Of a stretch of 64,000 bases of DNA, positions 1 to 64,000 are shown piece after piece (position 1 is the stretch's first letter; every line of letters starts with the position of its first letter). Location of the stretch: NCBI RefSeq assembly GCF_007997135.1, contig NZ_VORU01000010.1:62001-126000 (forward strand), written 5' to 3'. The stretch is from Aequorivita lipolytica (GTDB lineage: Bacteria > Bacteroidota > Bacteroidia > Flavobacteriales > Flavobacteriaceae). A program made the translations under genes and the position numbers. The notes below the pieces were generated by a model. The model saw only the letters and a program-made list of their open reading frames with translations. It was not told the DNA's origin and did no database searches.

Positions 1-1
1 T

Positions 2-697
2 TCAAATGATGTATTATTATTTGCAGGAAATAACGAAGGTCAAAGCGATATTGCAGAATACAATTTTAATACAAAAACTAAAAAATGGTTCAATAATAAA
101 ACCGAAGGCGGCGAATATTCTCCACAAAAATTCCCTTCAAATAATGATGTGACTGCGGTTAGGCTGGATAAAGACGGTTTGCAGCGTTTTTATCTGTACA
201 ATTCAGAAACGGGCAATTCATTAGAACTAATAGATAAGCTACAAGTAGCCTATTTTGCTTTTTACAACGACCAGAAAATACTTGCAACTGTTTTGGATGG
301 CGAAGTGATGGACTTGGTTTTAATTGATCTCCCGACAAAGGTTTCCGATACAATTTTCAGAAATGTAGGAAGATCACTTCAGAAGGTCCCCAAGACCAAT
401 TCCATGAGCTATTCACTGGTGAACGAAGAAGGAAATCTAGATCTCTACCTTCTCGATATGAATTCCTATGAAAGTTATTTTGTAACCGAATTACCCATCG
501 GGATTCAAGATTACGTCTGGCTCAATGATACACAAATCCTAATTGGCAGCGGAAATAGGCTCTATATGTACGACACCTTGGGAGATTCGGAATGGACAAG
601 AGTCGCTTCCTTAGAAGATTACGGTCTCAAAAACATTAGTAGAATGGCAATCAGCCCCAACGGAAAGAAAATAGCCGTAGTGGCAGAGTCTATGTAA
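2..697 (+). CDS. Beta-propeller (TolB/PD40-like) protein, 5' end outside window
   Basis: The frame is open from base 2, so this is the C-terminal 231 residues of a longer protein; a GTG at 149 is only an internal codon. The visible part consists of repeated short beta-strand units with patterns such as LLFAGNNEGQSDIAEYN, VLIDLP, LYLLDMN and a closing MAISPNGKKIAVVAES, typical of PD40/WD40-like propeller blades found in secreted TolB-like proteins. No catalytic motif is visible. It lies 75 bases before a secreted peptidase on the same strand, which suggests a periplasmic or surface role. The missing N-terminus could carry another domain. Confidence 0.7.
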   Translation, partial: SNDVLLFAGNNEGQSDIAEYNFNTKTKKWFNNKTEGGEYSPQKFPSNNDVTAVRLDKDGLQRFYLYNSETGNSLELIDKLQVAYFAFYNDQKILATVLDGEVMDLVLIDLPTKVSDTIFRNVGRSLQKVPKTNSMSYSLVNEEGNLDLYLLDMNSYESYFVTELPIGIQDYVWLNDTQILIGSGNRLYMYDTLGDSEWTRVASLEDYGLKNISRMAISPNGKKIAVVAESM

Positions 698-772
698 CTC
701 AGCATTTACAAATTTTAAAAGTTTCTAGACGTTGTACCTTCTTTTGAGTATTTTTAGGGAAACTTTTTTAAT

Positions 773-2104
773 ATGAAGACCTTTTCCCTTTTAGCTGCAT
801 TATTATTATTTTCTTTTTGTTTTTCCCAAACCGATCAAAAAATCTACGATATTATTAATTCCGTTTCTTCAGAACGGATTGAGGCAGATATAACCAAGCT
901 GGCAAATTTCGGCACTCGCAACACTTTCAGTGACACGATAAGCAATACTCGCGGTATTGGCGCTGCTCGTAGATGGATTAAAAGTGAATTTGAAACCATT
1001 TCGAAGGGCTGTAGCAACTGCCTAAATGTTTTTACCCAAAAAGATTTGGTGAAGGCCGAAGGAAATGATCGCGTTCCCCAAGATACTTGGATCGTGAATG
1101 TTGCCGCAGTTCAAAAAGGAACAAAATACCCAAACCGTTACGTAATCATGAGCGGCGATATCGATTCGCGAAATAGTGACGGAAGCGATTTCACAAAAGA
1201 TGCACCCGGCGCCAACGATAATGCCAGCGGAATGGCGGGAGCCATTGAAGCAGCACGCGTTCTTTCAAAATATAAATTTGAAAACAGTATTATTTATTTA
1301 GGATTGAGCGGAGAAGAACAAGGATTGTTCGGCGGAAAAGGTTTTGCGGAATACGCAAAAAAGAACGGATGGGAAATCATTGGCGTTTTTAATAATGATA
1401 TGATTGGCAACATAAAAGGTGTTGACGGCGTAATCAGCAATCGTGATTTCAGAATTTTCAGCGAACCCGTTCCCCCGACAGAAACAGAGCGCGAACGTGA
1501 AATGCGACGCTTTTACGGCGGAGAAGTTGATGGTGTTTCGCGTCAGTTAGCCCGATATGTCTATAAAACTACACAAACTTATATGCCAGAAATGAATCCA
1601 ATGATGGTTTATAGATTGGACCGTTTTGGTCGCGGCGGGCATCACCGTCCCTTCAATGATTTAGGTTGGGCTGGAATTAGAATTATGGAAGCTCACGAAA
1701 ATTACAACCAACAGCACCAAGATATTCGTACGGAAAACGGCATTGAATACGGCGATAAACTGGAATTCGTAAATTTTGACTACGCTGCTAAGCTTACTGC
1801 GGTAAATGCCATAAATTTAGCAAGTATCGCTTGGGCACCACCCGAACCCAAAAATGTTGCTATTGGCGGTATTGTGGAAGCCTCTGCAAAACTGAAGTGG
1901 GACAAAGTTGAAGGTGCAATGGGCTATAAAATCTATTGGCGTAATACTACTTCGCCAACTTGGGACCATAGCCGCTATGTAGGTGATGTTTCAGAATTTA
2001 CGTTGGATGGAATTGTGATTGACAATTCATTTTTTGGAGTAGCTTCGGTAGGGAAAAATGGGTTTGAGAGTTTGGTTGTTTTTCCGAATTCCGTATTTAG
2101 ATAA
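773..2104 (+). CDS. Secreted M28-family metallopeptidase with C-terminal Fn3-like domain
   Basis: 443 residues. Residues 1-19 form a signal peptide ending CFSQ. The M28 zinc-peptidase domain spans about 35-350: GANDNASG gives bridging Asp149, SGEEQGLFG gives catalytic Glu181 and ligand Glu182, NNDMIGN gives Asp209, and QHQDIR near His315 is the likely last ligand. The first ligand, normally His in a GHxDS motif, is Asp129 here (SGDIDSR). Residues about 355-440 look like a fibronectin type III module (AKLKWDKVEGAMGYKIYWR). Likely an exported aminopeptidase or carboxypeptidase for peptide use. It is 11 bases from the next peptidase gene, so the two are probably cotranscribed. Confidence 0.88.
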   Translation: MKTFSLLAALLLFSFCFSQTDQKIYDIINSVSSERIEADITKLANFGTRNTFSDTISNTRGIGAARRWIKSEFETISKGCSNCLNVFTQKDLVKAEGNDRVPQDTWIVNVAAVQKGTKYPNRYVIMSGDIDSRNSDGSDFTKDAPGANDNASGMAGAIEAARVLSKYKFENSIIYLGLSGEEQGLFGGKGFAEYAKKNGWEIIGVFNNDMIGNIKGVDGVISNRDFRIFSEPVPPTETEREREMRRFYGGEVDGVSRQLARYVYKTTQTYMPEMNPMMVYRLDRFGRGGHHRPFNDLGWAGIRIMEAHENYNQQHQDIRTENGIEYGDKLEFVNFDYAAKLTAVNAINLASIAWAPPEPKNVAIGGIVEASAKLKWDKVEGAMGYKIYWRNTTSPTWDHSRYVGDVSEFTLDGIVIDNSFFGVASVGKNGFESLVVFPNSVFR

Positions 2105-2115
2105 AACAATAAGCT

Positions 2116-3738
2116 ATGAAAGAAAAAATCTGTATCGTCATTTTATTGCTTTTTACTATTTCTGCAATTTCCCAAGAATTCACCCGTCCGGATACGCTTC
2201 GCGGCAGTATAACTCCGGAAAGAGCTTGGTGGGACGTTACCTATTACGATTTAAAAGTAGCGGTAAACCCTTCAGAAAAAACCATTGAAGGCAGCAATAC
2301 CATCACCTATAAAGTTTTGGCTCCGAATGATGTAATGCAAATAGACCTGCAAGCCCCGATGAAGATTGATAAAATTATTCAAGATGGAAAGGAAATTACA
2401 TTCACTTCAGAAGGAGACGCCCATTTTTTAAAACTTCAGAAAAAACTAAAAAAGGGAAGTGAAGCGAAAATAACGATCTTCTTTTCTGGAAAACCAATTG
2501 AAGCAAAGCGTCCGCCGTGGGATGGCGGATTTACTTGGAGCAAGGACAGCAACGGAAAAGATTTTATAGCAACTTCCAATCAAGGCATTGGCTCCAGCGT
2601 TTGGTGGCCGCTAAAAGACCATCCTTCCGAAGAACCAGATAATGGCGCTACGATTTCAGTAACCACACCAAAAGATTTGATGGACGTGAGCAACGGCAGG
2701 CTAAAAAAAGTAATAGAAACCGACACTAAAACTTGGGTTTGGGAAGTGGTAAACCCCATAAATGCCTATGGCATAAACATTAACATTGGTGATTACGTGC
2801 ACTGGAGCGAAAAATATAAAGGCGAAAAAGGAATACTCGATATGGATTATTACGTGCTCCGTGAAAATGAAGTGAAGGCAAAAGAACAATTCAAACAAGC
2901 TCCAATGATGATGAAAGCTTTTGAGCATTGGTTTGGCCCCTACCCTTTTTACGAAGACGGCTACAAGCTGGTGGAAGCGCCCTATTTGGGAATGGAGCAC
3001 CAAAGCAGTGTGACTTACGGCAACAAATTTGAAAACGGATATTTGAGCCGCGATCTTTCCGGAACAGGTTGGGGATTGAAATTTGATTTTATACTCATTC
3101 ACGAAAGCGGCCACGAATGGTTTGCGAACAACATCACCAATAAAGACGTGGCTGATATGTGGATTCACGAAGGATTTACAAATTATTCTGAAAATCTTTA
3201 TTTGGATTATTACTTCGGAAAAAAAGCTTCTTCGGAATATGTAATAGGAATACGGAAGAATATTTTGAACGATCGTCCCATTATTGGGCAATACAATGTT
3301 AACAATCCGGGGAGCAGTGACAAGTATTACAAAGGCGCAAATATTCTGCACAACATTCGGCAACTTATTGAAGATGATGACAAATGGCGGCAGATTCTTC
3401 GTGGTTTGAACAAAGATTTTTATCACCAAATTGTTACCAGTAAGCAGGTAGAAGATTACATTTGTCAAAAAAGCGGAATTGATCTTACTGAATTTTTTGA
3501 CCAGTATCTTCGAACCACAATGGTTCCCAAAGTGGAATATTCTTTTGACGGAAAAGACCTGAAATTTCGATATGTAGATATTATTGAAAACTTCAATATG
3601 CCCGTAATTGCAATAATAAATGGCAAAGAAGAATGGATCTCCCCAACTTCAGAATGGAAAACACAAACGTTTTCTTCTTCTATTGAAACTTTTCAGATTA
3701 AAAAAGATTTCTATGTGAATAAAGAGCAAGTTGAATAA
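2116..3738 (+). CDS. Secreted M1-family aminopeptidase
   Basis: 540 residues with a signal peptide (residues 1-20, ending SAISQ). The M1 zinc site is complete: HESGH at 329-333 with Glu352 in WIHEGFTNYSE supplies the HExxH-18-E triad. The exopeptidase loop is GMEHQ (292-296), a common Bacteroidota variant of GAMEN. The N-terminal beta domain (about 35-230) precedes the catalytic domain. At 540 residues it lacks the long C-terminal helical domain of PepN-type enzymes. It should trim N-terminal residues from peptides in the periplasm or outside the cell, alongside the M28 peptidase just upstream. Confidence 0.92.
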   Translation: MKEKICIVILLLFTISAISQEFTRPDTLRGSITPERAWWDVTYYDLKVAVNPSEKTIEGSNTITYKVLAPNDVMQIDLQAPMKIDKIIQDGKEITFTSEGDAHFLKLQKKLKKGSEAKITIFFSGKPIEAKRPPWDGGFTWSKDSNGKDFIATSNQGIGSSVWWPLKDHPSEEPDNGATISVTTPKDLMDVSNGRLKKVIETDTKTWVWEVVNPINAYGININIGDYVHWSEKYKGEKGILDMDYYVLRENEVKAKEQFKQAPMMMKAFEHWFGPYPFYEDGYKLVEAPYLGMEHQSSVTYGNKFENGYLSRDLSGTGWGLKFDFILIHESGHEWFANNITNKDVADMWIHEGFTNYSENLYLDYYFGKKASSEYVIGIRKNILNDRPIIGQYNVNNPGSSDKYYKGANILHNIRQLIEDDDKWRQILRGLNKDFYHQIVTSKQVEDYICQKSGIDLTEFFDQYLRTTMVPKVEYSFDGKDLKFRYVDIIENFNMPVIAIINGKEEWISPTSEWKTQTFSSSIETFQIKKDFYVNKEQVE

Positions 3739-3789
3739 AATAAATACATTCACATACATTAATGATATAAATATCGAAACTAGCCAAAT

Positions 3790-6700
3790 ATGAAAATACT
3801 GTCAACACTAGTCCTTTTAACTTTTACACTCACACTCACAGCCCAAAAAAAAGAAAAGAAAGACAAAGAAAAAGAAGAACCAAAATGGGAAGTAGCCAAT
3901 CCCGGAAAAGATTTTAATTATAAAACCTATTCCTTCACCACAAACGAAGGCACTTGGATGAATCTGGATGTGAGTCCCGATGGGAAAACTATTGCTTTTG
4001 ATATGCTGGGCGATATATATACAATGCCTATTTCGGGCGGAACGGCTAAAGCAATCAGAGTGGGAATTCCTTTTGAAGTTCAACCAAGATTCAGTCCGGA
4101 TGGTACAAAAATTTCATTTACAAGTGATGCGGGCGGTGGCGACAATATTTGGGTTATGAACGCAGATGGCAGCGATGCAAAACAAGTCACCAAAGAAGAA
4201 TTTAGACTGTTGAACAACGCCGTTTGGAGTGCTGACGGGAATTATTTGATTTCACGAAAACATTTTTCTTCAGAACGAAGCTTGGGTGCTGGCGAAATTT
4301 GGCAATATCATAAATCTGGCGGAACAGGCCTGCAACTAACCAAACGTAAAAATGATCAACAGGATGTAAACGAGCCCTTTGTTTCCCCGGATGGAAAATA
4401 TCTTTATTACAGCGAAGATATGTATCCAGGCGGTAATTTTCAATACAACAAAGACCCCAACGACCAAATTTATGTGATAAAACGATATGAGTTTGAAACC
4501 GGAAAAACCGAAACAATAACAGGTGGGCCAGGCGGTGCTGCAAGACCTACAATTTCACCGAACGGTAAAAAATTGGCTTTCATAAAAAGGGTTCGCACCA
4601 AAAGTGTTCTTTATATTCAAAATTTGGAAACTGGCGAAGAATGGCCCATTTACGACCAATTGAACAAAGACCAACAGGAAGCTTGGGCCCTTTTTGGAGT
4701 TTACCCTAATTTTAGTTGGATGCCAAATAATAGCGAAATAGTTTTTTGGAGCGGCGGAAAAATCAATAAGATTGATGTGAATTCATTGAACGTTACCAAC
4801 ATTCCATTTACAGCAAATGTGAATATAGATTTAGCTGAAACCGTTCATTTCAACAATAAAATTGAGACCGAAACTTTTACGCCAAAAATGATTCGGCACG
4901 CGATTACTTCGCCCGATGGGACGTATATTGTTTTCAGTGCGTTAGGGCATTTGTACAAAAAGACCATCCCCAATGGCGAACCGCAACGACTCACTAATAG
5001 TAAAGATTTTGAATTCGAACCCACCTTTTCACCAAATGGCTCCGAAATAGTTTACGTTACTTGGAACGATTTGGAGAAAGGTGCTATTTATAAAATTCCT
5101 GCAATTGGCGGAAATCCAGTAAAACTTACTTCAGCAAAAGGAATCTTTAGAACTCCTTCCTTTTCCCCAAAAGGAACACAGATAGTTTTTAAAAAGGACA
5201 AGGGAAATACGGATCAAGGGTTTACATATACGAAAAATGACGGTATTTATATAATGAATACCGACGGGAGCAACGAGGAATTTGTTGTTGACAAAGGTGA
5301 ATACCCTATGTTCAGTAAAGACGGAAAACGAATTTTTATCCAAACAGGGGGAACCTACTTTGGAGATATTGAGAAAAAACTCATTAGCGTAAATCTTGAT
5401 GGAAATGATGAAAAGACGCATATTACTTCAAAGTATGCCAATAGATTAATACCAAGCCCGGACAACGAATGGATAGCCTTTACAAATCTTCACAAACTAT
5501 TTGTAGCTCCTTTGGTGCTCAACGGACAAACCATCGATTTGGATAATGACAGCAAATCTGTGCCTGTTTCACAACTCGCCAAAGATGCTGGAATAAATAT
5601 TCACTGGTCGCCAAACAGTCAAAAAGTAATTTGGACTTTGGGTGATGAATACTTCAGTAATGAAATAAAAAACAGATTTACTTTTTTGCCTGGTTCTCCA
5701 GAAAAAGTACCAGAAATAAATTTGGAGGGAATAAAGATCGGCCTGAAAGCAACTGTGGATAAGCCCAGCGGAAGGATTGCTTTTACCAATGCGCGTATTA
5801 TAACCATGGAAAATGATAAGGTAATCGAAAATGGAACCATCGTCATTAACGGCAATAAAATAGAAACTGTTGGCGAAGCCGATAAAGTTTCTGTTCCCGC
5901 AGGAACAAAAGTTTATTCCGCAGAAGGAAAAACCATTATGCCAGGAATGGTTGACGCGCATGCACATGTTGGTGCTTTCAGATACGGATTGCCAACGCAG
6001 CAATATTGGCCTTTTATGGCGAATTTGGCTTTCGGAGTTACGACATCGCACGATCCTTCGGCAAATACTGAAACTGTTTTTACGCTTTCTGAACTTCAAA
6101 AAAGTGGTGGATTGGTTGGTCCAAGATTGTTTTCAACAGGATTCATTCTTTACGGTGCCGATGGCGATTTTAAAGCGGTTATAAATAATTTGGAAGATGC
6201 CAGAAGCAGTATCCGCCGTACAAAAGCCTTTGGGGCAAAAAGTGTTAAAAGCTACAACCAGCCAAGACGGGACCAACGCCAACAAGTGTTGCAGGCTGCT
6301 CGTGAACTAGGCATCAATGTAGTTCCCGAGGGCGGTTCTACTTTCTATCATAATTTAACGATGGTTATTGATGGGCACACGGGCGTAGAACATAACATTC
6401 CCGTGGCTCCAGTTTATAAAGATGTACTTGAAGTTTGGGGCAAAAGTGGAACTGGCTATACTCCTACTTTGATTGTGAATTACGGAGGCATGAACGGTGA
6501 ATTTTATTATTACGAACGTGATAATGTATGGGAAATTGAAAAGCTGCTTACTTTCAGCCCACGCAGTATTATTGACAGCAGATCACGCCACAGAGTAAAA
6601 TCTCCTCAGGAAGCATACAAAAATGGACATATTTTAGTTTCCGAAACCGCAAAAACTTTAAGCGATGCTGGTGTAAAAGTAAATATGGGAGCCCATGGCC

Positions 6701-7080
6701 AATTACAAGGTTTAGGCGCACACTGGGAAACCTGGATGTTACAGCAAGGTGGGATGAGTAATTTGGAAGCTTTAAAAGCTGCTACAATTAATTCAGCGGA
6801 ATATATTGGCGCTGGGCAAGATATTGGCTCATTGAAAGAGGGAAAACTGGCCGATTTAATCGTCATGGAAAAAAATCCTTTGGAAAATATTGAGAATACC
6901 CAATCCATACAAATGGTGATGATTAACGGCAGATTGTATGATACCGAAACAATGAATGAAATAGGAAACAACCCAAAAGAGCGACTGCCATTTTTCTGGG
7001 AAATGGATAAATACAACCAGGCCTTTCCTTGGCATCAAGAAACGCACGGTTTTATGGACGGTGGTTGCAGTTGTCATTAA
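3790..7080 (+). CDS. Secreted PD40 beta-propeller amidohydrolase
   Basis: 1096 residues. A signal peptide (about 1-18, ending LTAQ) is followed by a Lys/Glu-rich stretch (KKEKKDKEKEE). Residues about 45-640 contain many PD40 blades (PDGKTIAFDMLGD, SPDGTKISFTSDAGG, SPNGKKLAFIKR). From about 660 an amidohydrolase fold begins: NARIITMENDKVIENGTIVI, then the metal motif DAHAHVG (Asp722, His724, His726), later GHTGVEH, and GSLKEGKLADLIVMEKNP closing the beta-sandwich. The architecture equals the Tricorn-like propeller plus amidohydrolase proteins of Bacteroidota; the substrate is unknown. The protein ends in an unusual DGGCSCH tail. It closes the peptidase block. Confidence 0.9.
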   Translation: MKILSTLVLLTFTLTLTAQKKEKKDKEKEEPKWEVANPGKDFNYKTYSFTTNEGTWMNLDVSPDGKTIAFDMLGDIYTMPISGGTAKAIRVGIPFEVQPRFSPDGTKISFTSDAGGGDNIWVMNADGSDAKQVTKEEFRLLNNAVWSADGNYLISRKHFSSERSLGAGEIWQYHKSGGTGLQLTKRKNDQQDVNEPFVSPDGKYLYYSEDMYPGGNFQYNKDPNDQIYVIKRYEFETGKTETITGGPGGAARPTISPNGKKLAFIKRVRTKSVLYIQNLETGEEWPIYDQLNKDQQEAWALFGVYPNFSWMPNNSEIVFWSGGKINKIDVNSLNVTNIPFTANVNIDLAETVHFNNKIETETFTPKMIRHAITSPDGTYIVFSALGHLYKKTIPNGEPQRLTNSKDFEFEPTFSPNGSEIVYVTWNDLEKGAIYKIPAIGGNPVKLTSAKGIFRTPSFSPKGTQIVFKKDKGNTDQGFTYTKNDGIYIMNTDGSNEEFVVDKGEYPMFSKDGKRIFIQTGGTYFGDIEKKLISVNLDGNDEKTHITSKYANRLIPSPDNEWIAFTNLHKLFVAPLVLNGQTIDLDNDSKSVPVSQLAKDAGINIHWSPNSQKVIWTLGDEYFSNEIKNRFTFLPGSPEKVPEINLEGIKIGLKATVDKPSGRIAFTNARIITMENDKVIENGTIVINGNKIETVGEADKVSVPAGTKVYSAEGKTIMPGMVDAHAHVGAFRYGLPTQQYWPFMANLAFGVTTSHDPSANTETVFTLSELQKSGGLVGPRLFSTGFILYGADGDFKAVINNLEDARSSIRRTKAFGAKSVKSYNQPRRDQRQQVLQAARELGINVVPEGGSTFYHNLTMVIDGHTGVEHNIPVAPVYKDVLEVWGKSGTGYTPTLIVNYGGMNGEFYYYERDNVWEIEKLLTFSPRSIIDSRSRHRVKSPQEAYKNGHILVSETAKTLSDAGVKVNMGAHGQLQGLGAHWETWMLQQGGMSNLEALKAATINSAEYIGAGQDIGSLKEGKLADLIVMEKNPLENIENTQSIQMVMINGRLYDTETMNEIGNNPKERLPFFWEMDKYNQAFPWHQETHGFMDGGCSCH

Positions 7081-7091
7081 TTTAAAATTAA

Positions 7092-7400
7092 ATGTACCGA
7101 GCTTATTGGCAATTTTATAAGACTATTTTTCCTTTTATTGCGGCGTTTTCAGTAGCTTGTATTGCGGTTGGGGGATTGTTTTGGGCATTTTTACTTTTCG
7201 TAGTTATTGGTCCATTAATTGGAATTTTAGGTTTTAGATTTTTTTACCAGGATCAATTTTATTTTTATTACAACTTAGGAATCACCAATTCAAAATTAAT
7301 GAGTGTTTCTTTTCTTATGAATTTACTATTGGGAATTCCAATCTTCGGAATTATAATTTTAATCATACATTTTTTCCTTGGCAATTTTACAATTACATAG
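7092..7400 (+). CDS. Small hydrophobic membrane protein, function unknown
   Basis: 102 residues with about three membrane segments: roughly 14-30 (FIAAFSVACIAVGGLFW), 32-48 (LFVVIGPLIGILGFRFF) and 76-96 (LLGIPIFGIIILIIHFFLG). Aromatic residues are dense between them (FFYQDQFYFYYN). No known domain is recognised. It begins 11 bases after the amidohydrolase and its 3' end overlaps the following ABC ATPase by 23 bases, so coupled translation with that ATPase is likely. It could be a minimal membrane partner of the ATPase, but that is inference from position only. Confidence 0.75.
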   Translation: MYRAYWQFYKTIFPFIAAFSVACIAVGGLFWAFLLFVVIGPLIGILGFRFFYQDQFYFYYNLGITNSKLMSVSFLMNLLLGIPIFGIIILIIHFFLGNFTIT

Positions 7401-8040
7401 CGCAGCAAAAAGCTTTGGAAACAAAGTTGTGATTGAAAAAGTTTCATTCACTTTAAATACCGGTGAAATCTTAGGAGTTTTCGGCAGAAATGGTTGTGGA
7501 AAATCTACGCTGCTGAAAATGCTCTTTGGTACAGAAAAGTCTAATTTTATTAGGGTTTCGATTAATGAAGAACGTTTTGATCCGAAACAAAATATAAAAA
7601 ATCAACAAATTGCTTATCTGCCGCAACATCCATTTTTACCAAAAAATATCAAAGTCCGTGATGTAATTCCAATATATTTCGAAGAAGAAAAAAAGCAAGA
7701 TGCCATTTTTTACGATTCTATGATTTCCCAGATTGCCGCCAAAAAAGTAGGAGAACTATCAATGGGACAGCTGCGTTATTTGGAAGTGTTGCTCATCGGT
7801 AATCTAAGTCATCCCTTCATAATGCTTGACGAACCATTTTCAATGATCGAACCTTTATATAAAATTGAAATCAAAAAATTTCTCAATAAACTGAAAAATG
7901 ATAAAGGAATTATAACAACCGATCATTATTACGAAGACGTTCTAGCCATAACTACAAAAAATTTATTGCTTAAGGACGGTGAAAGTTACGTTGTTCAAAG
8001 CAGGGATGATCTGAGATCTCTTGAATATCTAAAATCATGA
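7378..8040 (+). CDS. ABC transporter ATP-binding protein
   Basis: About 220 residues. Walker A is GRNGCGKS (36-43), the Q-loop is LPQHPF (81-86), the signature is LSMGQ (127-131, Met in place of the usual Gly), Walker B is FIMLDEP (147-153), and the switch His sits in TTDHYYEDV. The start is taken as the TTG at 7378, inside the upstream gene, because it gives the normal ABC N-terminus (LQLHSAAKSFG); no ATG is available before the Walker A. No classical permease is encoded nearby, only the 102-residue membrane protein. The substrate is not predictable. Single-domain ATPases of this sort in Flavobacteriia are often annotated only as ABC ATPase. Confidence 0.85.
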   Translation: MAILQLHSAAKSFGNKVVIEKVSFTLNTGEILGVFGRNGCGKSTLLKMLFGTEKSNFIRVSINEERFDPKQNIKNQQIAYLPQHPFLPKNIKVRDVIPIYFEEEKKQDAIFYDSMISQIAAKKVGELSMGQLRYLEVLLIGNLSHPFIMLDEPFSMIEPLYKIEIKKFLNKLKNDKGIITTDHYYEDVLAITTKNLLLKDGESYVVQSRDDLRSLEYLKS

Positions 8041-8043
8041 CAT

Positions 8044-8069
8044 AAAAAAAGCCCCATTTCTGGAGCTTT
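8044..8069 (-). terminator. Rho-independent terminator of the FAS1 gene
   Basis: Read on the minus strand, AAAGCTCC pairs with GGGGCTTT across a 6-base loop (one G-U pair) and is followed by a run of seven T. It lies 23 bases past the FAS1 stop codon. On the plus strand the same stem has one C-A mismatch and could weakly stop the ABC transcript too. Confidence 0.8.
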
Positions 8070-8091
8070 CAAATTTATTCAAATTAATGAA

Positions 8092-8724
8092 TTACATAGT
8101 TGGCATTAGCACTTTGTCAATAACGTGTACTATCCCATTTGATGCATCCATATCAGCACTTGTTACAGTAGCTGTATTTCCTTTTGCATCTTTAATCATT
8201 ACTTTACCACCTTTTTCAGATAAAGTTAAAACTTCACCATTTAAAGTAGTAACATCTAGTTTGTTGTTAGCTGCTTTAATGTTAGCCAAAACATCAGTTG
8301 CATTCATTTTTCCTTGAAGCACGTGATATTTAAGCAAACCTTGTAATTGCTCTTTATTTTCTGGTTTCATTAAATTATCCATCGTTGCCTTTGCTACTTT
8401 GTTGAAAGCCTCATTAGTAGGAGCAAAAACTGTGTACGTACCTTCAGATTTAAATGTTTGAGCCAAATCTGCAGCTTGAAGCGCACTAACCAAAGTTGAC
8501 AATTCTGCATTACCCATCGCTTTTGCAGCAATTGAGTTGGCTTCCATTTCAGCCATATTTGCAGTGTTCATTTCTTCAACTTTCATTAAAGAATCTTTTT
8601 CGCGTTCCATACGCATTTCTTCAGCTTGTGCTTGTGCTTCAGCTTCTTTCTTTTTTGAGTCCTCACAGCTAGCAAAAAGCATTGCTACAACTGCTAGAGA
8701 CATTAAAATTGTTTTTAGTTTCAT
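8092..8724 (-). CDS. Fasciclin (FAS1) domain lipoprotein
   Basis: 210 residues from the chosen ATG at 8724. The signal peptide ends in lipobox LFASC with Cys20, so the protein should be a lipoprotein. Residues about 25-65 are a charged Glu/Lys/Met/Ala-rich helix, probably a spacer or coiled coil. Residues about 75-209 form a FAS1 domain with the H1 box FAPTNEAF and the H2 box NGIVHVIDKVLMP. FAS1 domains mediate adhesion or protein-protein contacts at the surface. An in-frame ATG at 8757 was rejected because it overlaps a TACCTTTG -7 box and would mask the signal peptide. Confidence 0.9.
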   Translation of the reverse strand: MKLKTILMSLAVVAMLFASCEDSKKKEAEAQAQAEEMRMEREKDSLMKVEEMNTANMAEMEANSIAAKAMGNAELSTLVSALQAADLAQTFKSEGTYTVFAPTNEAFNKVAKATMDNLMKPENKEQLQGLLKYHVLQGKMNATDVLANIKAANNKLDVTTLNGEVLTLSEKGGKVMIKDAKGNTATVTSADMDASNGIVHVIDKVLMPTM

Positions 8725-8754
8725 AATAGTTTTCGTTGATTTATATCTTTGCAC

Positions 8755-8762
8755 CAAAGGTA
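8755..8762 (-). promoter_or_regulatory. -7 promoter box of the FAS1 gene
   Basis: Minus-strand TACCTTTG matches the Bacteroidota -7 consensus TAnnTTTG and lies about 30 bases before the ATG at 8724, leaving a short leader. No convincing -33 TTG at normal spacing was seen. Confidence 0.5.
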
Positions 8763-8899
8763 TTCTAAGTGCAATGAATTTTTTATGAATTGTAATTAAT
8801 CTTTAGTTAAATTTTTGGTAAATTTCATAAGGGTTTACTATGAAATTAGCCTAATTATTAAATTTTTCCTAACACTAAATTATACCTACCATAAAATTG

Positions 8900-8907
8900 T
8901 ATCTTTC
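8900..8907 (+). promoter_or_regulatory. Probable -7 box of the BON-LysM gene
   Basis: TATCTTTC differs from TAnnTTTG at one position and sits 26 bases before the ATG at 8934, the usual distance in this window. Confidence 0.35.
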
Positions 8908-8933
8908 AGAATTAACTTTAAAATTTTAAGAAA

Positions 8934-9311
8934 ATGGTCAAATCAAAATATCAAAGCGTTCTGGATTTAGGTGAAAAATTAAATATTAAAAATGGTGATG
9001 TAAAGGAAGAAAACGGGCAGCTTAAATTTCACGGAACAGCCAAGAACCAATATGAGAAAAACTTGCTTTGGGATGAAATAAAAAAAGTTGGAGGAGAAAA
9101 CCCAACCGATATCATGGCAGATATAAAAGTAGAAGATACTTCAGCTTTCGCACACCACACTGTAAAGAGTGGTGAGTCTTTAAGCAAAATAGCAAAGCAT
9201 TATTATGGAGATGCGAATAAATACAACGTGATTTACGAAGCAAATAAGGGAAAACTGAAATCTGCAGACCTTATTCATCCAGGCGACGAATTGGTAATTC
9301 CGAATTTGTAA
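8934..9311 (+). CDS. BON-LysM domain protein (Kbp/YgaU-like)
   Basis: 125 residues with no signal peptide. Residues about 20-70 match a BON-type alpha/beta module (VKEENGQLKFHGTAKNQYEKN) and residues 74-123 a complete LysM domain (HHTVKSGESLSKIAKHYYGD to LIHPGDELVIPN). This order and size match Kbp/YgaU, the small potassium-binding BON-LysM protein of enterobacteria, which acts in the cytoplasm or periplasm during stress. The Flavobacteria homologues have not, to my knowledge, been studied functionally. The gene stands alone between its own promoter and a strong terminator. Confidence 0.9.
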   Translation: MVKSKYQSVLDLGEKLNIKNGDVKEENGQLKFHGTAKNQYEKNLLWDEIKKVGGENPTDIMADIKVEDTSAFAHHTVKSGESLSKIAKHYYGDANKYNVIYEANKGKLKSADLIHPGDELVIPNL

Positions 9312-9331
9312 TAGCTTTTAAAAGCTGAAAA

Positions 9332-9360
9332 ACCGCCATCTTTTAAAGGATGGCGGTCTT
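9332..9360. terminator. Bidirectional terminator between convergent genes
   Basis: ACCGCCATC and GATGGCGGT form a perfect 9-bp stem around an 8-base loop, followed by CTTTT on the plus strand and preceded by AAAA, which gives a T run on the minus strand. It separates the BON-LysM gene from the convergent MoxR-type gene. Confidence 0.85.
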
Positions 9361-9377
9361 TTCATTTACTGATCTTT

Positions 9378-10841
9378 CTATAGTCCGCTAATATAGCTTC
9401 CGTACAAATCCTTGAAATGAATCCCATTTCCTAAACTGAACTTACTCAGTTTTTTATTTTCTGCCAAGGCCCAAAGAACCACTTCTTTTAAAAAGTAGCT
9501 ATCCTTTTTTGAGGTTTCGGGTTGGTATTTTTCTATTAATTGCTGCAAAGGATTAATTCGGTCCAACTCATTTTTATATTCTGCATTCGAATAGGAATCG
9601 AGCAATTCAAAATCATTTTCCTCAAAAAACCACGCTACAATCTCTGCATACGGATCAAGATCTCCATCCTTTTTAAGCTTCTCAATTTTTGGAAACCGCT
9701 CTTTGAAAGTAGTATTTACAGCATCAACGATCAACTGTTGTGCTACTTGCGAAACACCTTCCTGCTCGCCTTCGTAAACCAATTCAACCTTTCCGGTAAT
9801 GGAAGGAATAATACCAATAAAATCTCCAAGTCTTACTGAGGTTTTTTCATCGTTACTATGTAGCGCACGTCTCTCGGCAGTACTCAGCAGATTTTCAAAA
9901 GCGGTAATGCTCAATCTCGCGCTCACACCACTTTTGGCATCTATAAAATCATTTTCGCGTGCCTCAAAACTTATCTGTTCCAAAATATCTTTTGCCAATT
10001 CAGATACATAAACGTTTGATTTCGCATTTGTAGCTTGTGCAGTTTCCTGTGCGGTAATAGTTCTTGCAGTTTTTATATCCTCGGGATAATGTGTTAATAT
10101 TTGAGAACCAATTCTATCTTTTAGCGGCGTTACAATACTGCCACGGTTTGTATAATCCTCAGGGTTTGCAGTGAAAACAAATTGAATATCTAACGGCAAG
10201 CGTACTGCAAAACCACGAATCTGAATATCGCCTTCCTGTAAAATATTAAAAAGTGCCACTTGAATTCTTGGCTGTAAATCTGGTAATTCATTAATGACGA
10301 AAATGCAGCGATTGCTTCGCGGAATCATTCCAAAATGAATTACGCGATCATCGGCATACGTCAATTTTAAGTTTGCAGCTTTTATCGGGTCCACATCTCC
10401 TATAATATCTGCGACCGTAACATCTGGTGTTGCAAGTTTTTCTGAAAAGCGATCGTCTCGGTGAAGCCAACTAATTGGCGTGTCATCTCCATTTTCTTGT
10501 AGCAAGTTTTTTGCAAAACGGGAAATTGGATTAAAAGGATCGTCATTTACCTCACTGCCTTCCACAATGGGAATATATTCATCCAAAAGCTCAACCATTT
10601 GGCGTGCCAAGCGAGTTTTAGCTTGTCCGCGTAGCCCTAAAAGATTGATGTTGTGTTTTGAAAGAATAGCGCGTTCCAATTCTGGAATTACGGTAAGTTC
10701 GTAACCGTGAATACCTACAAAAGGCGTTTCCTTCTTCATTATTTTCTGAAGTAAATTGCGACGTAATTCTTCTTTTATTGACTTTGATTCGTATCCCGCT
10801 TTTTTAAGTTGCCCGAAGGTTTTGATTTTTTCTATATTCAT
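9378..10841 (-). CDS. MoxR/magnesium-chelatase-type AAA+ ATPase
   Basis: 487 residues. The nucleotide site has Walker A GLRGQAKTR (69-77) and a Walker B region CIFVINELPDL near residue 185, with a sensor segment FTANPEDYTNRG. This is the ChlI/MoxR branch of AAA+ ATPases; the C-terminal half (about 290-487) is a helical lid plus an extension without a recognised motif. Such ATPases usually act with a VWA partner on protein maturation or metal insertion. The partner VWA gene lies upstream on the same strand at 11311-12432, with one small gene between them. The substrate is unknown. Confidence 0.88.
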   Translation of the reverse strand: MNIEKIKTFGQLKKAGYESKSIKEELRRNLLQKIMKKETPFVGIHGYELTVIPELERAILSKHNINLLGLRGQAKTRLARQMVELLDEYIPIVEGSEVNDDPFNPISRFAKNLLQENGDDTPISWLHRDDRFSEKLATPDVTVADIIGDVDPIKAANLKLTYADDRVIHFGMIPRSNRCIFVINELPDLQPRIQVALFNILQEGDIQIRGFAVRLPLDIQFVFTANPEDYTNRGSIVTPLKDRIGSQILTHYPEDIKTARTITAQETAQATNAKSNVYVSELAKDILEQISFEARENDFIDAKSGVSARLSITAFENLLSTAERRALHSNDEKTSVRLGDFIGIIPSITGKVELVYEGEQEGVSQVAQQLIVDAVNTTFKERFPKIEKLKKDGDLDPYAEIVAWFFEENDFELLDSYSNAEYKNELDRINPLQQLIEKYQPETSKKDSYFLKEVVLWALAENKKLSKFSLGNGIHFKDLYGSYISGL

Positions 10842-10924
10842 AATTTAATTTTGATATGAGATAAAAGAGTAAAGATGAAAGACTATTTAAGTAATGTTTT
10901 TTGAAAACCAGATGTCATCATTTG

Positions 10925-11242
10925 TCATTCTGATATTTTATCTTCTAAAATTATTAACTCTTCATTATTTATATATTTTTTATAGTGCGCAATTAAAAGT
11001 TGCGTGCTCAATTCGTAAGATGATTCTAAAGAAATGTCTAGAAAATGATTAAAAGATTTATCTGTTCTTGATGAACCTTCAGAAATATTACTTGGGATAG
11101 ATATTGAACAACGACTTATTTGAGAAGTTAAATTATATTGCTCTTTCTTTGGAAATATTTCTAAAATATCCGACGTGTCAAAAGCAATATTTAAAGCTTT
11201 CTGCCAAATTTTTAAATTTTTATAATTGTGCTTTATTTTCAT
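10925..11242 (-). CDS. Four-helix-bundle protein (23S rRNA intervening-sequence family), C-terminus cut by a stop
   Basis: 105 residues. The N-terminal pattern KNLKIWQKALNIAF, the middle SQISRCSISIPSNISEGSSR and the SFNHFLDISLESSYELSTQL segment are diagnostic of the four-helix-bundle (TIGR02436) family that was first seen inside 23S rRNA intervening sequences. The usual length is about 115-125 residues. Here a TGA at 10925-10927 ends the protein at KISE, yet the same frame stays open to a TAG at 10883 and encodes QMMTSGFQKTLLK, which resembles the family's normal end. So the gene is probably slightly truncated. It sits between the MoxR-type ATPase and VWA genes, a place where an extra gene is not expected. 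Confidence 0.8.
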   Translation of the reverse strand: MKIKHNYKNLKIWQKALNIAFDTSDILEIFPKKEQYNLTSQISRCSISIPSNISEGSSRTDKSFNHFLDISLESSYELSTQLLIAHYKKYINNEELIILEDKISE

Positions 11243-11276
11243 AAAATATATTGATAAGGTTTAAAAAAGTAGATTT

Positions 11277-11305
11277 GTCTCTTTCTTCTTTTCTCTTTCT
11301 TCTTT
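11277..11305. repeat. Homopyrimidine direct repeat
   Basis: Two adjacent copies of a TCTCTTTCTTCTT unit form an almost pure pyrimidine tract (purine on the minus strand) between the VWA stop codon and the four-helix-bundle gene. No function is assigned. Confidence 0.5.
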
Positions 11306-11310
11306 ATTCA

Positions 11311-12432
11311 CTAACGCAATCGCTTTTTTCTATTCGTTTCATAATCGCTAAAAATCATTTCACCCAAACCTTTTAATCCAGTATAAAATGCCTTGCCTTT
11401 ATTAGCGGCAGTAAATTCTTCAATAAACTGCATTAAGTAAGGATCTTCCGCAATCATAAAAGTTGTGATTGGAATGTGGAGTTTCCGCGCTTGAGAGGCC
11501 ATTGAGTAACATTTGTTCACAATATAACTGTCTAAGCCGTTGCTGTTTTTGTAATAGCGCCCATCTGGGAGCCGCACGCAGCTAGGTTTTCCATCAGTAA
11601 TCATAAAAATCTGTTTGTTTGTGTTTCGCTTTCTTCGCAGTAAATCCATTGCCAATTGAAGTCCCGCGACTGTGTTTGTGTGATACGGACCTACATTTAA
11701 ATATGGCAAATCTTTAATTTTAATGGGCCAAGCATCGTTTCCGAAGACTAAAATATCCAATGTATCTTTTGGGTATCGCGTTGTGATAAATTCCGAAAGC
11801 GCCATCGCCACTTTTTTTGCTGGCGTAATTCTATCTTCCCCATAAAGAATCATACTGTGGCTAATATCTATCATTAGCACAGTGCTCATCTGGGTTTTGT
11901 ACATGGTTTCTTCTACGACCAAATCGTTTTCTGCAAGTGTAAATTCTCCCAAACCGTGATTTATCTGTGCATTTTTGAAACTTTCGGTCATCGAAATTTG
12001 TTCCAAAGAATCGCCAAATCGGTAATCCCGAAACTCTCCAGACTGTTCATCTCCCCTCCCCGTTTGTTTGGTTCGATGGTTGCCGGCGCCGCTCTTTCGC
12101 AGTTTTCCGAAAATCTGCTCCAAAGCCCTCTTTCTAATTGCTCTTTCGGTTTTTTCTGTAATTGCCAAGCCACTCTTACCGTCCATCTTTATTTCTTCAC
12201 GCAAATACCCTTTTGCTTTTAGGTCTTCCACAAAATCATCAAGTGTGTAATCATCAGTTGTAAGCTTATATTCTTCATCTATTTGTTTCAACCAGTCCAT
12301 CGCTTCGTCGAAATCTCCAGAGGTATGTGTTATGAGTTCTTGAAAAACATCGAAAATTTTATCGAATGGTGATTGATCTTTGGGGGTGTGCTTAGTGAAG
12401 ACAAATCCGCCTTTAGATTCTTTATTATTCAT
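11311..12432 (-). CDS. VWA-domain protein, partner of the MoxR-type ATPase
   Basis: 373 residues, no signal peptide or membrane segment, so probably cytoplasmic. An N-terminal helical part (1-170) is followed by a von Willebrand A domain (about 182-365). The MIDAS metal site is intact: DISHS (Asp189, Ser191, Ser193), a Thr in HTNTVAG near 252-254, and Asp280 in ITDGKPS. The family resembles CoxE-like VWA proteins paired with MoxR ATPases. Transcription runs through the small four-helix-bundle gene into the ATPase gene. The C-terminus is basic (RKKRLR). Confidence 0.87.
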   Translation of the reverse strand: MNNKESKGGFVFTKHTPKDQSPFDKIFDVFQELITHTSGDFDEAMDWLKQIDEEYKLTTDDYTLDDFVEDLKAKGYLREEIKMDGKSGLAITEKTERAIRKRALEQIFGKLRKSGAGNHRTKQTGRGDEQSGEFRDYRFGDSLEQISMTESFKNAQINHGLGEFTLAENDLVVEETMYKTQMSTVLMIDISHSMILYGEDRITPAKKVAMALSEFITTRYPKDTLDILVFGNDAWPIKIKDLPYLNVGPYHTNTVAGLQLAMDLLRRKRNTNKQIFMITDGKPSCVRLPDGRYYKNSNGLDSYIVNKCYSMASQARKLHIPITTFMIAEDPYLMQFIEEFTAANKGKAFYTGLKGLGEMIFSDYETNRKKRLR

Positions 12433-12581
12433 ATTTTAAAAGTAGAACAATCCTTGTTTAAATAAAAAGAGGAAACGTTAAACTAATACCAAATTATGAG
12501 GGGAAAATTGAAGTAAATGAATCAAAGTTTAATTGTATTACGTCAATTAGCATTTATTAACATTATAGTTAACAGTTCTTT

Positions 12582-12611
12582 ATATAGAGTGTATTGTAGT
12601 AAACTCTATAT
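12582..12611. promoter_or_regulatory. Inverted repeat overlapping the probable promoter of the 12653 gene
   Basis: ATATAGAGT (12582-12590) and ACTCTATAT (12603-12611) are perfect 9-bp inverted arms 12 bases apart. The right arm overlaps TATATTTA, a near match to the -7 consensus, about 40 bases before the ATG at 12653. This geometry suits an operator for a dimeric regulator. Confidence 0.45.
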
Positions 12612-12652
12612 TTAGGATTATAAAAATTAATCAACCCTTAAAATTTAAAACT

Positions 12653-13315
12653 ATGGCAGAAATTAAAATTGAAAAGAAAAAACCTATTTGGCCTTGGATT
12701 TTGGTAGTCCTAATAATTCTTGCAGCCATTTATTTCTTTTGGTTCTATAATGACCAAGATTATGACAACAACGATGATCTTTTAAACAACGACACTATTA
12801 CTGAAATAGATGATCGTGATGTTTACGACAATTCAGATGAAGATTCCACCACCTTATATACTGGTACCTATGGGACCGTAGTAAAGGAAAAAGCGGTGTC
12901 TAATTATTTTACCTATATAGACAATAATCAAATGGGGCTGGATCATGAGTATACTAATGGCGCGTTAGTTCATTTAATAACTGCAGTGGAAGCAGAAGCT
13001 AAGAACCTCAATGTGGATATTGACGCTAATATTGAAAAAGCACGAGAAAATGCCTTCGAGATTACTAAAGATCCTATGTCTTTGAAGCACGCGGATAAAA
13101 TTAGAGCAGCAGCTTTAGAAATTACTACTGCGCTTAAAACTATTCAACAGCAGAAATTTTCAAGCCTCTCCTCAGAAGTTGATGGGTTAAAAACTGCTGC
13201 TGAGGATATAAATCCTCAGGCTCCTACGCTTGAACAGAAGGAAGATGCTAAAAACTTTTTTGAGAAAGCGGGTAGGTTGCTTCAAAAAATGAATGAATAT
13301 GAAAATAATCAATAA
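12653..13315 (+). CDS. Membrane-anchored protein of unknown function
   Basis: 220 residues. A short basic N-terminus (EIKIEKKKPIW) precedes one membrane segment at about 14-32 (WILVVLIILAAIYFFWFY). Then comes an Asp/Asn-rich acidic linker (34-72) and a helical C-terminal region (about 80-218) with no recognised domain. The topology suggests the C-terminal part faces the periplasm. It lies 12 bases before a PRC-barrel gene and both are probably read from a promoter carrying a perfect inverted repeat. The pair resembles stress-response envelope genes of Bacteroidota, but that is inference. Confidence 0.75.
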   Translation: MAEIKIEKKKPIWPWILVVLIILAAIYFFWFYNDQDYDNNDDLLNNDTITEIDDRDVYDNSDEDSTTLYTGTYGTVVKEKAVSNYFTYIDNNQMGLDHEYTNGALVHLITAVEAEAKNLNVDIDANIEKARENAFEITKDPMSLKHADKIRAAALEITTALKTIQQQKFSSLSSEVDGLKTAAEDINPQAPTLEQKEDAKNFFEKAGRLLQKMNEYENNQ

Positions 13316-13327
13316 AAAAATACAACT

Positions 13328-13855
13328 ATGAAAAATAAAGAAAAACATTTATACAATCTTGATGAACTATCTGATTATAAAGTTGCTAGCGGTGACGCCG
13401 ATGTTCGCAACTGGGAAGTTCGCGATATCGACAATCGAGTAATTGGGAAAGTAGATAACCTTTTGGTCAACAAAAATGCAAAAAGAGTAGTCTATCTTGA
13501 TGTAGAAGTGGATGAAACAATTATCGAAGCAAATCATGATCCTTATGGACACTCAGAAAATACCGAAATACGTGAATTTGTAAATAAGGATGGCGAAAAT
13601 CATATAATAGTACCAGTAGGAATGGTAAATATTGATACCGAAAATGAAAACGTTCTCGTCAATGGAATAGACCATCGCACCTTTGCTGAAACCAAGCGTT
13701 ATCGCAAAGGAGACGAGATAAATCGCGAGTACGAAGTTCTTGTACTAGATTCATACAATCGTGAAAATTTATCATCAGAGCAAAAAGCCTGTGATGACGA
13801 CAGTTTTTATGATAGAGACGAATTTGACAGAAAGCGCTATTCGAATAGAAAATAA
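13328..13855 (+). CDS. PRC-barrel domain protein
   Basis: 175 residues, soluble. The region VRDIDNRVIGKVDNLLVNKNAKRVVYLDVEV (about 31-62) is a PRC-barrel core, the fold shared with RimM and the H subunit of photosynthetic reaction centres. A second beta part (NHIIVPVGMVNIDTENENVLVNGI) completes the barrel. The C-terminus is charged (DRDEFDRKRYSNRK). No photosynthesis is implied; non-phototrophic homologues have unknown roles, often near stress genes. It is transcribed with the membrane-anchored gene just upstream. Confidence 0.85.
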   Translation: MKNKEKHLYNLDELSDYKVASGDADVRNWEVRDIDNRVIGKVDNLLVNKNAKRVVYLDVEVDETIIEANHDPYGHSENTEIREFVNKDGENHIIVPVGMVNIDTENENVLVNGIDHRTFAETKRYRKGDEINREYEVLVLDSYNRENLSSEQKACDDDSFYDRDEFDRKRYSNRK

Positions 13856-13874
13856 TCTTTACTGTTTTACAAAA

Positions 13875-14016
13875 TTGTCCCGTTCTGGATAAGTTGACAC
13901 ATGTTTCAACTTAATTTTAGGACGGGATAATTAGTTCCAATAATGTAAAAAACTTAAAACTACTAAAGAAAAGAAATCCAAGATTTTTCAAGAAAGAACA
14001 GATTGTGGCAAACTAA
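13875..14016. other. Hairpin-forming sequence, possible relic of an insertion sequence
   Basis: Arms TTGTCCCGTTCT (13875-13886) and AGGACGGGATAA (13919-13930) pair over 12 positions if G-U is allowed, and inside them AAGTTGA (13891-13897) and TCAACTT (13906-13912) pair perfectly. The AAGTTGACAC part resembles ends of IS3-type elements. Just after, 13945-14013 reads in frame as VKNLKLLKKRNPRFFKKEQI followed by VAN and a stop, reminiscent of the start of an IS3-type OrfA. No transposase body remains. It could also be a structured RNA or an attenuator between two genes. Confidence 0.35.
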
Positions 14017-14070
14017 AATTTATTAGATTTGTTTTGAAAATCAACAAGATAACCGCCAAAATGCATCATT

Positions 14071-16011
14071 ATGAAAAATTTTAGTTTAATCTGTTCCGTA
14101 TTATTGCTTTTAGTTTCGTGCAAAGACAAGCCAAACGAACAAACCAAAGAAGTTGCTGAAGTGAAAACGTACTCCATCGAGCAATTTATGGGCAATGAAA
14201 ACGCTTCGGCGAACGGTTTTTCTCCAGATAAATCCAAAGTCTTGGTAACAAGCAATCGATCTGGAATTTACAATATGTACAACGTTTCTGCTGAAGGTGG
14301 TGAGTTTATGCCTATCACCCAATCTGACAGTGCCTCGGTGTACGGTATTTCATATTTTCCTGATGATGATAGAATTCTTTTCAGAATGGATGGGGACGGA
14401 GATGAAATTTTTAAAATTTTTGTAAAAGACAGCAACGGAATAAAAAGGTTAACGCCAGAAAAGAATGTGCGCGCTCTCTTTCAAGGTTGGGCGAAGGATG
14501 GTAATAGTTTCTTTTACAACAGCAATGAACGCAGCCCACAAACGATGGATGTTTATGAAATGGACATCGAAACTTTTAAACCGAAACTTATTTTGAAGAA
14601 TGAAGATAATATGGATTTTGGAGGAATTTCAGCAGATAAAAACTATATGCTGCTATCAAAATCCATAAATACTAATGATAGCGATCTTTACCTTCTAAAC
14701 CTCAAAACGAACAAAAAGATAAAGATTAATGAAAGCTTAAGCAATAATTCGCCCCAGGATTTTTCACCCGATGGCGAGTCGTTTTACTACACAACAGATG
14801 ACAATTCTGAATTCAGCTATTTAATGAAATACAACATCGGAAACGGAACCAAGGAAAAGGTTTTAGAAAAAGATTGGGACATTAACGCCTTCTACTTTAC
14901 GCACAACGGAAAATACCAAGTGCTTTTTAGCAATGAAGACGCCAAAACAAAGATGTATGTTACCGAAGTTGCAACAGGAAAGGAATTGAACTTTCCGGAA
15001 ATTGACGGACAAGCAATAAATGCCGCAAGTTTTTCAAAAGACGAAACGATGGCTTTGTTGACCGTTGGTAGCTCTCAGCTTCCCACAAATACATACTCCT
15101 ATAATATTGCCTCTGGAAAATATAACAAACTTACTGATGTTTTGAATGAAGAAATAAATCCTGACGATTTAGTGGAAGCAACAGTGGTTAGATTCAAATC
15201 TTTTGATGGTTTGGAAATTCCAGCAATATACTACCAGCCAAAGCAGGCAAATGTAGATAATAAGGCTCCGGCACTTGTTTGGGTTCACGGTGGTCCGGGT
15301 GGCCAATCAAGACAGGGTTTTAGTTCTTTAATCCAATATTTGGTAAATCATGGGTATGCAATCTTGGCTGTTAATAACCGTGGTAGCAGTGGTTACGGAA
15401 AAAGTTTTTACCAAATGGATGACCAAAACCACGGTGATAAAGATTTGAAAGATTGTATAGCCGGTAAAGATTGGTTGGCGAGCCAGGATAATATTGATAA
15501 GGATAAAATAGGAATTATCGGTGGCTCTTACGGAGGTTATATGACTATGGCGGCATTAACTTATGCGCCGGAAGAATTTGAGGTAGGTGTGAATATTTTT
15601 GGTGTTACAAACTGGATAAGAACTTTAAATAGCATTCCACCCTGGTGGGAATCTTTCAAAGATGCGCTATACACAGAAATGGGCAATCCAAATACGGCAG
15701 ATTCAGTTCGCTTAAAGGAAATTTCACCCTTATTCCATACCGAAAATGTAACCAAACCTTTAATGGTGCTGCAAGGCGCGCAAGACCCAAGGGTACTTAA
15801 AATCGAATCTGATGAAATCGTGGAAGGTGTTAAAAAGAATGGTGTTCCAGTGGAATATGTAGTTTTTGAAGATGAAGGTCACGGTTTTGTAAAAAAGGAA
15901 AATGAAATTGAAGCCTATGGAAAGATTCTGAAATTTTTGGACCAATATTTAAAAGGTGAAGAACAAACCAAAATGGATAGTGGCAGCAAAGAATCAATAA
16001 AAGGGAAGTAA
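14071..16011 (+). CDS. S9-family serine peptidase (prolyl-oligopeptidase type), lipoprotein
   Basis: 646 residues. The signal peptide ends in LLVSC (Cys17), a lipobox. A seven-bladed propeller (about 30-390) precedes an alpha/beta-hydrolase peptidase domain (about 400-640). The catalytic triad is visible: Ser486 in GGSYGGY, Asp572 in GAQDPRV and His604 in DEGHGF. The oxyanion motif HGGPGGQSR precedes them. Members cut peptides after proline or release dipeptides or acylated residues; which specificity applies is not clear. It is probably anchored in the envelope and fits the peptide-using character of the window. Confidence 0.92.
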   Translation: MKNFSLICSVLLLLVSCKDKPNEQTKEVAEVKTYSIEQFMGNENASANGFSPDKSKVLVTSNRSGIYNMYNVSAEGGEFMPITQSDSASVYGISYFPDDDRILFRMDGDGDEIFKIFVKDSNGIKRLTPEKNVRALFQGWAKDGNSFFYNSNERSPQTMDVYEMDIETFKPKLILKNEDNMDFGGISADKNYMLLSKSINTNDSDLYLLNLKTNKKIKINESLSNNSPQDFSPDGESFYYTTDDNSEFSYLMKYNIGNGTKEKVLEKDWDINAFYFTHNGKYQVLFSNEDAKTKMYVTEVATGKELNFPEIDGQAINAASFSKDETMALLTVGSSQLPTNTYSYNIASGKYNKLTDVLNEEINPDDLVEATVVRFKSFDGLEIPAIYYQPKQANVDNKAPALVWVHGGPGGQSRQGFSSLIQYLVNHGYAILAVNNRGSSGYGKSFYQMDDQNHGDKDLKDCIAGKDWLASQDNIDKDKIGIIGGSYGGYMTMAALTYAPEEFEVGVNIFGVTNWIRTLNSIPPWWESFKDALYTEMGNPNTADSVRLKEISPLFHTENVTKPLMVLQGAQDPRVLKIESDEIVEGVKKNGVPVEYVVFEDEGHGFVKKENEIEAYGKILKFLDQYLKGEEQTKMDSGSKESIKGK

Positions 16012-16018
16012 TAAGAAT

Positions 16019-16984
16019 TTACAAAATTCCTATTCTTTTAGAGTGCGCAGTAGCCTCTTCGCTTTTGGAGAAATAACAAGTTGCAACGTTCATGGATTCT
16101 ATGTTTTTTAATACTGTTACGGTTTTAGATTTTTTCTTTTTCGAGGTTTGCCTAATGTAGATGGCTTTAATACTTTTTGGAAAAATTTTTACGACCCGTT
16201 CATAAAGGAACGGATCTTTTTGTGAATCGTCACCCAGCAAAACATATTCAAGTTTTGGATAAAACATAATGATATCCTTTATTTTTTCGAATTTATGATC
16301 GTGGCTTCCCCTGCCGGTAAAAAGAAAATCTGAGATTCCCGTTTTTATCTTTTTCAGTTTTATTACGGCTTTCGGTAATTCATGAAGTCGCGCAAAAGAA
16401 TCTATAAATTCATAAAGATTCCACTCGCTGCTCGAGACGTAGAAAAATGAATTGGAAGCCGTTTCATTCTCCTGCCCCGCTCTGCTCAAAGCTTGATAAT
16501 AGGGCACTACATCTTCAAAAATTTTGCGTTTATTGATATTTTTGAAAAGAAGAATATAGAGTTTTTTAAAAAAATTTCCACTGTGAGAAACTAAAAAGGT
16601 ATCATCAATATCTGAAATAACCCCCACTTTACTTTCAAAAGGTTTTAATACTTCAGAATTCTCAATTATACCGTAATCATAAATTTTACAACTTACTTCG
16701 TATGAATGCCAGCCGCTTTCAAGTTTTTCTGAATAGGGAATTGTAAACCGAAAATAGCCATCACTCAAAGTTTTTGTCTTTACCTCAACATTTCTAAACT
16801 TCAACTTTACCTCTACATTTTCCAAAGGTTTTATACGGAACATATGGATTACGGAAACGGCATGACGAATCCCCTTGCGGTCCAATCTGTATTTATCTGG
16901 CGCCCAGGATTTAAAGACGTGGCCAAAAACCACTAATTCTTCATCGTTTACATAGCCACGGTAAAGGTTTAAATCTAGTTTCAC
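16019..16984 (-). CDS. APP1-like phosphatase domain protein (DUF2183)
   Basis: 321 residues. The HAD-type motif DIDDT (Asp125, Asp127, Asp128) opens the catalytic domain, followed by FFYVSSSEWNLYEF and LGDDSQKDPFLYE, all typical of the APP1/DUF2183 family whose yeast member App1 is a phosphatidate phosphatase. The N-terminal 115 residues look like a beta-rich module (VEVKTKTLSDGYFRFTIP). It is convergent with the S9 peptidase and divergent from a lipid-kinase gene 65 bases away, so a link to lipid phosphate metabolism is plausible. No membrane segment is seen. Confidence 0.87.
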   Translation of the reverse strand: MKLDLNLYRGYVNDEELVVFGHVFKSWAPDKYRLDRKGIRHAVSVIHMFRIKPLENVEVKLKFRNVEVKTKTLSDGYFRFTIPYSEKLESGWHSYEVSCKIYDYGIIENSEVLKPFESKVGVISDIDDTFLVSHSGNFFKKLYILLFKNINKRKIFEDVVPYYQALSRAGQENETASNSFFYVSSSEWNLYEFIDSFARLHELPKAVIKLKKIKTGISDFLFTGRGSHDHKFEKIKDIIMFYPKLEYVLLGDDSQKDPFLYERVVKIFPKSIKAIYIRQTSKKKKSKTVTVLKNIESMNVATCYFSKSEEATAHSKRIGIL

Positions 16985-17049
16985 TTATTGAGATTTTGTT
17001 AACGGTTTAGCATTTCCAAATTACTTAAATTTAAAAACAATCTATACTA

Positions 17050-17952
17050 ATGAATTCAGAAAATAATATTTTGCTTGTAGTCAACCCTATCTCAGGCGAT
17101 TCCGAGAAATCCACGATAATAACTCCAATAATAGCAGAGGCCGAAAACAGAAATTTCAATTTAAAAATCTACGAAACCAGTGGTGAAAAGGACAAAGAGG
17201 CAATTGATTCCATAATAAAAGATATAAAGCCATCAAGGATCTTGGTGGCAGGAGGCGACGGAACAATTTCGTTAGTGGCACAATGTATTTTGGGTACCGA
17301 AATCTGCTTGGGAATAATTCCCGCGGGTTCGGCCAACGGAATTGCGGTAAATTTTAATCTCCCACAAACGCTTCCCGAACAAATTGAAATTGCGCTGTCT
17401 GACTGTACAATGAATATTGATGCGCTCTATATAAACGACCACCTTTGTTTGCACATTGCCGATTTAGGCATTAATGCAGAACTGATTAAAAACTACGAAA
17501 CATTTGGGGTTCGTGGTAAATTGGGATATTTTTTACAGTCCATTCCCACGATACTTAATTCAGATTCACCCTATCACTTTTCAATTGAAACAAAGGACGG
17601 AGTTGTGGAGGATTCAGGTATTTTGCTGGCAATAGCCAATGCAAATAAATTTGGAACTGGAGCCACAATCAATCCAAGCGGAAAAATGAATGACGGAAAG
17701 TTTGAAGTTTTAATATTTAAAAATTTAGATTTCATCGAAATTTTTAAAACCATGGGCGATCAACCTGATATGTCTTCAGATTTTGTACATTCTATTTCTA
17801 CCGATAATGCTATAATTCGTTCCACGACAAAAATACCTTTTCAAATTGATGGAGAATTTATTGGTGAAATAAATGAAGTGACCGTTTCTGTAGCCAGAGA
17901 AAAATTATTGGTTGCATTGCCCGAAAAATTCTGTAAATTACATTTAAGCTAA
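17050..17952 (+). CDS. Diacylglycerol kinase family protein (YegS/BmrU-like lipid kinase)
   Basis: 300 residues. The N-terminal NPISGDSEK and the nucleotide motif GGDGT (68-72) followed by GIIPAGSANGIA (the GTxN-like segment) define the DAGK_cat superfamily. The C-terminal half is the usual beta-sandwich. It should phosphorylate a lipid alcohol such as diacylglycerol or a related long-chain base using ATP. It is divergent from the APP1-like gene and lies 9 bases before the hydrolase-OsmC gene. Confidence 0.9.
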   Translation: MNSENNILLVVNPISGDSEKSTIITPIIAEAENRNFNLKIYETSGEKDKEAIDSIIKDIKPSRILVAGGDGTISLVAQCILGTEICLGIIPAGSANGIAVNFNLPQTLPEQIEIALSDCTMNIDALYINDHLCLHIADLGINAELIKNYETFGVRGKLGYFLQSIPTILNSDSPYHFSIETKDGVVEDSGILLAIANANKFGTGATINPSGKMNDGKFEVLIFKNLDFIEIFKTMGDQPDMSSDFVHSISTDNAIIRSTTKIPFQIDGEFIGEINEVTVSVAREKLLVALPEKFCKLHLS

Positions 17953-17961
17953 ACCGAAACC

Positions 17962-19176
17962 ATGAATATCCATAAAGTTTCTTTTACCAATAAAGACGAA
18001 GAACAGCTTGCGGGGCGTCTAGAGCTTCCCGTTAGCCAAAAGCCACATAACTTTGTTATTTTCGCACACTGTTTTACCTGTACTAAAAACCTGACTGCTG
18101 TTAAAAATGTTGGCCGTGCACTTACCGATGCCGGCTTTGGAGTTCTCCGTTTTGATTTTACAGGTTTGGGTGAAAGCGAAGGCGATTTTGAAAATACCAA
18201 TTTTTCAGGAAATGTAGACGATCTTGTTGAGGCTGCAAATTTTTTAGAAAAAAATTATATGGCTCCTACTCTCATTATTGGCCATTCCTTGGGCGGAGCT
18301 GCAGCCATTTTCGCAGCATCAAAAATTCCATCAATTAAAACCGTGGCGGTAATCAATTCTCCCAGTCACCCTTCCCACGTTATGCATCTGTTGAAGGATA
18401 GCGCCCAAGAAATTACTAAAAATGGAAAAGCAAAAGTAAATTTGGGCGGAATTGATTTCACCATTAAAAAGCAGTTTTTGGATGATCTTGAAAATAAATC
18501 GCTAATCAATACTGTAAAAAATCTTAAAAAGGCGCTTTTAATTTTACATTCCCCGCAGGATAAAATCGTGGGAATTAAAAACGCCGAAGAAATCTATCTG
18601 GCCGCCCATCATCCCAAAAGCTTTGTTTCCTTGGACGGTGTGGACCACATGCTTACTAGAAAAGAAGATTCAAACTATGTAGGTCAAGTAATTGCAGGTT
18701 GGGCAGCGCGGTATGTTGATATTCCGGTAGCGGAAGAAATTAAAAGCAAGAGCAAAGTAGCCGCAAGTTTAAATAACGATGAAAAATTCACGACCCGTTT
18801 AAAGTTGGGCGACCATTATTTAATTGCAGATGAACCTACGGACTTTGGAGGAAACAACTTTGGCCCCTCACCATACGAATTTCTATCCGCCGGACTCGCC
18901 GCTTGCACCGTAATGACCATCCAAATGTATGCTCGAAGGAAAAAATGGGATGTAGGTAATGTGACATGTCATATAAATTATTTAAAAGATCACGCAATTG
19001 ATTGTGAGCATTGCGAAGAGGATTCAGCAAAAATAGACACCTTTACCCGTGAAATAAATCTAACGGCAAACCTTTCCGAAGAACAGAAAAAAAAGATACT
19101 TGTAATTGCAGACAAATGTCCAGTCCACAAAACCTTGCACAGCCAGACTCAAGTAATTACAAAACTCGTGGATTAA
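17962..19176 (+). CDS. Bifunctional alpha/beta hydrolase-OsmC family protein
   Basis: 404 residues, a fusion. Residues 1-250 are an alpha/beta hydrolase with nucleophile Ser109 in GHSLGG, the oxyanion-region AHCFTCTKN, Asp in LHSPQDKIVG and His in GVDHMLTRKE. Residues about 265-404 are an OsmC/Ohr-type domain with the two redox cysteines in LAACTVM and DKCPVHK. OsmC proteins reduce organic hydroperoxides. The fusion is common in Bacteroidota and Proteobacteria. It probably detoxifies peroxidised or acylated lipids, which fits the lipid-kinase and SOD neighbours. Confidence 0.92.
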   Translation: MNIHKVSFTNKDEEQLAGRLELPVSQKPHNFVIFAHCFTCTKNLTAVKNVGRALTDAGFGVLRFDFTGLGESEGDFENTNFSGNVDDLVEAANFLEKNYMAPTLIIGHSLGGAAAIFAASKIPSIKTVAVINSPSHPSHVMHLLKDSAQEITKNGKAKVNLGGIDFTIKKQFLDDLENKSLINTVKNLKKALLILHSPQDKIVGIKNAEEIYLAAHHPKSFVSLDGVDHMLTRKEDSNYVGQVIAGWAARYVDIPVAEEIKSKSKVAASLNNDEKFTTRLKLGDHYLIADEPTDFGGNNFGPSPYEFLSAGLAACTVMTIQMYARRKKWDVGNVTCHINYLKDHAIDCEHCEEDSAKIDTFTREINLTANLSEEQKKKILVIADKCPVHKTLHSQTQVITKLVD

Positions 19177-19237
19177 TTTGAAAATTGTAGTAGTGTAAAC
19201 TATACGTAATTATAAAATGCTAAGATTTGTTTAAAAT

Positions 19238-19269
19238 TTTGATTCCGACGAATTGAAATCATACCTTTA
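19238..19269 (+). promoter_or_regulatory. Promoter of the SOD gene
   Basis: TTTG (19238-19241), a 20-base spacer, then TACCTTTA (19262-19269) fit the Bacteroidota -33/-7 pattern with one change in the -7 box. The leader to the ATG at 19317 is about 40 bases. Confidence 0.5.
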
Positions 19270-19316
19270 AGAATCTTAAAAGATGTAACCAACATTAATA
19301 ATTAAAAATTTTCCAA

Positions 19317-19913
19317 ATGAAAAAATTAGGAATATTAATTGCGGCCCTTGCAATAACTGTATTTGTGGGTTGTAAAAACGAAAAAAAAGATATGGATGAA
19401 ATGGACGGAATGAATGATTCCATCCTAATGGATTCCTCCGCAGACCAAATGAAGGAAGCAGCAAAAACACTTTCTGTCGCAATGGAATCAAAGAGCGGAA
19501 GTTCCGCACAAGGCGAAGCTTATTTTAGCGAAGAAAACGGAACCGTAACAATGGATGCTAAGTTTTTCGGTCTAAAACCAGGTACCCACGCAATACATCT
19601 TCATGAAAAGGCAGATTGTAGTGCGGCTGATGGAACATCTGCAGGCGGCCATTGGAATCCAACCCTTCAAAAACACGGCAAATGGGGCGATACCGAAGGC
19701 TATCACAAAGGCGATATTGGCAACTTTGAAGTCGATGCTGACGGAAATGGAGCTATATCCATGCAAACTGATGAGTGGTGCATAGGTTGCGGTGATGAAA
19801 ATAAAGATATTACAGGAAAATCCGTAATAGTCCACGAAGGCCAAGACGATTTTGTTTCCCAGCCAAGTGGCGATGCAGGAAGCAGAGTTGCCTGCGGTGG
19901 AATTATTGAATAA
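19317..19913 (+). CDS. Cu/Zn superoxide dismutase family lipoprotein
   Basis: 198 residues. The signal peptide ends in FVGC, a lipobox, so the enzyme should be anchored in the envelope. A Met/Asp-rich linker (MDEMDGMNDSILMDSS) follows. The SOD fold carries HLHEK (copper His pair), GGHWNP and KHG (copper and zinc His), GYHKGDIGN and IVHEGQDD (copper His and the active-site Asp), and the conserved Cys residues of the disulfide. It converts superoxide to oxygen and peroxide outside the cytoplasm. It has its own promoter and terminator. Confidence 0.93.
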   Translation: MKKLGILIAALAITVFVGCKNEKKDMDEMDGMNDSILMDSSADQMKEAAKTLSVAMESKSGSSAQGEAYFSEENGTVTMDAKFFGLKPGTHAIHLHEKADCSAADGTSAGGHWNPTLQKHGKWGDTEGYHKGDIGNFEVDADGNGAISMQTDEWCIGCGDENKDITGKSVIVHEGQDDFVSQPSGDAGSRVACGGIIE

Positions 19914-19932
19914 TCTACACTAAAATTTTTAT

Positions 19933-19966
19933 AAAGCCATCCTAAAATAAGGATGGCTTTTTTATT
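19933..19966 (+). terminator. Rho-independent terminator of the SOD gene
   Basis: AAAGCCATCC and GGATGGCTTT form a perfect 10-bp stem with an 8-base loop followed by a T-rich tail, 19 bases after the stop codon. Confidence 0.88.
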
Positions 19967-20032
19967 ATTTGTTGCCTAGAGTGAAATAGAATGAAATTCT
20001 GTCAACATATTCCAGGCCCGACAACTAAAAAC

Positions 20033-20060
20033 AAAAAGTCCCGCAAGCGCGAGACTTTTT
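20033..20060 (-). terminator. Rho-independent terminator of lpdA
   Basis: On the minus strand AAAAAGTCTCGC pairs with GCGGGACTTTTT through a 4-base loop, with one U-G pair, ending in T residues, just past the lpdA stop. Confidence 0.8.
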
Positions 20061-20081
20061 AATATACTGTTAGGCTATATT

Positions 20082-21485
20082 TTACATATGCAAAGCTCGG
20101 TCATCCGTTGCAGCGAGTGCCGCTTCTTTTACAGCCTCTGCATAGGTAGGATGCGCGTGGCTCATTCTGGCAATATCTTCTGCGCTAGCGCGGAATTCCA
20201 TCGCTACAACAGCCTCGGCGATTAAGTCGGCTACTCTTGCACCAACCATATGTACTCCCAAAACCTCATCCGTTTTTTTATCGGAAAGAATTTTTACAAA
20301 GCCATCTGTATCTCCGCTGGCACGACTTCTTCCCAAAGCACGCATTGGAAACTGACCGCTTTTGTATTCTACTTTTGCATCTTTAAGTTGCTCTTCGGTT
20401 TTTCCAACCGAAGCAACTTCAGGCCAAGTGTAAACCACGCCCGGAATTAGGTTATAATCAATATGTGGTTTTTGTCCGGCTATTATTTCAGCAACCAAAA
20501 CGCCTTCTTCCGAAGCCTTGTGCGCTAGCATTGCACCGCGAACTACATCGCCAATGGCGTAAATGTTTTTAATGTTTGTTTGAAGATGATCGTTAACATC
20601 AATCATTCCGCGCTCGGTGATTTTTACACCTGCGTTTTCAGCTTTCAAACCATCAGTATACGGTTTTCTTCCTACGGAAACTAAGCAATAGTCACCTTTG
20701 AAAGTAACTTCTTTATCATTTTTATCAGTAGCAGTTACGGTCACTTCTTTACCTTTTTTGGAAACTGCGGAAACTTTATGGGAAAGGTAAAATTTCACAC
20801 CTTGTTTCTTCATCACCTTCAACAATTCCTTGCTTTGTGCGGAATCCATGGTTGGGATAATTCTATCCATATATTCCACTACGGAAACTTCAGAACCCAA
20901 ACGGTTATATACTTGCCCCAATTCTAAACCAATTACTCCACCGCCAATAACAACAAGGTGCTTGGGGATTTCCTTCAAGCTCAATGCTTCAGTTGAAGTG
21001 ATAACCCGGTCTTTGTCCAATTTTATAAAAGGAAGCGTTGCAGGTTTGCTACCCGTAGCAATAATAGTATTTGTAGCTTCAATGGTTTCTTTTTTCTTGC
21101 CGTTGGTGATTTCAATATGGGTTGCATCTTTAAAAGCGCCCATTCCGGTGAAAACTTCAATTTTATTTTTATCCATCAAAAACGCAATTCCCTTTGTGGT
21201 TTGGTCCACAACCGAAGCTTTGCGCTCAATCATTTTTTTGAAATTCAGCTTTATTTCCCCAGGAATTTCAATGCCGTGCTCCTCAAAATGCTTCATGGCT
21301 TCTTCATAATGATGCGAAGAATCCAACAATGCCTTGCTGGGAATACAACCCACGTTTAGGCAGGTTCCGCCCAAGACATCATATTTTTCAATGATTGCGG
21401 TTTTCATACCCAATTGGGCACAACGGATAGCGGCAACATAACCACCGGGACCCGACCCAATTACTGCTACATCATATTTTGACAT
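20082..21485 (-). CDS. lpdA: Dihydrolipoyl dehydrogenase (E3)
   Basis: 467 residues. FAD site GSGPGGY (10-16), redox-active disulfide GGTCLNVGC (Cys42, Cys47), NAD site GGGVIGLELG, and the C-terminal HAHPTYAEAVKEA with the catalytic His-Glu pair. This is full length for E3, which reoxidises lipoamide in pyruvate, 2-oxoglutarate and branched-chain dehydrogenase complexes and in glycine cleavage. It stands alone here, away from E1/E2 genes, as is common in Flavobacteriia. The leader is short behind a TACCTTTG -7 box. Confidence 0.96.
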   Translation of the reverse strand: MSKYDVAVIGSGPGGYVAAIRCAQLGMKTAIIEKYDVLGGTCLNVGCIPSKALLDSSHHYEEAMKHFEEHGIEIPGEIKLNFKKMIERKASVVDQTTKGIAFLMDKNKIEVFTGMGAFKDATHIEITNGKKKETIEATNTIIATGSKPATLPFIKLDKDRVITSTEALSLKEIPKHLVVIGGGVIGLELGQVYNRLGSEVSVVEYMDRIIPTMDSAQSKELLKVMKKQGVKFYLSHKVSAVSKKGKEVTVTATDKNDKEVTFKGDYCLVSVGRKPYTDGLKAENAGVKITERGMIDVNDHLQTNIKNIYAIGDVVRGAMLAHKASEEGVLVAEIIAGQKPHIDYNLIPGVVYTWPEVASVGKTEEQLKDAKVEYKSGQFPMRALGRSRASGDTDGFVKILSDKKTDEVLGVHMVGARVADLIAEAVVAMEFRASAEDIARMSHAHPTYAEAVKEAALAATDDRALHM

Positions 21486-21510
21486 TTTCTATAATTTTTA
21501 AATGAAGTTG

Positions 21511-21518
21511 CAAAGGTA
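21511..21518 (-). promoter_or_regulatory. -7 promoter box of lpdA
   Basis: Minus-strand TACCTTTG, a perfect TAnnTTTG match, 26 bases before the lpdA ATG. A good -33 element was not found. Confidence 0.5.
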
Positions 21519-21636
21519 AAGATTTTTGATTTTAGAAGTACGATTGACGATTGACGATTTTTCAAAATAACCTTCACTTCAATTGGGTATGCCTTTTAAT
21601 TTTCGGAAATTTGCATCTCTTAAAAACAACACAACC

Positions 21637-22836
21637 ATGGCTTTTAAACCCGCAGACAAAATTCAGGATTTACAGTACTTCGGCGAATTTGGAGGGGTTA
21701 ATCCTTCCATTTCAGATTCTTCAACCTATACATTTCTTTCGGCAAAAACGATGTTCGATACTTTTGAAGGAAACGCAGATGGCTGTTATCTTTACTCTCG
21801 CCACTCCACCCCTTCCAATCTTTATTTGGGGCAAGCTTTGGCGGCGATGGAAGGCACTGAGACCGCGAACGTTGCCGCAAGCGGAATGGGTGCTATTACT
21901 CCAGCAATTTTACAATTGTGTAAAGCGGGCGATCACATAGTTTCTAGCCGTACTATTTACGGAGGAACGTATGCTTTTCTGAAAAATTTCGCACCGCGTT
22001 TAAATATTGAAACTTCATTTGTAGATATTACGAAGCTTGATAAAGTTGAAGCCTCAATTACTGAAAACACAAAAATTATCTACTGTGAAACCGTAAGCAA
22101 CCCACTTTTGGAAATTGCCGATATTGAAGCACTTTCAAAAATTGCAAAAAAGCACGGCTTACAATTATTGGTGGATAATACATTTTCGCCCTTGAGTATT
22201 TCTCCAGCGGAAATGGGAGCAGATGTTGTGCTTCACAGCTTAACGAAATTCATAAACGGAAGCAGCGATACCATGGGTGGCGTAACTTGTGGCACACAGG
22301 AATTTATTGATAGCCTTCGAAGTGTAAACGATGGCGCTAATATGCTTCTCGGGCCAGCGATGGACAGTTTACGTGCGGCTTCTATTTTGAAAAATCTTAG
22401 AACGCTTCACATTCGCATAAAGCAGCACAGTGAAAACGCAATGTATTTAGCTGAAAAATTTCAGGCCGATGGTCTAAAAACGGTTTATCCGGGACTGAAA
22501 TCGCATACGGGCCACGAACTTTTCAAAAAAATGATGAATGAGGAATATGGCTTTGGGGGCATGTTGACGATTGACGTTGGCGGTATTGATAAAGCCAACG
22601 AATTGATGGAAATGATGCAGGAACGAAATCTTGGTTATTTGGCGGTTAGTTTGGGCTTTTATAAAACCCTTTTTAGTGCGCCAGGCTCTTCCACTTCTTC
22701 AGAAATTCCTGAGGATGAGCAAAAGCAAATGGGGCTTAACGATGGCTTGATTCGATTTTCAATAGGTTTGGATAATGATATTGCCCGTACTTACCAGATG
22801 ATGCGGGAATGTATGGTTAAGGTTGGTATACTGTAA
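21637..22836 (+). CDS. Cys/Met-metabolism PLP enzyme (methionine gamma-lyase/cystathionine gamma-synthase type)
   Basis: 399 residues from the ATG at 21637; an ATG at 21583 in frame was rejected because the extension (MGMPFNFRKFASLKN) is not family-like and probably covers the promoter. The fold type I core shows YSRHSTPSNLYLGQALAAMEG, the cofactor segment ASGMGAITPAIL, the Asp in LLVDNTFSPL, and the PLP Lys in HSLTKFINGSSD. It is a trans-sulfuration family member. Whether it is a lyase acting on methionine or homocysteine or a synthase is not decidable by eye; the closest call is methionine gamma-lyase-like. Confidence 0.88.
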   Translation: MAFKPADKIQDLQYFGEFGGVNPSISDSSTYTFLSAKTMFDTFEGNADGCYLYSRHSTPSNLYLGQALAAMEGTETANVAASGMGAITPAILQLCKAGDHIVSSRTIYGGTYAFLKNFAPRLNIETSFVDITKLDKVEASITENTKIIYCETVSNPLLEIADIEALSKIAKKHGLQLLVDNTFSPLSISPAEMGADVVLHSLTKFINGSSDTMGGVTCGTQEFIDSLRSVNDGANMLLGPAMDSLRAASILKNLRTLHIRIKQHSENAMYLAEKFQADGLKTVYPGLKSHTGHELFKKMMNEEYGFGGMLTIDVGGIDKANELMEMMQERNLGYLAVSLGFYKTLFSAPGSSTSSEIPEDEQKQMGLNDGLIRFSIGLDNDIARTYQMMRECMVKVGIL

Positions 22837-22861
22837 TTAACCTTACAAAATAATATTTCTC

Positions 22862-22891
22862 AAAGGGAACAGTAAGTCTGTTCCCTTTTTT
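22862..22891 (+). terminator. Rho-independent terminator after the PLP enzyme
   Basis: AAAGGGAACAG (22862-22872) and CTGTTCCCTTT (22878-22888) form a perfect 11-bp stem with a 5-base loop and a T tail. Confidence 0.92.
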
Positions 22892-22948
22892 AATTTGCAT
22901 AGCTTTTCACAAAATCGTAACATTACATTCCATTCTTAAAAACTTCCT

Positions 22949-24442
22949 ATGCAAAGTCAAGATATTAAACCCAACGATCCCAAAGACGATCAAGTAGTAG
23001 AAAATGTAGAATTGAATATTTGGGAAGCGTTGATACCTGTGGTGGCGCTAATTTTAATGCTCTTCTACAATGTTTTTTTCGCCTTTGGTGATGATGCTTT
23101 AAGCGGAAGCAACCAGTTCATTCTTTTAATGGGTGGAGCAGTGGCAGCGATTGTGGGCTTTTTCAATAAAGTGAAATTCGACCAGATGCTAGAGGAAGTA
23201 GCGGTTAATATAAAATCTACTGCTGGAGCTATTTTAATTTTGCTAATGGTTGGTGCTTTGGCAGGAACATGGCTTATTAGCGGTATTATACCAACCATGA
23301 TATATTACGGATTACAGATTTTAAATCCCACTATATTCTTAGCTTCTTGTGTAATTATTTGTGCTATTATTTCAGTAGCAACGGGAAGTAGTTGGACTAC
23401 TTCAGCAACTGTGGGAATTGCGCTGATTGGTATTGCCAATGCCTTGGGCATATCAGTTGGGATGACCGCTGGAGCCATTCTTTCTGGAGCTTATTTTGGG
23501 GATAAAATTTCGCCTTTAAGTGATACAACAAACCTTGCTCCCGCTATGGCCGGTACAGATTTGTTCACTCATATTAGGTATATGCTCTACACTACCGTGC
23601 CTACTTTAATTATTACGCTTATCGTATTTATAATTATAGGATTAAACCTAGAAACGTCTGGAATCGCGGATACACATTTAATTTTGGCTGCGGTAAAAGA
23701 ATCTATCAATGTTAGTCCTTGGTTATTTTTAGTTCCTATAGTAGTAATCTTTTTAATAATAAAAAAAACAGCACCTCTGATAGCTTTATTGATTGGAACA
23801 TTATTAGGCGCAATAGCAGCCTTAATATTTCAACCGGATATTGTATCCTCCATTGGCGGAGGGACATCTCTTACTTTTGAAAATGGCTATAAAGGTATTA
23901 TGAACGCCATAACTATTGACAGCGCCATACCCACAGAAAATGAAGCTTTAAAAGAACTATTTTCAGCTGGCGGAATGTCTGGAATGCTGAACACTATTTG
24001 GCTAATTCTCTGCGCTATGGTTTTTGGAGGAATTATGGATGCCATTGGGGCATTAGCTGCAATCAGTAAAGCTTTATTGAAATTGTTCCACACAACCTTC
24101 GGTCTTTTTGCCAGCACTGTGTTTAGCTGCTTGGCATTAAACCTTACCGCTAGTGATCAATATTTAGCTATTGTGGTTCCAGGAAAAATGTATGCAAAAG
24201 CATATAGGGATAAAGGTCTAGCTCCTGAAAATCTTTCAAGAACCCTAGAAGATTCGGGGACGGTAACTTCGGTATTGGTGCCTTGGAATACCTGCGGAGC
24301 TTATCACAGCGGTGTATTGGGTGTAGATACACTTCATTATGCAGGGTATGCGGTTTTCAATTGGCTTAGTCCTTTTATGACGCTTATCTTTGCTGCTTTC
24401 AGAATCAAAATCAGAGAGTTAAAAAGCCCCGTAAAAGAATAA
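22949..24442 (+). CDS. nhaC: Na+/H+ antiporter NhaC family
   Basis: 497 residues, polytopic, about 12 membrane segments beginning near residue 28. Family motifs include SVATGSSWTTSATVGIA, SGAYFGDKISPLSDTTNLA and a late LEDSGTVTSVLVPWNTCGAY, all NhaC-like. It should exchange sodium for protons at the inner membrane and help pH and salt balance, as expected for a marine bacterium. An acidic N-terminus (NPDKDD-like, residues 5-20) precedes the first helix. The gene is flanked by a terminator upstream and an intergenic region with an OxyR-like repeat downstream. Confidence 0.93.
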   Translation: MQSQDIKPNDPKDDQVVENVELNIWEALIPVVALILMLFYNVFFAFGDDALSGSNQFILLMGGAVAAIVGFFNKVKFDQMLEEVAVNIKSTAGAILILLMVGALAGTWLISGIIPTMIYYGLQILNPTIFLASCVIICAIISVATGSSWTTSATVGIALIGIANALGISVGMTAGAILSGAYFGDKISPLSDTTNLAPAMAGTDLFTHIRYMLYTTVPTLIITLIVFIIIGLNLETSGIADTHLILAAVKESINVSPWLFLVPIVVIFLIIKKTAPLIALLIGTLLGAIAALIFQPDIVSSIGGGTSLTFENGYKGIMNAITIDSAIPTENEALKELFSAGGMSGMLNTIWLILCAMVFGGIMDAIGALAAISKALLKLFHTTFGLFASTVFSCLALNLTASDQYLAIVVPGKMYAKAYRDKGLAPENLSRTLEDSGTVTSVLVPWNTCGAYHSGVLGVDTLHYAGYAVFNWLSPFMTLIFAAFRIKIRELKSPVKE

Positions 24443-24491
24443 CTTTCTTTCATAACTTTTATTTATCGTTAAAAAATTAACCTATTGCAAA

Positions 24492-24511
24492 AATCTATCG
24501 ATTTATAGATT
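24492..24511. promoter_or_regulatory. Inverted repeat upstream of the peroxiredoxin gene, OxyR-like
   Basis: AATCTAT (24492-24498) and ATAGATT (24505-24511) are perfect inverted arms 6 bases apart. The CTAT-N6-ATAG core resembles the CTAT-N7-ATAG centre of OxyR sites, one base shorter, and the left flank ATTGCAAAAATCTAT partly fits an OxyR half site. It lies about 40 bases before the -7 box of a peroxiredoxin gene. Confidence 0.4.
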
Positions 24512-24550
24512 AATCCATTTGGTACCTTTCCTTTATCAACAGGTAGTTTT

Positions 24551-24558
24551 TATCTTTG
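24551..24558 (+). promoter_or_regulatory. -7 box of the peroxiredoxin operon
   Basis: TATCTTTG matches TAnnTTTG exactly and is 38 bases before the ATG at 24596. No good -33 element was seen, which would suit activator dependence. Confidence 0.5.
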
Positions 24559-24595
24559 CAGTAGAAAATTATTAACTTATAAAATAAATAAAACT

Positions 24596-25231
24596 ATGTC
24601 ATTAGTAGGAAAAAAATTCCCAAACATTTCAGTCGACGCAATGAACGAAATGGGGGATACTTTTAAACTAAATGTGCTTGAAGAAGCGAAAAAAAACAAC
24701 AAAAAAGTATTGCTTTTTTGGTACCCAAAAGATTTCACTTTTGTATGCCCAACTGAAATCCACTCTTTTCAAGAAGCGCTTTCAAAATTTGAAGATAGAA
24801 ATACAATGGTTATAGGCGCATCTTGTGACACTCCCGAAGTTCATTTTGCGTGGTTAAACACTCCAAAAGACAACGGTGGAATTGAAGGTGTAACTTACCC
24901 CTTATTGGCAGATACCAACCGCAATCTTTCCAATGCACTGGGAATCCTTGATATTACAAACGAGCGTTACGATGAAGAAACCGGTCATCTTATGGTAGAT
25001 GGTGACAATGTAACTTACCGTGCAACGTATTTGATTGATGAAGACGGAAAAATTTTCCACGAAGGTGTAAACGATATGCCATTGGGCAGAAACGTAAACG
25101 AATTCCTTAGATTAGTTGACGCATACACGCACGTTCAGGAAAAAGGTGAAGTTTGCCCAGCAAACTGGGAAGAAGGTAAAGACGCAATGAAAGCTACCCG
25201 CGAAGCTGTAGCAACTTATTTAAGAAACTAA
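24596..25231 (+). CDS. Typical 2-Cys peroxiredoxin (AhpC/Prx1 type)
   Basis: 211 residues, no signal peptide. Peroxidatic Cys51 sits in DFTFVCPTEIHSFQ and resolving Cys187 in GEVCPANW, the usual 2-Cys arrangement. It reduces hydrogen peroxide and alkyl hydroperoxides in the cytoplasm. The thioredoxin-like gene starts 2 bases after its stop, so the likely electron donor is made from the same mRNA. Upstream are a TATCTTTG box and an OxyR-like inverted repeat, suggesting peroxide induction. Confidence 0.95.
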   Translation: MSLVGKKFPNISVDAMNEMGDTFKLNVLEEAKKNNKKVLLFWYPKDFTFVCPTEIHSFQEALSKFEDRNTMVIGASCDTPEVHFAWLNTPKDNGGIEGVTYPLLADTNRNLSNALGILDITNERYDEETGHLMVDGDNVTYRATYLIDEDGKIFHEGVNDMPLGRNVNEFLRLVDAYTHVQEKGEVCPANWEEGKDAMKATREAVATYLRN

Positions 25232-25233
25232 AT

Positions 25234-25548
25234 ATGGTACTTGAGCTAAAAGACGATAGTCTGCAGCAGCTAATTTCTGAAGAAAAAAACGTGATCGTTC
25301 AATTTTCTGCAGGATGGTGTGGCAATTGCAGAGTAATGAAACCGAAGTTCAAAAAGTTGGCTTCGGAGACGGAAAATTTCAAATTCGTTCTGGTTGATGC
25401 AGAAAAATTTCCTGAAAGTAGAAAAATGGCAAATGTTGACAATTTACCAACATTTGCAACTTTCAAGAATGGTGTATTAGTAAACCAAGTGCAGACCAAT
25501 AAATTTGAACTTTTAAAAGAGCTAGTAGATGAAGTTGCCAGTAATTAG
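25234..25548 (+). CDS. Thioredoxin-like protein with CGNC active site
   Basis: 104 residues. A thioredoxin fold with active site WCGNC (Cys29, Cys32) in place of WCGPC and a cis-Pro loop DNLPTFATF. It most likely recycles the peroxiredoxin encoded immediately upstream. Replacing Pro by Asn between the cysteines should change the redox potential relative to classical thioredoxin. The 3' end overlaps the next small gene by 20 bases. Confidence 0.9.
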   Translation: MVLELKDDSLQQLISEEKNVIVQFSAGWCGNCRVMKPKFKKLASETENFKFVLVDAEKFPESRKMANVDNLPTFATFKNGVLVNQVQTNKFELLKELVDEVASN

Positions 25549-25777
25549 ACATATTCAAAAAAACAATTCCACAACACAGATTGAAAGCTGTATTGAAGTT
25601 TTGGAATCGTATAGCGAGTACAACCGTATTACGGAAGAAGAGATGGACATCATTGGCGAACTTATCACAAACCTTTGCGGTGCTGTGGAAGTACACAAAA
25701 TGATTGAAGATGGAATGCCGGAGCGCGATGCTGCAAATGCATTTGCACAGAAAGTAATTGGCTCCATAGACAGATAG
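25529..25777 (+). CDS. Small conserved protein, DUF6952-like
   Basis: 82 residues, soluble and mostly helical (TQIESCIEVLESYSEYNRIT, EEEMDIIGELITNLCGAVEV). It has one Cys in each of two helices. I associate this sequence with the DUF6952 family of Bacteroidota, whose function is unknown. It overlaps the CGNC thioredoxin gene by 20 bases and is followed by a terminator, so it belongs to the peroxiredoxin operon and may be a substrate or regulator of that system. Confidence 0.8.
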   Translation: MKLPVIRHIQKNNSTTQIESCIEVLESYSEYNRITEEEMDIIGELITNLCGAVEVHKMIEDGMPERDAANAFAQKVIGSIDR

Positions 25778-25798
25778 AAATTTAGATTCTATTTTTTC

Positions 25799-25832
25799 AA
25801 ATCCCTTTACATTTTTTTGTAAAGGGATTTTA
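25799..25832 (+). terminator. Terminator of the peroxiredoxin operon
   Basis: AAATCCCTTTACA and TGTAAAGGGATTT flank a T-only loop and form a stem of up to 13 bp followed by TACTTTT. It lies 22 bases after the DUF6952-like stop. Confidence 0.88.
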
Positions 25833-25920
25833 CTTTTAAAAATCATTTCTTTAAGAAGTTGTTTGCATTCTAAGTAAACATCAATCCGTATCTTTATGCT
25901 TCATTTTAAACTACAAAATA

Positions 25921-26421
25921 ATGGCAACTATAAAACTAGGCGGAAACAATATTGAAACCATTGGAACACTACCCAAAGTAGGAGAAACAGCTCCAGATTT
26001 CAATTTAACAGCACAAGATTTAAGTTCAAAAAAACTATCAGATTACAAAGGTTCTCGTGTAATCATGAATATTTTCCCGAGTATAGACACCAATGTTTGT
26101 GCAACATCCGTTCGTAAATTCAACGAGAAAGCAACTGGGTTGAAGAACACAAAAGTGCTTTGTATTTCCAAAGATCTTCCCTTTGCGCAAAAACGATTTG
26201 TAAGCGATGAGGAAATAAACAACGTTACCAACCTTTCTGACTTTCGTGACGGCAATTTCGGAAAAAATTACGGTGTAGAAATGTCAAGTGGTGCTTTACA
26301 TGGACTCCTTTCACGCGCAGTTGTGGTTTTGGACGAAAACGGAAAAGTAATCCACAGCCAGCAAGTGCCGGATATTGGAGAGGAACCAGATTATCTTTCG
26401 GCATTAAAACCACTTTTATAA
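25921..26421 (+). CDS. tpx: Thiol peroxidase, resolving Cys absent
   Basis: 166 residues, full length. FPSIDTNVCATSVRKFN carries peroxidatic Cys60, and the Tpx pattern continues through CISKDLPFAQKRF. In E. coli Tpx the next residue is the resolving Cys (RFCGAEG); here it is Val (RFVSDEE). Cys81, equivalent to the non-resolving Cys82 of E. coli, is kept. The rest (YGVEMSSGALHGLLSRAVVVLDENG) is normal. It should still reduce peroxides, but by a 1-Cys or alternative-disulfide route. It starts 143 bases after the Prx operon and shares its last base region (TAATG) with the next gene. Confidence 0.93.
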   Translation: MATIKLGGNNIETIGTLPKVGETAPDFNLTAQDLSSKKLSDYKGSRVIMNIFPSIDTNVCATSVRKFNEKATGLKNTKVLCISKDLPFAQKRFVSDEEINNVTNLSDFRDGNFGKNYGVEMSSGALHGLLSRAVVVLDENGKVIHSQQVPDIGEEPDYLSALKPLL

Positions 26422-26780
26422 TGTGGGATTCATTTTTAGGAAAGCGCCTTAAAGGATGCGGCTACGCACTTAAAGGCGCTTTGCTTTTATTACGCAACGA
26501 GGCGAGCATTCAAGTGCAGGCCGCGATTGCAGTAATCATGACTTTTGCCGGATTTTACTTTGAAATTTCTACAACAGAATGGATGTTTCAAATTTTCGCA
26601 ATCGGGCTCGTGCTGAGTATTGAAGGGTTAAATACTGCCGCCGAAGAAATAGCCGATTTTGTTCATCCTGATTTTCACAATAAAATAGGTTTTATAAAGG
26701 ATATTGCTGCTGGGGCTGTCTTTTTCGCAGCCATTACAGCGGTCATTATTGGTTGTATTATTTATATTCCAAAATTATAA
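26421..26780 (+). CDS. DgkA-family lipid kinase (undecaprenol/diacylglycerol kinase)
   Basis: 119 residues with three membrane helices. The family signature is present: RNEASIQVQAAIAV, then EGLNTAAEEIADF (catalytic Glu and Asn positions) and KDIAAGAV. It phosphorylates diacylglycerol or, as in Gram-positive DgkA, undecaprenol, at the inner membrane. Its ATG overlaps the tpx stop codon (TAATG), so it is translated from the same message. The small basic N-terminus LGKRLKGCGYALKG is usual. Confidence 0.9.
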   Translation: MWDSFLGKRLKGCGYALKGALLLLRNEASIQVQAAIAVIMTFAGFYFEISTTEWMFQIFAIGLVLSIEGLNTAAEEIADFVHPDFHNKIGFIKDIAAGAVFFAAITAVIIGCIIYIPKL

Positions 26781-26816
26781 TCACACTAAAATTTATTTTG
26801 AATTTGTTTTTTGTAA

Positions 26817-26850
26817 TTTGGAATTTTCCTCATTGATATTTGTATTTTTG
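26817..26850 (+). promoter_or_regulatory. Promoter of ftsK
   Basis: TTTG (26817-26820), 22-base spacer, TATTTTTG (26843-26850): a full match to the Bacteroidota -33/-7 consensus, with the ATG 24 bases downstream. Confidence 0.6.
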
Positions 26851-26873
26851 CTAAAAAGACAACCGTTCTATTA

Positions 26874-29237
26874 ATGGCCAAAAAAAAGAAACCAACCGCA
26901 AAAACCCCGCGCAAAAAAATAAACTTTTCGCTATCCAAACAACAGAGAATTCTTTTGGGTAGCTTTTTGTTTTTATTGGGGGTGGCTCTTTTGTTCTCCT
27001 TTGTTTCCTACTTTTTCACTTGGCAGGCAGATCAAAGCGAAATCGGAATGCTTGCAGAACGCGAACTACAAACAAAAAACTGGCTCAATAAATTTGGAGC
27101 TAACGTAGCGCATTTCTTTATTTATGACGGTTTTGGAGTTTCTGCGTTTATTTTTGCTTTCCTTGTGTCGCTAACAGGTGTTTACTATTTTTTTGACTAT
27201 GCGAAGAAACCACTAAAGAAGTTTTGGTTTTGGGGATTGCTTTTAATGTTGTGGATTTCAGTTTTCTTTGGTTTTTTTGGAGAAAAGACAACGCTTTTCA
27301 GCGGTATTATTGGTTATGAAACTAACGACCTTATGCAGGATTATTTAGGTTTGGTTGGCGCAATGCTGGTAATGGTTTTTATTTTGATAGTCTATTTGGT
27401 AGTACGTTTAAAGCTTACCCCAGAAATGGCAATCGATGCTTTCAAAAGCTCAAAAAAGCAAATCGCATCTGAATTTGTTTCCGAGGAACAGAAAGGAAAA
27501 ATAACTGTTTCCGATAGTATTTCAGAAAAGGTTGAAGAAGAGAACGAGGAGATTCCTGAGCCTCAGATTGAAGAAAGAGTTACTCCACCTCCACCTCCTC
27601 CAGTTGAAAAATTAATTCTGAAATCTGACGTGGAAGGCGATGTGGAAATGGAAGTAGAACACATTCCAGATGAAGAAGAAGAAATTGAAAATCTGAGTGA
27701 TAAGTTAGTTAAAGATTATGGTGAGTTCGATCCAAGATTGGAATTAAGCAGCTATAAATTTCCAAGCATAGAATTGCTACGCGATCACACTGTGGGCGCT
27801 GGAATAACGATTGACCAAGAGGAACTCGAAGAAAACAAAAACCGAATTGTTGAAACGCTCAGCAATTATAAAATAGGCATCGCAAATATTAAAGCAACCG
27901 TTGGACCAACGGTTACGCTTTACGAAATTGTGCCCGATGCCGGAATCCGTATCTCAAAAATCAAGAATCTTGAGGACGACATTGCCCTTTCGCTTTCCGC
28001 TTTGGGTATTCGGATTATAGCTCCCATTCCAGGGCGCGGTACTATTGGTATTGAAGTGCCAAATAAAAATCCGAAAATGGTTTCTATGCGTTCAGTAATT
28101 GCTTCGGCGAAATTTCAAAATGCCGAAATGGAACTGCCCATCGCTTTTGGAAAAACCATCAGCAACGAAACCTTTGTTGTTGACCTTGCAAAAATGCCAC
28201 ACATGCTTATGGCCGGGGCTACCGGACAAGGAAAGTCTGTTGGTTTGAACGCTGTGCTTACTTCACTTTTATACAAAAAACATCCAGCCGAAGTAAAATT
28301 CGTTTTGGTAGATCCAAAAAAAGTGGAACTGACGCTTTTCAACAAAATTGAAAGACATTATTTGGCAAAACTGCCCGACACCGAAGAAGCTATTATCACT
28401 GATACCGCAAAGGTTATAAACACTTTGAATTCACTTTGTATTGAAATGGATGCGCGTTACGATTTGCTGAAAGATGCAATGGTTCGTAACATTAAAGAGT
28501 ACAACACCAAATTTAAAAACAGGAAACTGAACCCGAATGAAGGTCACCGTTTTTTACCGTACATCGTTTTGGTAATAGACGAGTTTGCAGATTTGATTAT
28601 GACTGCCGGAAAAGAAGTGGAAACACCGATAGCGCGCTTGGCACAGCTTGCCCGTGCAATTGGGATCCATTTGATTATTGCTACACAAAGACCTTCGGTA
28701 AACGTGATTACGGGTATTATAAAAGCAAACTTCCCGGCGCGAATAGCGTTTAGGGTAACTAGCAAAATTGATTCGCGTACTATTTTGGATAATTCTGGCG
28801 CAGATCAACTAATTGGTCGCGGAGATATGCTTTATACCCAAGGCAATGAATTAACACGGATTCAATGCGCTTTTGTGGATACCCCTGAGGTGGCCGATAT
28901 TACGGAATTTATAGGTTCGCAAAAGGCATATCCGGACGCATATTTATTACCAGAATACGTAGGCGAGGAAGGTGGCACAACTCTTGATATTGACATAGAG
29001 GAACGCGATAAACTATTCCGTGAAGCCGCAGAAGTATTGGTAATTGCACAACAAGGCTCTGCCTCATTATTGCAGCGAAAGCTTAAATTGGGTTATAACC
29101 GCGCAGGGCGAATTATCGATCAAATGGAAGCAGCCGGTATTGTAGGGCAATTTGAGGGCAGCAAGGCAAGGCAAGTTTTGGTTCCAACAATTGATGCGTT
29201 AAACCAACTTTTAGATAACGAAACTAATGATAATTAA
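26874..29237 (+). CDS. ftsK: DNA translocase FtsK
   Basis: 787 residues. A Lys-rich start is followed by four membrane helices (about 25-185), an acidic and proline-rich linker (about 200-275, with a run of prolines in TPPPPPPVEK), the alpha/beta motor with Walker A GATGQGKS near 449 and a Walker B region YIVLVIDEFADLI, and the C-terminal winged-helix gamma domain (SLLQRKLKLGYNRAGRIIDQ). It pumps chromosomal DNA at the septum during division. It begins the ftsK-lolA-lptF/G run with an adjacent downstream gene. Confidence 0.97.
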   Translation: MAKKKKPTAKTPRKKINFSLSKQQRILLGSFLFLLGVALLFSFVSYFFTWQADQSEIGMLAERELQTKNWLNKFGANVAHFFIYDGFGVSAFIFAFLVSLTGVYYFFDYAKKPLKKFWFWGLLLMLWISVFFGFFGEKTTLFSGIIGYETNDLMQDYLGLVGAMLVMVFILIVYLVVRLKLTPEMAIDAFKSSKKQIASEFVSEEQKGKITVSDSISEKVEEENEEIPEPQIEERVTPPPPPPVEKLILKSDVEGDVEMEVEHIPDEEEEIENLSDKLVKDYGEFDPRLELSSYKFPSIELLRDHTVGAGITIDQEELEENKNRIVETLSNYKIGIANIKATVGPTVTLYEIVPDAGIRISKIKNLEDDIALSLSALGIRIIAPIPGRGTIGIEVPNKNPKMVSMRSVIASAKFQNAEMELPIAFGKTISNETFVVDLAKMPHMLMAGATGQGKSVGLNAVLTSLLYKKHPAEVKFVLVDPKKVELTLFNKIERHYLAKLPDTEEAIITDTAKVINTLNSLCIEMDARYDLLKDAMVRNIKEYNTKFKNRKLNPNEGHRFLPYIVLVIDEFADLIMTAGKEVETPIARLAQLARAIGIHLIIATQRPSVNVITGIIKANFPARIAFRVTSKIDSRTILDNSGADQLIGRGDMLYTQGNELTRIQCAFVDTPEVADITEFIGSQKAYPDAYLLPEYVGEEGGTTLDIDIEERDKLFREAAEVLVIAQQGSASLLQRKLKLGYNRAGRIIDQMEAAGIVGQFEGSKARQVLVPTIDALNQLLDNETNDN

Positions 29238-29238
29238 A

Positions 29239-29877
29239 ATGAAGAAACTTAGTATTATTTTAATCGCTTTTTTTATAACAACACTTTCGCAGGCTCAGGA
29301 TGCAAAATCTTTGCTAAAGGAGGTTTCGGCAAAAGCCAAAAGCTACGATAACATCGCTATCGATTTCAAATACAATTTGAGCAATTCCAAAGAAAACGTA
29401 AGTCAAGAAACCCGAGGCGATGTTACGCTTCAGGGCGATAAGTACGTTTTAAATATGCTTGGAACTACCCGTATTTTTGATGGAAAAAACATTTACACTA
29501 TCGTTCCTGAGGACGAAGAAGTAACCATTTCGGCATATAATGCAAAAGATGATAAAGAAATTACACCCTCAAAAATGCTCACTTTTTATGAAAAAGGCTA
29601 TAACTATAAAATGGACATAGAGCAAAACGTGAAGGGTAGAAAGATTCAGTATGTAAAGCTTATACCGATCGATTCAAAAGCCGAGATTAAAGATATTCTG
29701 TTGGGCATAGACGTGCAGACGAAACATATTTACAAGCTAATCCAAACAGATGCGAAAGGCACTAAATACACGCTTACCGTAAATTCATTCAAAACAAATC
29801 AACCTGTTTCCAAAACCTTGTTTACTTTTGACGAGGCAAAATATAAAAAAGACGGTTATTACATAAACAAGTTGTAA
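29239..29877 (+). CDS. LolA-like outer-membrane lipoprotein carrier
   Basis: 212 residues from the ATG at 29239, which gives a clean signal peptide (MKKLSIILIAFFITTLSQAQ); an ATG at 29227 inside the ftsK end adds MIIK and is the alternative. The mature part fits LolA: YDNIAIDFKYNL, GDVTLQGDKYVLNMLG, FDGKNIYTIVPEDEEV, and KTLFTFDEAKY. LolA ferries lipoproteins across the periplasm. It follows ftsK as in many Bacteroidota, and a permease of LPS-transport type comes next. Confidence 0.85.
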   Translation: MKKLSIILIAFFITTLSQAQDAKSLLKEVSAKAKSYDNIAIDFKYNLSNSKENVSQETRGDVTLQGDKYVLNMLGTTRIFDGKNIYTIVPEDEEVTISAYNAKDDKEITPSKMLTFYEKGYNYKMDIEQNVKGRKIQYVKLIPIDSKAEIKDILLGIDVQTKHIYKLIQTDAKGTKYTLTVNSFKTNQPVSKTLFTFDEAKYKKDGYYINKL

Positions 29878-29892
29878 CCACCCCACCCGCAA

Positions 29893-31341
29893 GTGAAAAT
29901 ACTGGACAGGTATATATTGTTAAGTTATTTGAAGACGTTTGTAAGCGTCTTCATTATTTTAATGTTCATATTTGTTCTGCAGACCATTTGGCTCTACATA
30001 TCTGAACTGGCAGGAAAAGACTTGGATGTTTGGATAGTGCTTAAATTTCTTTGGTATGTTTCCCCACGATTGATTCCTTTGGTCCTTCCGCTCACTATTT
30101 TGGTTACTTCATTGATGGTTTTCGGAAGCTTTGCTGAAAAGTATGAATTTGCCGCGATGAAATCTACTGGAATCTCATTGCAGCGAGCCATGGGAAGCGT
30201 AATAGGTTTCATTATTTTGCTTTCAATTACCGCATTCTTTTTCGCTAATAACGTTATACCCTATTCCGAATATAAATGGCAGAACTTGCGACGAAACATT
30301 TCGCAATTTCAGCCTTCTATGGTAATTTCTGAGGGACAATTCAGCCAAATTGGAGATATGTTCAACATAAAAGTGGAAGAGAAAAGTGGCGATCGTGATC
30401 AATATTTAAAAGATGTAATAATTCATAAAAAAAATGAATCGAAACCAAACGGAAATTTTACCGTTATAATCGCAGATAATGGAGAGCTGGCCAGCGAAGA
30501 AGGCAGCAATACGCTTTCCTTGATTTTGAAGGAAGGGAATTACTACGAAGAAATCCAAACTAAAAGTGCTGCAAAACAAATAAAAAGCCCTTTTGCCAAA
30601 AGTTATTTTGAGACCTATGCTATTAACATAGACCTTACTGAGCTAAACGCTAAGGATGTGGATAAAGAGAATAACCTGAACAACCAGAATATGTACAATA
30701 TCAGTGAACTTCGGGTTGAAATTGATTCACTTTCCGATAGTTATTCCAAAGATATTGCCTCTTACACTAAAAATATGTACTACCGTAGTGGTGTAGAAAA
30801 ATTTCAGGACTACAAAATTGCAGACTCTACCAAACCTCAGTCCATTAATACAATTCTTGAAATCTATAATCCTGTACACCAACTTCAAATAGTGAAGCTC
30901 GCGTTAAACAACGCAAAAGGCACATTACAAACTGTAGATGCTAAAAAAGTTGAATTTAACCAAAAAGTAGAACGGCTTAACAAAACAGAAATAGCACTAC
31001 ACGACAAGTACGTTTTAGGAATAGCCTGCATTATATTATTTTTTGTGGGTGCACCGCTCGGGGCAATTATACGCAAAGGGGGCATGGGGCTGCCATTGGT
31101 AGTTGCAGTATTACTATTTTTAACATACCACTTTATAGGAATTTTCGCAAAAAACAGCGCCGAAGATGGCACGATGCATCCTTTTATAGCCACTTGGATA
31201 AGTACTGCTATTATGCTTCCGCTTAGTGTTTGGCTCACTTATCGTGCAACCACAGACCAAGGAATTTTTGATTTTGATTCTTTTTTACAAAGGATTGGAC
31301 GATGGTTAGGAATAAAAAAGAAAAAGAAAGAAAAAAAATAG
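29893..31341 (+). CDS. LptF/LptG-family permease
   Basis: 482 residues, GTG start at 29893 giving MKILDRYILLSYLKTF, the classic LptF/G opening. Membrane helices lie near 13-33, 55-75 and 98-118, then a large periplasmic jellyroll (about 130-380), and three further helices (about 375-455). The protein ends in a basic tail (KKKKKEKK). With LptB2 it extracts LPS from the inner membrane. Its partner and lptB are not in this window. It follows the LolA-like gene by 15 bases. Confidence 0.92.
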   Translation: MKILDRYILLSYLKTFVSVFIILMFIFVLQTIWLYISELAGKDLDVWIVLKFLWYVSPRLIPLVLPLTILVTSLMVFGSFAEKYEFAAMKSTGISLQRAMGSVIGFIILLSITAFFFANNVIPYSEYKWQNLRRNISQFQPSMVISEGQFSQIGDMFNIKVEEKSGDRDQYLKDVIIHKKNESKPNGNFTVIIADNGELASEEGSNTLSLILKEGNYYEEIQTKSAAKQIKSPFAKSYFETYAINIDLTELNAKDVDKENNLNNQNMYNISELRVEIDSLSDSYSKDIASYTKNMYYRSGVEKFQDYKIADSTKPQSINTILEIYNPVHQLQIVKLALNNAKGTLQTVDAKKVEFNQKVERLNKTEIALHDKYVLGIACIILFFVGAPLGAIIRKGGMGLPLVVAVLLFLTYHFIGIFAKNSAEDGTMHPFIATWISTAIMLPLSVWLTYRATTDQGIFDFDSFLQRIGRWLGIKKKKKEKK

Positions 31342-31414
31342 GTTGCTATTATTCGGAAAGAAAATTGTTGAGATTTTATTACAATCTATTATAATTAATA
31401 CTTCGCTAAAATCT

Positions 31415-31449
31415 TTTGGCAAATAACAAAACTACATTTTATACCTTTG
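31415..31449 (+). promoter_or_regulatory. Promoter of the ribB-type gene
   Basis: TTTG (31415-31418), 23-base spacer, TACCTTTG (31442-31449): a full consensus match, 20 bases before the ATG at 31469. No FMN riboswitch is recognisable in this short leader. Confidence 0.6.
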
Positions 31450-31468
31450 CACTACATTTTTTAAAGCT

Positions 31469-32617
31469 ATGATTTCCACAGAAAAAGAAAGTTCCGTTCA
31501 ACTCAACACTATTGAAGAAGCCATTGAAGATATTCTCAATGGAAAGATAATCATTGTAGTTGATGATGAAAACCGGGAAAACGAGGGAGACTTTATTGCC
31601 GCAGCTGAAATGGTTACGCCAGAGATGATCAATTTTATGGCTACGCACGGCAGAGGGCTTATCTGTGCACCACTAACCGAAGAACGTTGCAACCTCCTTG
31701 ATTTAAATATGATGGTGGAAAACAACACCGTACTACACCACACGCAGTTTACAGTTTCTGTAGATTTGATTGGCCACGGTTGCACCACGGGAATTTCGGT
31801 GCACGACCGTTCAAAAACCATAAAAGCTCTTGTAAATGATGAAACCAAAGCTTCAGATTTGGGAAGACCAGGGCATATTTTTCCTTTACGTGCAAAAGAA
31901 GGTGGCGTTTTAAGAAGAACCGGCCACACAGAAGCTGCCATAGATTTGGCACGGTTAGCAGGATTGAAACCAGCTGGGATTTTAGTTGAAATTTTAAATG
32001 AAGACGGAACTATGGCGCGGCTTCCACAATTAATGAAAGTTGCTAAAAAGTTTGATCTAAAACTTATTTCCATTGAAGATTTGGTGAAATACAGAATGGA
32101 GCACGATTCCTTGATTGAAAAAAAGGAAGATTTCAAAATCAATACAAAATTTGGAGATTTTAGACTTCGTGCTTACAAGCAAACTACAAACGATCAAATT
32201 CATATAGCGCTTACGAAAGGTAGTTGGAGAGAAAATGAACCTGTCTTGGTTCGAGTAAATGCAACTTTGGTGAATGGCGATATATTGGGAACACTAACGA
32301 ATAATGCCGAGCAAAAGCTTGACGATATGTTTAACGTTATCAATAATGAAGGAAAAGGCGCCATTGTTTTTATAAACCAACAAAGTCAATCTTTAAATCT
32401 TTTGAATCGCTTAAAAGAACTGAAAGAAGCTCAAAAACCTAATGAAATTGCGAAAGCGACACGTATTGAAATGGACAGCAAAGATTTCGGGATTGGGGCA
32501 CAAATTCTGCACGATTTGGGAATCCACAAAATTCGCTTGGTCTCAAACAGCGAGCAGACAAAACGCGTTGGAATGATTGGTTATGGTTTGGAAATTAAGG
32601 AGTATGTTAGTTATTAA
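31469..32617 (+). CDS. ribB: 3,4-dihydroxy-2-butanone-4-phosphate synthase with degenerate GTP cyclohydrolase II half
   Basis: 382 residues in RibBA architecture. The N-terminal half (about 12-210) is a complete DHBP synthase: DDENRENEGDF, THGRGLICAPL and GGVLRRTGHTEAAIDLARLAG, making the four-carbon unit of riboflavin. The C-terminal half (about 215-382) is GCHII-like in shape, but the zinc motif, normally three Cys around GDVFGSLRCDCG, reads NATLVNGDILGTLTNNAEQ with no Cys. GTP cyclohydrolase activity is therefore unlikely. A separate ribA must exist elsewhere. The stop overlaps the convergent aminotransferase gene by 4 bases. Confidence 0.93.
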   Translation: MISTEKESSVQLNTIEEAIEDILNGKIIIVVDDENRENEGDFIAAAEMVTPEMINFMATHGRGLICAPLTEERCNLLDLNMMVENNTVLHHTQFTVSVDLIGHGCTTGISVHDRSKTIKALVNDETKASDLGRPGHIFPLRAKEGGVLRRTGHTEAAIDLARLAGLKPAGILVEILNEDGTMARLPQLMKVAKKFDLKLISIEDLVKYRMEHDSLIEKKEDFKINTKFGDFRLRAYKQTTNDQIHIALTKGSWRENEPVLVRVNATLVNGDILGTLTNNAEQKLDDMFNVINNEGKGAIVFINQQSQSLNLLNRLKELKEAQKPNEIAKATRIEMDSKDFGIGAQILHDLGIHKIRLVSNSEQTKRVGMIGYGLEIKEYVSY

Positions 32618-33807
32618 AGCATCGAAGCTATCGCCATTTTCATAGCTTCTGCCCTATCCCTAACCTGCTTTTCAGTCCAGCCAATTTTTATTAAGGAAGA
32701 AATCGTGCGGCTCATAATAGCATCACTTTTTGAAAAATCTGTATTGTTAAAATCCTGCATCTGGTTTTTCACTTCGGAAGAAAGATTTCCCAAGGATTTT
32801 AAATTTTTTAAATGCTCCCAGCCATTTATGTAGTGCCAGTTATTGGTGTACCAATAAAAACAGGCATCTACACCTGCTTCAGATAAAGCTTTGTGTGCTT
32901 TTTTGGTCAATTCCTCCGTAGGAAGGAAGAAATTTAGGAAGGAATAATTTTCCTCTCCGCCTTTAGGAACTCTTCTGAAAGTAACGCCTTCAATAGTTTC
33001 TAAAGTTTCACGAAGAATGGTGTAGTTTTCTTTCTGAATTTTTAAAATTCCATCCAACTTGTCCAATTGCGCCAAACCAACAGCAGCATTCAATTCAGAA
33101 ATTCTGAAATTATAGCCTAAAAAAGGGTGCGTTTCCGCCCCGCGATCATTGCCCACGTGGTCGTGGCCGTGGTCTTGGTAATGGTCTGCATTTAGTGCAT
33201 ATTTTTCATTATTGGTGATAACACCACCCCCTTCACCGCAGGTAATGGTTTTTACAAAATCGAAAGAAAAACAACCCAAATCGCCATAGCTTCCCAAAGG
33301 TTTTCCTTCGTAAGTTCCGCCAATGGCTTGGCAAGCATCTTCTAAAAGAATTAAATTATGTTTTTTGCATATTGCTTTCAAAGCTCTCAAATCTGCCATA
33401 GAGCCGCACATATGTACGGGCATTACGCATTTGGTTTTTGAAGTGATTGCTGCTTCCACAGCTTTTGGATCCAGCGTTAAAGTATCATCAATATCTACCA
33501 GAATTGGAATTGCGCCCAAAGCCAAAATAGATTCAAAACTCGCTACAAAGGTGAAGGTTGGCATTATAACCTCATCACCCGCGCCAATGCCTGCGGAAGC
33601 CAATGCAACCGTTAAAGCAGCTGTTCCGCTGGAAACTAGTTGGCAATATTCAGCACCCATTCGTTTAGCGAACGCTATTTCAAATTCTTTTGCTTTCCAG
33701 TGATTGTGGCGCATACCGTCAAAACCGTAGCGCATTAAAATGCCAGTTTCTAAAACGTCGTTTACTTGTTTGCGCTCTTCAGCGCCAAAAATTTCAAATC
33801 CGGGCAT
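32614..33807 (-). CDS. DegT/DnrJ/EryC1/StrS-family sugar aminotransferase, KdnA-like
   Basis: 397 residues. PLP Lys186 lies in FSFDFVKTITCGEGG and Asp157 in LLEDACQAIGG, both family-defining. The start MPGFEIFGAEERKQV and overall sequence recall KdnA, the 8-amino-3,8-dideoxy-octulosonate transaminase of Shewanella, but that assignment is from memory and weak. It acts on a keto-sugar nucleotide or similar substrate for surface glycans. It sits 6 kb from the polysaccharide locus and is convergent with ribB. Confidence 0.85.
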   Translation of the reverse strand: MPGFEIFGAEERKQVNDVLETGILMRYGFDGMRHNHWKAKEFEIAFAKRMGAEYCQLVSSGTAALTVALASAGIGAGDEVIMPTFTFVASFESILALGAIPILVDIDDTLTLDPKAVEAAITSKTKCVMPVHMCGSMADLRALKAICKKHNLILLEDACQAIGGTYEGKPLGSYGDLGCFSFDFVKTITCGEGGGVITNNEKYALNADHYQDHGHDHVGNDRGAETHPFLGYNFRISELNAAVGLAQLDKLDGILKIQKENYTILRETLETIEGVTFRRVPKGGEENYSFLNFFLPTEELTKKAHKALSEAGVDACFYWYTNNWHYINGWEHLKNLKSLGNLSSEVKNQMQDFNNTDFSKSDAIMSRTISSLIKIGWTEKQVRDRAEAMKMAIASML

Positions 33808-33920
33808 TTTTTATTGTTTATTGTTATTCTTTATTTTTTATTGGGTCTTTACTGAAGATGATTGCCAAAGGTAAGAGTTGCGTGTTCAGCTCAAAAGTAT
33901 GTGGAATGAATTTTAAAAAA

Positions 33921-34559
33921 TCAATTCACTTCAATAATAAGTTCATCAACGCCACGACGCACTTTTTTAAGATCTTTAAAAAAATCTGATTCGTCGCGAT
34001 AGCCTACGGGAAGTGCGATTACAGATTCCAATCCTCTTTTGTCAAGACCAATAAGTTTGTCGTATTTTTTGGGTTCAAAACCCTCCATTGGGCAAGCGTC
34101 TATCTCTTCAACAGCACAAACGGTTAAAAGGGCTCCAAGTGTTAAATAAAGTTGGTTAACCATCCAATCCTTTATTTCTTCACTATTTTTTTCGGTGAAG
34201 GAAGCAATTAAGTTTTTCTCGAAAGGCTCTAAAATCTTTCGCGGCGTATTTCGCTGTCCTTCTACCCTTTTGAAATGTTCTAGAATGAAGTTTTCATTAA
34301 TGTTTTTTTCAACACACAATATTAAAACGTGCGAAGCATCACGAACCTGTGGCTGATTGTACGTAAGCGGCATCAGCTTAGTTTTCAATTCGGAATTGCT
34401 AATCACTACCAATTTTAAAGGTTGCAAACCATACGAAGTTGCCGTGAGGTTAAAAGTTTCCTTTAATATATTCAGCTTTTCTTCGGAAAGTATTTTAGAG
34501 GAATCGAACGTTTTTGTTGCGTAACGCCATTGCAATTTTTCAATTGTTCTTGAAGCCAT
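33921..34559 (-). CDS. NAD(P)H-dependent nitroreductase-family oxidoreductase
   Basis: 212 residues. The N-terminus WRYATKTFDSSKILSEEK supplies the FMN-binding RYA(T/V)K motif; LGALLTVCAVEEIDACPMEGF and the ALPVGYRDESD segment are typical of the NfsB-like nitroreductases. It reduces nitro compounds, quinones or similar acceptors with FMN in the cytoplasm. It is a single gene on the minus strand, upstream of the aminotransferase by 113 bases. Confidence 0.92.
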   Translation of the reverse strand: MASRTIEKLQWRYATKTFDSSKILSEEKLNILKETFNLTATSYGLQPLKLVVISNSELKTKLMPLTYNQPQVRDASHVLILCVEKNINENFILEHFKRVEGQRNTPRKILEPFEKNLIASFTEKNSEEIKDWMVNQLYLTLGALLTVCAVEEIDACPMEGFEPKKYDKLIGLDKRGLESVIALPVGYRDESDFFKDLKKVRRGVDELIIEVN

Positions 34560-34589
34560 TTTAAAAATGAATTAATATTGGCTACAAAA

Positions 34590-34622
34590 ATAGCGATAAA
34601 AGTTTGGAACTTTTACCGCTAT
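34590..34622 (-). terminator. Terminator after the small lipoprotein gene
   Basis: Minus-strand ATAGCGGTAAAAGTT pairs with AACTTTTATCGCTAT across a 3-base loop (one G-U), followed by TTTTTG. It ends the message coming from 34788-35177 before the nitroreductase gene. Confidence 0.75.
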
Positions 34623-34787
34623 CCTTTTGCTACTAATTCAACAATTAAAACTTACTTAACACCACCCAAGTTTAGTTCCGAAACTATTTGGTTATACTAA
34701 GATTAAAAAGGAAAAGGCGATTTTTATATAGTATTTAGGTTTCATTTTTCCTTTTGCGAATTAATAATTATTAATGGACAAACATAA

Positions 34788-35177
34788 TCAACCACCACCG
34801 AAAATCTCTTCACAACGGTTCCATATACTTACCATATCCTCATGCAAATCCTGAGTTCTCTCACTAATGCGCACGTTAAAACTTACTTTTTCCTCTAATG
34901 TACACCCCTCTCGATCGGTATATTTGGTTCGGTCATCTAATAATAGGTCAAAATAAGTTTGCGTTGCGAGCTGCCTATTCAAACAAGCTTCTAAGGACTG
35001 ATCATTACCATCGCTATCTGGTTCAAGCATTAATTTCTGGTACTCATCCTCTAACTCATCTAATTCGTTTTCAACGGTCACTGCACAATCAGATTTTCCA
35101 AGTTTTTCAACTTCATCTTCAATACAACTTATAGAGAGGGTCATAACTGCTAATAATAATAGTATTTTAGTTTTCAT
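34788..35177 (-). CDS. Small putative lipoprotein
   Basis: 129 residues. Signal peptide with lipobox SISC (Cys18). The mature part is acidic and helical (ENELDELEDEYQKLMLEP) with four further Cys (SDC, EACL, REGC, NRCEE) that could form two disulfides. It ends in GGG. No family is recognised. It lies 29 bases after the DUF4870-like gene on the same strand, behind the HTCS regulator, and is followed by a terminator at 34590. Confidence 0.75.
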   Translation of the reverse strand: MKTKILLLLAVMTLSISCIEDEVEKLGKSDCAVTVENELDELEDEYQKLMLEPDSDGNDQSLEACLNRQLATQTYFDLLLDDRTKYTDREGCTLEEKVSFNVRISERTQDLHEDMVSIWNRCEEIFGGG

Positions 35178-35206
35178 AATTTTTAAATTTATAAGGTTGT
35201 ATTTTT

Positions 35207-35569
35207 TTAAATATTCTTAAACCACTCTTCATATTTTTTACCCAAAAGTGGTACCGGGCTTTCTTTCTCATTGATGGCGTTCATTAAGCCAATTACCCAC
35301 ATATAGACCATTACAAAAAAGCCGAGTATGTTGATTATCCATCCCAAGATGGGTATCATTCCAATGGCTCCCAAAACCAATCCTGTAAGCGCAAGGCCTA
35401 ATGATTGCCGAATATGGTATTGGGCAAATTCATTTTTCTTTTCACCGTTCATTACGAAAGCGACAAGTAAGCCTATGAAGGTTATATAAGCTATAATTGC
35501 TATATTTTTTCCTTCAGTTTTGGAAATGGTAGCTTCGGTAGGAGTTGTTTTTGTTTCTGCAGTTTTCAT
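35207..35569 (-). CDS. DUF4870-like membrane protein
   Basis: 120 residues. A polar, Thr/Lys-rich N-terminus (1-22) precedes about three membrane helices, with the motif YHIRQSLGLALTG (about 51-63) typical of the DUF4870/import-component family. The protein ends in a charged tail (GKKYEEWFKNI). The function is unknown. The start overlaps the stop of the small gene upstream by 4 bases, so the two are coupled. Confidence 0.82.
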   Translation of the reverse strand: MKTAETKTTPTEATISKTEGKNIAIIAYITFIGLLVAFVMNGEKKNEFAQYHIRQSLGLALTGLVLGAIGMIPILGWIINILGFFVMVYMWVIGLMNAINEKESPVPLLGKKYEEWFKNI

Positions 35570-35703
35570 TTTTTTAAAATTTTAATGGATTTCAACACTT
35601 TATTGTGCAAAAGGATTTTCAATTCATATTTACCCTCTTTAAGATGATCGATGCTCATATAAATTACATCGTCTTTCTTATTGCTATCAGTGGAATTTTT
35701 CAT
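35566..35703 (-). CDS. Very small conserved-looking protein
   Basis: 45 residues from the ATG at 35703: a polar start (MKNSTDSNKKDD), then YMSIDHLKEGKYELKILLHN and a basic end (KSIKILKK). The beta-strand pattern looks like a single small sheet. Its last bases (ATGA) overlap the start of the DUF4870-like gene, which argues that it is real. The longer open frame to 35775 begins with a sequence (MFWNISTIKHFSF) that is unlikely to be coding. The function is unknown. Confidence 0.6.
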   Translation of the reverse strand: MKNSTDSNKKDDVIYMSIDHLKEGKYELKILLHNKVLKSIKILKK

Positions 35704-35819
35704 TGATAAACCTTTTATGGTTAACAAATTTACAGGGAAAGAAAAATGTTTAATAGTAGAAATGTTCCAAAACATAGAAGATATGTTTCAGAGTTTCGGA
35801 ATACGCACAAATAGCTGTA

Positions 35820-38800
35820 TTATAGGTTCTTTTCGATATATTCGTTTGGGGTGCAGTTATAAGTTTCCTTAAAACATTTACTGAAATAAGAAGGCGTATT
35901 AAACCCAACTTGATACGCTATTTCTGAAATTGAAGTGTCCGATTCCTCAAGCAAACGAATAGCAAGTTTCAACCGTTGCGAACGTATAAACTCACTGGCA
36001 GACATTCCCGTAATAGCCTTCAGTTTTCGGTGCAATTGTGTACGGCTCATCAGCATAATTTTACTAAAACGGTCACTTGTGAATTCAGGATCTGTTATGT
36101 GTTCATCCAATACCGTTTGCAAGCGTTTTAAAAAATCACTTTCGGCAGAAGTTATTGCCAATTCGGGATTAATGCTGAGCGTTTTACTGAAATGCTTTTG
36201 AAGTTTTCTTCTATTTTCAATAAGTTTTTCAACCCTGACTTTCAGTTTTTCACTGCTGAAAGGTTTGGTTACATATCCATCAGCACCTGTTTTTATGCCT
36301 TCAATTTCGCTCTCCTCACCCACTTTTGCGGTGAGAAGGATTATGGGAATATGACTTGTAAGTTCATTTGCTTTAAGGGTATTACAAAGCTGAATACCGT
36401 TAACTTCAGGCATCATAATATCACTGACAATCAAATCTGGCATTTCTTTTATTGCTTTTTCGATTCCTATCTTACCGTTCTCTGCTTGAAATATTTGATA
36501 ATTATGCTTAAATATTGAAATAATAAAGGCCCGGATATCGGGTTCGTCCTCAACAATTAATATAATAGCTTTATCTTTAGCTGAAACACTTTCAAATTTG
36601 TCTTCCGCAGAATATGTAGTTCTATTTTTTTCTACTGAAATTATTTCGGCATCTTCAAAGGCATCCCTATTTATAGGTAGCGAAACAGTAAACTGAATTT
36701 TGTCATCATCAATATTATTAGCAACAATGGATCCTTTTGAAAGTGTTACCAATTCCCTCACCAATGCCAAACCAACCCCCACGCCTTCCGAAAGTTTATT
36801 GTCCTGGTAAAAACGCTGAAAAAGTTTGCTTAAATCCTTTTTCCCAACATTATCGCTTTTATTGATTACTGAAAGAACCAAAACTCCCTCTTGATTGTTC
36901 GCATCAAACACAATCGTACTGCGCTTCGGTGAATATTTTATAGCATTGGATAAAAGATTTGAAGTTATCTTTTCAATAACATCTTTATCAAACCAAACAC
37001 TTTTTAAATTGTTTATATTGCTCAAAATAGTTATCTGTTTTTCGGCAGCTTTGTACTGAAAGGCACTAATAAGTTGTTTGAGCAAAACTGAAAGGTTTCC
37101 TTGCTTAATTGCCAATATTCGCTGACCGGAATCTATCATAGACAATTCGAGCATTTGATCTACCAAACTCACCAGCCTGTCTGCATTTTGTTTTACCAGC
37201 GACAGTTCTTTTTTATCTTCTTTTGAAATTTTTGCTTTTGCAAGTTGATTCTCTATTGGTCCAGAAATAAGCGTTAAAGGAGTTCGAAATTCGTGCGAAA
37301 TATTTGTGTAGAGTTTCGTTTTGAGCTCATCCACCTTTTTAAGCCTTGCCGTTTCTTCGAGCTTCAATCGCAACTGGGTTTTAATCTCCCAGCGCCATTT
37401 TAGATATCGGTAAAGATAAAATGCGAATAAAAGAAAGAGCACTGCGTACATTGCTTTTGCCAAATTGGTAGCGTACCAAGGTTTCAAAATTGTGAATGAG
37501 TAGGTTGCCGGTTCCGTATTCCAAACGCCGTCATAGTTACTGGAAATAACCTGAAACTCATAGTCATTGGGCGGTAGGTTTGTGTAATGCGCAAGGTTGA
37601 TGTTTCCCGCGGCAATCCAATTGGCATCGTTGTTTACTAGTTTATACTTGTATTGGTTGCGCTCGGGTTGTGAAAAATGCAGGGACGAAAATGTGAAAGT
37701 TACTGTGTTTTCATTGTATTTAAGATTTTGTTTTGGTGTAAGCTTTCGGTCTTTATTGAACACTTCAAAACCTGAAATTATTGTTTTTGGCTTTACGGGA
37801 TTAAACGATAATTGGTTTGGATTAAACCAATTAATCCCTTCCAATCCGCCGAAATACAGCATGCCATTCTCGTCTTTAAAATAAGCGCCCGTATTAAATT
37901 CGAAAGCTTGCAAACCGTCGTAATTGCTGTAATTATCTATTACCGAAATGGTGTTATTTTTAAATTTTAGTTTCGAGATACCTTTATTGCTACTTATCCA
38001 TAAATAATCTTCAGCGTCTGGAAGAATTCCGTAAACTACATTGTTTGGCAAACCATTTGCCATTGTGAATTTTTGAATGTTTTTATCCTCTGGATTGTAA
38101 ATTTGTAGCCCATCTCCGTTGGTCCCGATTAAAAGAAGCGAGCCATCAAAGTATAATGATTTCACATTACTGCTTACATCTTCTACATTTTCAAGAGCAC
38201 TGTTTTGAATATTGAGCTTAAAAATGCCGTCGGTTTCCGTGCCAATCCAAAGTTCTTTTTTGCTTCCCTGTTCAATAGTTCTAATATTATTTGTGGTGAG
38301 CTTTGAATTTTCTGTTGTGAATTTTTGAATAATCCCTTTGTTTCTATCAAATTGAATTAGGCCGTGATCCCTTGTGCAAAGCCAGAATAAGCCATTTTCA
38401 TCTTTATAGATCTTCCAAATAGTGAATGAGGCAGTTTCATTAAACGAAGTAAATTTTCCATTGGCATCCATAAGCTGCAAACCGTGGGTTTGATGGCCTA
38501 TCCAAAGCATTCCGTCGTCAAACAACAAGCTCATAATTCTGTCTCCCAAAAGACCCGAATTTTGAGTGGTGTAGGTGTGAAAATCCTGTTTGTCAATATT
38601 TAAACGGGTCAATCCCTTTCCCGAGGTGCCTACCCAAATATTTTTTTCGGCATCTTTTGTAATCGCTCTAATAACGTCCACATTCACATTCAATGGCACT
38701 TGATCGTTTGTAAGCACATTAAATTTCACCAAGTATTGGTCATAATAACTAAGCCCAGTACCGTCAGTGCCCAGCCAAATTGTTCCTGTATTGTCTTCAA

Positions 38801-39710
38801 ACAAAGACAGCACATCGTTGTAATGTAGGGCATAAGGATTGTTTTTATCCTCGGTAAAATTTTGAATAGTTTTCCTTTCAAAATTTATCAAATAAACACC
38901 TCGTCCGTAAGTGGCAATCCACAGTTGGTTTCGTCTATCCACTAAAAGGTCTTGAATAATTAAATTCACGGGTATTTCGGCATCATAAAAACCATTGAAC
39001 TGTTGAAAATCTGATTCGTTGGGATGCTTAATAAAAAGTCCTTTTCCGTAGCTTCCCAGGTAAAGAATATTGTTTTTGGATTGTGAAATAGCACTAAAAT
39101 TAGTTTCGGGCATAATTTCCCGAAAAATATATTTATCGTTATTTATTTCTAAAAACCCATTGTTTGTAGTCGCTAAAATGGTTTTGCCATTTGTTTCTAG
39201 GAAACCATAAATTGAACGCTTGGAATCTTTCGGTTTTAAAAATTGAATAGTATCATTTGCTTTATAATTAACCTTATAAATACCATTTCCGTAGGTTCCC
39301 AAATAGAGATTGAAGGTTTCATTTTGAATAAGCGTGCTTACATTATTAACAGCTGAGATGGTTTTGAAAGCATTGTTCTCAAGATTGTATTTTTGCAACT
39401 TTCCAGAATTTGAAACAATCCATAATTCACCATTTTTAGCTACGTATATTTTACCCAGCTTGCTATAGGTGGGGCGGGTTACGTCCTCAAACTGAATATC
39501 GAAATGTATAAAATTGCGGCCGTCATATTTATTGAGTCCATCCTGCGTTGCAAACCACATAAACCCAATGCTGTCCTGTGCAATACTGACGACGCTGTTT
39601 TGCGACAATCCCTGCTCAACGGTAAGCTCACGAAACGCTACTTGTTTATTGCTCTGTGAGAAGGCAACCAAGGAAAGCAAATAAAAAATAAGGAACTTTA
39701 GGGATTTCAT
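35820..39710 (-). CDS. Hybrid two-component system regulator (HTCS) with AraC-type output
   Basis: 1296 residues. Signal peptide (1-19), two Reg_prop seven-bladed propellers (about 25-680; repeated IWIATYGRG and LWIGTETDG-type blades), a Y_Y_Y domain (about 700-760), one membrane helix (about 770-790), HisKA with the phospho-His in SHEFRTPLTLI (near 806), HATPase (VGVGLALVREL), a receiver with phospho-Asp in DLIVSDIMMPEVNG (near 1097), and an AraC HTH at the end (SEIAYQVGFNTPSYFSKCF). It senses a ligand, usually glycan-derived, in the periplasm and regulates transcription directly. No PUL with susC/susD is nearby; its targets are not visible. Confidence 0.95.
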   Translation of the reverse strand: MKSLKFLIFYLLSLVAFSQSNKQVAFRELTVEQGLSQNSVVSIAQDSIGFMWFATQDGLNKYDGRNFIHFDIQFEDVTRPTYSKLGKIYVAKNGELWIVSNSGKLQKYNLENNAFKTISAVNNVSTLIQNETFNLYLGTYGNGIYKVNYKANDTIQFLKPKDSKRSIYGFLETNGKTILATTNNGFLEINNDKYIFREIMPETNFSAISQSKNNILYLGSYGKGLFIKHPNESDFQQFNGFYDAEIPVNLIIQDLLVDRRNQLWIATYGRGVYLINFERKTIQNFTEDKNNPYALHYNDVLSLFEDNTGTIWLGTDGTGLSYYDQYLVKFNVLTNDQVPLNVNVDVIRAITKDAEKNIWVGTSGKGLTRLNIDKQDFHTYTTQNSGLLGDRIMSLLFDDGMLWIGHQTHGLQLMDANGKFTSFNETASFTIWKIYKDENGLFWLCTRDHGLIQFDRNKGIIQKFTTENSKLTTNNIRTIEQGSKKELWIGTETDGIFKLNIQNSALENVEDVSSNVKSLYFDGSLLLIGTNGDGLQIYNPEDKNIQKFTMANGLPNNVVYGILPDAEDYLWISSNKGISKLKFKNNTISVIDNYSNYDGLQAFEFNTGAYFKDENGMLYFGGLEGINWFNPNQLSFNPVKPKTIISGFEVFNKDRKLTPKQNLKYNENTVTFTFSSLHFSQPERNQYKYKLVNNDANWIAAGNINLAHYTNLPPNDYEFQVISSNYDGVWNTEPATYSFTILKPWYATNLAKAMYAVLFLLFAFYLYRYLKWRWEIKTQLRLKLEETARLKKVDELKTKLYTNISHEFRTPLTLISGPIENQLAKAKISKEDKKELSLVKQNADRLVSLVDQMLELSMIDSGQRILAIKQGNLSVLLKQLISAFQYKAAEKQITILSNINNLKSVWFDKDVIEKITSNLLSNAIKYSPKRSTIVFDANNQEGVLVLSVINKSDNVGKKDLSKLFQRFYQDNKLSEGVGVGLALVRELVTLSKGSIVANNIDDDKIQFTVSLPINRDAFEDAEIISVEKNRTTYSAEDKFESVSAKDKAIILIVEDEPDIRAFIISIFKHNYQIFQAENGKIGIEKAIKEMPDLIVSDIMMPEVNGIQLCNTLKANELTSHIPIILLTAKVGEESEIEGIKTGADGYVTKPFSSEKLKVRVEKLIENRRKLQKHFSKTLSINPELAITSAESDFLKRLQTVLDEHITDPEFTSDRFSKIMLMSRTQLHRKLKAITGMSASEFIRSQRLKLAIRLLEESDTSISEIAYQVGFNTPSYFSKCFKETYNCTPNEYIEKNL

Positions 39711-39878
39711 TTAGAGTTGGTTGGCTACTTAAATATACTAAAAAAATTACAGTCGAAATTATTGCCATCCATATTTGCTTTGTCCCAACATTTACAATGC
39801 TTTTAAACAAATTTTTACAGGACTATTTTTGATGAATAAAAACATCAAAAAAGCAATAGGATATTTCAAAAAGCTTTT

Positions 39879-39886
39879 TATATTTG
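39879..39886 (+). promoter_or_regulatory. -7 box of the tRNA-Ser gene
   Basis: TATATTTG matches TAnnTTTG and lies 40 bases before the tRNA. Confidence 0.5.
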
Positions 39887-39925
39887 CACACTCTTAAGCA
39901 AAATGCTTAGGTAACGCATACCACT

Positions 39926-40010
39926 GGAGAAATGGCAGAGTGGTCGAATGCGGCAGTCTTGAAAACTGTTGAGGGTCACACCTCCGGGGGTTCGAATCCC
40001 TCTTTCTCCG
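39926..40010 (+). tRNA. tRNA-Ser, anticodon UGA
   Basis: The acceptor arms GGAGAAA and TTTCTCC pair over 7 bp; the anticodon loop CTTGAAA holds TGA inside the CAGT/ACTG stem; a long variable arm (type II, TTGAGGGTCACACCTC) and the T loop GGTTCGAATCC complete a serine tRNA of about 85 bases with a G discriminator. The genome does not encode CCA; the next bases are CAA. A perfect terminator follows. Confidence 0.95.
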
Positions 40011-40013
40011 CAA

Positions 40014-40051
40014 AAAGCCCCGTAATCGAAACGATTACGGGGCTTTGTTTT
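40014..40051 (+). terminator. Terminator of tRNA-Ser
   Basis: AAAGCCCCGTAATCG and CGATTACGGGGCTTT form a perfect 15-bp stem with an AAA loop followed by GTTTTT. Confidence 0.93.
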
Positions 40052-40075
40052 TGCAGTTGACAGTTCGGGCTATTT

Positions 40076-40225
40076 TACATGCATCCCAAATCTTTATATT
40101 TCAATACAAATTCTATAATTCGCTCATTATCCTTAGAATGTGGATTTAAGCTCATATTTTTTAAATGATAAATTGCTTCTGTAGAAACCAATCCTTTTTA
40201 ATTTTTAATCCAAAAATTTTTTAGA
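40076..40225 (-). pseudogene. Possible 3' gene relic behind the tRNA
   Basis: A minus-strand frame ends at a TAA near 40077 and reads ...STEAIYHLKNMSLNPHSKD then NERIIEFVLKYKDLGCM, a peptide of convincing protein-like composition. It is interrupted upstream by a TAA after FWIKN at about 40200 and by another stop about 30 bases further. No start, promoter or family is recognised. A 26-residue peptide could start at the internal ATG, but a relic of a longer gene is more likely. Confidence 0.35.
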
Positions 40226-40258
40226 ATAATTCAAAAATCAAATGTCAATAAAAATCCA

Positions 40259-42628
40259 TTAACCAAATAAAGTCCGAAACCAAGGTTTGGATTTTGCCTT
40301 TATGTTTTGTCCATAGCCATAGCCATAGCCATAATTGTAGCCGGTAACATTCTGTTGTGACACATCATTAATAACGTAGGCCATCTTTCTAAGTTTTTTG
40401 GTGGCATTCAGATCCTTTGAAAATTCCAATAAATGTTTTTCAGTAAAATCAGCACGTACTACAAATAAAGTGAGATCTGCATATTTTGATATCAACATTG
40501 TGTCCGCTACCAGCATGGTAGGGGCAGTATCCACTATAACATAATCATACTGTTTCTTTGCTTTTTTAAGGAATTCCTCAAAATTATGGTTCGAAAAAAG
40601 TTCAGGAGCATTTGGAGGAATTGGGCCACCGAGGCAAACATCTAAATAGTCATTATTACCGAGCCCATTTTGAATGCAACTTTGTAAATCCAAATCTGGA
40701 TTATGTAAATAATTCGAAAGCCCAACCACGTTTTTCTCCTTTTTGAAATAATGGTGTAGAGTAGGGTTTCTCAAATCGGCCCCAATAAGCAATACTCGTT
40801 TTTTCAAGCTGGCAAAGGCCAAAGACAAATTAACGGACATTAACGTTTTTCCTTCCCCTTTAACTGTCGAGGTAACATATATTACGTGACCAAAACCATC
40901 CTCTTTTTTTTGCAATAGATAGTTAACATTGGTACTCAAAATCCTAAAGGACTCTGCCAGTACAGAATGGTCATTGGCTTCAATTAGGGTTTTGGTATCT
41001 TCTATTCTTGGTATCTCGGTGAGTATGGGGATCACAGAATTCAGTTTTTCTACATCAAGGCGATTATGGACTTTTGTGTCCAAAGAAAATTTTGTGTAAA
41101 GAACCACGAACGGCAACAACAATCCTACAAGCAGGAACATGCCCAACGTTTTATTTCTATTGGGGGAAACTGGGGTGTTGCTGGAAAGGGCATAATCCAC
41201 AACCTTTATTGATGGCGCGGTTACAGCAAGGTTTATGGCGGCCTCTTCCCTTTTCTGCAAAAGAAGAAGAAAAAGATTTTCTTTAATGCCCTGTTGGCGC
41301 TCAATGGAACGCAATATTTGTTCCTTTTCCGGCAGGCTGGAATACTTGGCTCCTGCAATTGATCTTTCCATACCCAGCTGGCCCAAAGAAACTTTCAATT
41401 GGTTTTGATACATATTTACCGTTTGAATAACGTTCTGCTTTCCCTGTTCTAATTGCCCTGAAAGCGCTTGTAGTGTTGGATTGTTTTTACCGGCACTTGC
41501 CAAAAGTTTTTCACGTTCCTGAACTATTTTGTTGTAATCAGTTACCAAATTGTTTATACCGGAATTGTCCAAACCAATGTCAGCAGGTAATAAAGAGAAA
41601 TCTTTTTCTTCGGTAATGGTTTGCTTTAACAATCGGGATAACGCAATTTGAGTCTGTAGTTTAAAGACCTCATCTTCTGCCACAGATTTCTTTTCGAGTG
41701 TCACCCCGGCATCAGCCTCTATATAGGCTAGGTTGTTGTTTTGTTTAAAAGTCTTTTTCGATCCCTCAATGGAATCCAACTCCTGAGTTAAATAAACAAA
41801 CCTGTTGTCAATAAAATTCACGGTTCGTTCAGACACCAACCGTCTATCCAAAATACCATCTTTGTTAAATTTTTCAATTAAAGTATTAAGAATTGCTTCA
41901 GACCGTGCAGTATTTTCGCCTACAAGGGACAAAGTAAGTATGTCGCCAACACGATTTGTGGGCTGAATGTCAATGGCGTTAGTCAGTTGGATTATAGCCT
42001 GTTTTTTAGATTTAAGGACAATCTCGAAGCTACGGTCTTTATAATCGCTTAGTTTTTCCATTCCCGTGAAATTTATAGTAAATGGCAGAGTGGAAACCGT
42101 ATCCTTTTCATATAGGTCTATGGTGGTTGTTTTATTAGATCCATCCGTAATTTTAAGTTTTGAAGACTGGATCTCAAGATAATAGGAACCCGTAATATCC
42201 AAACTATCTGCCATTGGCTTTTTAATGACAACAAACGGATTGCCCCAGGTTTCATACGTTTTTACGTTCCCTACTTCGTTTACGGTAACATCAAGATTCA
42301 GGGCTTCGACCACTTCACTGAGCAATCTGTAGGATTTTAATACCTCTATTTGGTTTTCAAGATTGATGGCAGATTGATTTCCCAATAAAGAGATCGACGC
42401 TTCCGAGGCTATATTTAGTTCGGGGGAATCGTCAATAATTTTTATTTTGGCGATAGTATTATAGTTAACCGGAGTATAACGAAGGTAAATATAGCCACCT
42501 ACCAAAGCTATGACCGCAGCAATCACAAACCAGGGCCAATACCTAAGATATTTTAAAATCTTTACTTTTAGGTTTAACCGCTGCTGGTCTTTTTTTTGAA
42601 TCAAGATATCTTTTTTGTTTTTTGCCAT
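40259..42628 (-). CDS. Polysaccharide co-polymerase/tyrosine autokinase (Wzc-like)
   Basis: 789 residues. Wzz-type N-terminal part with membrane helices near 30-50 and 515-535 around a long helical periplasmic domain, then a BY-kinase: Walker A STVKGEGKT (near 590), Walker A' region VLLIGADLRNP, and Walker B DYVIVDTAP. The C-terminus has a Tyr cluster NYGYGYGYGQNIK, the autophosphorylation tail that controls chain assembly. The tail is encoded by a hexanucleotide repeat. It is the last gene of the polysaccharide operon and overlaps the exporter gene by one base. Confidence 0.95.
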   Translation of the reverse strand: MAKNKKDILIQKKDQQRLNLKVKILKYLRYWPWFVIAAVIALVGGYIYLRYTPVNYNTIAKIKIIDDSPELNIASEASISLLGNQSAINLENQIEVLKSYRLLSEVVEALNLDVTVNEVGNVKTYETWGNPFVVIKKPMADSLDITGSYYLEIQSSKLKITDGSNKTTTIDLYEKDTVSTLPFTINFTGMEKLSDYKDRSFEIVLKSKKQAIIQLTNAIDIQPTNRVGDILTLSLVGENTARSEAILNTLIEKFNKDGILDRRLVSERTVNFIDNRFVYLTQELDSIEGSKKTFKQNNNLAYIEADAGVTLEKKSVAEDEVFKLQTQIALSRLLKQTITEEKDFSLLPADIGLDNSGINNLVTDYNKIVQEREKLLASAGKNNPTLQALSGQLEQGKQNVIQTVNMYQNQLKVSLGQLGMERSIAGAKYSSLPEKEQILRSIERQQGIKENLFLLLLQKREEAAINLAVTAPSIKVVDYALSSNTPVSPNRNKTLGMFLLVGLLLPFVVLYTKFSLDTKVHNRLDVEKLNSVIPILTEIPRIEDTKTLIEANDHSVLAESFRILSTNVNYLLQKKEDGFGHVIYVTSTVKGEGKTLMSVNLSLAFASLKKRVLLIGADLRNPTLHHYFKKEKNVVGLSNYLHNPDLDLQSCIQNGLGNNDYLDVCLGGPIPPNAPELFSNHNFEEFLKKAKKQYDYVIVDTAPTMLVADTMLISKYADLTLFVVRADFTEKHLLEFSKDLNATKKLRKMAYVINDVSQQNVTGYNYGYGYGYGQNIKAKSKPWFRTLFG
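40311..40334. repeat. Hexanucleotide tandem repeat in the Wzc-like tail
   Basis: CATAGC is repeated at 40311, 40317 and 40323, followed by the partial unit CATAAT at 40329. On the coding strand it encodes alternating Tyr and Gly. A change in copy number keeps the frame but alters the number of tyrosines. Confidence 0.8.
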
Positions 42629-43395
42629 TATCGTGTAAGTAAAACTGTTACAGTTAAAACTAATGACAATATGGTCAAAAGAACGCCAACATTGCCCACT
42701 AGTCCAGCACTTTTAACTTTGGCCTCATTGGGATTTATTACTATAAAATCATTGGGTTTTATATAGAAATAAGGGGTATTGAACCAGTCTGTGCTGGTAA
42801 GGTCCAAATGCTGTATTTTGCGTATGCCATTTTCTTCCCTTATCAATAGTACATCTTTCCGTTCTCCATTTATTGTAAGATCTCCTGCAAAGCCAAGTGC
42901 CTGGGGAAGGGTAATATTCTGCTCTGTAAAGGAATAAGTGCCTGGTCTGGCCACTTCGCCCAATACGGTAACTTTCGCATTTAATATACGTACGCTTATG
43001 GTAGGCTCTTTTAGATGGCCTCCTTTTTCCAATAGTTCCTTTATTCCTTGCTCAAGTTCCTTTGTTGTTCTTTCCGCAACGTCAAGTGTGCCAAGCACAG
43101 GAAAAGTTATAGAACCATCCTCCCCTACCAAATAGCCCTGCAATTTTAGAAGATCAATATTGCTATTACCGGCAGAGCCTGCCACCGTTATATTGTAAGG
43201 CGCAGCGGTTTCCTGAACCAAGGCACTCACGGTGATGTTCAAAATGTCATTGGGTTGGATTTTTACAGGTTCATAATAGATTTCTTGGGGGATGTAATAA
43301 TCCGCATCCTGAAAATACAAAATCTCTTTTTTACTGGCGCACGAACTGAATACCAATACCAATGAAACTAAAATTAGAATATTTCTTTTTATCAT
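42628..43395 (-). CDS. Polysaccharide export lipoprotein (Wza-like)
   Basis: 255 residues. Lipobox FSSC (Cys19). A polysaccharide export (PES) domain begins at LQPNDILNITVSAL-like sequence (KIQPNDILNITVSALVQE) and is followed by a SLBB beta-grasp region (VTVLGEVARPGTYSFTEQNI). A hydrophobic C-terminal helix (GVLLTILSLVLTVTVLLT) probably crosses the outer membrane. It forms the outer-membrane channel for polysaccharide export together with the Wzc-like kinase downstream. Confidence 0.93.
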   Translation of the reverse strand: MIKRNILILVSLVLVFSSCASKKEILYFQDADYYIPQEIYYEPVKIQPNDILNITVSALVQETAAPYNITVAGSAGNSNIDLLKLQGYLVGEDGSITFPVLGTLDVAERTTKELEQGIKELLEKGGHLKEPTISVRILNAKVTVLGEVARPGTYSFTEQNITLPQALGFAGDLTINGERKDVLLIREENGIRKIQHLDLTSTDWFNTPYFYIKPNDFIVINPNEAKVKSAGLVGNVGVLLTILSLVLTVTVLLTR

Positions 43396-43530
43396 AGCGA
43401 AACGGCTTTAAGCGCTTTAAATTTCGGGTTAATAATTTACTGAATATGTGTAAATAAAACTATTTTCAATCGTATGTCGATCGCTCTTTCATATTGAGTA
43501 TGAATATATTATTTCTAAATTATAATAATC

Positions 43531-44298
43531 TTAAAATTTCTCTAATAGTTTAAAAAATTGGGGGATTTTTGAAAAATTCTTAAACAAAAGAACCCGTATG
43601 GGAAATGGTATACCATTAGATTTTATTACTGTAAAATCCTCCCTGGATTTTTGGTACATGTTCTTTAAACTCCTGTTGCTGGCACCCCCAACCCGCATTT
43701 TGGTTATAACCTTCGGGACATAGGAAAATTTAAGAGAGGGATCCCTCAAAACCCGCAACATAAAATCGTAGTCCGCAGCTATTTTGAATTTTAAGTCAAA
43801 ACTGCCATGTTTCTGGTAAACCTCTTTTTTCAAAAACAAAGTGGGATGCGCGGGCATCCAACCTTTTTTCAAAAGTTTTGGGTGGAAATTCCTGCTCTTC
43901 CAAGAGCGGATAACCCGCATGGTATCTTCCTTGTTCACATATTCCAGATCGCCATAGACGCCATCTGTATCTCCTTCCTCAAATATTTTTACAATCTCTG
44001 AAATGATCTCTGGCCCGGCCAGATAATCATCTGAATGTACAAAGCCGATAATTTCGCCAGTTGCCATTTCTATTCCTTTGTTCAAGGCGTCGTAAATACC
44101 TTTGTCTGCTTCGCTTACCCACTTAATATTGAGATGTTCGGCGGCCCGTGCTTTTATAATCTCAACCGTTCTATCCTTGGAGTTTCCATCAATAACAACA
44201 TACTCAATATTTTTATACGTTTGCCCCAAGACGGAATCCATGCAATTATTGATGGTTTGCGCGCTGTTATAGGTGGCAGTAATTATTGAAACTTTCAT
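43531..44298 (-). CDS. Glycosyltransferase family 2
   Basis: 255 residues. GT-A fold with ITATYNSAQTINNCMDSV at the N-terminus, the DxD-like YVVIDGNSKDRT and GFVHSDDYLA (Asp-Asp), and the later HPTLFLKKEVYQKHGSFD. It adds a sugar to the growing repeat unit; donor and acceptor are not predictable. The ATG overlaps the stop of the acetyltransferase upstream (ATGA). Confidence 0.93.
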   Translation of the reverse strand: MKVSIITATYNSAQTINNCMDSVLGQTYKNIEYVVIDGNSKDRTVEIIKARAAEHLNIKWVSEADKGIYDALNKGIEMATGEIIGFVHSDDYLAGPEIISEIVKIFEEGDTDGVYGDLEYVNKEDTMRVIRSWKSRNFHPKLLKKGWMPAHPTLFLKKEVYQKHGSFDLKFKIAADYDFMLRVLRDPSLKFSYVPKVITKMRVGGASNRSLKNMYQKSREDFTVIKSNGIPFPIRVLLFKNFSKIPQFFKLLEKF

Positions 44299-44843
44299 TC
44301 AACTATCTTTCTTAGTTTTATCAATTTAGCTGGATTGCCCTGATAAATGGAATATGGCTCCAAAGTTTTAGTAGCTACAGATTTTAAGGATAAAATGGAA
44401 TGGTCTTTACAAACTACATTCATCGGGACAATAGCCTGTGCGCCAATCCACACACCGTCTTCAATTGTTACTGGGCCTATTATCAAATCGAAGGTTGATT
44501 TATTATAATTATGGCTTCCGCATATAATCATCGCACCTTGCGAAAGACATACGTTTTTGCCTATTGTAACCTTCGCAAGATTGTCTATCCATACTTCTTC
44601 CCCTATCCACGTATAATCATCAATAGTTAAAAACCAAGGATATTTAATGTTTACCCGAGGTTTTATAACGACTCCTTTGCCAATCTTTGCACCAAATGCC
44701 CTCAATAAATTTCTCTTTAAGAATGAAAACGGGATAAGAGGGCTTCTAAAAAAAAGAATGTTTGTTAAGTACCACAATGCGCCTTTAAATTTGGATCCGG
44801 GATTATACCAAGAATTGTCGTACGTGGATAGGTCAGTCTTCAT
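44295..44843 (-). CDS. Left-handed beta-helix acetyltransferase (WcaF-like)
   Basis: 182 residues. Hexapeptide-repeat protein with IGKGVVIKPRVNIKYPWFL, IGEEVWIDNLAKVTIGKNV and the catalytic-loop region ICGSHNYNKSTFDLI, matching the colanic-acid WcaF group, which O-acetylates a sugar of the repeat unit. The N-terminus (DLSTYDNSWYNPGSKFK) is typical. Behind it, between this gene and the next glycosyltransferase, lies a relic of another glycosyltransferase. Confidence 0.88.
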   Translation of the reverse strand: MKTDLSTYDNSWYNPGSKFKGALWYLTNILFFRSPLIPFSFLKRNLLRAFGAKIGKGVVIKPRVNIKYPWFLTIDDYTWIGEEVWIDNLAKVTIGKNVCLSQGAMIICGSHNYNKSTFDLIIGPVTIEDGVWIGAQAIVPMNVVCKDHSILSLKSVATKTLEPYSIYQGNPAKLIKLRKIVE

Positions 44844-44856
44844 TCACTATAATTTT

Positions 44857-45020
44857 TTATTCTGCAAAAATCGCGGAGTCATTGATGAATTTCTTGGCAT
44901 ACCCAAACGCGGATTGCTGCCAAATATCATATTTTTTTGGGCCATATAGATTGCCTTTATCAAAACGTTATGAAATTCATCTGTATTTTCCAATGGAATA
45001 TACCAACCCACTTTTTTTAT
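44857..45020 (-). pseudogene. C-terminal relic of a GT4 glycosyltransferase with a frameshift
   Basis: From 45020 one frame reads IKKVGWYIPLENTDEFHNVL then IKAIY; after a shift around 44945-44950 (a TATAT step beside an A7 run) the next frame continues GPKKYDIWQQSAFGYAKKF then INDSAIFAE and stops at 44857. This matches the end of the neighbouring GT4 protein (VGWDLNINNTEKVSQ ... SKQAFEYASDFY). A stop precedes 45020, so only the last about 55 residues are left. Confidence 0.7.
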
Positions 45021-45058
45021 TTAAATTTTTTCAAGGGGTTAAGTTTGAAGGACGTTTT

Positions 45059-46195
45059 TTATTGAAAAAGTTCCCTGTTCAGTTTCATTGTTTGGGGGTC
45101 TTTGTAGAAATCGGAGGCATATTCAAAAGCTTGTTTTGACATTCTTTTATATACTTCATCAGTCATTGAACTTGCACTGTTCAATATTTGCGACACTTTT
45201 TCGGTGTTGTTTATATTTAAATCCCAGCCCACTCCTTTTTCCTCTAGGCCTTGCCACGGGGTTTTGTCTGAAATGATGACCGGACAGCCAGCAGAAAGCG
45301 CCTCCAAAATGGAATGCCCAAAATTTTCGCCTTCCGAAAGCATTATGAAAAAATCGTACTGTTCCAAAATAGACGGAATTACTTCACTTTCCACACTTCC
45401 TTTATAGTTTACCGTCACATTGCTGGGAAGCGAATCGATTTCATTTTGGCAAAGTTTCCAATACGCTTCGTCATAAATGGGACCGTATATGTCCAAAATA
45501 ACGTTTTCCGATACTTTTTTGAAAGCGTTTATCATTTTCAAAGTTCCTTTTTCAATGGAAACTCTCGCTACGTTAGCAAATGTTGTTACTTTGTTTTTGT
45601 TTCTCTGAGTAAATTCGCCAACTAGCAACCTGGGAAAGTTTGGGGCTACTTTGGTTTTTGTGTTATTTCCCAAAATAGCCTTTATATGTTTCGATTCCTG
45701 CAGATTGGTGGCGTGAAAAACCACATTTTTGTATAGTCCAATTGCGTTGGCAATACTCAAATATGTTTTCTTTTTGAATCCTTTTACCGAAAAGGCCTGT
45801 GGATTGAGCATTCCTCTTGCAGAAACAATAATTTTCATATGCTTTTTCAACAACCAAAGTGGCAGGATCGAAAAATACCAACTGTAGATGCCGTTGATAT
45901 ACGCTATATCGAATTCGGTTTCGTCAACCAGTTTTTTGATGTTTTTTCTATTGAGCTGGTCTTTTGAAAAATAATAAACCGAAGTATTTTTGCTAAAAGT
46001 GTTCCATTGATTTGAAGCTACGTTTTTATAGACTTCAGTACTGCAATAATCCGTGTTTCGCGTAACTATGTAAAAATTACAGTAATCCCCCAAATGGTCC
46101 AGCATATTGGCATAGGAGCGCACTGGTCCGCCAGATTTTGTACCGGGCAGGAACCAATCCAAAAATATCAATATGTTCTTTTTTGGGTTTTCCAT
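45059..46195 (-). CDS. Glycosyltransferase family 4
   Basis: 378 residues. N-terminal domain with the Gly-rich FLPGTKSGGPVRSYANM, C-terminal Rossmann domain with the GT4 signature EGENFGHSILEALSAGCPVIISD (E-x7-E). It transfers a hexose-type sugar from a nucleotide donor with retention. It ends 4 bases before the next upstream gene's stop. A decayed copy of a similar C-terminus lies just downstream. Confidence 0.93.
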   Translation of the reverse strand: MENPKKNILIFLDWFLPGTKSGGPVRSYANMLDHLGDYCNFYIVTRNTDYCSTEVYKNVASNQWNTFSKNTSVYYFSKDQLNRKNIKKLVDETEFDIAYINGIYSWYFSILPLWLLKKHMKIIVSARGMLNPQAFSVKGFKKKTYLSIANAIGLYKNVVFHATNLQESKHIKAILGNNTKTKVAPNFPRLLVGEFTQRNKNKVTTFANVARVSIEKGTLKMINAFKKVSENVILDIYGPIYDEAYWKLCQNEIDSLPSNVTVNYKGSVESEVIPSILEQYDFFIMLSEGENFGHSILEALSAGCPVIISDKTPWQGLEEKGVGWDLNINNTEKVSQILNSASSMTDEVYKRMSKQAFEYASDFYKDPQTMKLNRELFQ

Positions 46196-46198
46196 TTT

Positions 46199-47191
46199 TT
46201 ATGGGGTGGCCATTTCTTTATAGATGTTTAAATATTGGCCCGCAATTTCCTTTAGGCTGAACCGTTTCACATTTTCTCTTCCCTTCTTAACCAACATTTC
46301 CCTAAGGTTTTCATTTTCAATAATATCTTTCAGGCCTTTTTCAATTTCATTTTCATCATAAGGATTTACAAGATAGGCACCTTCACCGGCAGCTTCAGCC
46401 ATTGCGCCAAAATCTGAGGTAAGTACAGGTCTCCCCACTTTTTGCGCTTCGATAATGGGCATCCCAAAACCTTCATAGGTTGAGGGGAAACATAACAAAT
46501 CACATTTTTCGTAGCATTCAACTATTTCACTAAAAGGGATATATGTTTTATTGGTATATTCAATTTTCAATTCTTTTAGTAGCTTTTGTTGTGCTTCAGA
46601 CAAATTACCTATAATCAAAACTTCACAATGGATGTTTTGGATCGCTTTCAACGAACATTCTAGGTTTTTGTTCGGTTTTGTGCCAATGAGCAAAATAATG
46701 GGTTTTTCCGAATTAAATACCTTCGGCTTAAAAGTAAACATTGGATTTACAGGATTATGGACTACGCTGATTTTATTTTTCGCAAAAGGAATTACTTTGG
46801 AAAGTTCCTTTTTTGTGAATTCCGAAATTACCGTAATCCGTTTTACAAACATTGCCGGAAGCCAATACCAAAGCAAAAGAATGTAAAAACGTCTAATGAT
46901 GTTGCCGTGAATGGCCGACTTTATATCGTGAACGGTCAGCACGGTGTTTTTGCCCGTGACTAGGGCCAGATAATTTACATCGCCGGTAATGTGGTTGATA
47001 TCGGTTTTGTTCGGGCTGAAACTTCTAATATTTTTTAAGATGGTACTTGGATCCCCGCCTGTGGCCGGCATTTCGGTTTTTTTTATGTGGCAGGTATTTA
47101 CAATTTCGTCTTGAAGGCTTTCAAAAAGCTCCTCAATACTGTTGTACTGTGGCAGGCGTTGGCGTGAGATGTAGTTTACTGTTTTATTCAT
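46199..47191 (-). CDS. Glycosyltransferase family 4
   Basis: 330 residues. Signature PSTYEGFGMPIIEAQKVGRP and a donor-binding LLIGTKPNKNLECSLKAI, plus an N-terminal NHITGDVNYLALVTGKNTVLTVHD acceptor-domain segment. Most like mannosyl/glucosyl-type GT4 enzymes, but the sugar is not known. It overlaps the Wzy-like gene by 8 bases. Confidence 0.92.
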   Translation of the reverse strand: MNKTVNYISRQRLPQYNSIEELFESLQDEIVNTCHIKKTEMPATGGDPSTILKNIRSFSPNKTDINHITGDVNYLALVTGKNTVLTVHDIKSAIHGNIIRRFYILLLWYWLPAMFVKRITVISEFTKKELSKVIPFAKNKISVVHNPVNPMFTFKPKVFNSEKPIILLIGTKPNKNLECSLKAIQNIHCEVLIIGNLSEAQQKLLKELKIEYTNKTYIPFSEIVECYEKCDLLCFPSTYEGFGMPIIEAQKVGRPVLTSDFGAMAEAAGEGAYLVNPYDENEIEKGLKDIIENENLREMLVKKGRENVKRFSLKEIAGQYLNIYKEMATP

Positions 47192-48452
47192 CGCTAAAAT
47201 GCCAGTTTAGAATATTCTTGCACACCCAAAAAAATAGAAATACGAGCAATAGTGATTTTACCATGTGGTTTAGCACTACTACCAGTTCCGTTTCGGCCTT
47301 TACCACCTGTAGCCAGAATAGCGGTATAAAAAATAAAATAAGTGGTTCCCTTACTACCCATTTTAGTATTAGCCTCCAAAATAAAATTAACACCACACCG
47401 AAAATTGCCATAAAAACAATACCACCGAACACACCGTAATTGGCGTAGGCCTCGCCCACAACGCTCATACCCATAGACGTTCCGCTGCTTAAATAGAGGC
47501 CTGTAAATTTTTCAAAGTTTTCCACCCCGCCGGCTTCTTCCTTGCCCGGAATCAGAAACCGGGGCAATATACTGGCATATACTGCATCAACAACCGTTTC
47601 ACCGTAGGCATAAGGTTCCTTTTCTGGGGTATACTTCATAATGGCGCTTATTATCCACCCTTGGTTCAAACGCACGTTCATTTCTCCTTGTTCCTCTTTG
47701 TCCTCTGTAAACCCACCGGATATCTTTCTTGTGAGAATATCAAAAAACAGCTCCAGCTTATTGCCGGAATACCCATTCCAGACTAATGTCCTGAAATCTG
47801 CCTTCACCAATTGAATGCCCGTAGCCAGTAAAAAACCCGAAACCATAATTATAAGGGTAGTCCTTATGGCCGGCTTTACCTTATAGGCCCAAAACATAAA
47901 AAAGAATGTTGACCAAAGAATAAAATCGTGGAATAGGGCAGACCTTATGGATTCTATGAAGAGAAAGAGAATTGCGGCGTAAAACAAATAACGGTGCCAT
48001 CTTTTATCTGAAAATAGTAAAATGAGCGCGCCTACATATTTAAAGTTTTCCAATAGGTAAAAAACAAAACTGAGACTGTCCGGCATTATTCTTTTGAGCA
48101 GCCCAAATGCGATGCCTAAAAGAAGAATGTAAACCCCAGCAGAGGAATAGCGCTGAAACAATCCTTCGTCGATATTTAATTTCGGCTCCTTATAAATTCC
48201 ATAAAACATGGCCAACGCGAGCACAAGGTATGCGGGCACTACATAGCCCACATAAATATCCTCGGGAATGTACATATGGTATTTAAAATGGGTAAAAGTA
48301 TTTTGATACTCTATAATGGGTCCAATAATCCACTGCATTCCGGCTATTAAAAGTAATAGTTCCAATATGGGAACGCGGTGCCCCAGTGCGGTTAAAAAGC
48401 GGAACCCCACGTATACAACAGCCAATATTCCTATTACAGACCAAAATTCCAT
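47184..48452 (-). CDS. Polytopic membrane protein, candidate O-antigen/capsule polymerase (Wzy-like)
   Basis: 422 residues with about 10-11 membrane helices and a longer periplasmic loop near 235-300 (KISGGFTEDKEEQGEMNVRLNQ). Sequence conservation of Wzy proteins is low, so the assignment rests on topology and place in a locus with a flippase, Wza-like and Wzc-like proteins. It is flanked by glycosyltransferases on both sides and is the only such protein in the visible cluster. Confidence 0.75.
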   Translation of the reverse strand: MEFWSVIGILAVVYVGFRFLTALGHRVPILELLLLIAGMQWIIGPIIEYQNTFTHFKYHMYIPEDIYVGYVVPAYLVLALAMFYGIYKEPKLNIDEGLFQRYSSAGVYILLLGIAFGLLKRIMPDSLSFVFYLLENFKYVGALILLFSDKRWHRYLFYAAILFLFIESIRSALFHDFILWSTFFFMFWAYKVKPAIRTTLIIMVSGFLLATGIQLVKADFRTLVWNGYSGNKLELFFDILTRKISGGFTEDKEEQGEMNVRLNQGWIISAIMKYTPEKEPYAYGETVVDAVYASILPRFLIPGKEEAGGVENFEKFTGLYLSSGTSMGMSVVGEAYANYGVFGGIVFMAIFGVVLILFWRLILKWVVREPLILFFIPLFWLQVVKAETELVVVLNHMVKSLLLVFLFFWVCKNILNWHFSDE

Positions 48453-48453
48453 A

Positions 48454-49557
48454 TCACTTTTCCAGTTGGTTCAACAAAGGTTTCAATGCATCTTCAGCGT
48501 TATTGGTTGAGAGTCCATCAATAGATTCGACCATTGAAAAATTTTGCCGATCAAAGCTATCCATTTTCTCGAAATCCACGGGAATTACCATTCCGGACCT
48601 ATAAGGTTTTACGCCCAACATCTTTTTTGAATACCATACTTGCAGCCCACAGGCTAGATATTCAAATAGCTTGTTAGAAGCGTTGTATTTATAGTTATCA
48701 TCGTTAGCGGTATACAAAATAAGACCAACATTGTATTTTTTCAAAGTTAAGGGAATGTTGTTATAATCTACCCCGCCTTCAATAAAGTTTATGTGGGGAC
48801 TGTCCAAGGCCTTCAGATAGTCTAAGGTTTCGGCATTATAATTATAGCCGTAAATATCAAACAAAACCTCTCCCTGTTGCGCAAGTACCCAAGTACAATA
48901 TTCCTTTATATAGGAATGATCCACGGTCAAGGTACCAATATAAACGGTTTTTAAAGGTATTGTGGCTTTGGAATTCTGAAGCTCCTTTCCCCAGCTCAAT
49001 GGCGGATAATTGGGAAGTATCCGCATTTTGCCACTATCAACTTCAGGATTATCTGCCAAAAACAAACGGATCCTGTCTTCATTGGTCTCGGAAATCCAGA
49101 TGGCTTTTTTATATAAAAAATCCCGCTCCCATTGGTAATATTTTTTCACCAAACGCATCCCGGTTTCATACCATTCTAAGCTAAAATATTCATGATAATG
49201 TATCAACAATTCAGCTTTTTTATTGAATAATTTTAAATACCAGTAAACGGGCCAGACGGAGTAACTTTCAAAATAAAGGATTTTGTCCGGTTTAAAGAAT
49301 AACAACCCAAGCAGACATTTAATGTTGAAAAGTGCGTATTTAAAAACACGGATGGTTGCATTTTCAGCCAAATTTGGCGCGGCAGTCCTTGAAATGTTAT
49401 CGATTGCAACGTTCCTATATATTTTCCGCTTTTTGTTGTTATGGGTGGTCCAAACTTTTATCTTCAAATCTTTCTCTTCCGAACTTATGTTCAAAAAGTT
49501 CATTGCGGGTGGGTAAAATTCCACGGACAGATAATGCACGACTGCTATTTTTTTCAT
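48454..49557 (-). CDS. Glycosyltransferase, GT-B fold
   Basis: 367 residues. The C-terminal region TVYIGTLTVDHSYIKEYCTW, VGLILYTANDDNYKYNASNK and LFEYLACGLQVWYS resembles GT1/GT4 enzymes with a Glu in the nucleotide-binding site. N-terminal LSVEFYPPAMNFLNIS is typical. Donor unknown. The stop codon of the upstream gene overlaps its ATG by 4 bases. Confidence 0.85.
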   Translation of the reverse strand: MKKIAVVHYLSVEFYPPAMNFLNISSEEKDLKIKVWTTHNNKKRKIYRNVAIDNISRTAAPNLAENATIRVFKYALFNIKCLLGLLFFKPDKILYFESYSVWPVYWYLKLFNKKAELLIHYHEYFSLEWYETGMRLVKKYYQWERDFLYKKAIWISETNEDRIRLFLADNPEVDSGKMRILPNYPPLSWGKELQNSKATIPLKTVYIGTLTVDHSYIKEYCTWVLAQQGEVLFDIYGYNYNAETLDYLKALDSPHINFIEGGVDYNNIPLTLKKYNVGLILYTANDDNYKYNASNKLFEYLACGLQVWYSKKMLGVKPYRSGMVIPVDFEKMDSFDRQNFSMVESIDGLSTNNAEDALKPLLNQLEK

Positions 49558-50567
49558 GCCATTACCGTTTTTAATACCTTCCTTAGGATTGATTCATAAT
49601 CATATCCCGCTTGGTGTACTTTTTCGTATCCCCTTGAAGCAATCAATTCCAACTTCTTTTCATTGTTCAAATAGAAGTTTATTTTTTCCAAAAGGTCAGT
49701 TTCATTGTCATAAAATATAGCTTCACTATCGTCAAAAAAGGAAGTAGTTTCTTTATTGCGCTCTGTCAAAAGTGCGGTGCCACAAGCAGGGATTTCAAAA
49801 GTGCGGGTGGTGTGCAACTCCGGGAACCATTTGCTTATGGCACCCCAGCCTATGTGCGCATTTTGAAATTGCTTAACATAATCGTCGCCATAAACCCCTT
49901 TTCCCAAATAATTTAAGTAGGGATTAGTTTTATGGGAATTGGCAAAAGTTTCCCATTTTGTTCCAGCAAGCGTAACGGGAATTTCGTCTTCCAATAGTTT
50001 GCGAATCACTATTTCTCTTTCCTTTTCGTGGCGGCCAATGAAAACCAATCCTTTCTTGGATTTGAAATCGCTTTCTGATTTTTTATGGATTTCCTTATCA
50101 AAGCCTTGTGTGGTATAAATAATTTTTGAGGGATCCACGTGTTTATAGTAGAAATCCAACTCGTATGATTTTGTGGTAACTAAAAAATCATAATAACTTA
50201 GGGTTTGGTTGAATAAGGCAGATTTGTTATAAGTAAAAGCTGGATCTGGAGTAAAATGAACCATTTTTGTAGTGTAATCTCGAAACATTTGTATCACTTT
50301 TTCATTTAGGAAAATACCTTTATCAACCCAAATTAAGTCATAATTTATTTTTTTGAATTTGGAGAGCACATACCGGTTTACATTTCCAATCAAAGGGCCT
50401 TTATTATACCTAAAACCCAAAGAGCGCCAAAGCCTGTTGGTGTTGTAAAATGGTATGTGAATATCTATAACGTCAAAAATCTCTGCATTCAAAATTCCGA
50501 AAATTTTGTCGCCTCGCATTTTACTGGTTGTGCCGGGCGAATATTGACCTACGTATAAAACTTTCAT
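49554..50567 (-). CDS. CgeB-like glycosyltransferase
   Basis: 337 residues. Opening MKVLYVGQYSPGTTSKMRG, then YDLIWVDKGIFLNEKVI, VHFTPDPAFTYNKSALFNQ and HTTRTFEIPACGTALLTER with the late FDDSEAIFYDNETDLLEKI; these are marks of the CgeB/Glyco_trans_1_2 type seen in polysaccharide loci. It probably extends the glycan. It lies between a GT-B gene (4-base overlap) and a GT4 gene 20 bases upstream. Confidence 0.88.
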   Translation of the reverse strand: MKVLYVGQYSPGTTSKMRGDKIFGILNAEIFDVIDIHIPFYNTNRLWRSLGFRYNKGPLIGNVNRYVLSKFKKINYDLIWVDKGIFLNEKVIQMFRDYTTKMVHFTPDPAFTYNKSALFNQTLSYYDFLVTTKSYELDFYYKHVDPSKIIYTTQGFDKEIHKKSESDFKSKKGLVFIGRHEKEREIVIRKLLEDEIPVTLAGTKWETFANSHKTNPYLNYLGKGVYGDDYVKQFQNAHIGWGAISKWFPELHTTRTFEIPACGTALLTERNKETTSFFDDSEAIFYDNETDLLEKINFYLNNEKKLELIASRGYEKVHQAGYDYESILRKVLKTVMA

Positions 50568-50587
50568 ATTTTCTCTAAATTCCTTAA

Positions 50588-51682
50588 TTACTTTACAGCC
50601 GTTTCACAAAAATCCAAAAGCAACTTTTGGGTGTTTTCCGAATTGTACCTTCTTAAAATTGAGTTGAACACAGTTTCAGTTTTGTTTTTTAAAACATCGC
50701 TATCGGTATTTAAAACTTCTTCAATCTTTTTAAAAATAGCATTTGCGTTTGGTTCACAATACCAAAACGTATCATTTTCAAAGATAGTGGGAATCCCACC
50801 CCTGTTGGTGCCAATAGCAGGACATTTTAGAGCAAAGGATTCCAAAATTGAAAACGGTTGGGCATCATCCACAATGGATGGCACTACCACAAGGGAGGCA
50901 TTTTTAATAAACTCATTCACATTTTTTACGTGTCCTTCAAAAAAAACTCTTTCCTTTAATTGCAATTCTTCAACCAACCTTACTATTGAACTGTGATAGG
51001 TAGCTTCCATAGTATTTGCAGATTTTGGATTGAAAGCTCCCAAAACTTTTAAAGCATATTTTTCCGGAAGCATGGATAGTGCTTTTATTAACAAATGCAG
51101 GCCTTTGCCTTCAATAATTCTTCCGAAATACAGAATTTGGTTTTTGTTTTCTTTATCATATACCAAGCACGAATCTGAAAGGTTTAGGAGAATACCGTCC
51201 GCCACATAGTCCATTTTTGTTGTCGGTGGTAAGTGTCTCGCCCAATAACTCCCCACCATTTCATTGTTGGCAACATAGTTTTTGATGCCCCTCAAACCCC
51301 ATTTATTTAAACTGCCAATAGAATTTTTGTTATACACCCATTTAAAGTAAACCATAGTCCGGATACCTGTTATGTACTTTACAATTCGAATCATTGGAAA
51401 CGCATGGATGGTGTGGGTAATCAATAAATCGACTTTGTTCTTTTTTATGAAACGGACAAGTTTCTCAACGGATTTTAGGTATGAAAAAACGCCCTGCACA
51501 TTTGGCGGTTGTAAATTGATCACCTCAACCCTTTCATATTGAACGGCATAATCGGTAAATTTTTCGCAGACCAAAAAAACCTCATGACCACTTTTTTCCA
51601 GATATTCGGAAAAAACCGACATGGATTTTTCGGCTCCCCCGAAGGTGGAGGAGGCATTTCCGTCCACAATTAAAATTTTCAT
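50588..51682 (-). CDS. Glycosyltransferase family 4
   Basis: 364 residues. N-terminal NASSTFGGAEKSMSVFSEYL, donor segment ILYFGRIIEGKGLHLLIKAL and the E-x7-E region DDAQPFSILESFALKCPAIG. Retaining GT4 transferase of unknown sugar. Its ATG overlaps the stop of the next upstream gene by 4 bases. Confidence 0.93.
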   Translation of the reverse strand: MKILIVDGNASSTFGGAEKSMSVFSEYLEKSGHEVFLVCEKFTDYAVQYERVEVINLQPPNVQGVFSYLKSVEKLVRFIKKNKVDLLITHTIHAFPMIRIVKYITGIRTMVYFKWVYNKNSIGSLNKWGLRGIKNYVANNEMVGSYWARHLPPTTKMDYVADGILLNLSDSCLVYDKENKNQILYFGRIIEGKGLHLLIKALSMLPEKYALKVLGAFNPKSANTMEATYHSSIVRLVEELQLKERVFFEGHVKNVNEFIKNASLVVVPSIVDDAQPFSILESFALKCPAIGTNRGGIPTIFENDTFWYCEPNANAIFKKIEEVLNTDSDVLKNKTETVFNSILRRYNSENTQKLLLDFCETAVK

Positions 51683-52785
51683 CCCATTATTTGTTTGTTT
51701 ATTTTATGGCCAATTGCTTCCCATGTCATTTCGTTTCGGGTATACACCCAAGCATTAGCCCGCATCTGTAAATATTTTTTTTTGTCTTTCAAAAGTTTCT
51801 CAATTTCCGTTGCAAAATCCTCGGCCGTGAATGGGTTTTCAATAATAATTCCGGTTTCATCATGTTTTACCAATTCTGGAATGCCAAAACTACGTGGCGC
51901 AATGCTAGGGCAACCAAAATATCCGGCTTCTATCAGCACGGCGCCCATAGTATCCATTTTTGTGGGGTGTACCAACAGGAACGCTTTTGACAAAATATCC
52001 TTAAATTTTTTTAAATCCTCGGCATCCGTTTTTTTCAACAGGCCAACATATTTTATTCCAGGTTCTTCCAAAACTTCGTTAGGTGGTTTCTCGCCCATAA
52101 TCTTAAGGGTGGCCGAGGGATAACGTTTCCTTATCCTTTTAAAAGCCCCAACGCAAATATGGCCACCTTTTTTTTCAAAGTTAAGGCTAATAAAAACGAA
52201 ATTATAGCCGCCGTCATACTTGTCCTTGACGGGCATCTCCACGTTTCCGCCAGTATATACCACGTGCTTTTGCGATTCGTTTAAACTGTAAACCTTTACC
52301 ATTTCATCCCAGGCCCATTGGCTGCCCACAAAAATATGGGTGGCGTTTTGGAGCCATTTTTCTTCCTGTTTCGCAATCCTGTCAATATCCTTTTTGTTGA
52401 AGGTTTCAATTTTTGAGAAAATTTTCAAATAGGTTATAAAATCTGCATCCAGATATACGCCATAGGGCACATTATAATTGCATTTAAGCCAAGCCGTCTG
52501 CCCGAAAAATAAATTATAATCTGCCTTTTCAAGTTTTTTCTTTACTTCAGTATCAATTTTTTGCAATCGGCTTTCCGAGAAGAAGTTGAATTTTCCCCGA
52601 AGTCCTAAAGTACGGTACAGTTTGGAATGTGATTTTTCCAATAGGTTTACAGGAGGATTGATGGGGCCAACGTAGTTTACTTTCAAATGTTTCTCCAATT
52701 CCCTATGTATATTAAAATTGATACCGCTCCACCCGCCACTGGTAACGTTTAAATCCTGATTGCTAATAAAATTGATTTTTTTCAT
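51679..52785 (-). CDS. Glycosyltransferase family 4
   Basis: 368 residues. The C-terminal segment FVFISLNFEKKGGHICVGAF, a GEKPPNEV nucleotide loop and HPTKMDTMGAVLIEAGYFGC define a GT4 enzyme; N-terminal SNQDLNVTSGGWSGIN is the acceptor-side Gly loop. The sugar is unknown. Twenty-one bases separate it from the propeller gene upstream. Confidence 0.92.
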   Translation of the reverse strand: MKKINFISNQDLNVTSGGWSGINFNIHRELEKHLKVNYVGPINPPVNLLEKSHSKLYRTLGLRGKFNFFSESRLQKIDTEVKKKLEKADYNLFFGQTAWLKCNYNVPYGVYLDADFITYLKIFSKIETFNKKDIDRIAKQEEKWLQNATHIFVGSQWAWDEMVKVYSLNESQKHVVYTGGNVEMPVKDKYDGGYNFVFISLNFEKKGGHICVGAFKRIRKRYPSATLKIMGEKPPNEVLEEPGIKYVGLLKKTDAEDLKKFKDILSKAFLLVHPTKMDTMGAVLIEAGYFGCPSIAPRSFGIPELVKHDETGIIIENPFTAEDFATEIEKLLKDKKKYLQMRANAWVYTRNEMTWEAIGHKINKQIMG

Positions 52786-52806
52786 TGGTTCCTGGGCATT
52801 TTCAAT

Positions 52807-53715
52807 TTAATCATTTTTGGCCATAAAATATAGGGCGAACATCTTGTTTATAAAATAGTCGTTTTGTTTTCCATCCGTGGCAATGATGTTTTTTTCCTTA
52901 AAATTTGCAAAACTCAAATGGTGGCCACCATTATAGTTCCATTTTTCACTCCCTTCCAAATAATTTTCACGATATAATTCTTCACTGTAATCTTTTTCAT
53001 CGAGCGCGTTAATTTTAAGAATATGCAGGCTTTTTCCATATTCCTCTGAACAATCTTGTGCCAATCTATAAAGCTGACCGTCGATTGAAACTACACCTCC
53101 CCCACATCTTTCATATTTCGCGTCAGTACATACTGGGTTTTGAGGATGCGGTCTCAGAGGTTGGGTTAGAATATCGGGTGTGAAAAATATATCCATACCT
53201 TTTTCTGAGGAAGTAAAAAGATACCACATTCCTTCAAGATATATTACGGAAGAGTCCCAATACCGACCATTAAGCAAAGTTTTAGATTTTTTAAGGCCGA
53301 ATGGGAAATCCTCAAATTTGTATAAACGTATATCCTGTGCGCTTGACGAATCGGGTATCATATAAGGTGAACCGTCTATTTCAAAAACAAAGGGGTACGC
53401 AAGATGGAAATCCTCTTTTAGAACAATCCCCAGATCAATAAAATTGTCAAGATCCTGCGTTTTGTAGGCTTTTATAAACCCAGCTTTTTTGATGGATTGC
53501 GATTCATAAAACAAATAAAGCCAATCGTTCTTGACAAAAAGAAATGGATCTGCGTTGGTGTGTACTTTTTCCTTCGTTGTCCTTAATTTTTTTATGTTGA
53601 AAACCTTGCTAGCATTCTTCAGGTTTACATCAAAATTGAATTTTTCATCCATTATGTAAACTCCCATACTCCAGAGCAATCCTTTTTTAAATAATTTTAT
53701 ATATTTCACTAACAT
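52807..53715 (-). CDS. Five-bladed propeller protein related to the GIPC-transferase N-terminal domain
   Basis: 302 residues. Repeats around HTNADPFLFVKNDWLYLFYE, AYPFVFEIDGSPYMIPDSSS, RYWDSSVIYLEGMWYLFTSS and NYNGGHHLSFANF give a five-bladed beta-propeller as in the N-terminal domain of glucosamine inositolphosphorylceramide transferase proteins. In those families it is usually fused to a formyl- or glycosyl-transferase; here it stands alone. It may bind or modify the glycan acceptor. No catalytic set is certain. Confidence 0.75.
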   Translation of the reverse strand: MLVKYIKLFKKGLLWSMGVYIMDEKFNFDVNLKNASKVFNIKKLRTTKEKVHTNADPFLFVKNDWLYLFYESQSIKKAGFIKAYKTQDLDNFIDLGIVLKEDFHLAYPFVFEIDGSPYMIPDSSSAQDIRLYKFEDFPFGLKKSKTLLNGRYWDSSVIYLEGMWYLFTSSEKGMDIFFTPDILTQPLRPHPQNPVCTDAKYERCGGGVVSIDGQLYRLAQDCSEEYGKSLHILKINALDEKDYSEELYRENYLEGSEKWNYNGGHHLSFANFKEKNIIATDGKQNDYFINKMFALYFMAKND

Positions 53716-53716
53716 T

Positions 53717-54862
53717 TTAGAGGAGTAATTTACTATTTGTTCCTTTAAAAAGGGTTACTAATTTTTCCGCCTTTATCGTATAGCTGTTCGCAAAGGCAAA
53801 ATTTCTTCTTTCATTAAAAGCTTCCTTTGAGTTTATTTCGCTCCAATTTTCCTTCTGTAGGCTAAAAAAAGTCGGAAATTCTGAATTATCAAATGTGGGA
53901 AGCATCGGGAATAATTTCAGGTCGTCATACATACTTATTCGGGTAGAAATTATTGGTTTACCGGTAGCCAAATATTCCAGGATTTTATGGGAATTGGAAC
54001 ATTTGTTTTTATCGCAATTATAGTCGTAACATATTAAAAATGCGTCTTGATTACGCAATTCTTCGGAAAGTGTTTTTGAGGAAACCATTCCGTGGAGGAC
54101 ACAATTTTCACTGTTCTTCAGAAAATCTACAAACGCTGTTGTGTCCTCGGAAACTGTACCGCCCAAATTATTTACCCCTTTTTGAAAAGCACCGTAAAAA
54201 TGGAACTCTATTTCAGGATTATTCTGTACTATGGCGGTAAGGTTGGCTTTGTCCAAAATTGGTCCTATCAGCAGATTGCCAACATATGCCACTTTTTCTA
54301 ATTTATTTTCCGGGTCAAAATGTTCAAGCTTGTTGCCTTCAATAAAATCTGGACTTAAACCGTGGTGAAGCACGGTTTTGTTTTTGGCATTCGAAAATGC
54401 TTCCAAGATTACTGGCGATATGGATACCAATTGGTCAAAACCTCTATATTCATTCCTGTACTCTTCATTTACTTGATCTGCCGGAAAAAAGATGGTTTTT
54501 TTACCTTTAAAATTGGAGAGATCAGTAAAAGCGCCATTGCAGTCGAAGGAAAGAACGTATTCAAAATCGGGATACTCCTTCAACCATTTTTTTACTTTAC
54601 TTTTTAGCACCGCATTATACAAAGACCTAAAATGAAACCTAAACCAATTTAGATTTTTTGAGATTGGGAATGAAATAAGCCTTATGTTTTTATGGTCTGG
54701 GCAAGCTTCGTCCTTTTTCGGAGATGAAGAAAAATTGACAGTCATAAAATATACGCTAAACCCCGCCTCTGCGAACGCCAAGGCATAGTGGTGCTTTGAA
54801 AGTTTGGAAATGCCCCAATCTTCCGGAGAGATTATAAGTATATTTTTATGCTTTTGGGCCAT
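53717..54862 (-). CDS. Glycosyltransferase, GT-B fold
   Basis: 381 residues. Opening ILIISPEDWGISKLSKHHYA, then KVAYVGNLLIGPILDKANL and CSNSHKILEYLATGKPIIST. The late motif places the ribose/phosphate contacts of the donor. It is of the GT1/GT4 type with an unknown sugar. It touches the amidotransferase gene upstream by one base. Confidence 0.88.
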   Translation of the reverse strand: MAQKHKNILIISPEDWGISKLSKHHYALAFAEAGFSVYFMTVNFSSSPKKDEACPDHKNIRLISFPISKNLNWFRFHFRSLYNAVLKSKVKKWLKEYPDFEYVLSFDCNGAFTDLSNFKGKKTIFFPADQVNEEYRNEYRGFDQLVSISPVILEAFSNAKNKTVLHHGLSPDFIEGNKLEHFDPENKLEKVAYVGNLLIGPILDKANLTAIVQNNPEIEFHFYGAFQKGVNNLGGTVSEDTTAFVDFLKNSENCVLHGMVSSKTLSEELRNQDAFLICYDYNCDKNKCSNSHKILEYLATGKPIISTRISMYDDLKLFPMLPTFDNSEFPTFFSLQKENWSEINSKEAFNERRNFAFANSYTIKAEKLVTLFKGTNSKLLL

Positions 54863-56028
54863 TATTTAAAGAGTTTGCGCAGACCGCTGGTTTTTTCCAA
54901 AAGCATTTTATATTTTCTTTTGTTTCCCTCATGTGTCCCGTAAAATTCGTGGGGGACGGGATGTTTTTTCATAATGTTTTCAAACTCTTGTGGGGAAAGA
55001 CCCAATTTTTTCAAAACATATTCGGTATCGTCGCTAAGTTCCTGAGCATCGTAAATCGGGGATTCCAGCGTTTTCATTGCTTCTTCCCTGCTTATTTGTC
55101 CGGAACAGATAAGGGTGCTTAAATGTGCCTTACGTTTGTCCACGCCAAATTTTGAGGGAAGAATGTAGTTTTGGTAGAATTTGGTCCAAAGGGATTCGCA
55201 ATGTTTCCCGCCGTAATCCCGCCAATCAAGCTTATCCGTAATAGTGGCAATAGCGTCTTTTTTATTGTAATCCACATAATCCAAAAGGGATATGGGAGTC
55301 AATTGTTGGAAACCGGTGTATTTAATGTATTTATAAAAAGGTACACGAGGGTAGGTTTTCAACTTAATGGTGCCGAATTTATCGTGAATGGATTTTAGGT
55401 TTGTATAGTCCAACTTTGGATAGATCCACGCCTGCGGCAAAATGAATTCCGTAACAATATTGGTTCCGCTGATGATGTAATTGATGTTGAACTGCGATGC
55501 CAATTTGAACATCGTGGCCTGTATGGCGTGGTCTGAAACCACTTCTATATCAATAACCGAAGCCTTTAAATAGGAAAGTTGCAGGTCGCGAAATTCTTCC
55601 CAATTCACAACAATGGTATGCAGATCGAAGCCCAGTTTTTCAATAATACTGTTCACGTTGTGGACGGCAAGTTCAGAATTCCAACCATTGTCAAAATGTA
55701 CCGCTAAAGGCCTAAGACCAAGTTCCTTAACAATATAGGCAACGTAAGTACTGTCCACGCCGCCACTGAGGCCAATAAGGCAGTCGTATTTTTTGCCCTT
55801 GCCGTTTTCCTTTATTTCGGCAACTATCTTTTCTAAAGCTTTTGAACGTGCAGGCTCTTTTAATAAATTTTTCTCGGCGGCCGCCTGATATTCAAAATAA
55901 TGATTGGAGATGCCATTTTCATCAAAACTTATATTTTCGTCAGTGGTATCCATTACTGTTTTTGTACACATTTGGTACGCCCTTTCGGAGAACAGGTCTG
56001 GATGGTATTTACTTGTTTTTATAATCAT
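54862..56028 (-). CDS. N-acetyl sugar amidotransferase (WbpG-like), zinc-knuckle cysteines largely lost
   Basis: 388 residues from the ATG at 56028, which overlaps the hisF stop as ATGA; the longer open frame to 56193 lies inside hisF and is not plausible. PP-loop SGGVDS (88-93) marks an ATP pyrophosphatase that activates the substrate for ammonia attack. Family members start with a CxxC...CxxC zinc ribbon; here the positions read C21-TK-T24 and S41-NH-Y44, so only one Cys is left. With HisH and HisF it should convert an N-acetyl group to an acetamidino group on a sugar nucleotide, as described for P. aeruginosa O5. Confidence 0.9.
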   Translation of the reverse strand: MIIKTSKYHPDLFSERAYQMCTKTVMDTTDENISFDENGISNHYFEYQAAAEKNLLKEPARSKALEKIVAEIKENGKGKKYDCLIGLSGGVDSTYVAYIVKELGLRPLAVHFDNGWNSELAVHNVNSIIEKLGFDLHTIVVNWEEFRDLQLSYLKASVIDIEVVSDHAIQATMFKLASQFNINYIISGTNIVTEFILPQAWIYPKLDYTNLKSIHDKFGTIKLKTYPRVPFYKYIKYTGFQQLTPISLLDYVDYNKKDAIATITDKLDWRDYGGKHCESLWTKFYQNYILPSKFGVDKRKAHLSTLICSGQISREEAMKTLESPIYDAQELSDDTEYVLKKLGLSPQEFENIMKKHPVPHEFYGTHEGNKRKYKMLLEKTSGLRKLFK

Positions 56029-56798
56029 AATTTTGAAAAAACTTCCTCGATCAATTGATTTTGTTTTGGGTAATTGATCATTATCCCCTTTTGTTCCGAA
56101 GCATATACAAACAGGCTTCCCGCCGCTACAGCAGATGCCCCGCCCTTTACAATTGCTTCGGTAATATCTGCTACTTTTGAAGCCCCGCCACAAGCCACCA
56201 CTGGTATTGAAACCGAATCTGCCACGAGTTTTATCAGTTCAATATCAAATCCTTTATAGGTGCCATCACGGTCAATTGATGTTAAAATTATTTCACCCGC
56301 ACCGGCCTCCTCAACCTTTTTAGCAAAATCCACAGGCGATAAATTTGTATTTTTTTTCCCGTTGTTCCGATAGACTTTATAATTGCCAAGCCAATCCTTT
56401 TTTACATCTATAGAAACCACGGCACTTTGACTGCCAAATTGTTCTGCTATTTGGGTTAATAATTTAGGATTGTCAAATGTGCTGGTATTTAAAATAACTT
56501 TTTCCGCTCCTTGATAGAGCAGTTTTTTTACCTGTTCAATGGTGGTAATGCCGCCGCCATAAGAGAGTGGCATAAAAGCTTCTCCCGCAATATCAGTTAA
56601 TTTTTCAATATTAGGCCCTCGGTTTTCCTTTGAAGCGGAAATGTCCAAAATAACAATTTCGTCCACTTCCTTTTCATTGAAGATTTTCACCGCGTTTATG
56701 GGGTCGCCAATATATTTATGGTCCTTGAATTTGATGGATTTTACCAAGCCACCATTCTGGATTAACAATACAGGTATGATACGAATACGCCTCATCAA
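56025..56798 (-). CDS. hisF: HisF-like subunit of the sugar amidotransferase complex
   Basis: 257 residues, TIM barrel. Phosphate and barrel motifs are normal (GGGITTIEQV, EIILTSIDRDGTYKGFD), and Asp130-equivalent lies in VVSIDVKK. But the first catalytic Asp of true HisF (CLDVKDG) is Leu12 in PVLLIQNGG, which should abolish imidazole cyclisation. The barrel therefore probably serves only to guide ammonia from HisH to the WbpG-like enzyme. It overlaps hisH by 4 bases and the amidotransferase by 4 bases. Not a histidine-operon gene. Confidence 0.93.
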   Translation of the reverse strand: MMRRIRIIPVLLIQNGGLVKSIKFKDHKYIGDPINAVKIFNEKEVDEIVILDISASKENRGPNIEKLTDIAGEAFMPLSYGGGITTIEQVKKLLYQGAEKVILNTSTFDNPKLLTQIAEQFGSQSAVVSIDVKKDWLGNYKVYRNNGKKNTNLSPVDFAKKVEEAGAGEIILTSIDRDGTYKGFDIELIKLVADSVSIPVVACGGASKVADITEAIVKGGASAVAAGSLFVYASEQKGIMINYPKQNQLIEEVFSKL

Positions 56799-57415
56799 TA
56801 ATTTTTTATGAAATTGCTTAACAGTTGCATTCCGTATTTGTGACTTTTTTCAGGGTGAAACTGCATCCCGATAATGTTTTCCTTTATAAACCCGGCGGTA
56901 AAACCGTAACCATATTTTGCGGTAACGGCAATATCTTCTGGATTGTCGCAGTCAATGTGATAGGTATGCACAAAATAAAAACGTGATTCCTCGGGCATAT
57001 CCGAAAAAAGCGGGGCGTGCTTTTTAAAACTGACCTCAGACCAGCCCATGTGAGGCACCTTTAAATTCTGGTCAAATTTTGAAGCGTCAAATTTTACGGT
57101 ATCGGCGGCAATCCATCCCAAGCCTTTTTGCGAACCTTCTTCGCTACCCCGGGTTAGCAATTGTGCGCCGAGGCAAATTCCCAAAATTGGAATTTTTTCC
57201 TGTAATACTTTCTTATTGAGAAGGTCCACCAGTCCCGAGGAATGCAACTTATCCATGCCATAATCAAAATGGCCCACGCCCGGCAAAATCAATTTTGAAG
57301 CATTTTCAATATCTTCATGTTTACCCGAGATCAATGCATCTGCGCATCCCACCTTTTTGAGCATTTTTTTTATGGAAGTGAGATTGCCCACTTCGTAATC
57401 TATGATTACTATCAT
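56795..57415 (-). CDS. hisH: HisH-like glutamine amidotransferase subunit
   Basis: 206 residues, class I glutaminase. Nucleophile Cys81 in GICLGAQ, with His187 and Glu189 in FHPEKS completing the triad. It hydrolyses glutamine and passes ammonia to HisF. Its context (AsnB upstream, HisF and WbpG-like downstream, glycosyltransferases around) shows it belongs to surface-sugar synthesis and not to histidine synthesis. 4-base overlaps at both ends. Confidence 0.94.
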   Translation of the reverse strand: MIVIIDYEVGNLTSIKKMLKKVGCADALISGKHEDIENASKLILPGVGHFDYGMDKLHSSGLVDLLNKKVLQEKIPILGICLGAQLLTRGSEEGSQKGLGWIAADTVKFDASKFDQNLKVPHMGWSEVSFKKHAPLFSDMPEESRFYFVHTYHIDCDNPEDIAVTAKYGYGFTAGFIKENIIGMQFHPEKSHKYGMQLLSNFIKNY

Positions 57416-59313
57416 GATACCTTTGCGTATTTTATTGACGGGTTTACGTTCAGTGACACATTAAATGCGCGCATCCAATGGTTCAGGCTTATTGCCTTGA
57501 AAAAAACATCGGCATAGGGCACATTCCCTTTTATGAAATTTTCATATTCATCGATTATATTTTCGTTTATGATGCCTTTCAAATTAAGCACCGCATCTTT
57601 AAGTTCTTTTTTAATAATTTCTGGGTTTTCCTTTATCCAAATAATGTCCGGGGCCACAAAGCCCATTTTATCGTATCTATGGATAATTTCTTCGGGAAGG
57701 TCGTCTTCCATCCCTTTTCTTAAAATTGCCTTGGTTATGCCGTTCCGGATTTTATAATCATCCGGCAGGGACAAACAGAATTCCACCAAACGATAATCTA
57801 AAAACGGCAATCGCGACTCCACTGAATGCATCATAGAATTCCGATCTTCGGAATGTAGCTGATAGGGTAAACTATAAGTAAGAAGCTCGTGTTTGGAAAG
57901 ATCCATTATATTTTTAATCTCCTCGGTGTTTCCCGGGTTGGTGGATTTAATGTGTGCATACTTATTTATGAAATCATCGTTAAAATAGGTTTTGGATTTG
58001 GACTTTTTGTTGAGAACCTTTTCTTTAAGATTTCCCAAAAACATAAAATTCGCAAACCGGTGTACATAAGATAATGTTGAAAGATGCTGCGACTTGCTTC
58101 GTTTTTGTATTTCTTTATAGAGCGTTGAAAATTTTCCATTCAAGAATAAATTTTTCCAAAAAAACATAAAAAACTCACCGTAGCCCGCCAAATATTCGTC
58201 AGCACCTTGGCCGTCCAACATTACGATTAGCTTATTCTCTGCCGCTGTTTCAAAAACTTTATATTCCGAAAAATGACTGGCGGAAAAAATGGGTTGATCC
58301 TGATGGTAGTTTATTTTTTCCAAAATGCCCCCTTCAATTAAATCATTCAAATCTGGATATACTTTGTGGGGATCGGAATTGATCTTTTTATTGACAAGAT
58401 CAGCGAACTGCTGTTCATCATAGCCTTCTTGGGTATAACAGGAGGTAACGGTATGGACTTTGCCCATTAGCGACCCGGCTATGCAAACAATTGAGGAACT
58501 ATCCAATCCCCCAGAAAGGCAGGAGCCCAATTTTACGTCCGACCGTAAACGAAGCGTAACGCTTTGGTTTAGCAGATCAACAAATTTGGAAGATGCATCG
58601 GTAAAAGTGATATCTTTTTTAGCTACTGGTTTAACCCTGTTTAAATAGTACCATTGTGTTTTGGTAAGGATAGACGTTTTAATATCGTAAACCATTTGGT
58701 GGCCTGCCTTTAGATTGAAAACATTTTGAAGGAAGGTGTTTTCGTCAGTATTCAAGTCGTTATTCACCAAGTATTTATAAACTATTTCTTTGTTTATTTG
58801 CGCATCAAAACCGGGAAGGTCCAAAAATTGTTTCACTTCGGAACCTATGTATAATGAATTGTTGATAAGGGTATAGCAGAAAGGCTTTATTCCAAAACGG
58901 TCCCTGCTGCAAAAAACAACTTGCTTTTTTTTATCGTACAGTACAAAAGACCACATTCCGTTGAAATGGTTTAGGCAATCCTGCCCCCAATGATCGTATG
59001 CCGCAAGGATTACCTCGGTATCTGTTTCGGAAGTGAAGGAGTATCCATGTTGCTTTAATTCGACCTTTAATTCTATGTAATTATAGATTTCACCATTATA
59101 AACAATCACGTAATCTTGGTAAGCCATAGGTTGATGGCCAGCACTGCTCAAATCCAAAATAGACAGTCTCCGGTGTCCCAAGCCAATATTACCGTCCACA
59201 AAAATACCGGAATCGTCGGGCCCGCGATGGATGATTCTATTGTTCATGGAATCAAGCAAATTAGGTTCGACAATGGTGTTGTCTTTATTTATTATGGCCG
59301 AGATTCCACACAT
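57412..59313 (-). CDS. asnB: Asparagine synthetase B-type amidotransferase
   Basis: 633 residues. The N-terminal glutaminase begins MCGISAI with nucleophile Cys2 and shows RGPDDSG and GEIYNY; the C-terminal synthetase has the PP-loop SCLSGGLDSSS and VMLDGQGADEYLAGYGE. In polysaccharide loci such proteins amidate a uronic acid carboxyl (uronamide), in addition to asparagine synthesis in general metabolism. The position in the middle of the sugar operon makes the former likely. It shares one base with the next acyltransferase gene. Confidence 0.93.
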   Translation of the reverse strand: MCGISAIINKDNTIVEPNLLDSMNNRIIHRGPDDSGIFVDGNIGLGHRRLSILDLSSAGHQPMAYQDYVIVYNGEIYNYIELKVELKQHGYSFTSETDTEVILAAYDHWGQDCLNHFNGMWSFVLYDKKKQVVFCSRDRFGIKPFCYTLINNSLYIGSEVKQFLDLPGFDAQINKEIVYKYLVNNDLNTDENTFLQNVFNLKAGHQMVYDIKTSILTKTQWYYLNRVKPVAKKDITFTDASSKFVDLLNQSVTLRLRSDVKLGSCLSGGLDSSSIVCIAGSLMGKVHTVTSCYTQEGYDEQQFADLVNKKINSDPHKVYPDLNDLIEGGILEKINYHQDQPIFSASHFSEYKVFETAAENKLIVMLDGQGADEYLAGYGEFFMFFWKNLFLNGKFSTLYKEIQKRSKSQHLSTLSYVHRFANFMFLGNLKEKVLNKKSKSKTYFNDDFINKYAHIKSTNPGNTEEIKNIMDLSKHELLTYSLPYQLHSEDRNSMMHSVESRLPFLDYRLVEFCLSLPDDYKIRNGITKAILRKGMEDDLPEEIIHRYDKMGFVAPDIIWIKENPEIIKKELKDAVLNLKGIINENIIDEYENFIKGNVPYADVFFKAISLNHWMRAFNVSLNVNPSIKYAKVS

Positions 59314-59966
59314 TATTTTAAATATTTTCTTTTGTACTGTTCAAATTTTTCTTTTTTGATGAAACCAATATACTCATTCTCATCCTTATATCTAATACAT
59401 TCCGAAGGATCCAAATCCCTCAGTTTTTTTGCGGGATTCCCTGCAATTACACAATGTCCTTCTGGAAAGGATCTGGTTACCACCGCCCCTGCGCCCACGA
59501 TTGTAAAATCTCCCAGTTCTACTTCGGGAAGAATCATAACATTCATTGCCACCAAGCAGTATTCCCCAATTTTAATGGGCTTGCACAGAGTATAATCCCG
59601 TAAATTGTATAGGTTATGTTTGGCACTTTGTATTCCCACGTTGGCTGATATTTGCGTATAGTCGCCAATTTCAATACCATTTTTGCCCTGTATGTAACAG
59701 CCCCGCATATAGCCGGGACAGGTATCCACACCAATTTTAATATTTTTAAAATATGCAATTTCACTGGAAGGATGAACGGGCCAATAAATAAATCTATGAC
59801 TGGAATTAAATAAAACCTGTCTTAACCAATGGGAAAACTTGATCTGTATTTCGGAGTTTTCAGTGCCTTTAATAAAATCAAAGTAGGGTATTGGCCTCAA
59901 TAGAAAATTGATTATTCTTTCTAGGTAATAAAAAAACTTGTTATAAATTTTGATCAGAAAAATCAT
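59313..59966 (-). CDS. Left-handed beta-helix acyltransferase
   Basis: 217 residues. Hexapeptide repeats: CYIQGKNGIEIGDYTQISAN, then the active-site region GIQSAKHNLYNL and VGAGAVVTRSFPEGHCVIAGNPAKKLRD. It is a soluble acetyl/acyl-transferase acting on a sugar nucleotide or lipid-linked sugar. A hydrophobic N-terminus (about 1-20) may anchor it. It follows a GT2 gene by 25 bases. Confidence 0.88.
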   Translation of the reverse strand: MIFLIKIYNKFFYYLERIINFLLRPIPYFDFIKGTENSEIQIKFSHWLRQVLFNSSHRFIYWPVHPSSEIAYFKNIKIGVDTCPGYMRGCYIQGKNGIEIGDYTQISANVGIQSAKHNLYNLRDYTLCKPIKIGEYCLVAMNVMILPEVELGDFTIVGAGAVVTRSFPEGHCVIAGNPAKKLRDLDPSECIRYKDENEYIGFIKKEKFEQYKRKYLK

Positions 59967-59991
59967 ATTTTAGATTTTTATTTATATTGGA

Positions 59992-60879
59992 TTAGGCAGG
60001 CAACATAAGTTTTCTATATAAAACATTATTCCAAGAAAGGCCACTTTCCTTTTGTAGCTCCAAACCTTTCTTTAAAGAATGATGCTTTATCGCGGAAATA
60101 ATGGACACAGCTTTCTCGTTTTGTAATTTATTTAAAATTATTTTCTTTTCGTCTTCATTTAGGGGGCAATTTTTTGATAAAATTAAAGCTTCCGTAATCA
60201 ATATGTATTTGAATGGTATAAAAGGATTCGTCATGTTGTCATTCATCTGTTGATCATCGTGTTCCCTGGACCAGATTAAAGCCCCTGGCATTAACACAAC
60301 CGGAAATCTCTGCGAAAGTTTATGCCATATCTCCACATCGCCAACGTGTTGTTTTCCGCTAAAACCATGAATGGCTTCAAATGATTTTCTATTTATTATA
60401 CTGGACATAGGCGCTTTGTGGAATATGGATTTTAAATCAAAGTAATGATATTTATAAGCCTCCGGAGGTGATAGTTGAAATGGATATATTTGATCCTCAT
60501 CCTGTATATCCAAACACAGTCCGTAACCCGCTTCAGGGAATTGCTCCATATAGTACACCATTTCCTCCAGTCCGTTGGGATACATCAAATCATCCGAATC
60601 CACGTACTTTAGGTATTTTCCCTTTGCATAACTTGCGGCTTTGTTTCTATTGGGGTAATCGCCTAAATTATTTTCATTGATATATACTTTAATCCTGTTG
60701 TCCTGTGCTTCATATTGGCGTGCAATTTTTACGGAAGCATCATTGGAACCATCATCCACGATGATCAATTCCCAATTTTTAAAGGTTGATTTTATAACAC
60801 TTTCAATAGCTTGGGCCACATATTTTTCCCTATTATATACTGTCATCAATACTGAAACCAAGGGTGCATTATTTTCCAT
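59992..60879 (-). CDS. Glycosyltransferase family 2
   Basis: 295 residues. Opening SVLMTVYNREKYVAQAIESV, ELIIVDDGSNDASVKIA, the DxD-type KYVDSDDLMYPNG and later GFSGKQHVGDVEIWHKLSQR. GT-A inverting enzyme of unknown donor. Its 5' end overlaps the next GT4 gene by 11 bases. Confidence 0.93.
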   Translation of the reverse strand: MENNAPLVSVLMTVYNREKYVAQAIESVIKSTFKNWELIIVDDGSNDASVKIARQYEAQDNRIKVYINENNLGDYPNRNKAASYAKGKYLKYVDSDDLMYPNGLEEMVYYMEQFPEAGYGLCLDIQDEDQIYPFQLSPPEAYKYHYFDLKSIFHKAPMSSIINRKSFEAIHGFSGKQHVGDVEIWHKLSQRFPVVLMPGALIWSREHDDQQMNDNMTNPFIPFKYILITEALILSKNCPLNEDEKKIILNKLQNEKAVSIISAIKHHSLKKGLELQKESGLSWNNVLYRKLMLPA

Positions 60880-62038
60880 ATATATTTTTTAAGTTGTTAA
60901 TTCTATTTGCAAGTGTAAAAGGCAAAAAATTCATAAGATTGTAATTTTTGGTTTTCATGAAAGCATGTGGTTTTGTGTTAATAAATACATCTTCATAAGC
61001 TTTTGTCTGTATATATGGTTTGAACATTGATTCCGCTTTGCTGATGCATTTATGGCTTATTACTGCCATTTCGTCTCTATTATTGTCCAGATATTTAATG
61101 AATTTTCCATATTTTTCAATTTCGTCCAAGGGTACGGTATAACCTGTAACCCCATCCTCTATAAGTTCTGGGATGCCGCTTTTTAAGTTGGTCGCTATTG
61201 GGATAACGCCACATTTCATGGCCTCAACAATTGAAACCGGTAAGCCTTCGCCATACGAAGGTAAAATTAAAATATCGTGTTCACTATGCAGTGAAATAAC
61301 TTCTTGATTCGTCAATTTGCCCTTAAAATTTACATTGGAAAAGGATTGTAGTTCCTTCATTAATTTTTCCTCCAAGGGCCCAGCTCCAATAATGTTGAAT
61401 ATAAAATTAATTTTAAGTTCTGTCAATTGGGTCAGAATATTCTTAAAAAGCAATACTCCTTTATCTTCAATTAAAGCACCCACAAAAGCCACCCGAATTA
61501 TTTTGGCTCTAACTTTTTCTTTATCATTATCTATGGTTAAGGGAACTGGAAATTTCACACTTACCACATCAATTTTTGAAAATGTGTCTTTGTTTTCGAA
61601 ATTGGATTCAATCTTTTCCATCAGATAATCGCTCACCGTAATTATAGTATCAATCAAATGGCCCTGTTCATTGATACAGTTAAAGTAATGATCATAGTCT
61701 CCGTGCATAATATATACCACAGGGATTGTAAAATTAAGATTATTGACAACTTCCAGTTCAATCCCGCCATCGTTGGATATTAAAATAGAATTGTTATCAA
61801 GATGCCTTTTTATCTTATTCATTACACCCTGTTTACTCGACCATTTTCCATTATAGTTTATTCTAATAATTTCATCCGCGTTAAACTCATCTTGAACCCT
61901 CAACAAGGGATCGTCCATTGTATTATGGATCAACACTACTTTGGCTTTACATCTATTGGTTCTAAACCTCAACAAATTTCTAACCACGGATGCTACCCCT
62001 CCATCCTTATCCGGCAATATATAGACTAAGTTTTTCAT
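60869..62038 (-). CDS. Glycosyltransferase family 4
   Basis: 389 residues. N-terminal ILPDKDGGVASVVRNLL, donor-site RVAFVGALIEDKGVLLFKNI and the E-x7-E signature GEGLPVSIVEAMKCGVIP with ELIEDGVTGYTVP. GT-B retaining enzyme; sugar unknown. It lies 102 bases after the flippase gene on the same strand, the largest gap in this part of the operon. Confidence 0.94.
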   Translation of the reverse strand: MKNLVYILPDKDGGVASVVRNLLRFRTNRCKAKVVLIHNTMDDPLLRVQDEFNADEIIRINYNGKWSSKQGVMNKIKRHLDNNSILISNDGGIELEVVNNLNFTIPVVYIMHGDYDHYFNCINEQGHLIDTIITVSDYLMEKIESNFENKDTFSKIDVVSVKFPVPLTIDNDKEKVRAKIIRVAFVGALIEDKGVLLFKNILTQLTELKINFIFNIIGAGPLEEKLMKELQSFSNVNFKGKLTNQEVISLHSEHDILILPSYGEGLPVSIVEAMKCGVIPIATNLKSGIPELIEDGVTGYTVPLDEIEKYGKFIKYLDNNRDEMAVISHKCISKAESMFKPYIQTKAYEDVFINTKPHAFMKTKNYNLMNFLPFTLANRINNLKNIYGK

Positions 62039-62140
62039 ATGGGTTTTGGCAAAAATTAAAGTATGCTGAATGTTTCTCCAGAATTGAAAATTATAAAAAC
62101 ATTACTATACCCATCAAACTTAATATATGAATGCGTTTTT

Positions 62141-63613
62141 TTATGATTGCAAACGTTTTTTTCTTTCAAGATAAGTGTTTTTTAAAATTTTTAGTAAATC
62201 CATAAATTCTGTGAAGCCCTTGGTTTTCGCAACAATATTTATTAAAAAATAACAAAGTATATAAATAGATGACTTTATGGCAATTAGCAGGAAATGATTA
62301 AATTCCATTTCCGGCATCAAGAATTCTATTATCATAACAATTATAAAGGGTATAAAATATGTTAGAAAAAGTTTCATGAATGAACCTATTTTAAAGTCAA
62401 AAAACCTTCTTAACAAGACCAAGTTAAAATACATTCCTATTATAGCCGCAGCAATGGTTGCAATTATATAGGCGTACAGACCATAATATATGGCAACCGG
62501 GATTGCCAAAAGATATAGTGCCTTTTTGATAATTTCTACTTTAAGATTTGCTCCAGACTTTCCGATGCTCAATACCGGTGTCACTAAGATGGTTGGTATA
62601 GTATGTATAAATGTGAACAACCCCAAGATTTGAAAAATAGGCACACTACCAAGCCATTTTTCGGTAAACAATAGAACGATGATAGATTTGGCGTTGATCA
62701 CCGCCAATCCAGAAAAAAGAAAAGTGGTGAAACAAACCACATGTAAAACTCTTATTAAAGCATCCCGTAACCTTTTATTGTCATCCGCAATTTTTGAAAA
62801 AGAGGGAAATAGCACCCCAGAAATCGATGAGAAAGCAAATGTGAAAACTAGATTATCCAAAGACTGAGCTTTGTAGAACAGACCTAATGTGGATGCGGAA
62901 AATAGCTTTCCGATAATAATGGTATCAAGCTTATTGAATACAGAATCAATAAATATGCTCAAGGAGTATTTGTAGCCAAAATTCCAAAGTTCCTTCACTT
63001 GTTTTATATCAAACAAAAAACTAGGTTTCCAAGGTGAAAAATACCAGATTAATATGGTGCCAATAACCCATCCGGATATTTGGGAGTATATCAAACTATA
63101 TACGCCAAAGCCCGTATATGCCAAATAAATTCCCACACCTCCTGAAATAAATCCGGAAACCAGTTCAATTTTAAAAGGGGTTTTAAAATCCAGCTTCTTC
63201 TGGAAAAGCGCATTTTGCAACGTAGAAAGCCCTTTAATTAAAAATGTCAAGGACATTAACTGTGTTATTGGCTTTAATTGGGGCATTTCAAAATAAACCG
63301 CAACCCAGGATGCGGAAAAAAACATAGCCACGCCTAGCAAGGCGGCCATCAACATATTTATCCAAAAAACTGTTGAAAGCTGTGTTTTGTTTACTCGCTG
63401 CTTTTGAATGATGGCATTCCCAAAGCCAAAATCCACAAAAGAATCTGTAAGACTTGCAAACACCATGGCCAAGCCCAAGAGACCAAAATCCTCCGGAAAT
63501 AACAAACGCGCCAAAATGGTGGAAACCACAAAATTCCGGAACTGACCTACCATTATTTTGGTAAAATTCCAACTTGCGGCATTTAGAGTCGAACTTTTGA
63601 GATCTTTCTTCAA
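62141..63613 (-). CDS. MOP-superfamily polysaccharide flippase (Wzx/WzxC-like)
   Basis: 490 residues with about 12-14 membrane helices. The N-terminus NAASWNFTKIMVGQFRNFV and the repeated LARLLFPEDFGLLGLAMVF are typical of the WzxC/RfbX flippases. It should move the undecaprenyl-linked repeat unit across the inner membrane. It is the most upstream complete gene of the visible operon; an AT-rich gap of about 200 bases separates it from the cut acetyltransferase. Confidence 0.93.
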   Translation of the reverse strand: MKKDLKSSTLNAASWNFTKIMVGQFRNFVVSTILARLLFPEDFGLLGLAMVFASLTDSFVDFGFGNAIIQKQRVNKTQLSTVFWINMLMAALLGVAMFFSASWVAVYFEMPQLKPITQLMSLTFLIKGLSTLQNALFQKKLDFKTPFKIELVSGFISGGVGIYLAYTGFGVYSLIYSQISGWVIGTILIWYFSPWKPSFLFDIKQVKELWNFGYKYSLSIFIDSVFNKLDTIIIGKLFSASTLGLFYKAQSLDNLVFTFAFSSISGVLFPSFSKIADDNKRLRDALIRVLHVVCFTTFLFSGLAVINAKSIIVLLFTEKWLGSVPIFQILGLFTFIHTIPTILVTPVLSIGKSGANLKVEIIKKALYLLAIPVAIYYGLYAYIIATIAAAIIGMYFNLVLLRRFFDFKIGSFMKLFLTYFIPFIIVMIIEFLMPEMEFNHFLLIAIKSSIYILCYFLINIVAKTKGFTEFMDLLKILKNTYLERKKRLQS

Positions 63614-63821
63614 AAAAAATTATTTAGTCTTATTTTGATTTATTGTAAAACCTCTTGTGAACAAAGTCCTATGTATATATTATAATATTTTATAAATATA
63701 TATATGTACTAAATTCTTACTTGGAAAAGTTTCATGGGTAACCTAGGCACATACTCAATAGGTATTATCACTGATAATCTTTGCAAGAAAACCCAATATT
63801 TTTTCCACTGTAAATTCAATA

Positions 63822-64000
63822 TTAGATTTCCCTTACGATATCGTTTTCCAACTTATAATTTTTTTTACTCTGGTCACAAACTGCAAGCCCTTCTTTATCA
63901 AAACGCAATCTGTTTCCTGCCTTGCTTACCCATCCAATCTGTTTGGCGGGATTGCCCACTACCAAACAATAATCGGGAATATCTTTTAAGACTACTGCCC
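63822..64000 (-). CDS. WbpD/WlbB-like N-acetyltransferase, only the C-terminus in the window
   Basis: The frame enters at 64000 and ends at a TAA (63822-63824). Visible: AVVLKDIPDYCLVVGNPAKQ then IGWVSKAGNRLRFDKEGLAV, ending NDIVREI. The hexapeptide end GNPAKQIGW plus the RFDKEGLAVCDQS tail is the pattern I know from WbpD/WlbB, which N-acetylates the 3-amino group of UDP-2-acetamido-3-amino-2,3-dideoxy-glucuronate. The rest of the pathway (dehydrogenase, aminotransferase, epimerase) should lie past the right edge. Confidence 0.75.
   Translation of the reverse strand, partial: AVVLKDIPDYCLVVGNPAKQIGWVSKAGNRLRFDKEGLAVCDQSKKNYKLENDIVREI

Follow-up and report, generated by a model that had tools for sequence, protein, structure and literature searches.

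The DNA analyzed here, a 64,000-nucleotide stretch of the Aequorivita lipolytica genome (the window), carries homologs of WbpG, HisH and HisF next to an AsnB homolog. This raises the question of which sugar is modified by these enzymes, and whether the glycan has two different nitrogen modifications, as an earlier note had suggested. Our preferred reading, with a probability of roughly 0.55 from comparisons of sequences, is that a 2,3-diamino uronic acid bearing an acetamidine is incorporated into a Wzx/Wzy polysaccharide, with AsnB making a uronamide. The acetamidine is the likely part of this reading; the amide is plausible by analogy.

The polysaccharide locus and its amidine genes

The genes are best explained as a Wzx/Wzy-type surface polysaccharide cluster of about 28 kb, from 40259 to about 68750 in window numbering. 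At one end are Wzc-like (AAA_31 domain above the cut-off, Wzz domain below it) and Wza-like export proteins (40259..43395), a tentative Wzy polymerase (47184..48452; PF14296 15.2 bits, below the cut-off of 26.6), and a group 1 glycosyltransferase-like protein, GTb (53717..54862; PF00534 19.7 bits, below the cut-off of 26.4). These are followed by the WbpG/WbuX N-acetyl sugar amidotransferase (54862..56028, 388 aa), HisF2 of the AglZ/WbuZ type (56025..56795), the HisH2 glutaminase (56795..57415), an AsnB-type glutamine-dependent amidotransferase (57412..59313, 633 aa), and the hexapeptide acyltransferase AcT (59313..59966), perhaps an O-acetyltransferase. A Wzx-type flippase (62141..63613; PF13440 276.1 bits) and the 3′ end of wbpD (63822..64000) are located near the window end, and all of these genes are on the minus strand. 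Past the window end, wbpB (64387-65349 on the same scale) lies directly upstream of wbpD. Farther in this direction, fcl, gmd and a WecA-like gene extend to 68747, and beyond them the contig ends.

The genes from AcT to GTb are arranged head to tail, with overlaps of 1 nt (AcT/AsnB), 4 nt (AsnB/HisH), 1 nt (HisH/HisF), 4 nt (HisF/WbpG) and 1 nt (WbpG/GTb). The earlier note had placed the whole set in one minus-strand operon. The strand is confirmed, but the spacing is wider from WbpD to Wzx (208 bp) and from Wzx to the gene that follows it (102 bp), and a single transcript is only presumed.

The WbpG, HisH, HisF and AsnB homologs recognized earlier each score above a curated family cut-off. 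WbpG has a score of 302.1 bits with TIGR03573 (cut-off 203.2) and keeps the PP-loop SGGVDS; its listed open reading frame, starting at 56193, extends into HisF, and the ATG at 56028 is the probable start. HisF2 reaches 361.4 bits with NF038364 (AglZ/HisF2, cut-off 310). Aligned to the genome's own HisF, its PCLD motif reads PVLL, with the Asp replaced by Leu. This aspartate of HisF and the motif residues of HisH are catalytic, and loss of the aspartate is typical of the AglZ/HisF2 family. HisH2 scores 222.9 bits with TIGR01855 (cut-off 105.4), and the cysteine of GICLG and the histidine and glutamate of QFHPE are kept. Misread histidine-biosynthesis genes are ruled out, as contig C2 carries the HisA, HisF and HisH that serve histidine synthesis.

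The zinc motif of WbpG is degenerate, with only the first of its four cysteines kept. This loss counts against the preferred reading, as do the low Pfam scores of GTb and the Wzy-like protein. A conserved tetra-cysteine zinc motif is given as a trait of NASAT enzymes in the available text of PMC10607449. The window protein does not fit this description, and its membership rests on the curated profile. The tetra-cysteine pattern was missed in 20 of 83 WbpG sequences, three of which have four cysteines at altered spacing. The remaining 17, including six Fnl-labelled ones, are degenerate, so the motif is not universal among TIGR03573 members.

Probable identity of the amidinated sugar

In P. aeruginosa O5, WbpA, WbpB, WbpD, WbpE and WbpI together with WbpG, HisH2 and HisF2 produce ManNAc3NAmA. 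Homologs of WbpB, WbpD, WbpG, HisH2 and HisF2 are present in a single cluster here as well. In comparison, WbpA and WbpE have only unlinked candidates in this genome, no WbpI was found, and AsnB is added.

The wbpD gene crosses the window end (63822-64394, 190 aa). Its product matches the solved chain 3mqg, which we take to be WlbB, a WbpD-type enzyme, with an E value of 4.9e-62, and the wbpB product matches the solved WbpB 3oa2 (E 2.5e-107). Both WbpB and WbpD of the Wbp pathway to UDP-GlcNAc3NAcA are present, and the WbpD-like assignment of the earlier note applies to this gene, not to the in-window gene for the hexapeptide protein (59313-59966). That protein falls short of every curated NCBIfam cut-off, its best score being 57.5 against 243 for WbbJ, and among solved proteins it is closest to a putative acetyltransferase/galactoside O-acetyltransferase, with E values near 1e-12.

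Reading past position 64000 for wbpA, wbpB, wbpE and wbpI, as had been proposed, yielded only wbpB next to the cluster genes. The best candidate for wbpA is a TviB-like dehydrogenase on contig C18, whose score with the TviB UDP-GlcNAc dehydrogenase model, 539.6 bits, is below the cut-off of 592. This class accounts for 25 of the 28 dehydrogenases directly adjoining WbpB in 80 WbpB loci, the best 80 of 570 confirmed relatives and hence a sample of close ones. The best candidate for wbpE is an aminotransferase on contig C27. All 28 genomes of the genus, this one among them, contain it, yet 27 of the 28 lack a WbpB match at E <= 1e-40. It is therefore core in the genus with or without WbpB, and not specific to WbpB. 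A second aminotransferase, at 32614-33807, was rejected as WbpE; its matches are to LegC/PseC-type models, with scores under the respective cut-offs, and it is presumably the 8-amino-KDO aminotransferase KdnA.

No WbpI-type epimerase was found in the 47 contigs of the genome. The one Epimerase_2 protein above the cut-off is of the WecB type, with an E value of 9.4e-138 to 1f6d versus 2.1e-40 to 8sxv. FnlC, also an Epimerase_2 enzyme, is needed for L-FucNAc synthesis. WbpI may be missing through an assembly gap, because other genomes carry such epimerases. The genome (G225) that holds the closest related module, L070, has an unlinked WbpI-type enzyme with 64% identity to a Lutibacter one adjoining WbpB in L080, and WbpI-like epimerases are present in G675 and G341 (35-44%). 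The O5 scheme would hold up to UDP-GlcNAc3NAcA and its amidination, and the manno epimer, ManNAc3NAmA, is not supported. As no WbpI was found and WbpA and WbpE are unlinked candidates, the product is probably gluco.

In the proposed route, the unlinked WbpA-type dehydrogenase would oxidize UDP-GlcNAc to UDP-GlcNAcA, WbpB and the unlinked WbpE-type aminotransferase would add the C-3 amine, and WbpD would acetylate it to give UDP-GlcNAc3NAcA. Ammonia released from glutamine by HisH2 would be channelled by HisF2, probably no longer a cyclase, to WbpG, which with ATP would activate the N-acetyl carbonyl and form the acetamidine. GTb is the best candidate for transferring the amidinated residue, and AsnB would most likely amidate a hexuronic acid carboxylate in the same glycan.

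The position of the window WbpG in a tree of 83 sequences is consistent with this substrate (four of 87 rows, being fused, truncated or not WbuX, were left out). It belongs neither to the superclade in which 28 of the 29 nonulosonate-labelled rows fall nor to the L-FucNAm-type clade. In its own clade of nine (support 96), seven rows, own included, carry a label for WbpB/WbpD or a WbpB paralogue in the neighborhood, with the labels for own, L136, L229 and L239 assigned by hand. A nonulosonate substrate in this genome is ruled out, since no NeuB match was found in it.

Alternatively, the amidine could be on another N-acetyl sugar, for example GalNAcA from a TviB/TviC-like pair on C18 or ManNAcA from a WecB/WecC pair on C24, with WbpB and WbpD making a separate, unmodified residue. 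Both pairs are present in the genome. FucNAm and ManNAc3NAmA are reported products of WbuX-family enzymes, whose sugar specificity is little known according to the available text of PMC10607449, and L-GalNAmA is found beside GlcNAc3NAcylAN in Vibrio vulnificus YJ016 (PMC3210612, consulted portion). Moreover, locus L223 has a related WbpG (54%) and GTb (31%) with NeuB/NeuC/NeuA-like genes and no wbpB or wbpD match in the 48 kb read, indicating that the WbpG subclade of the window is not bound to diamino uronate. However, wbpB and wbpD are kept with the module in L070, and L220 retains a WbpB/WbpD/WbpE-like trio of lower identity. We regard this alternative as somewhat unlikely, and an amidinated 2,3-diamino uronic acid as the likely product.

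The AsnB-type protein

AsnB starts with MCG and has an SGGLDSS loop. It scores 453.4 bits with TIGR01536 (cut-off 267.1), with PF00733 and PF13537 also above their cut-offs. Its score with TIGR03108, the model to which P. aeruginosa WbpS and E. coli WbqG are assigned in the available part of PMC7468200, is 377.2 bits, below the cut-off of 816.9. Since its best NCBIfam score is that of asn_synth_AEB (TIGR01536) and the genome has four full-size AsnB proteins, it might instead be a normal asparagine synthetase or a further source of ammonia, and play no part in a uronamide. This is unlikely, however, as a separate AsnB of 555 aa on contig C30 is close in length to the E. coli AsnB chain of 553 aa, and ammonia for WbpG would already be supplied by HisH2. 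In addition, the window AsnB falls into a group (support 90) whose AsnB proteins come from further polysaccharide loci, its sister being that of L220 (support 99), although in this tree, which carries a long-branch warning, the window/L220 pair alone is firm. The tree clusters little by context; all labels jointly were as low in 13 of 200 shuffles, and single labels were not clustered.

The suggestion that AsnB could make a uronamide is made plausible by a precedent in P. gingivalis, where deletion of PGN_1234 (WbpS, asnB-like) abolishes the uronamide of the Wbp sugar (PMC7468200, available text). On the other hand, AsnB is absent from L070, the closest relative module.

AsnB shows weak enrichment near amidine modules. 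It is within 8 kb of 8 of 13 diamino, 3 of 11 Fnl, 4 of 24 other and 2 of 29 nonulosonate modules (n=77; L240|12782 was left out of the 78 WbpG rows, and some neighborhoods end at contig ends). The diamino set here includes L229 and L239, placed by hand with WbpB just beyond 8 kb, and counts L221 and L224 twice, while L227 and L228, with FnlA-like and weak WbpB-like matches, are classed as Fnl. Per locus, the diamino count is 6/11, or 4/9 without the hand-placed loci. For WbpB loci without HisH/HisF the figure is 5/36 (p = 0.011 against the diamino loci, or 0.063 without the hand-placed ones). Diamino loci without the hand-placed ones differ from nonulosonate modules, counted as modules rather than loci, with p = 0.020. 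Just one of five full-flank WbpB loci with HisH/HisF has AsnB.

The P. gingivalis system raises another explanation, in which WbpB and WbpD serve the linking sugar of type IX secretion (T9SS; Wbp/Vim), AsnB is its WbpS, and the amidine genes are mere neighbors. There, the Wbp pathway and an AsnB homolog give 2-N-seryl, 3-N-acetylglucuronamide as the linking sugar, and the available part of that paper (PMC7468200) makes no use of the word 'acetamidino'. In the genome here, the T9SS C-terminal domain TIGR04183 is matched 84 times. However, no WbpB match (E <= 1e-40) was found in 27 of 27 other same-genus genomes, three of them less than 90% complete and T9SS being presumed in them, so WbpB would not be a T9SS gene shared across the genus. 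Moreover, the genes are in a Wzx/Wzc locus with fcl and gmd, and amidine genes, a flippase and glycosyltransferases are found here. This explanation is very unlikely.

AsnB adjoins or is one gene from HisH in L220 (G675) and in Pontibacter anaerobius (L136) as well. AsnB, HisH, HisF and WbpG could conceivably form a double-amidation block in all three loci, placing an acetamidine and a C-6 amide on one 2,3-diamino-2,3-dideoxy-glucuronic acid with no 2-epimerization. Such a block, which we consider improbable, would convert an acidic residue to a cationic one.

Related loci and known glycans

Three other genomes also have the HisH-HisF-WbpG genes, GTb, the Wzy-like protein and gmd/fcl, and in one of them nonulosonate genes take the place of wbpB/wbpD. 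L070, from another genus, shares WbpD, WbpB, AcT, HisH, HisF, WbpG and GTb at 44-77% identity. Relatives of the Wzy-like protein are found in L277 (46%), L220 (27%) and L223 (46%). Much the same gene set is present in one locus of Sphingomonas sp. LM7 (cluster B), with an NDP-sugar dehydrogenase, an 'amidotransferase, exosortase associated', a PLP aminotransferase, a WxcM-family acetyltransferase, an MviM-family dehydrogenase, WbuX, HisF2 and HisH (PMC11340318, available text). We infer that its amidotransferase is AsnB/WbpS-like. Unlike here, the aminotransferase and dehydrogenase are linked in that organism, which by name belongs to another phylum; the likeness is one of gene content. The O-polysaccharide of V. 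vulnificus YJ016 is similar by structure, one repeat combining a 2,3-diamino glucuronamide with an acetimidoyl uronic acid, as given in the consulted part of a review (PMC3210612). An amide and an amidine in one repeat are thus already known, each part is of a known kind, and the chemistry is mostly known.

If our preferred reading is correct, the genes predict the chemistry of the surface glycan, in which L-fucose (from gmd/fcl) would accompany an amidinated diamino uronic acid, perhaps with an amide as well. The HisH-HisF-WbpG-GTb core is constant in the three other genomes, and AsnB and WbpB/WbpD are variable. Natural pairs, the window with L070 and L220 with L223, would allow a direct test of the sugar specificity of WbuX. 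Matches to GTb among 146 loci are found in L070, L220 and L223 only, all in the WbpG clade of the window.

Organization of the gene cluster

The window corresponds to bases 62001-126000 of a 131,654-base contig, and the genome (3.31 Mb, 47 contigs) is 99.78% complete. The cluster is a co-directional minus-strand block. At one end is a Wzc-like gene (40259), and at the other a WecA-like gene that ends near 68750 on the window scale. No ORF of at least 80 amino acids is listed in the last 900 bases of the contig, past the WecA-like gene. Just past the Wzc end, the plus strand carries a tRNA-Ser(TGA) gene (39926-40011), a possible insertion site.

The gene observation of the earlier note is good, with one correction. 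WbpG/WbuX (54862-56028), HisF2 (56025-56795), HisH2 (56795-57415) and AsnB (57412-59313) all exceed curated NCBIfam cut-offs. The hexapeptide acyltransferase gene within the string (59313-59966) is not WbpD, resembling WbbJ and maltose/galactoside acetyltransferases under every cut-off. The genes overlap by 1 or 4 bases at every junction from this gene through that of GTb, a glycosyltransferase-like protein (53717-54862). A GINT1_N-domain protein (52807-53715, 155 bits; the model is named for glucosamine inositolphosphorylceramide transferase 1) is also encoded in the cluster, with matches in only one of 146 loci (L149).

WbpD is encoded at 63822-64394 (minus strand), cut by the window end, and matches the solved chain 3mqg (E 4.9e-62). 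Reading past base 64000, as had been proposed, reveals wbpB (own-genome locus L007:887-1849), which shares 8 bases with wbpD and whose product matches solved WbpB (E 2.5e-107). Beyond it lie fcl (467.7 bits against a cut-off of 500), gmd (599.1 against 415) and the WecA-like gene (165.9 against 326). Among the best 80 of 570 relatives, the nearest to this WbpB are from a Lutibacter MAG (85%), then Crocinitomix and several Campylobacterota records (81-83%), and none of the 27 other same-genus genomes searched has a match at E <= 1e-40. WbpB was therefore probably gained by transfer.

Probable amidine and possible amide formation

Histidine-type HisA, HisF and HisH are located on another contig (C2), away from the cluster, so HisH2 and HisF2 are extra copies. 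In HisH2 the GICLG cysteine is intact, as is the QFHPE motif, and HisF2 has Leu at the position of the PCLD Asp in the genome's own HisF; we take these to be catalytic residues. An amidine product is likely.

A tetra-cysteine zinc motif is said to mark N-acetyl sugar amidotransferases (PMC10607449, in excerpt). Three of the four cysteines are gone in WbpG (54862-56028). The motif is degenerate in 17 of 83 sampled WbpG relatives (own included), and the zinc site of WbpG-type enzymes may therefore be dispensable in several lineages.

AsnB starts with MCG and contains both glutaminase and synthase domains. Excerpts of PMC7468200 report that in P. gingivalis the Wbp linking sugar loses its uronamide when PGN_1234 (WbpS) is deleted, and that in several species asnB is beside wbpE and wzx. 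For T. forsythia, its own AsnB has been suggested to make the acetamidino group of pseudaminic acid, in the available part of a paper on that species. As this cluster already has HisH, HisF and WbpG for the acetamidino task, the uronamide role would be the better guess for the window AsnB. AsnB is enriched around amidine modules of the diamino kind, but the trend is no more than suggestive.

The chemistry and genes of the cluster are of known kinds. The V. vulnificus YJ016 repeat (GlcNAc3NAcylAN and L-GalNAmA) has amide and amidine within one glycan, as might hold here, and P. rubra has a galacturonic acid with acetamidino and acetamido groups (PMC3210612, in excerpt). One locus of Sphingomonas LM7 has much the same genes, and transposon insertions there alter colony morphology (PMC11340318, in excerpt). 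In searches of open-licence papers, no title joins acetamidino/HisH/HisF/WbuX with AsnB/uronamide in Flavobacteriales.

Related loci

Genus, family and phylum here are groupings of the genome search used for relatives. WbuX is common, being over cut-off in 9 of 299 same-family and 54 of 395 phylum genomes (own included). The surroundings of all other such places in both scans (66 loci, some ending at contig ends) were labeled by BLAST to hand-chosen reference proteins, partly by eye. Three kinds recur: nonulosonate genes; FnlA-like and epimerase genes, as in L-FucNAm synthesis; and genes of the Wbp set or their paralogues.

In the WbpG tree (83 rows), a superclade of 33 rows contains 28 of the 29 nonulosonate rows. 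The window WbpG is in a 9-row clade (support 96) with four 'Gnn', three 'Wbp' (own included) and two other rows. 'Gnn' denotes a lower-identity WbpB-like protein, accompanied by WbpD- and WbpE-like genes at L219, L220 and L236 and alone at L237; we assume a link to GnnA/GnnB.

The sister of the window WbpG (support 100) is in genome G225 (locus L070), where the module matches in WbpD (63%), WbpB (65%), the acyltransferase (44%), HisH (76%), HisF (74%), WbpG (77%) and GTb (55%), and AsnB is absent. GTb has matches in only 3 of 146 loci (L070, L220 in G675, L223 in G338), each inside this WbpG clade. On the same contigs, these three genomes also match gmd, fcl, the Wzy-like protein, the glycosyltransferase encoded at 49554 and a protein at 48454 that drew no match in a Pfam search; two of these matches are weak in G675 (21% and 27%). 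In G675, AsnB adjoins HisH and is the sister of the window AsnB (44% identity, support 99). In the 48 kb read in G338, there is no AsnB, wbpB or wbpD match; NeuB-, NeuC- and NeuA-like genes are present, an argument against the substrate being always a diamino-uronate.

Candidate pathway steps away from the cluster

Neither wbpA nor wbpE, which the earlier note had proposed to look for past the window end, is beside the cluster; both have unlinked candidates. There are 12 matches to DegT-family aminotransferases in the genome, five full-length. The WbpE-type enzyme (L027:11537-12694, contig C27) matches solved WbpE at E 5.8e-92, with entry 7b0d slightly higher. Each of the 27 other same-genus genomes searched has it too (82-94% identity; 28/28 with own), and since none of them has a WbpB match at E <= 1e-40, the comparison points to another or additional role. 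A WbpE-type gene is within 8 kb of WbpB in 4 of 15 Flavobacteriales loci versus 22 of 26 others (Fisher p 0.0005; 41 loci flanked on each side by 8 kb or more, from the best 80 of 570 WbpB relatives). A core WbpE-type gene possibly supplies Flavobacteriales WbpB loci in trans, which fits these counts, a correlation.

The dehydrogenase on contig C18 is TviB-like (539.6 bits against a cut-off of 592) and adjoins a putative TviC-like epimerase (read by eye). At the 80 WbpB loci (best 80 of 570 relatives), 28 dehydrogenases directly adjoin WbpB, and 25 of them belong to this class.

The search for wbpI failed, as the only Epimerase_2 protein over cut-off in the genome is of WecB type, a second match being under cut-off. 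The amidine of the earlier reading is likely, its specific P. aeruginosa O5 product is not supported, and the double modification is only a possibility. NeuB has no match in the genome. A WbpI-type epimerase is on another contig of G225 (64% to that of the Lutibacter WbpB locus, L080), and more distant ones are on other contigs of G675 and G341; single-contig G329 has no match. The genome has 84 type IX secretion C-terminal tails; together with the Lutibacter match of WbpB, they suggest a member of the Bacteroidota close to the Flavobacteriales.

In G152, WbpB, WbpE and WbpD directly adjoin WecC and WecB (L068:15530-19900). This WecB-type protein is the only Epimerase_2 match there, and UDP-ManNAcA might be what receives the 3-amino group, with epimerization before amination.
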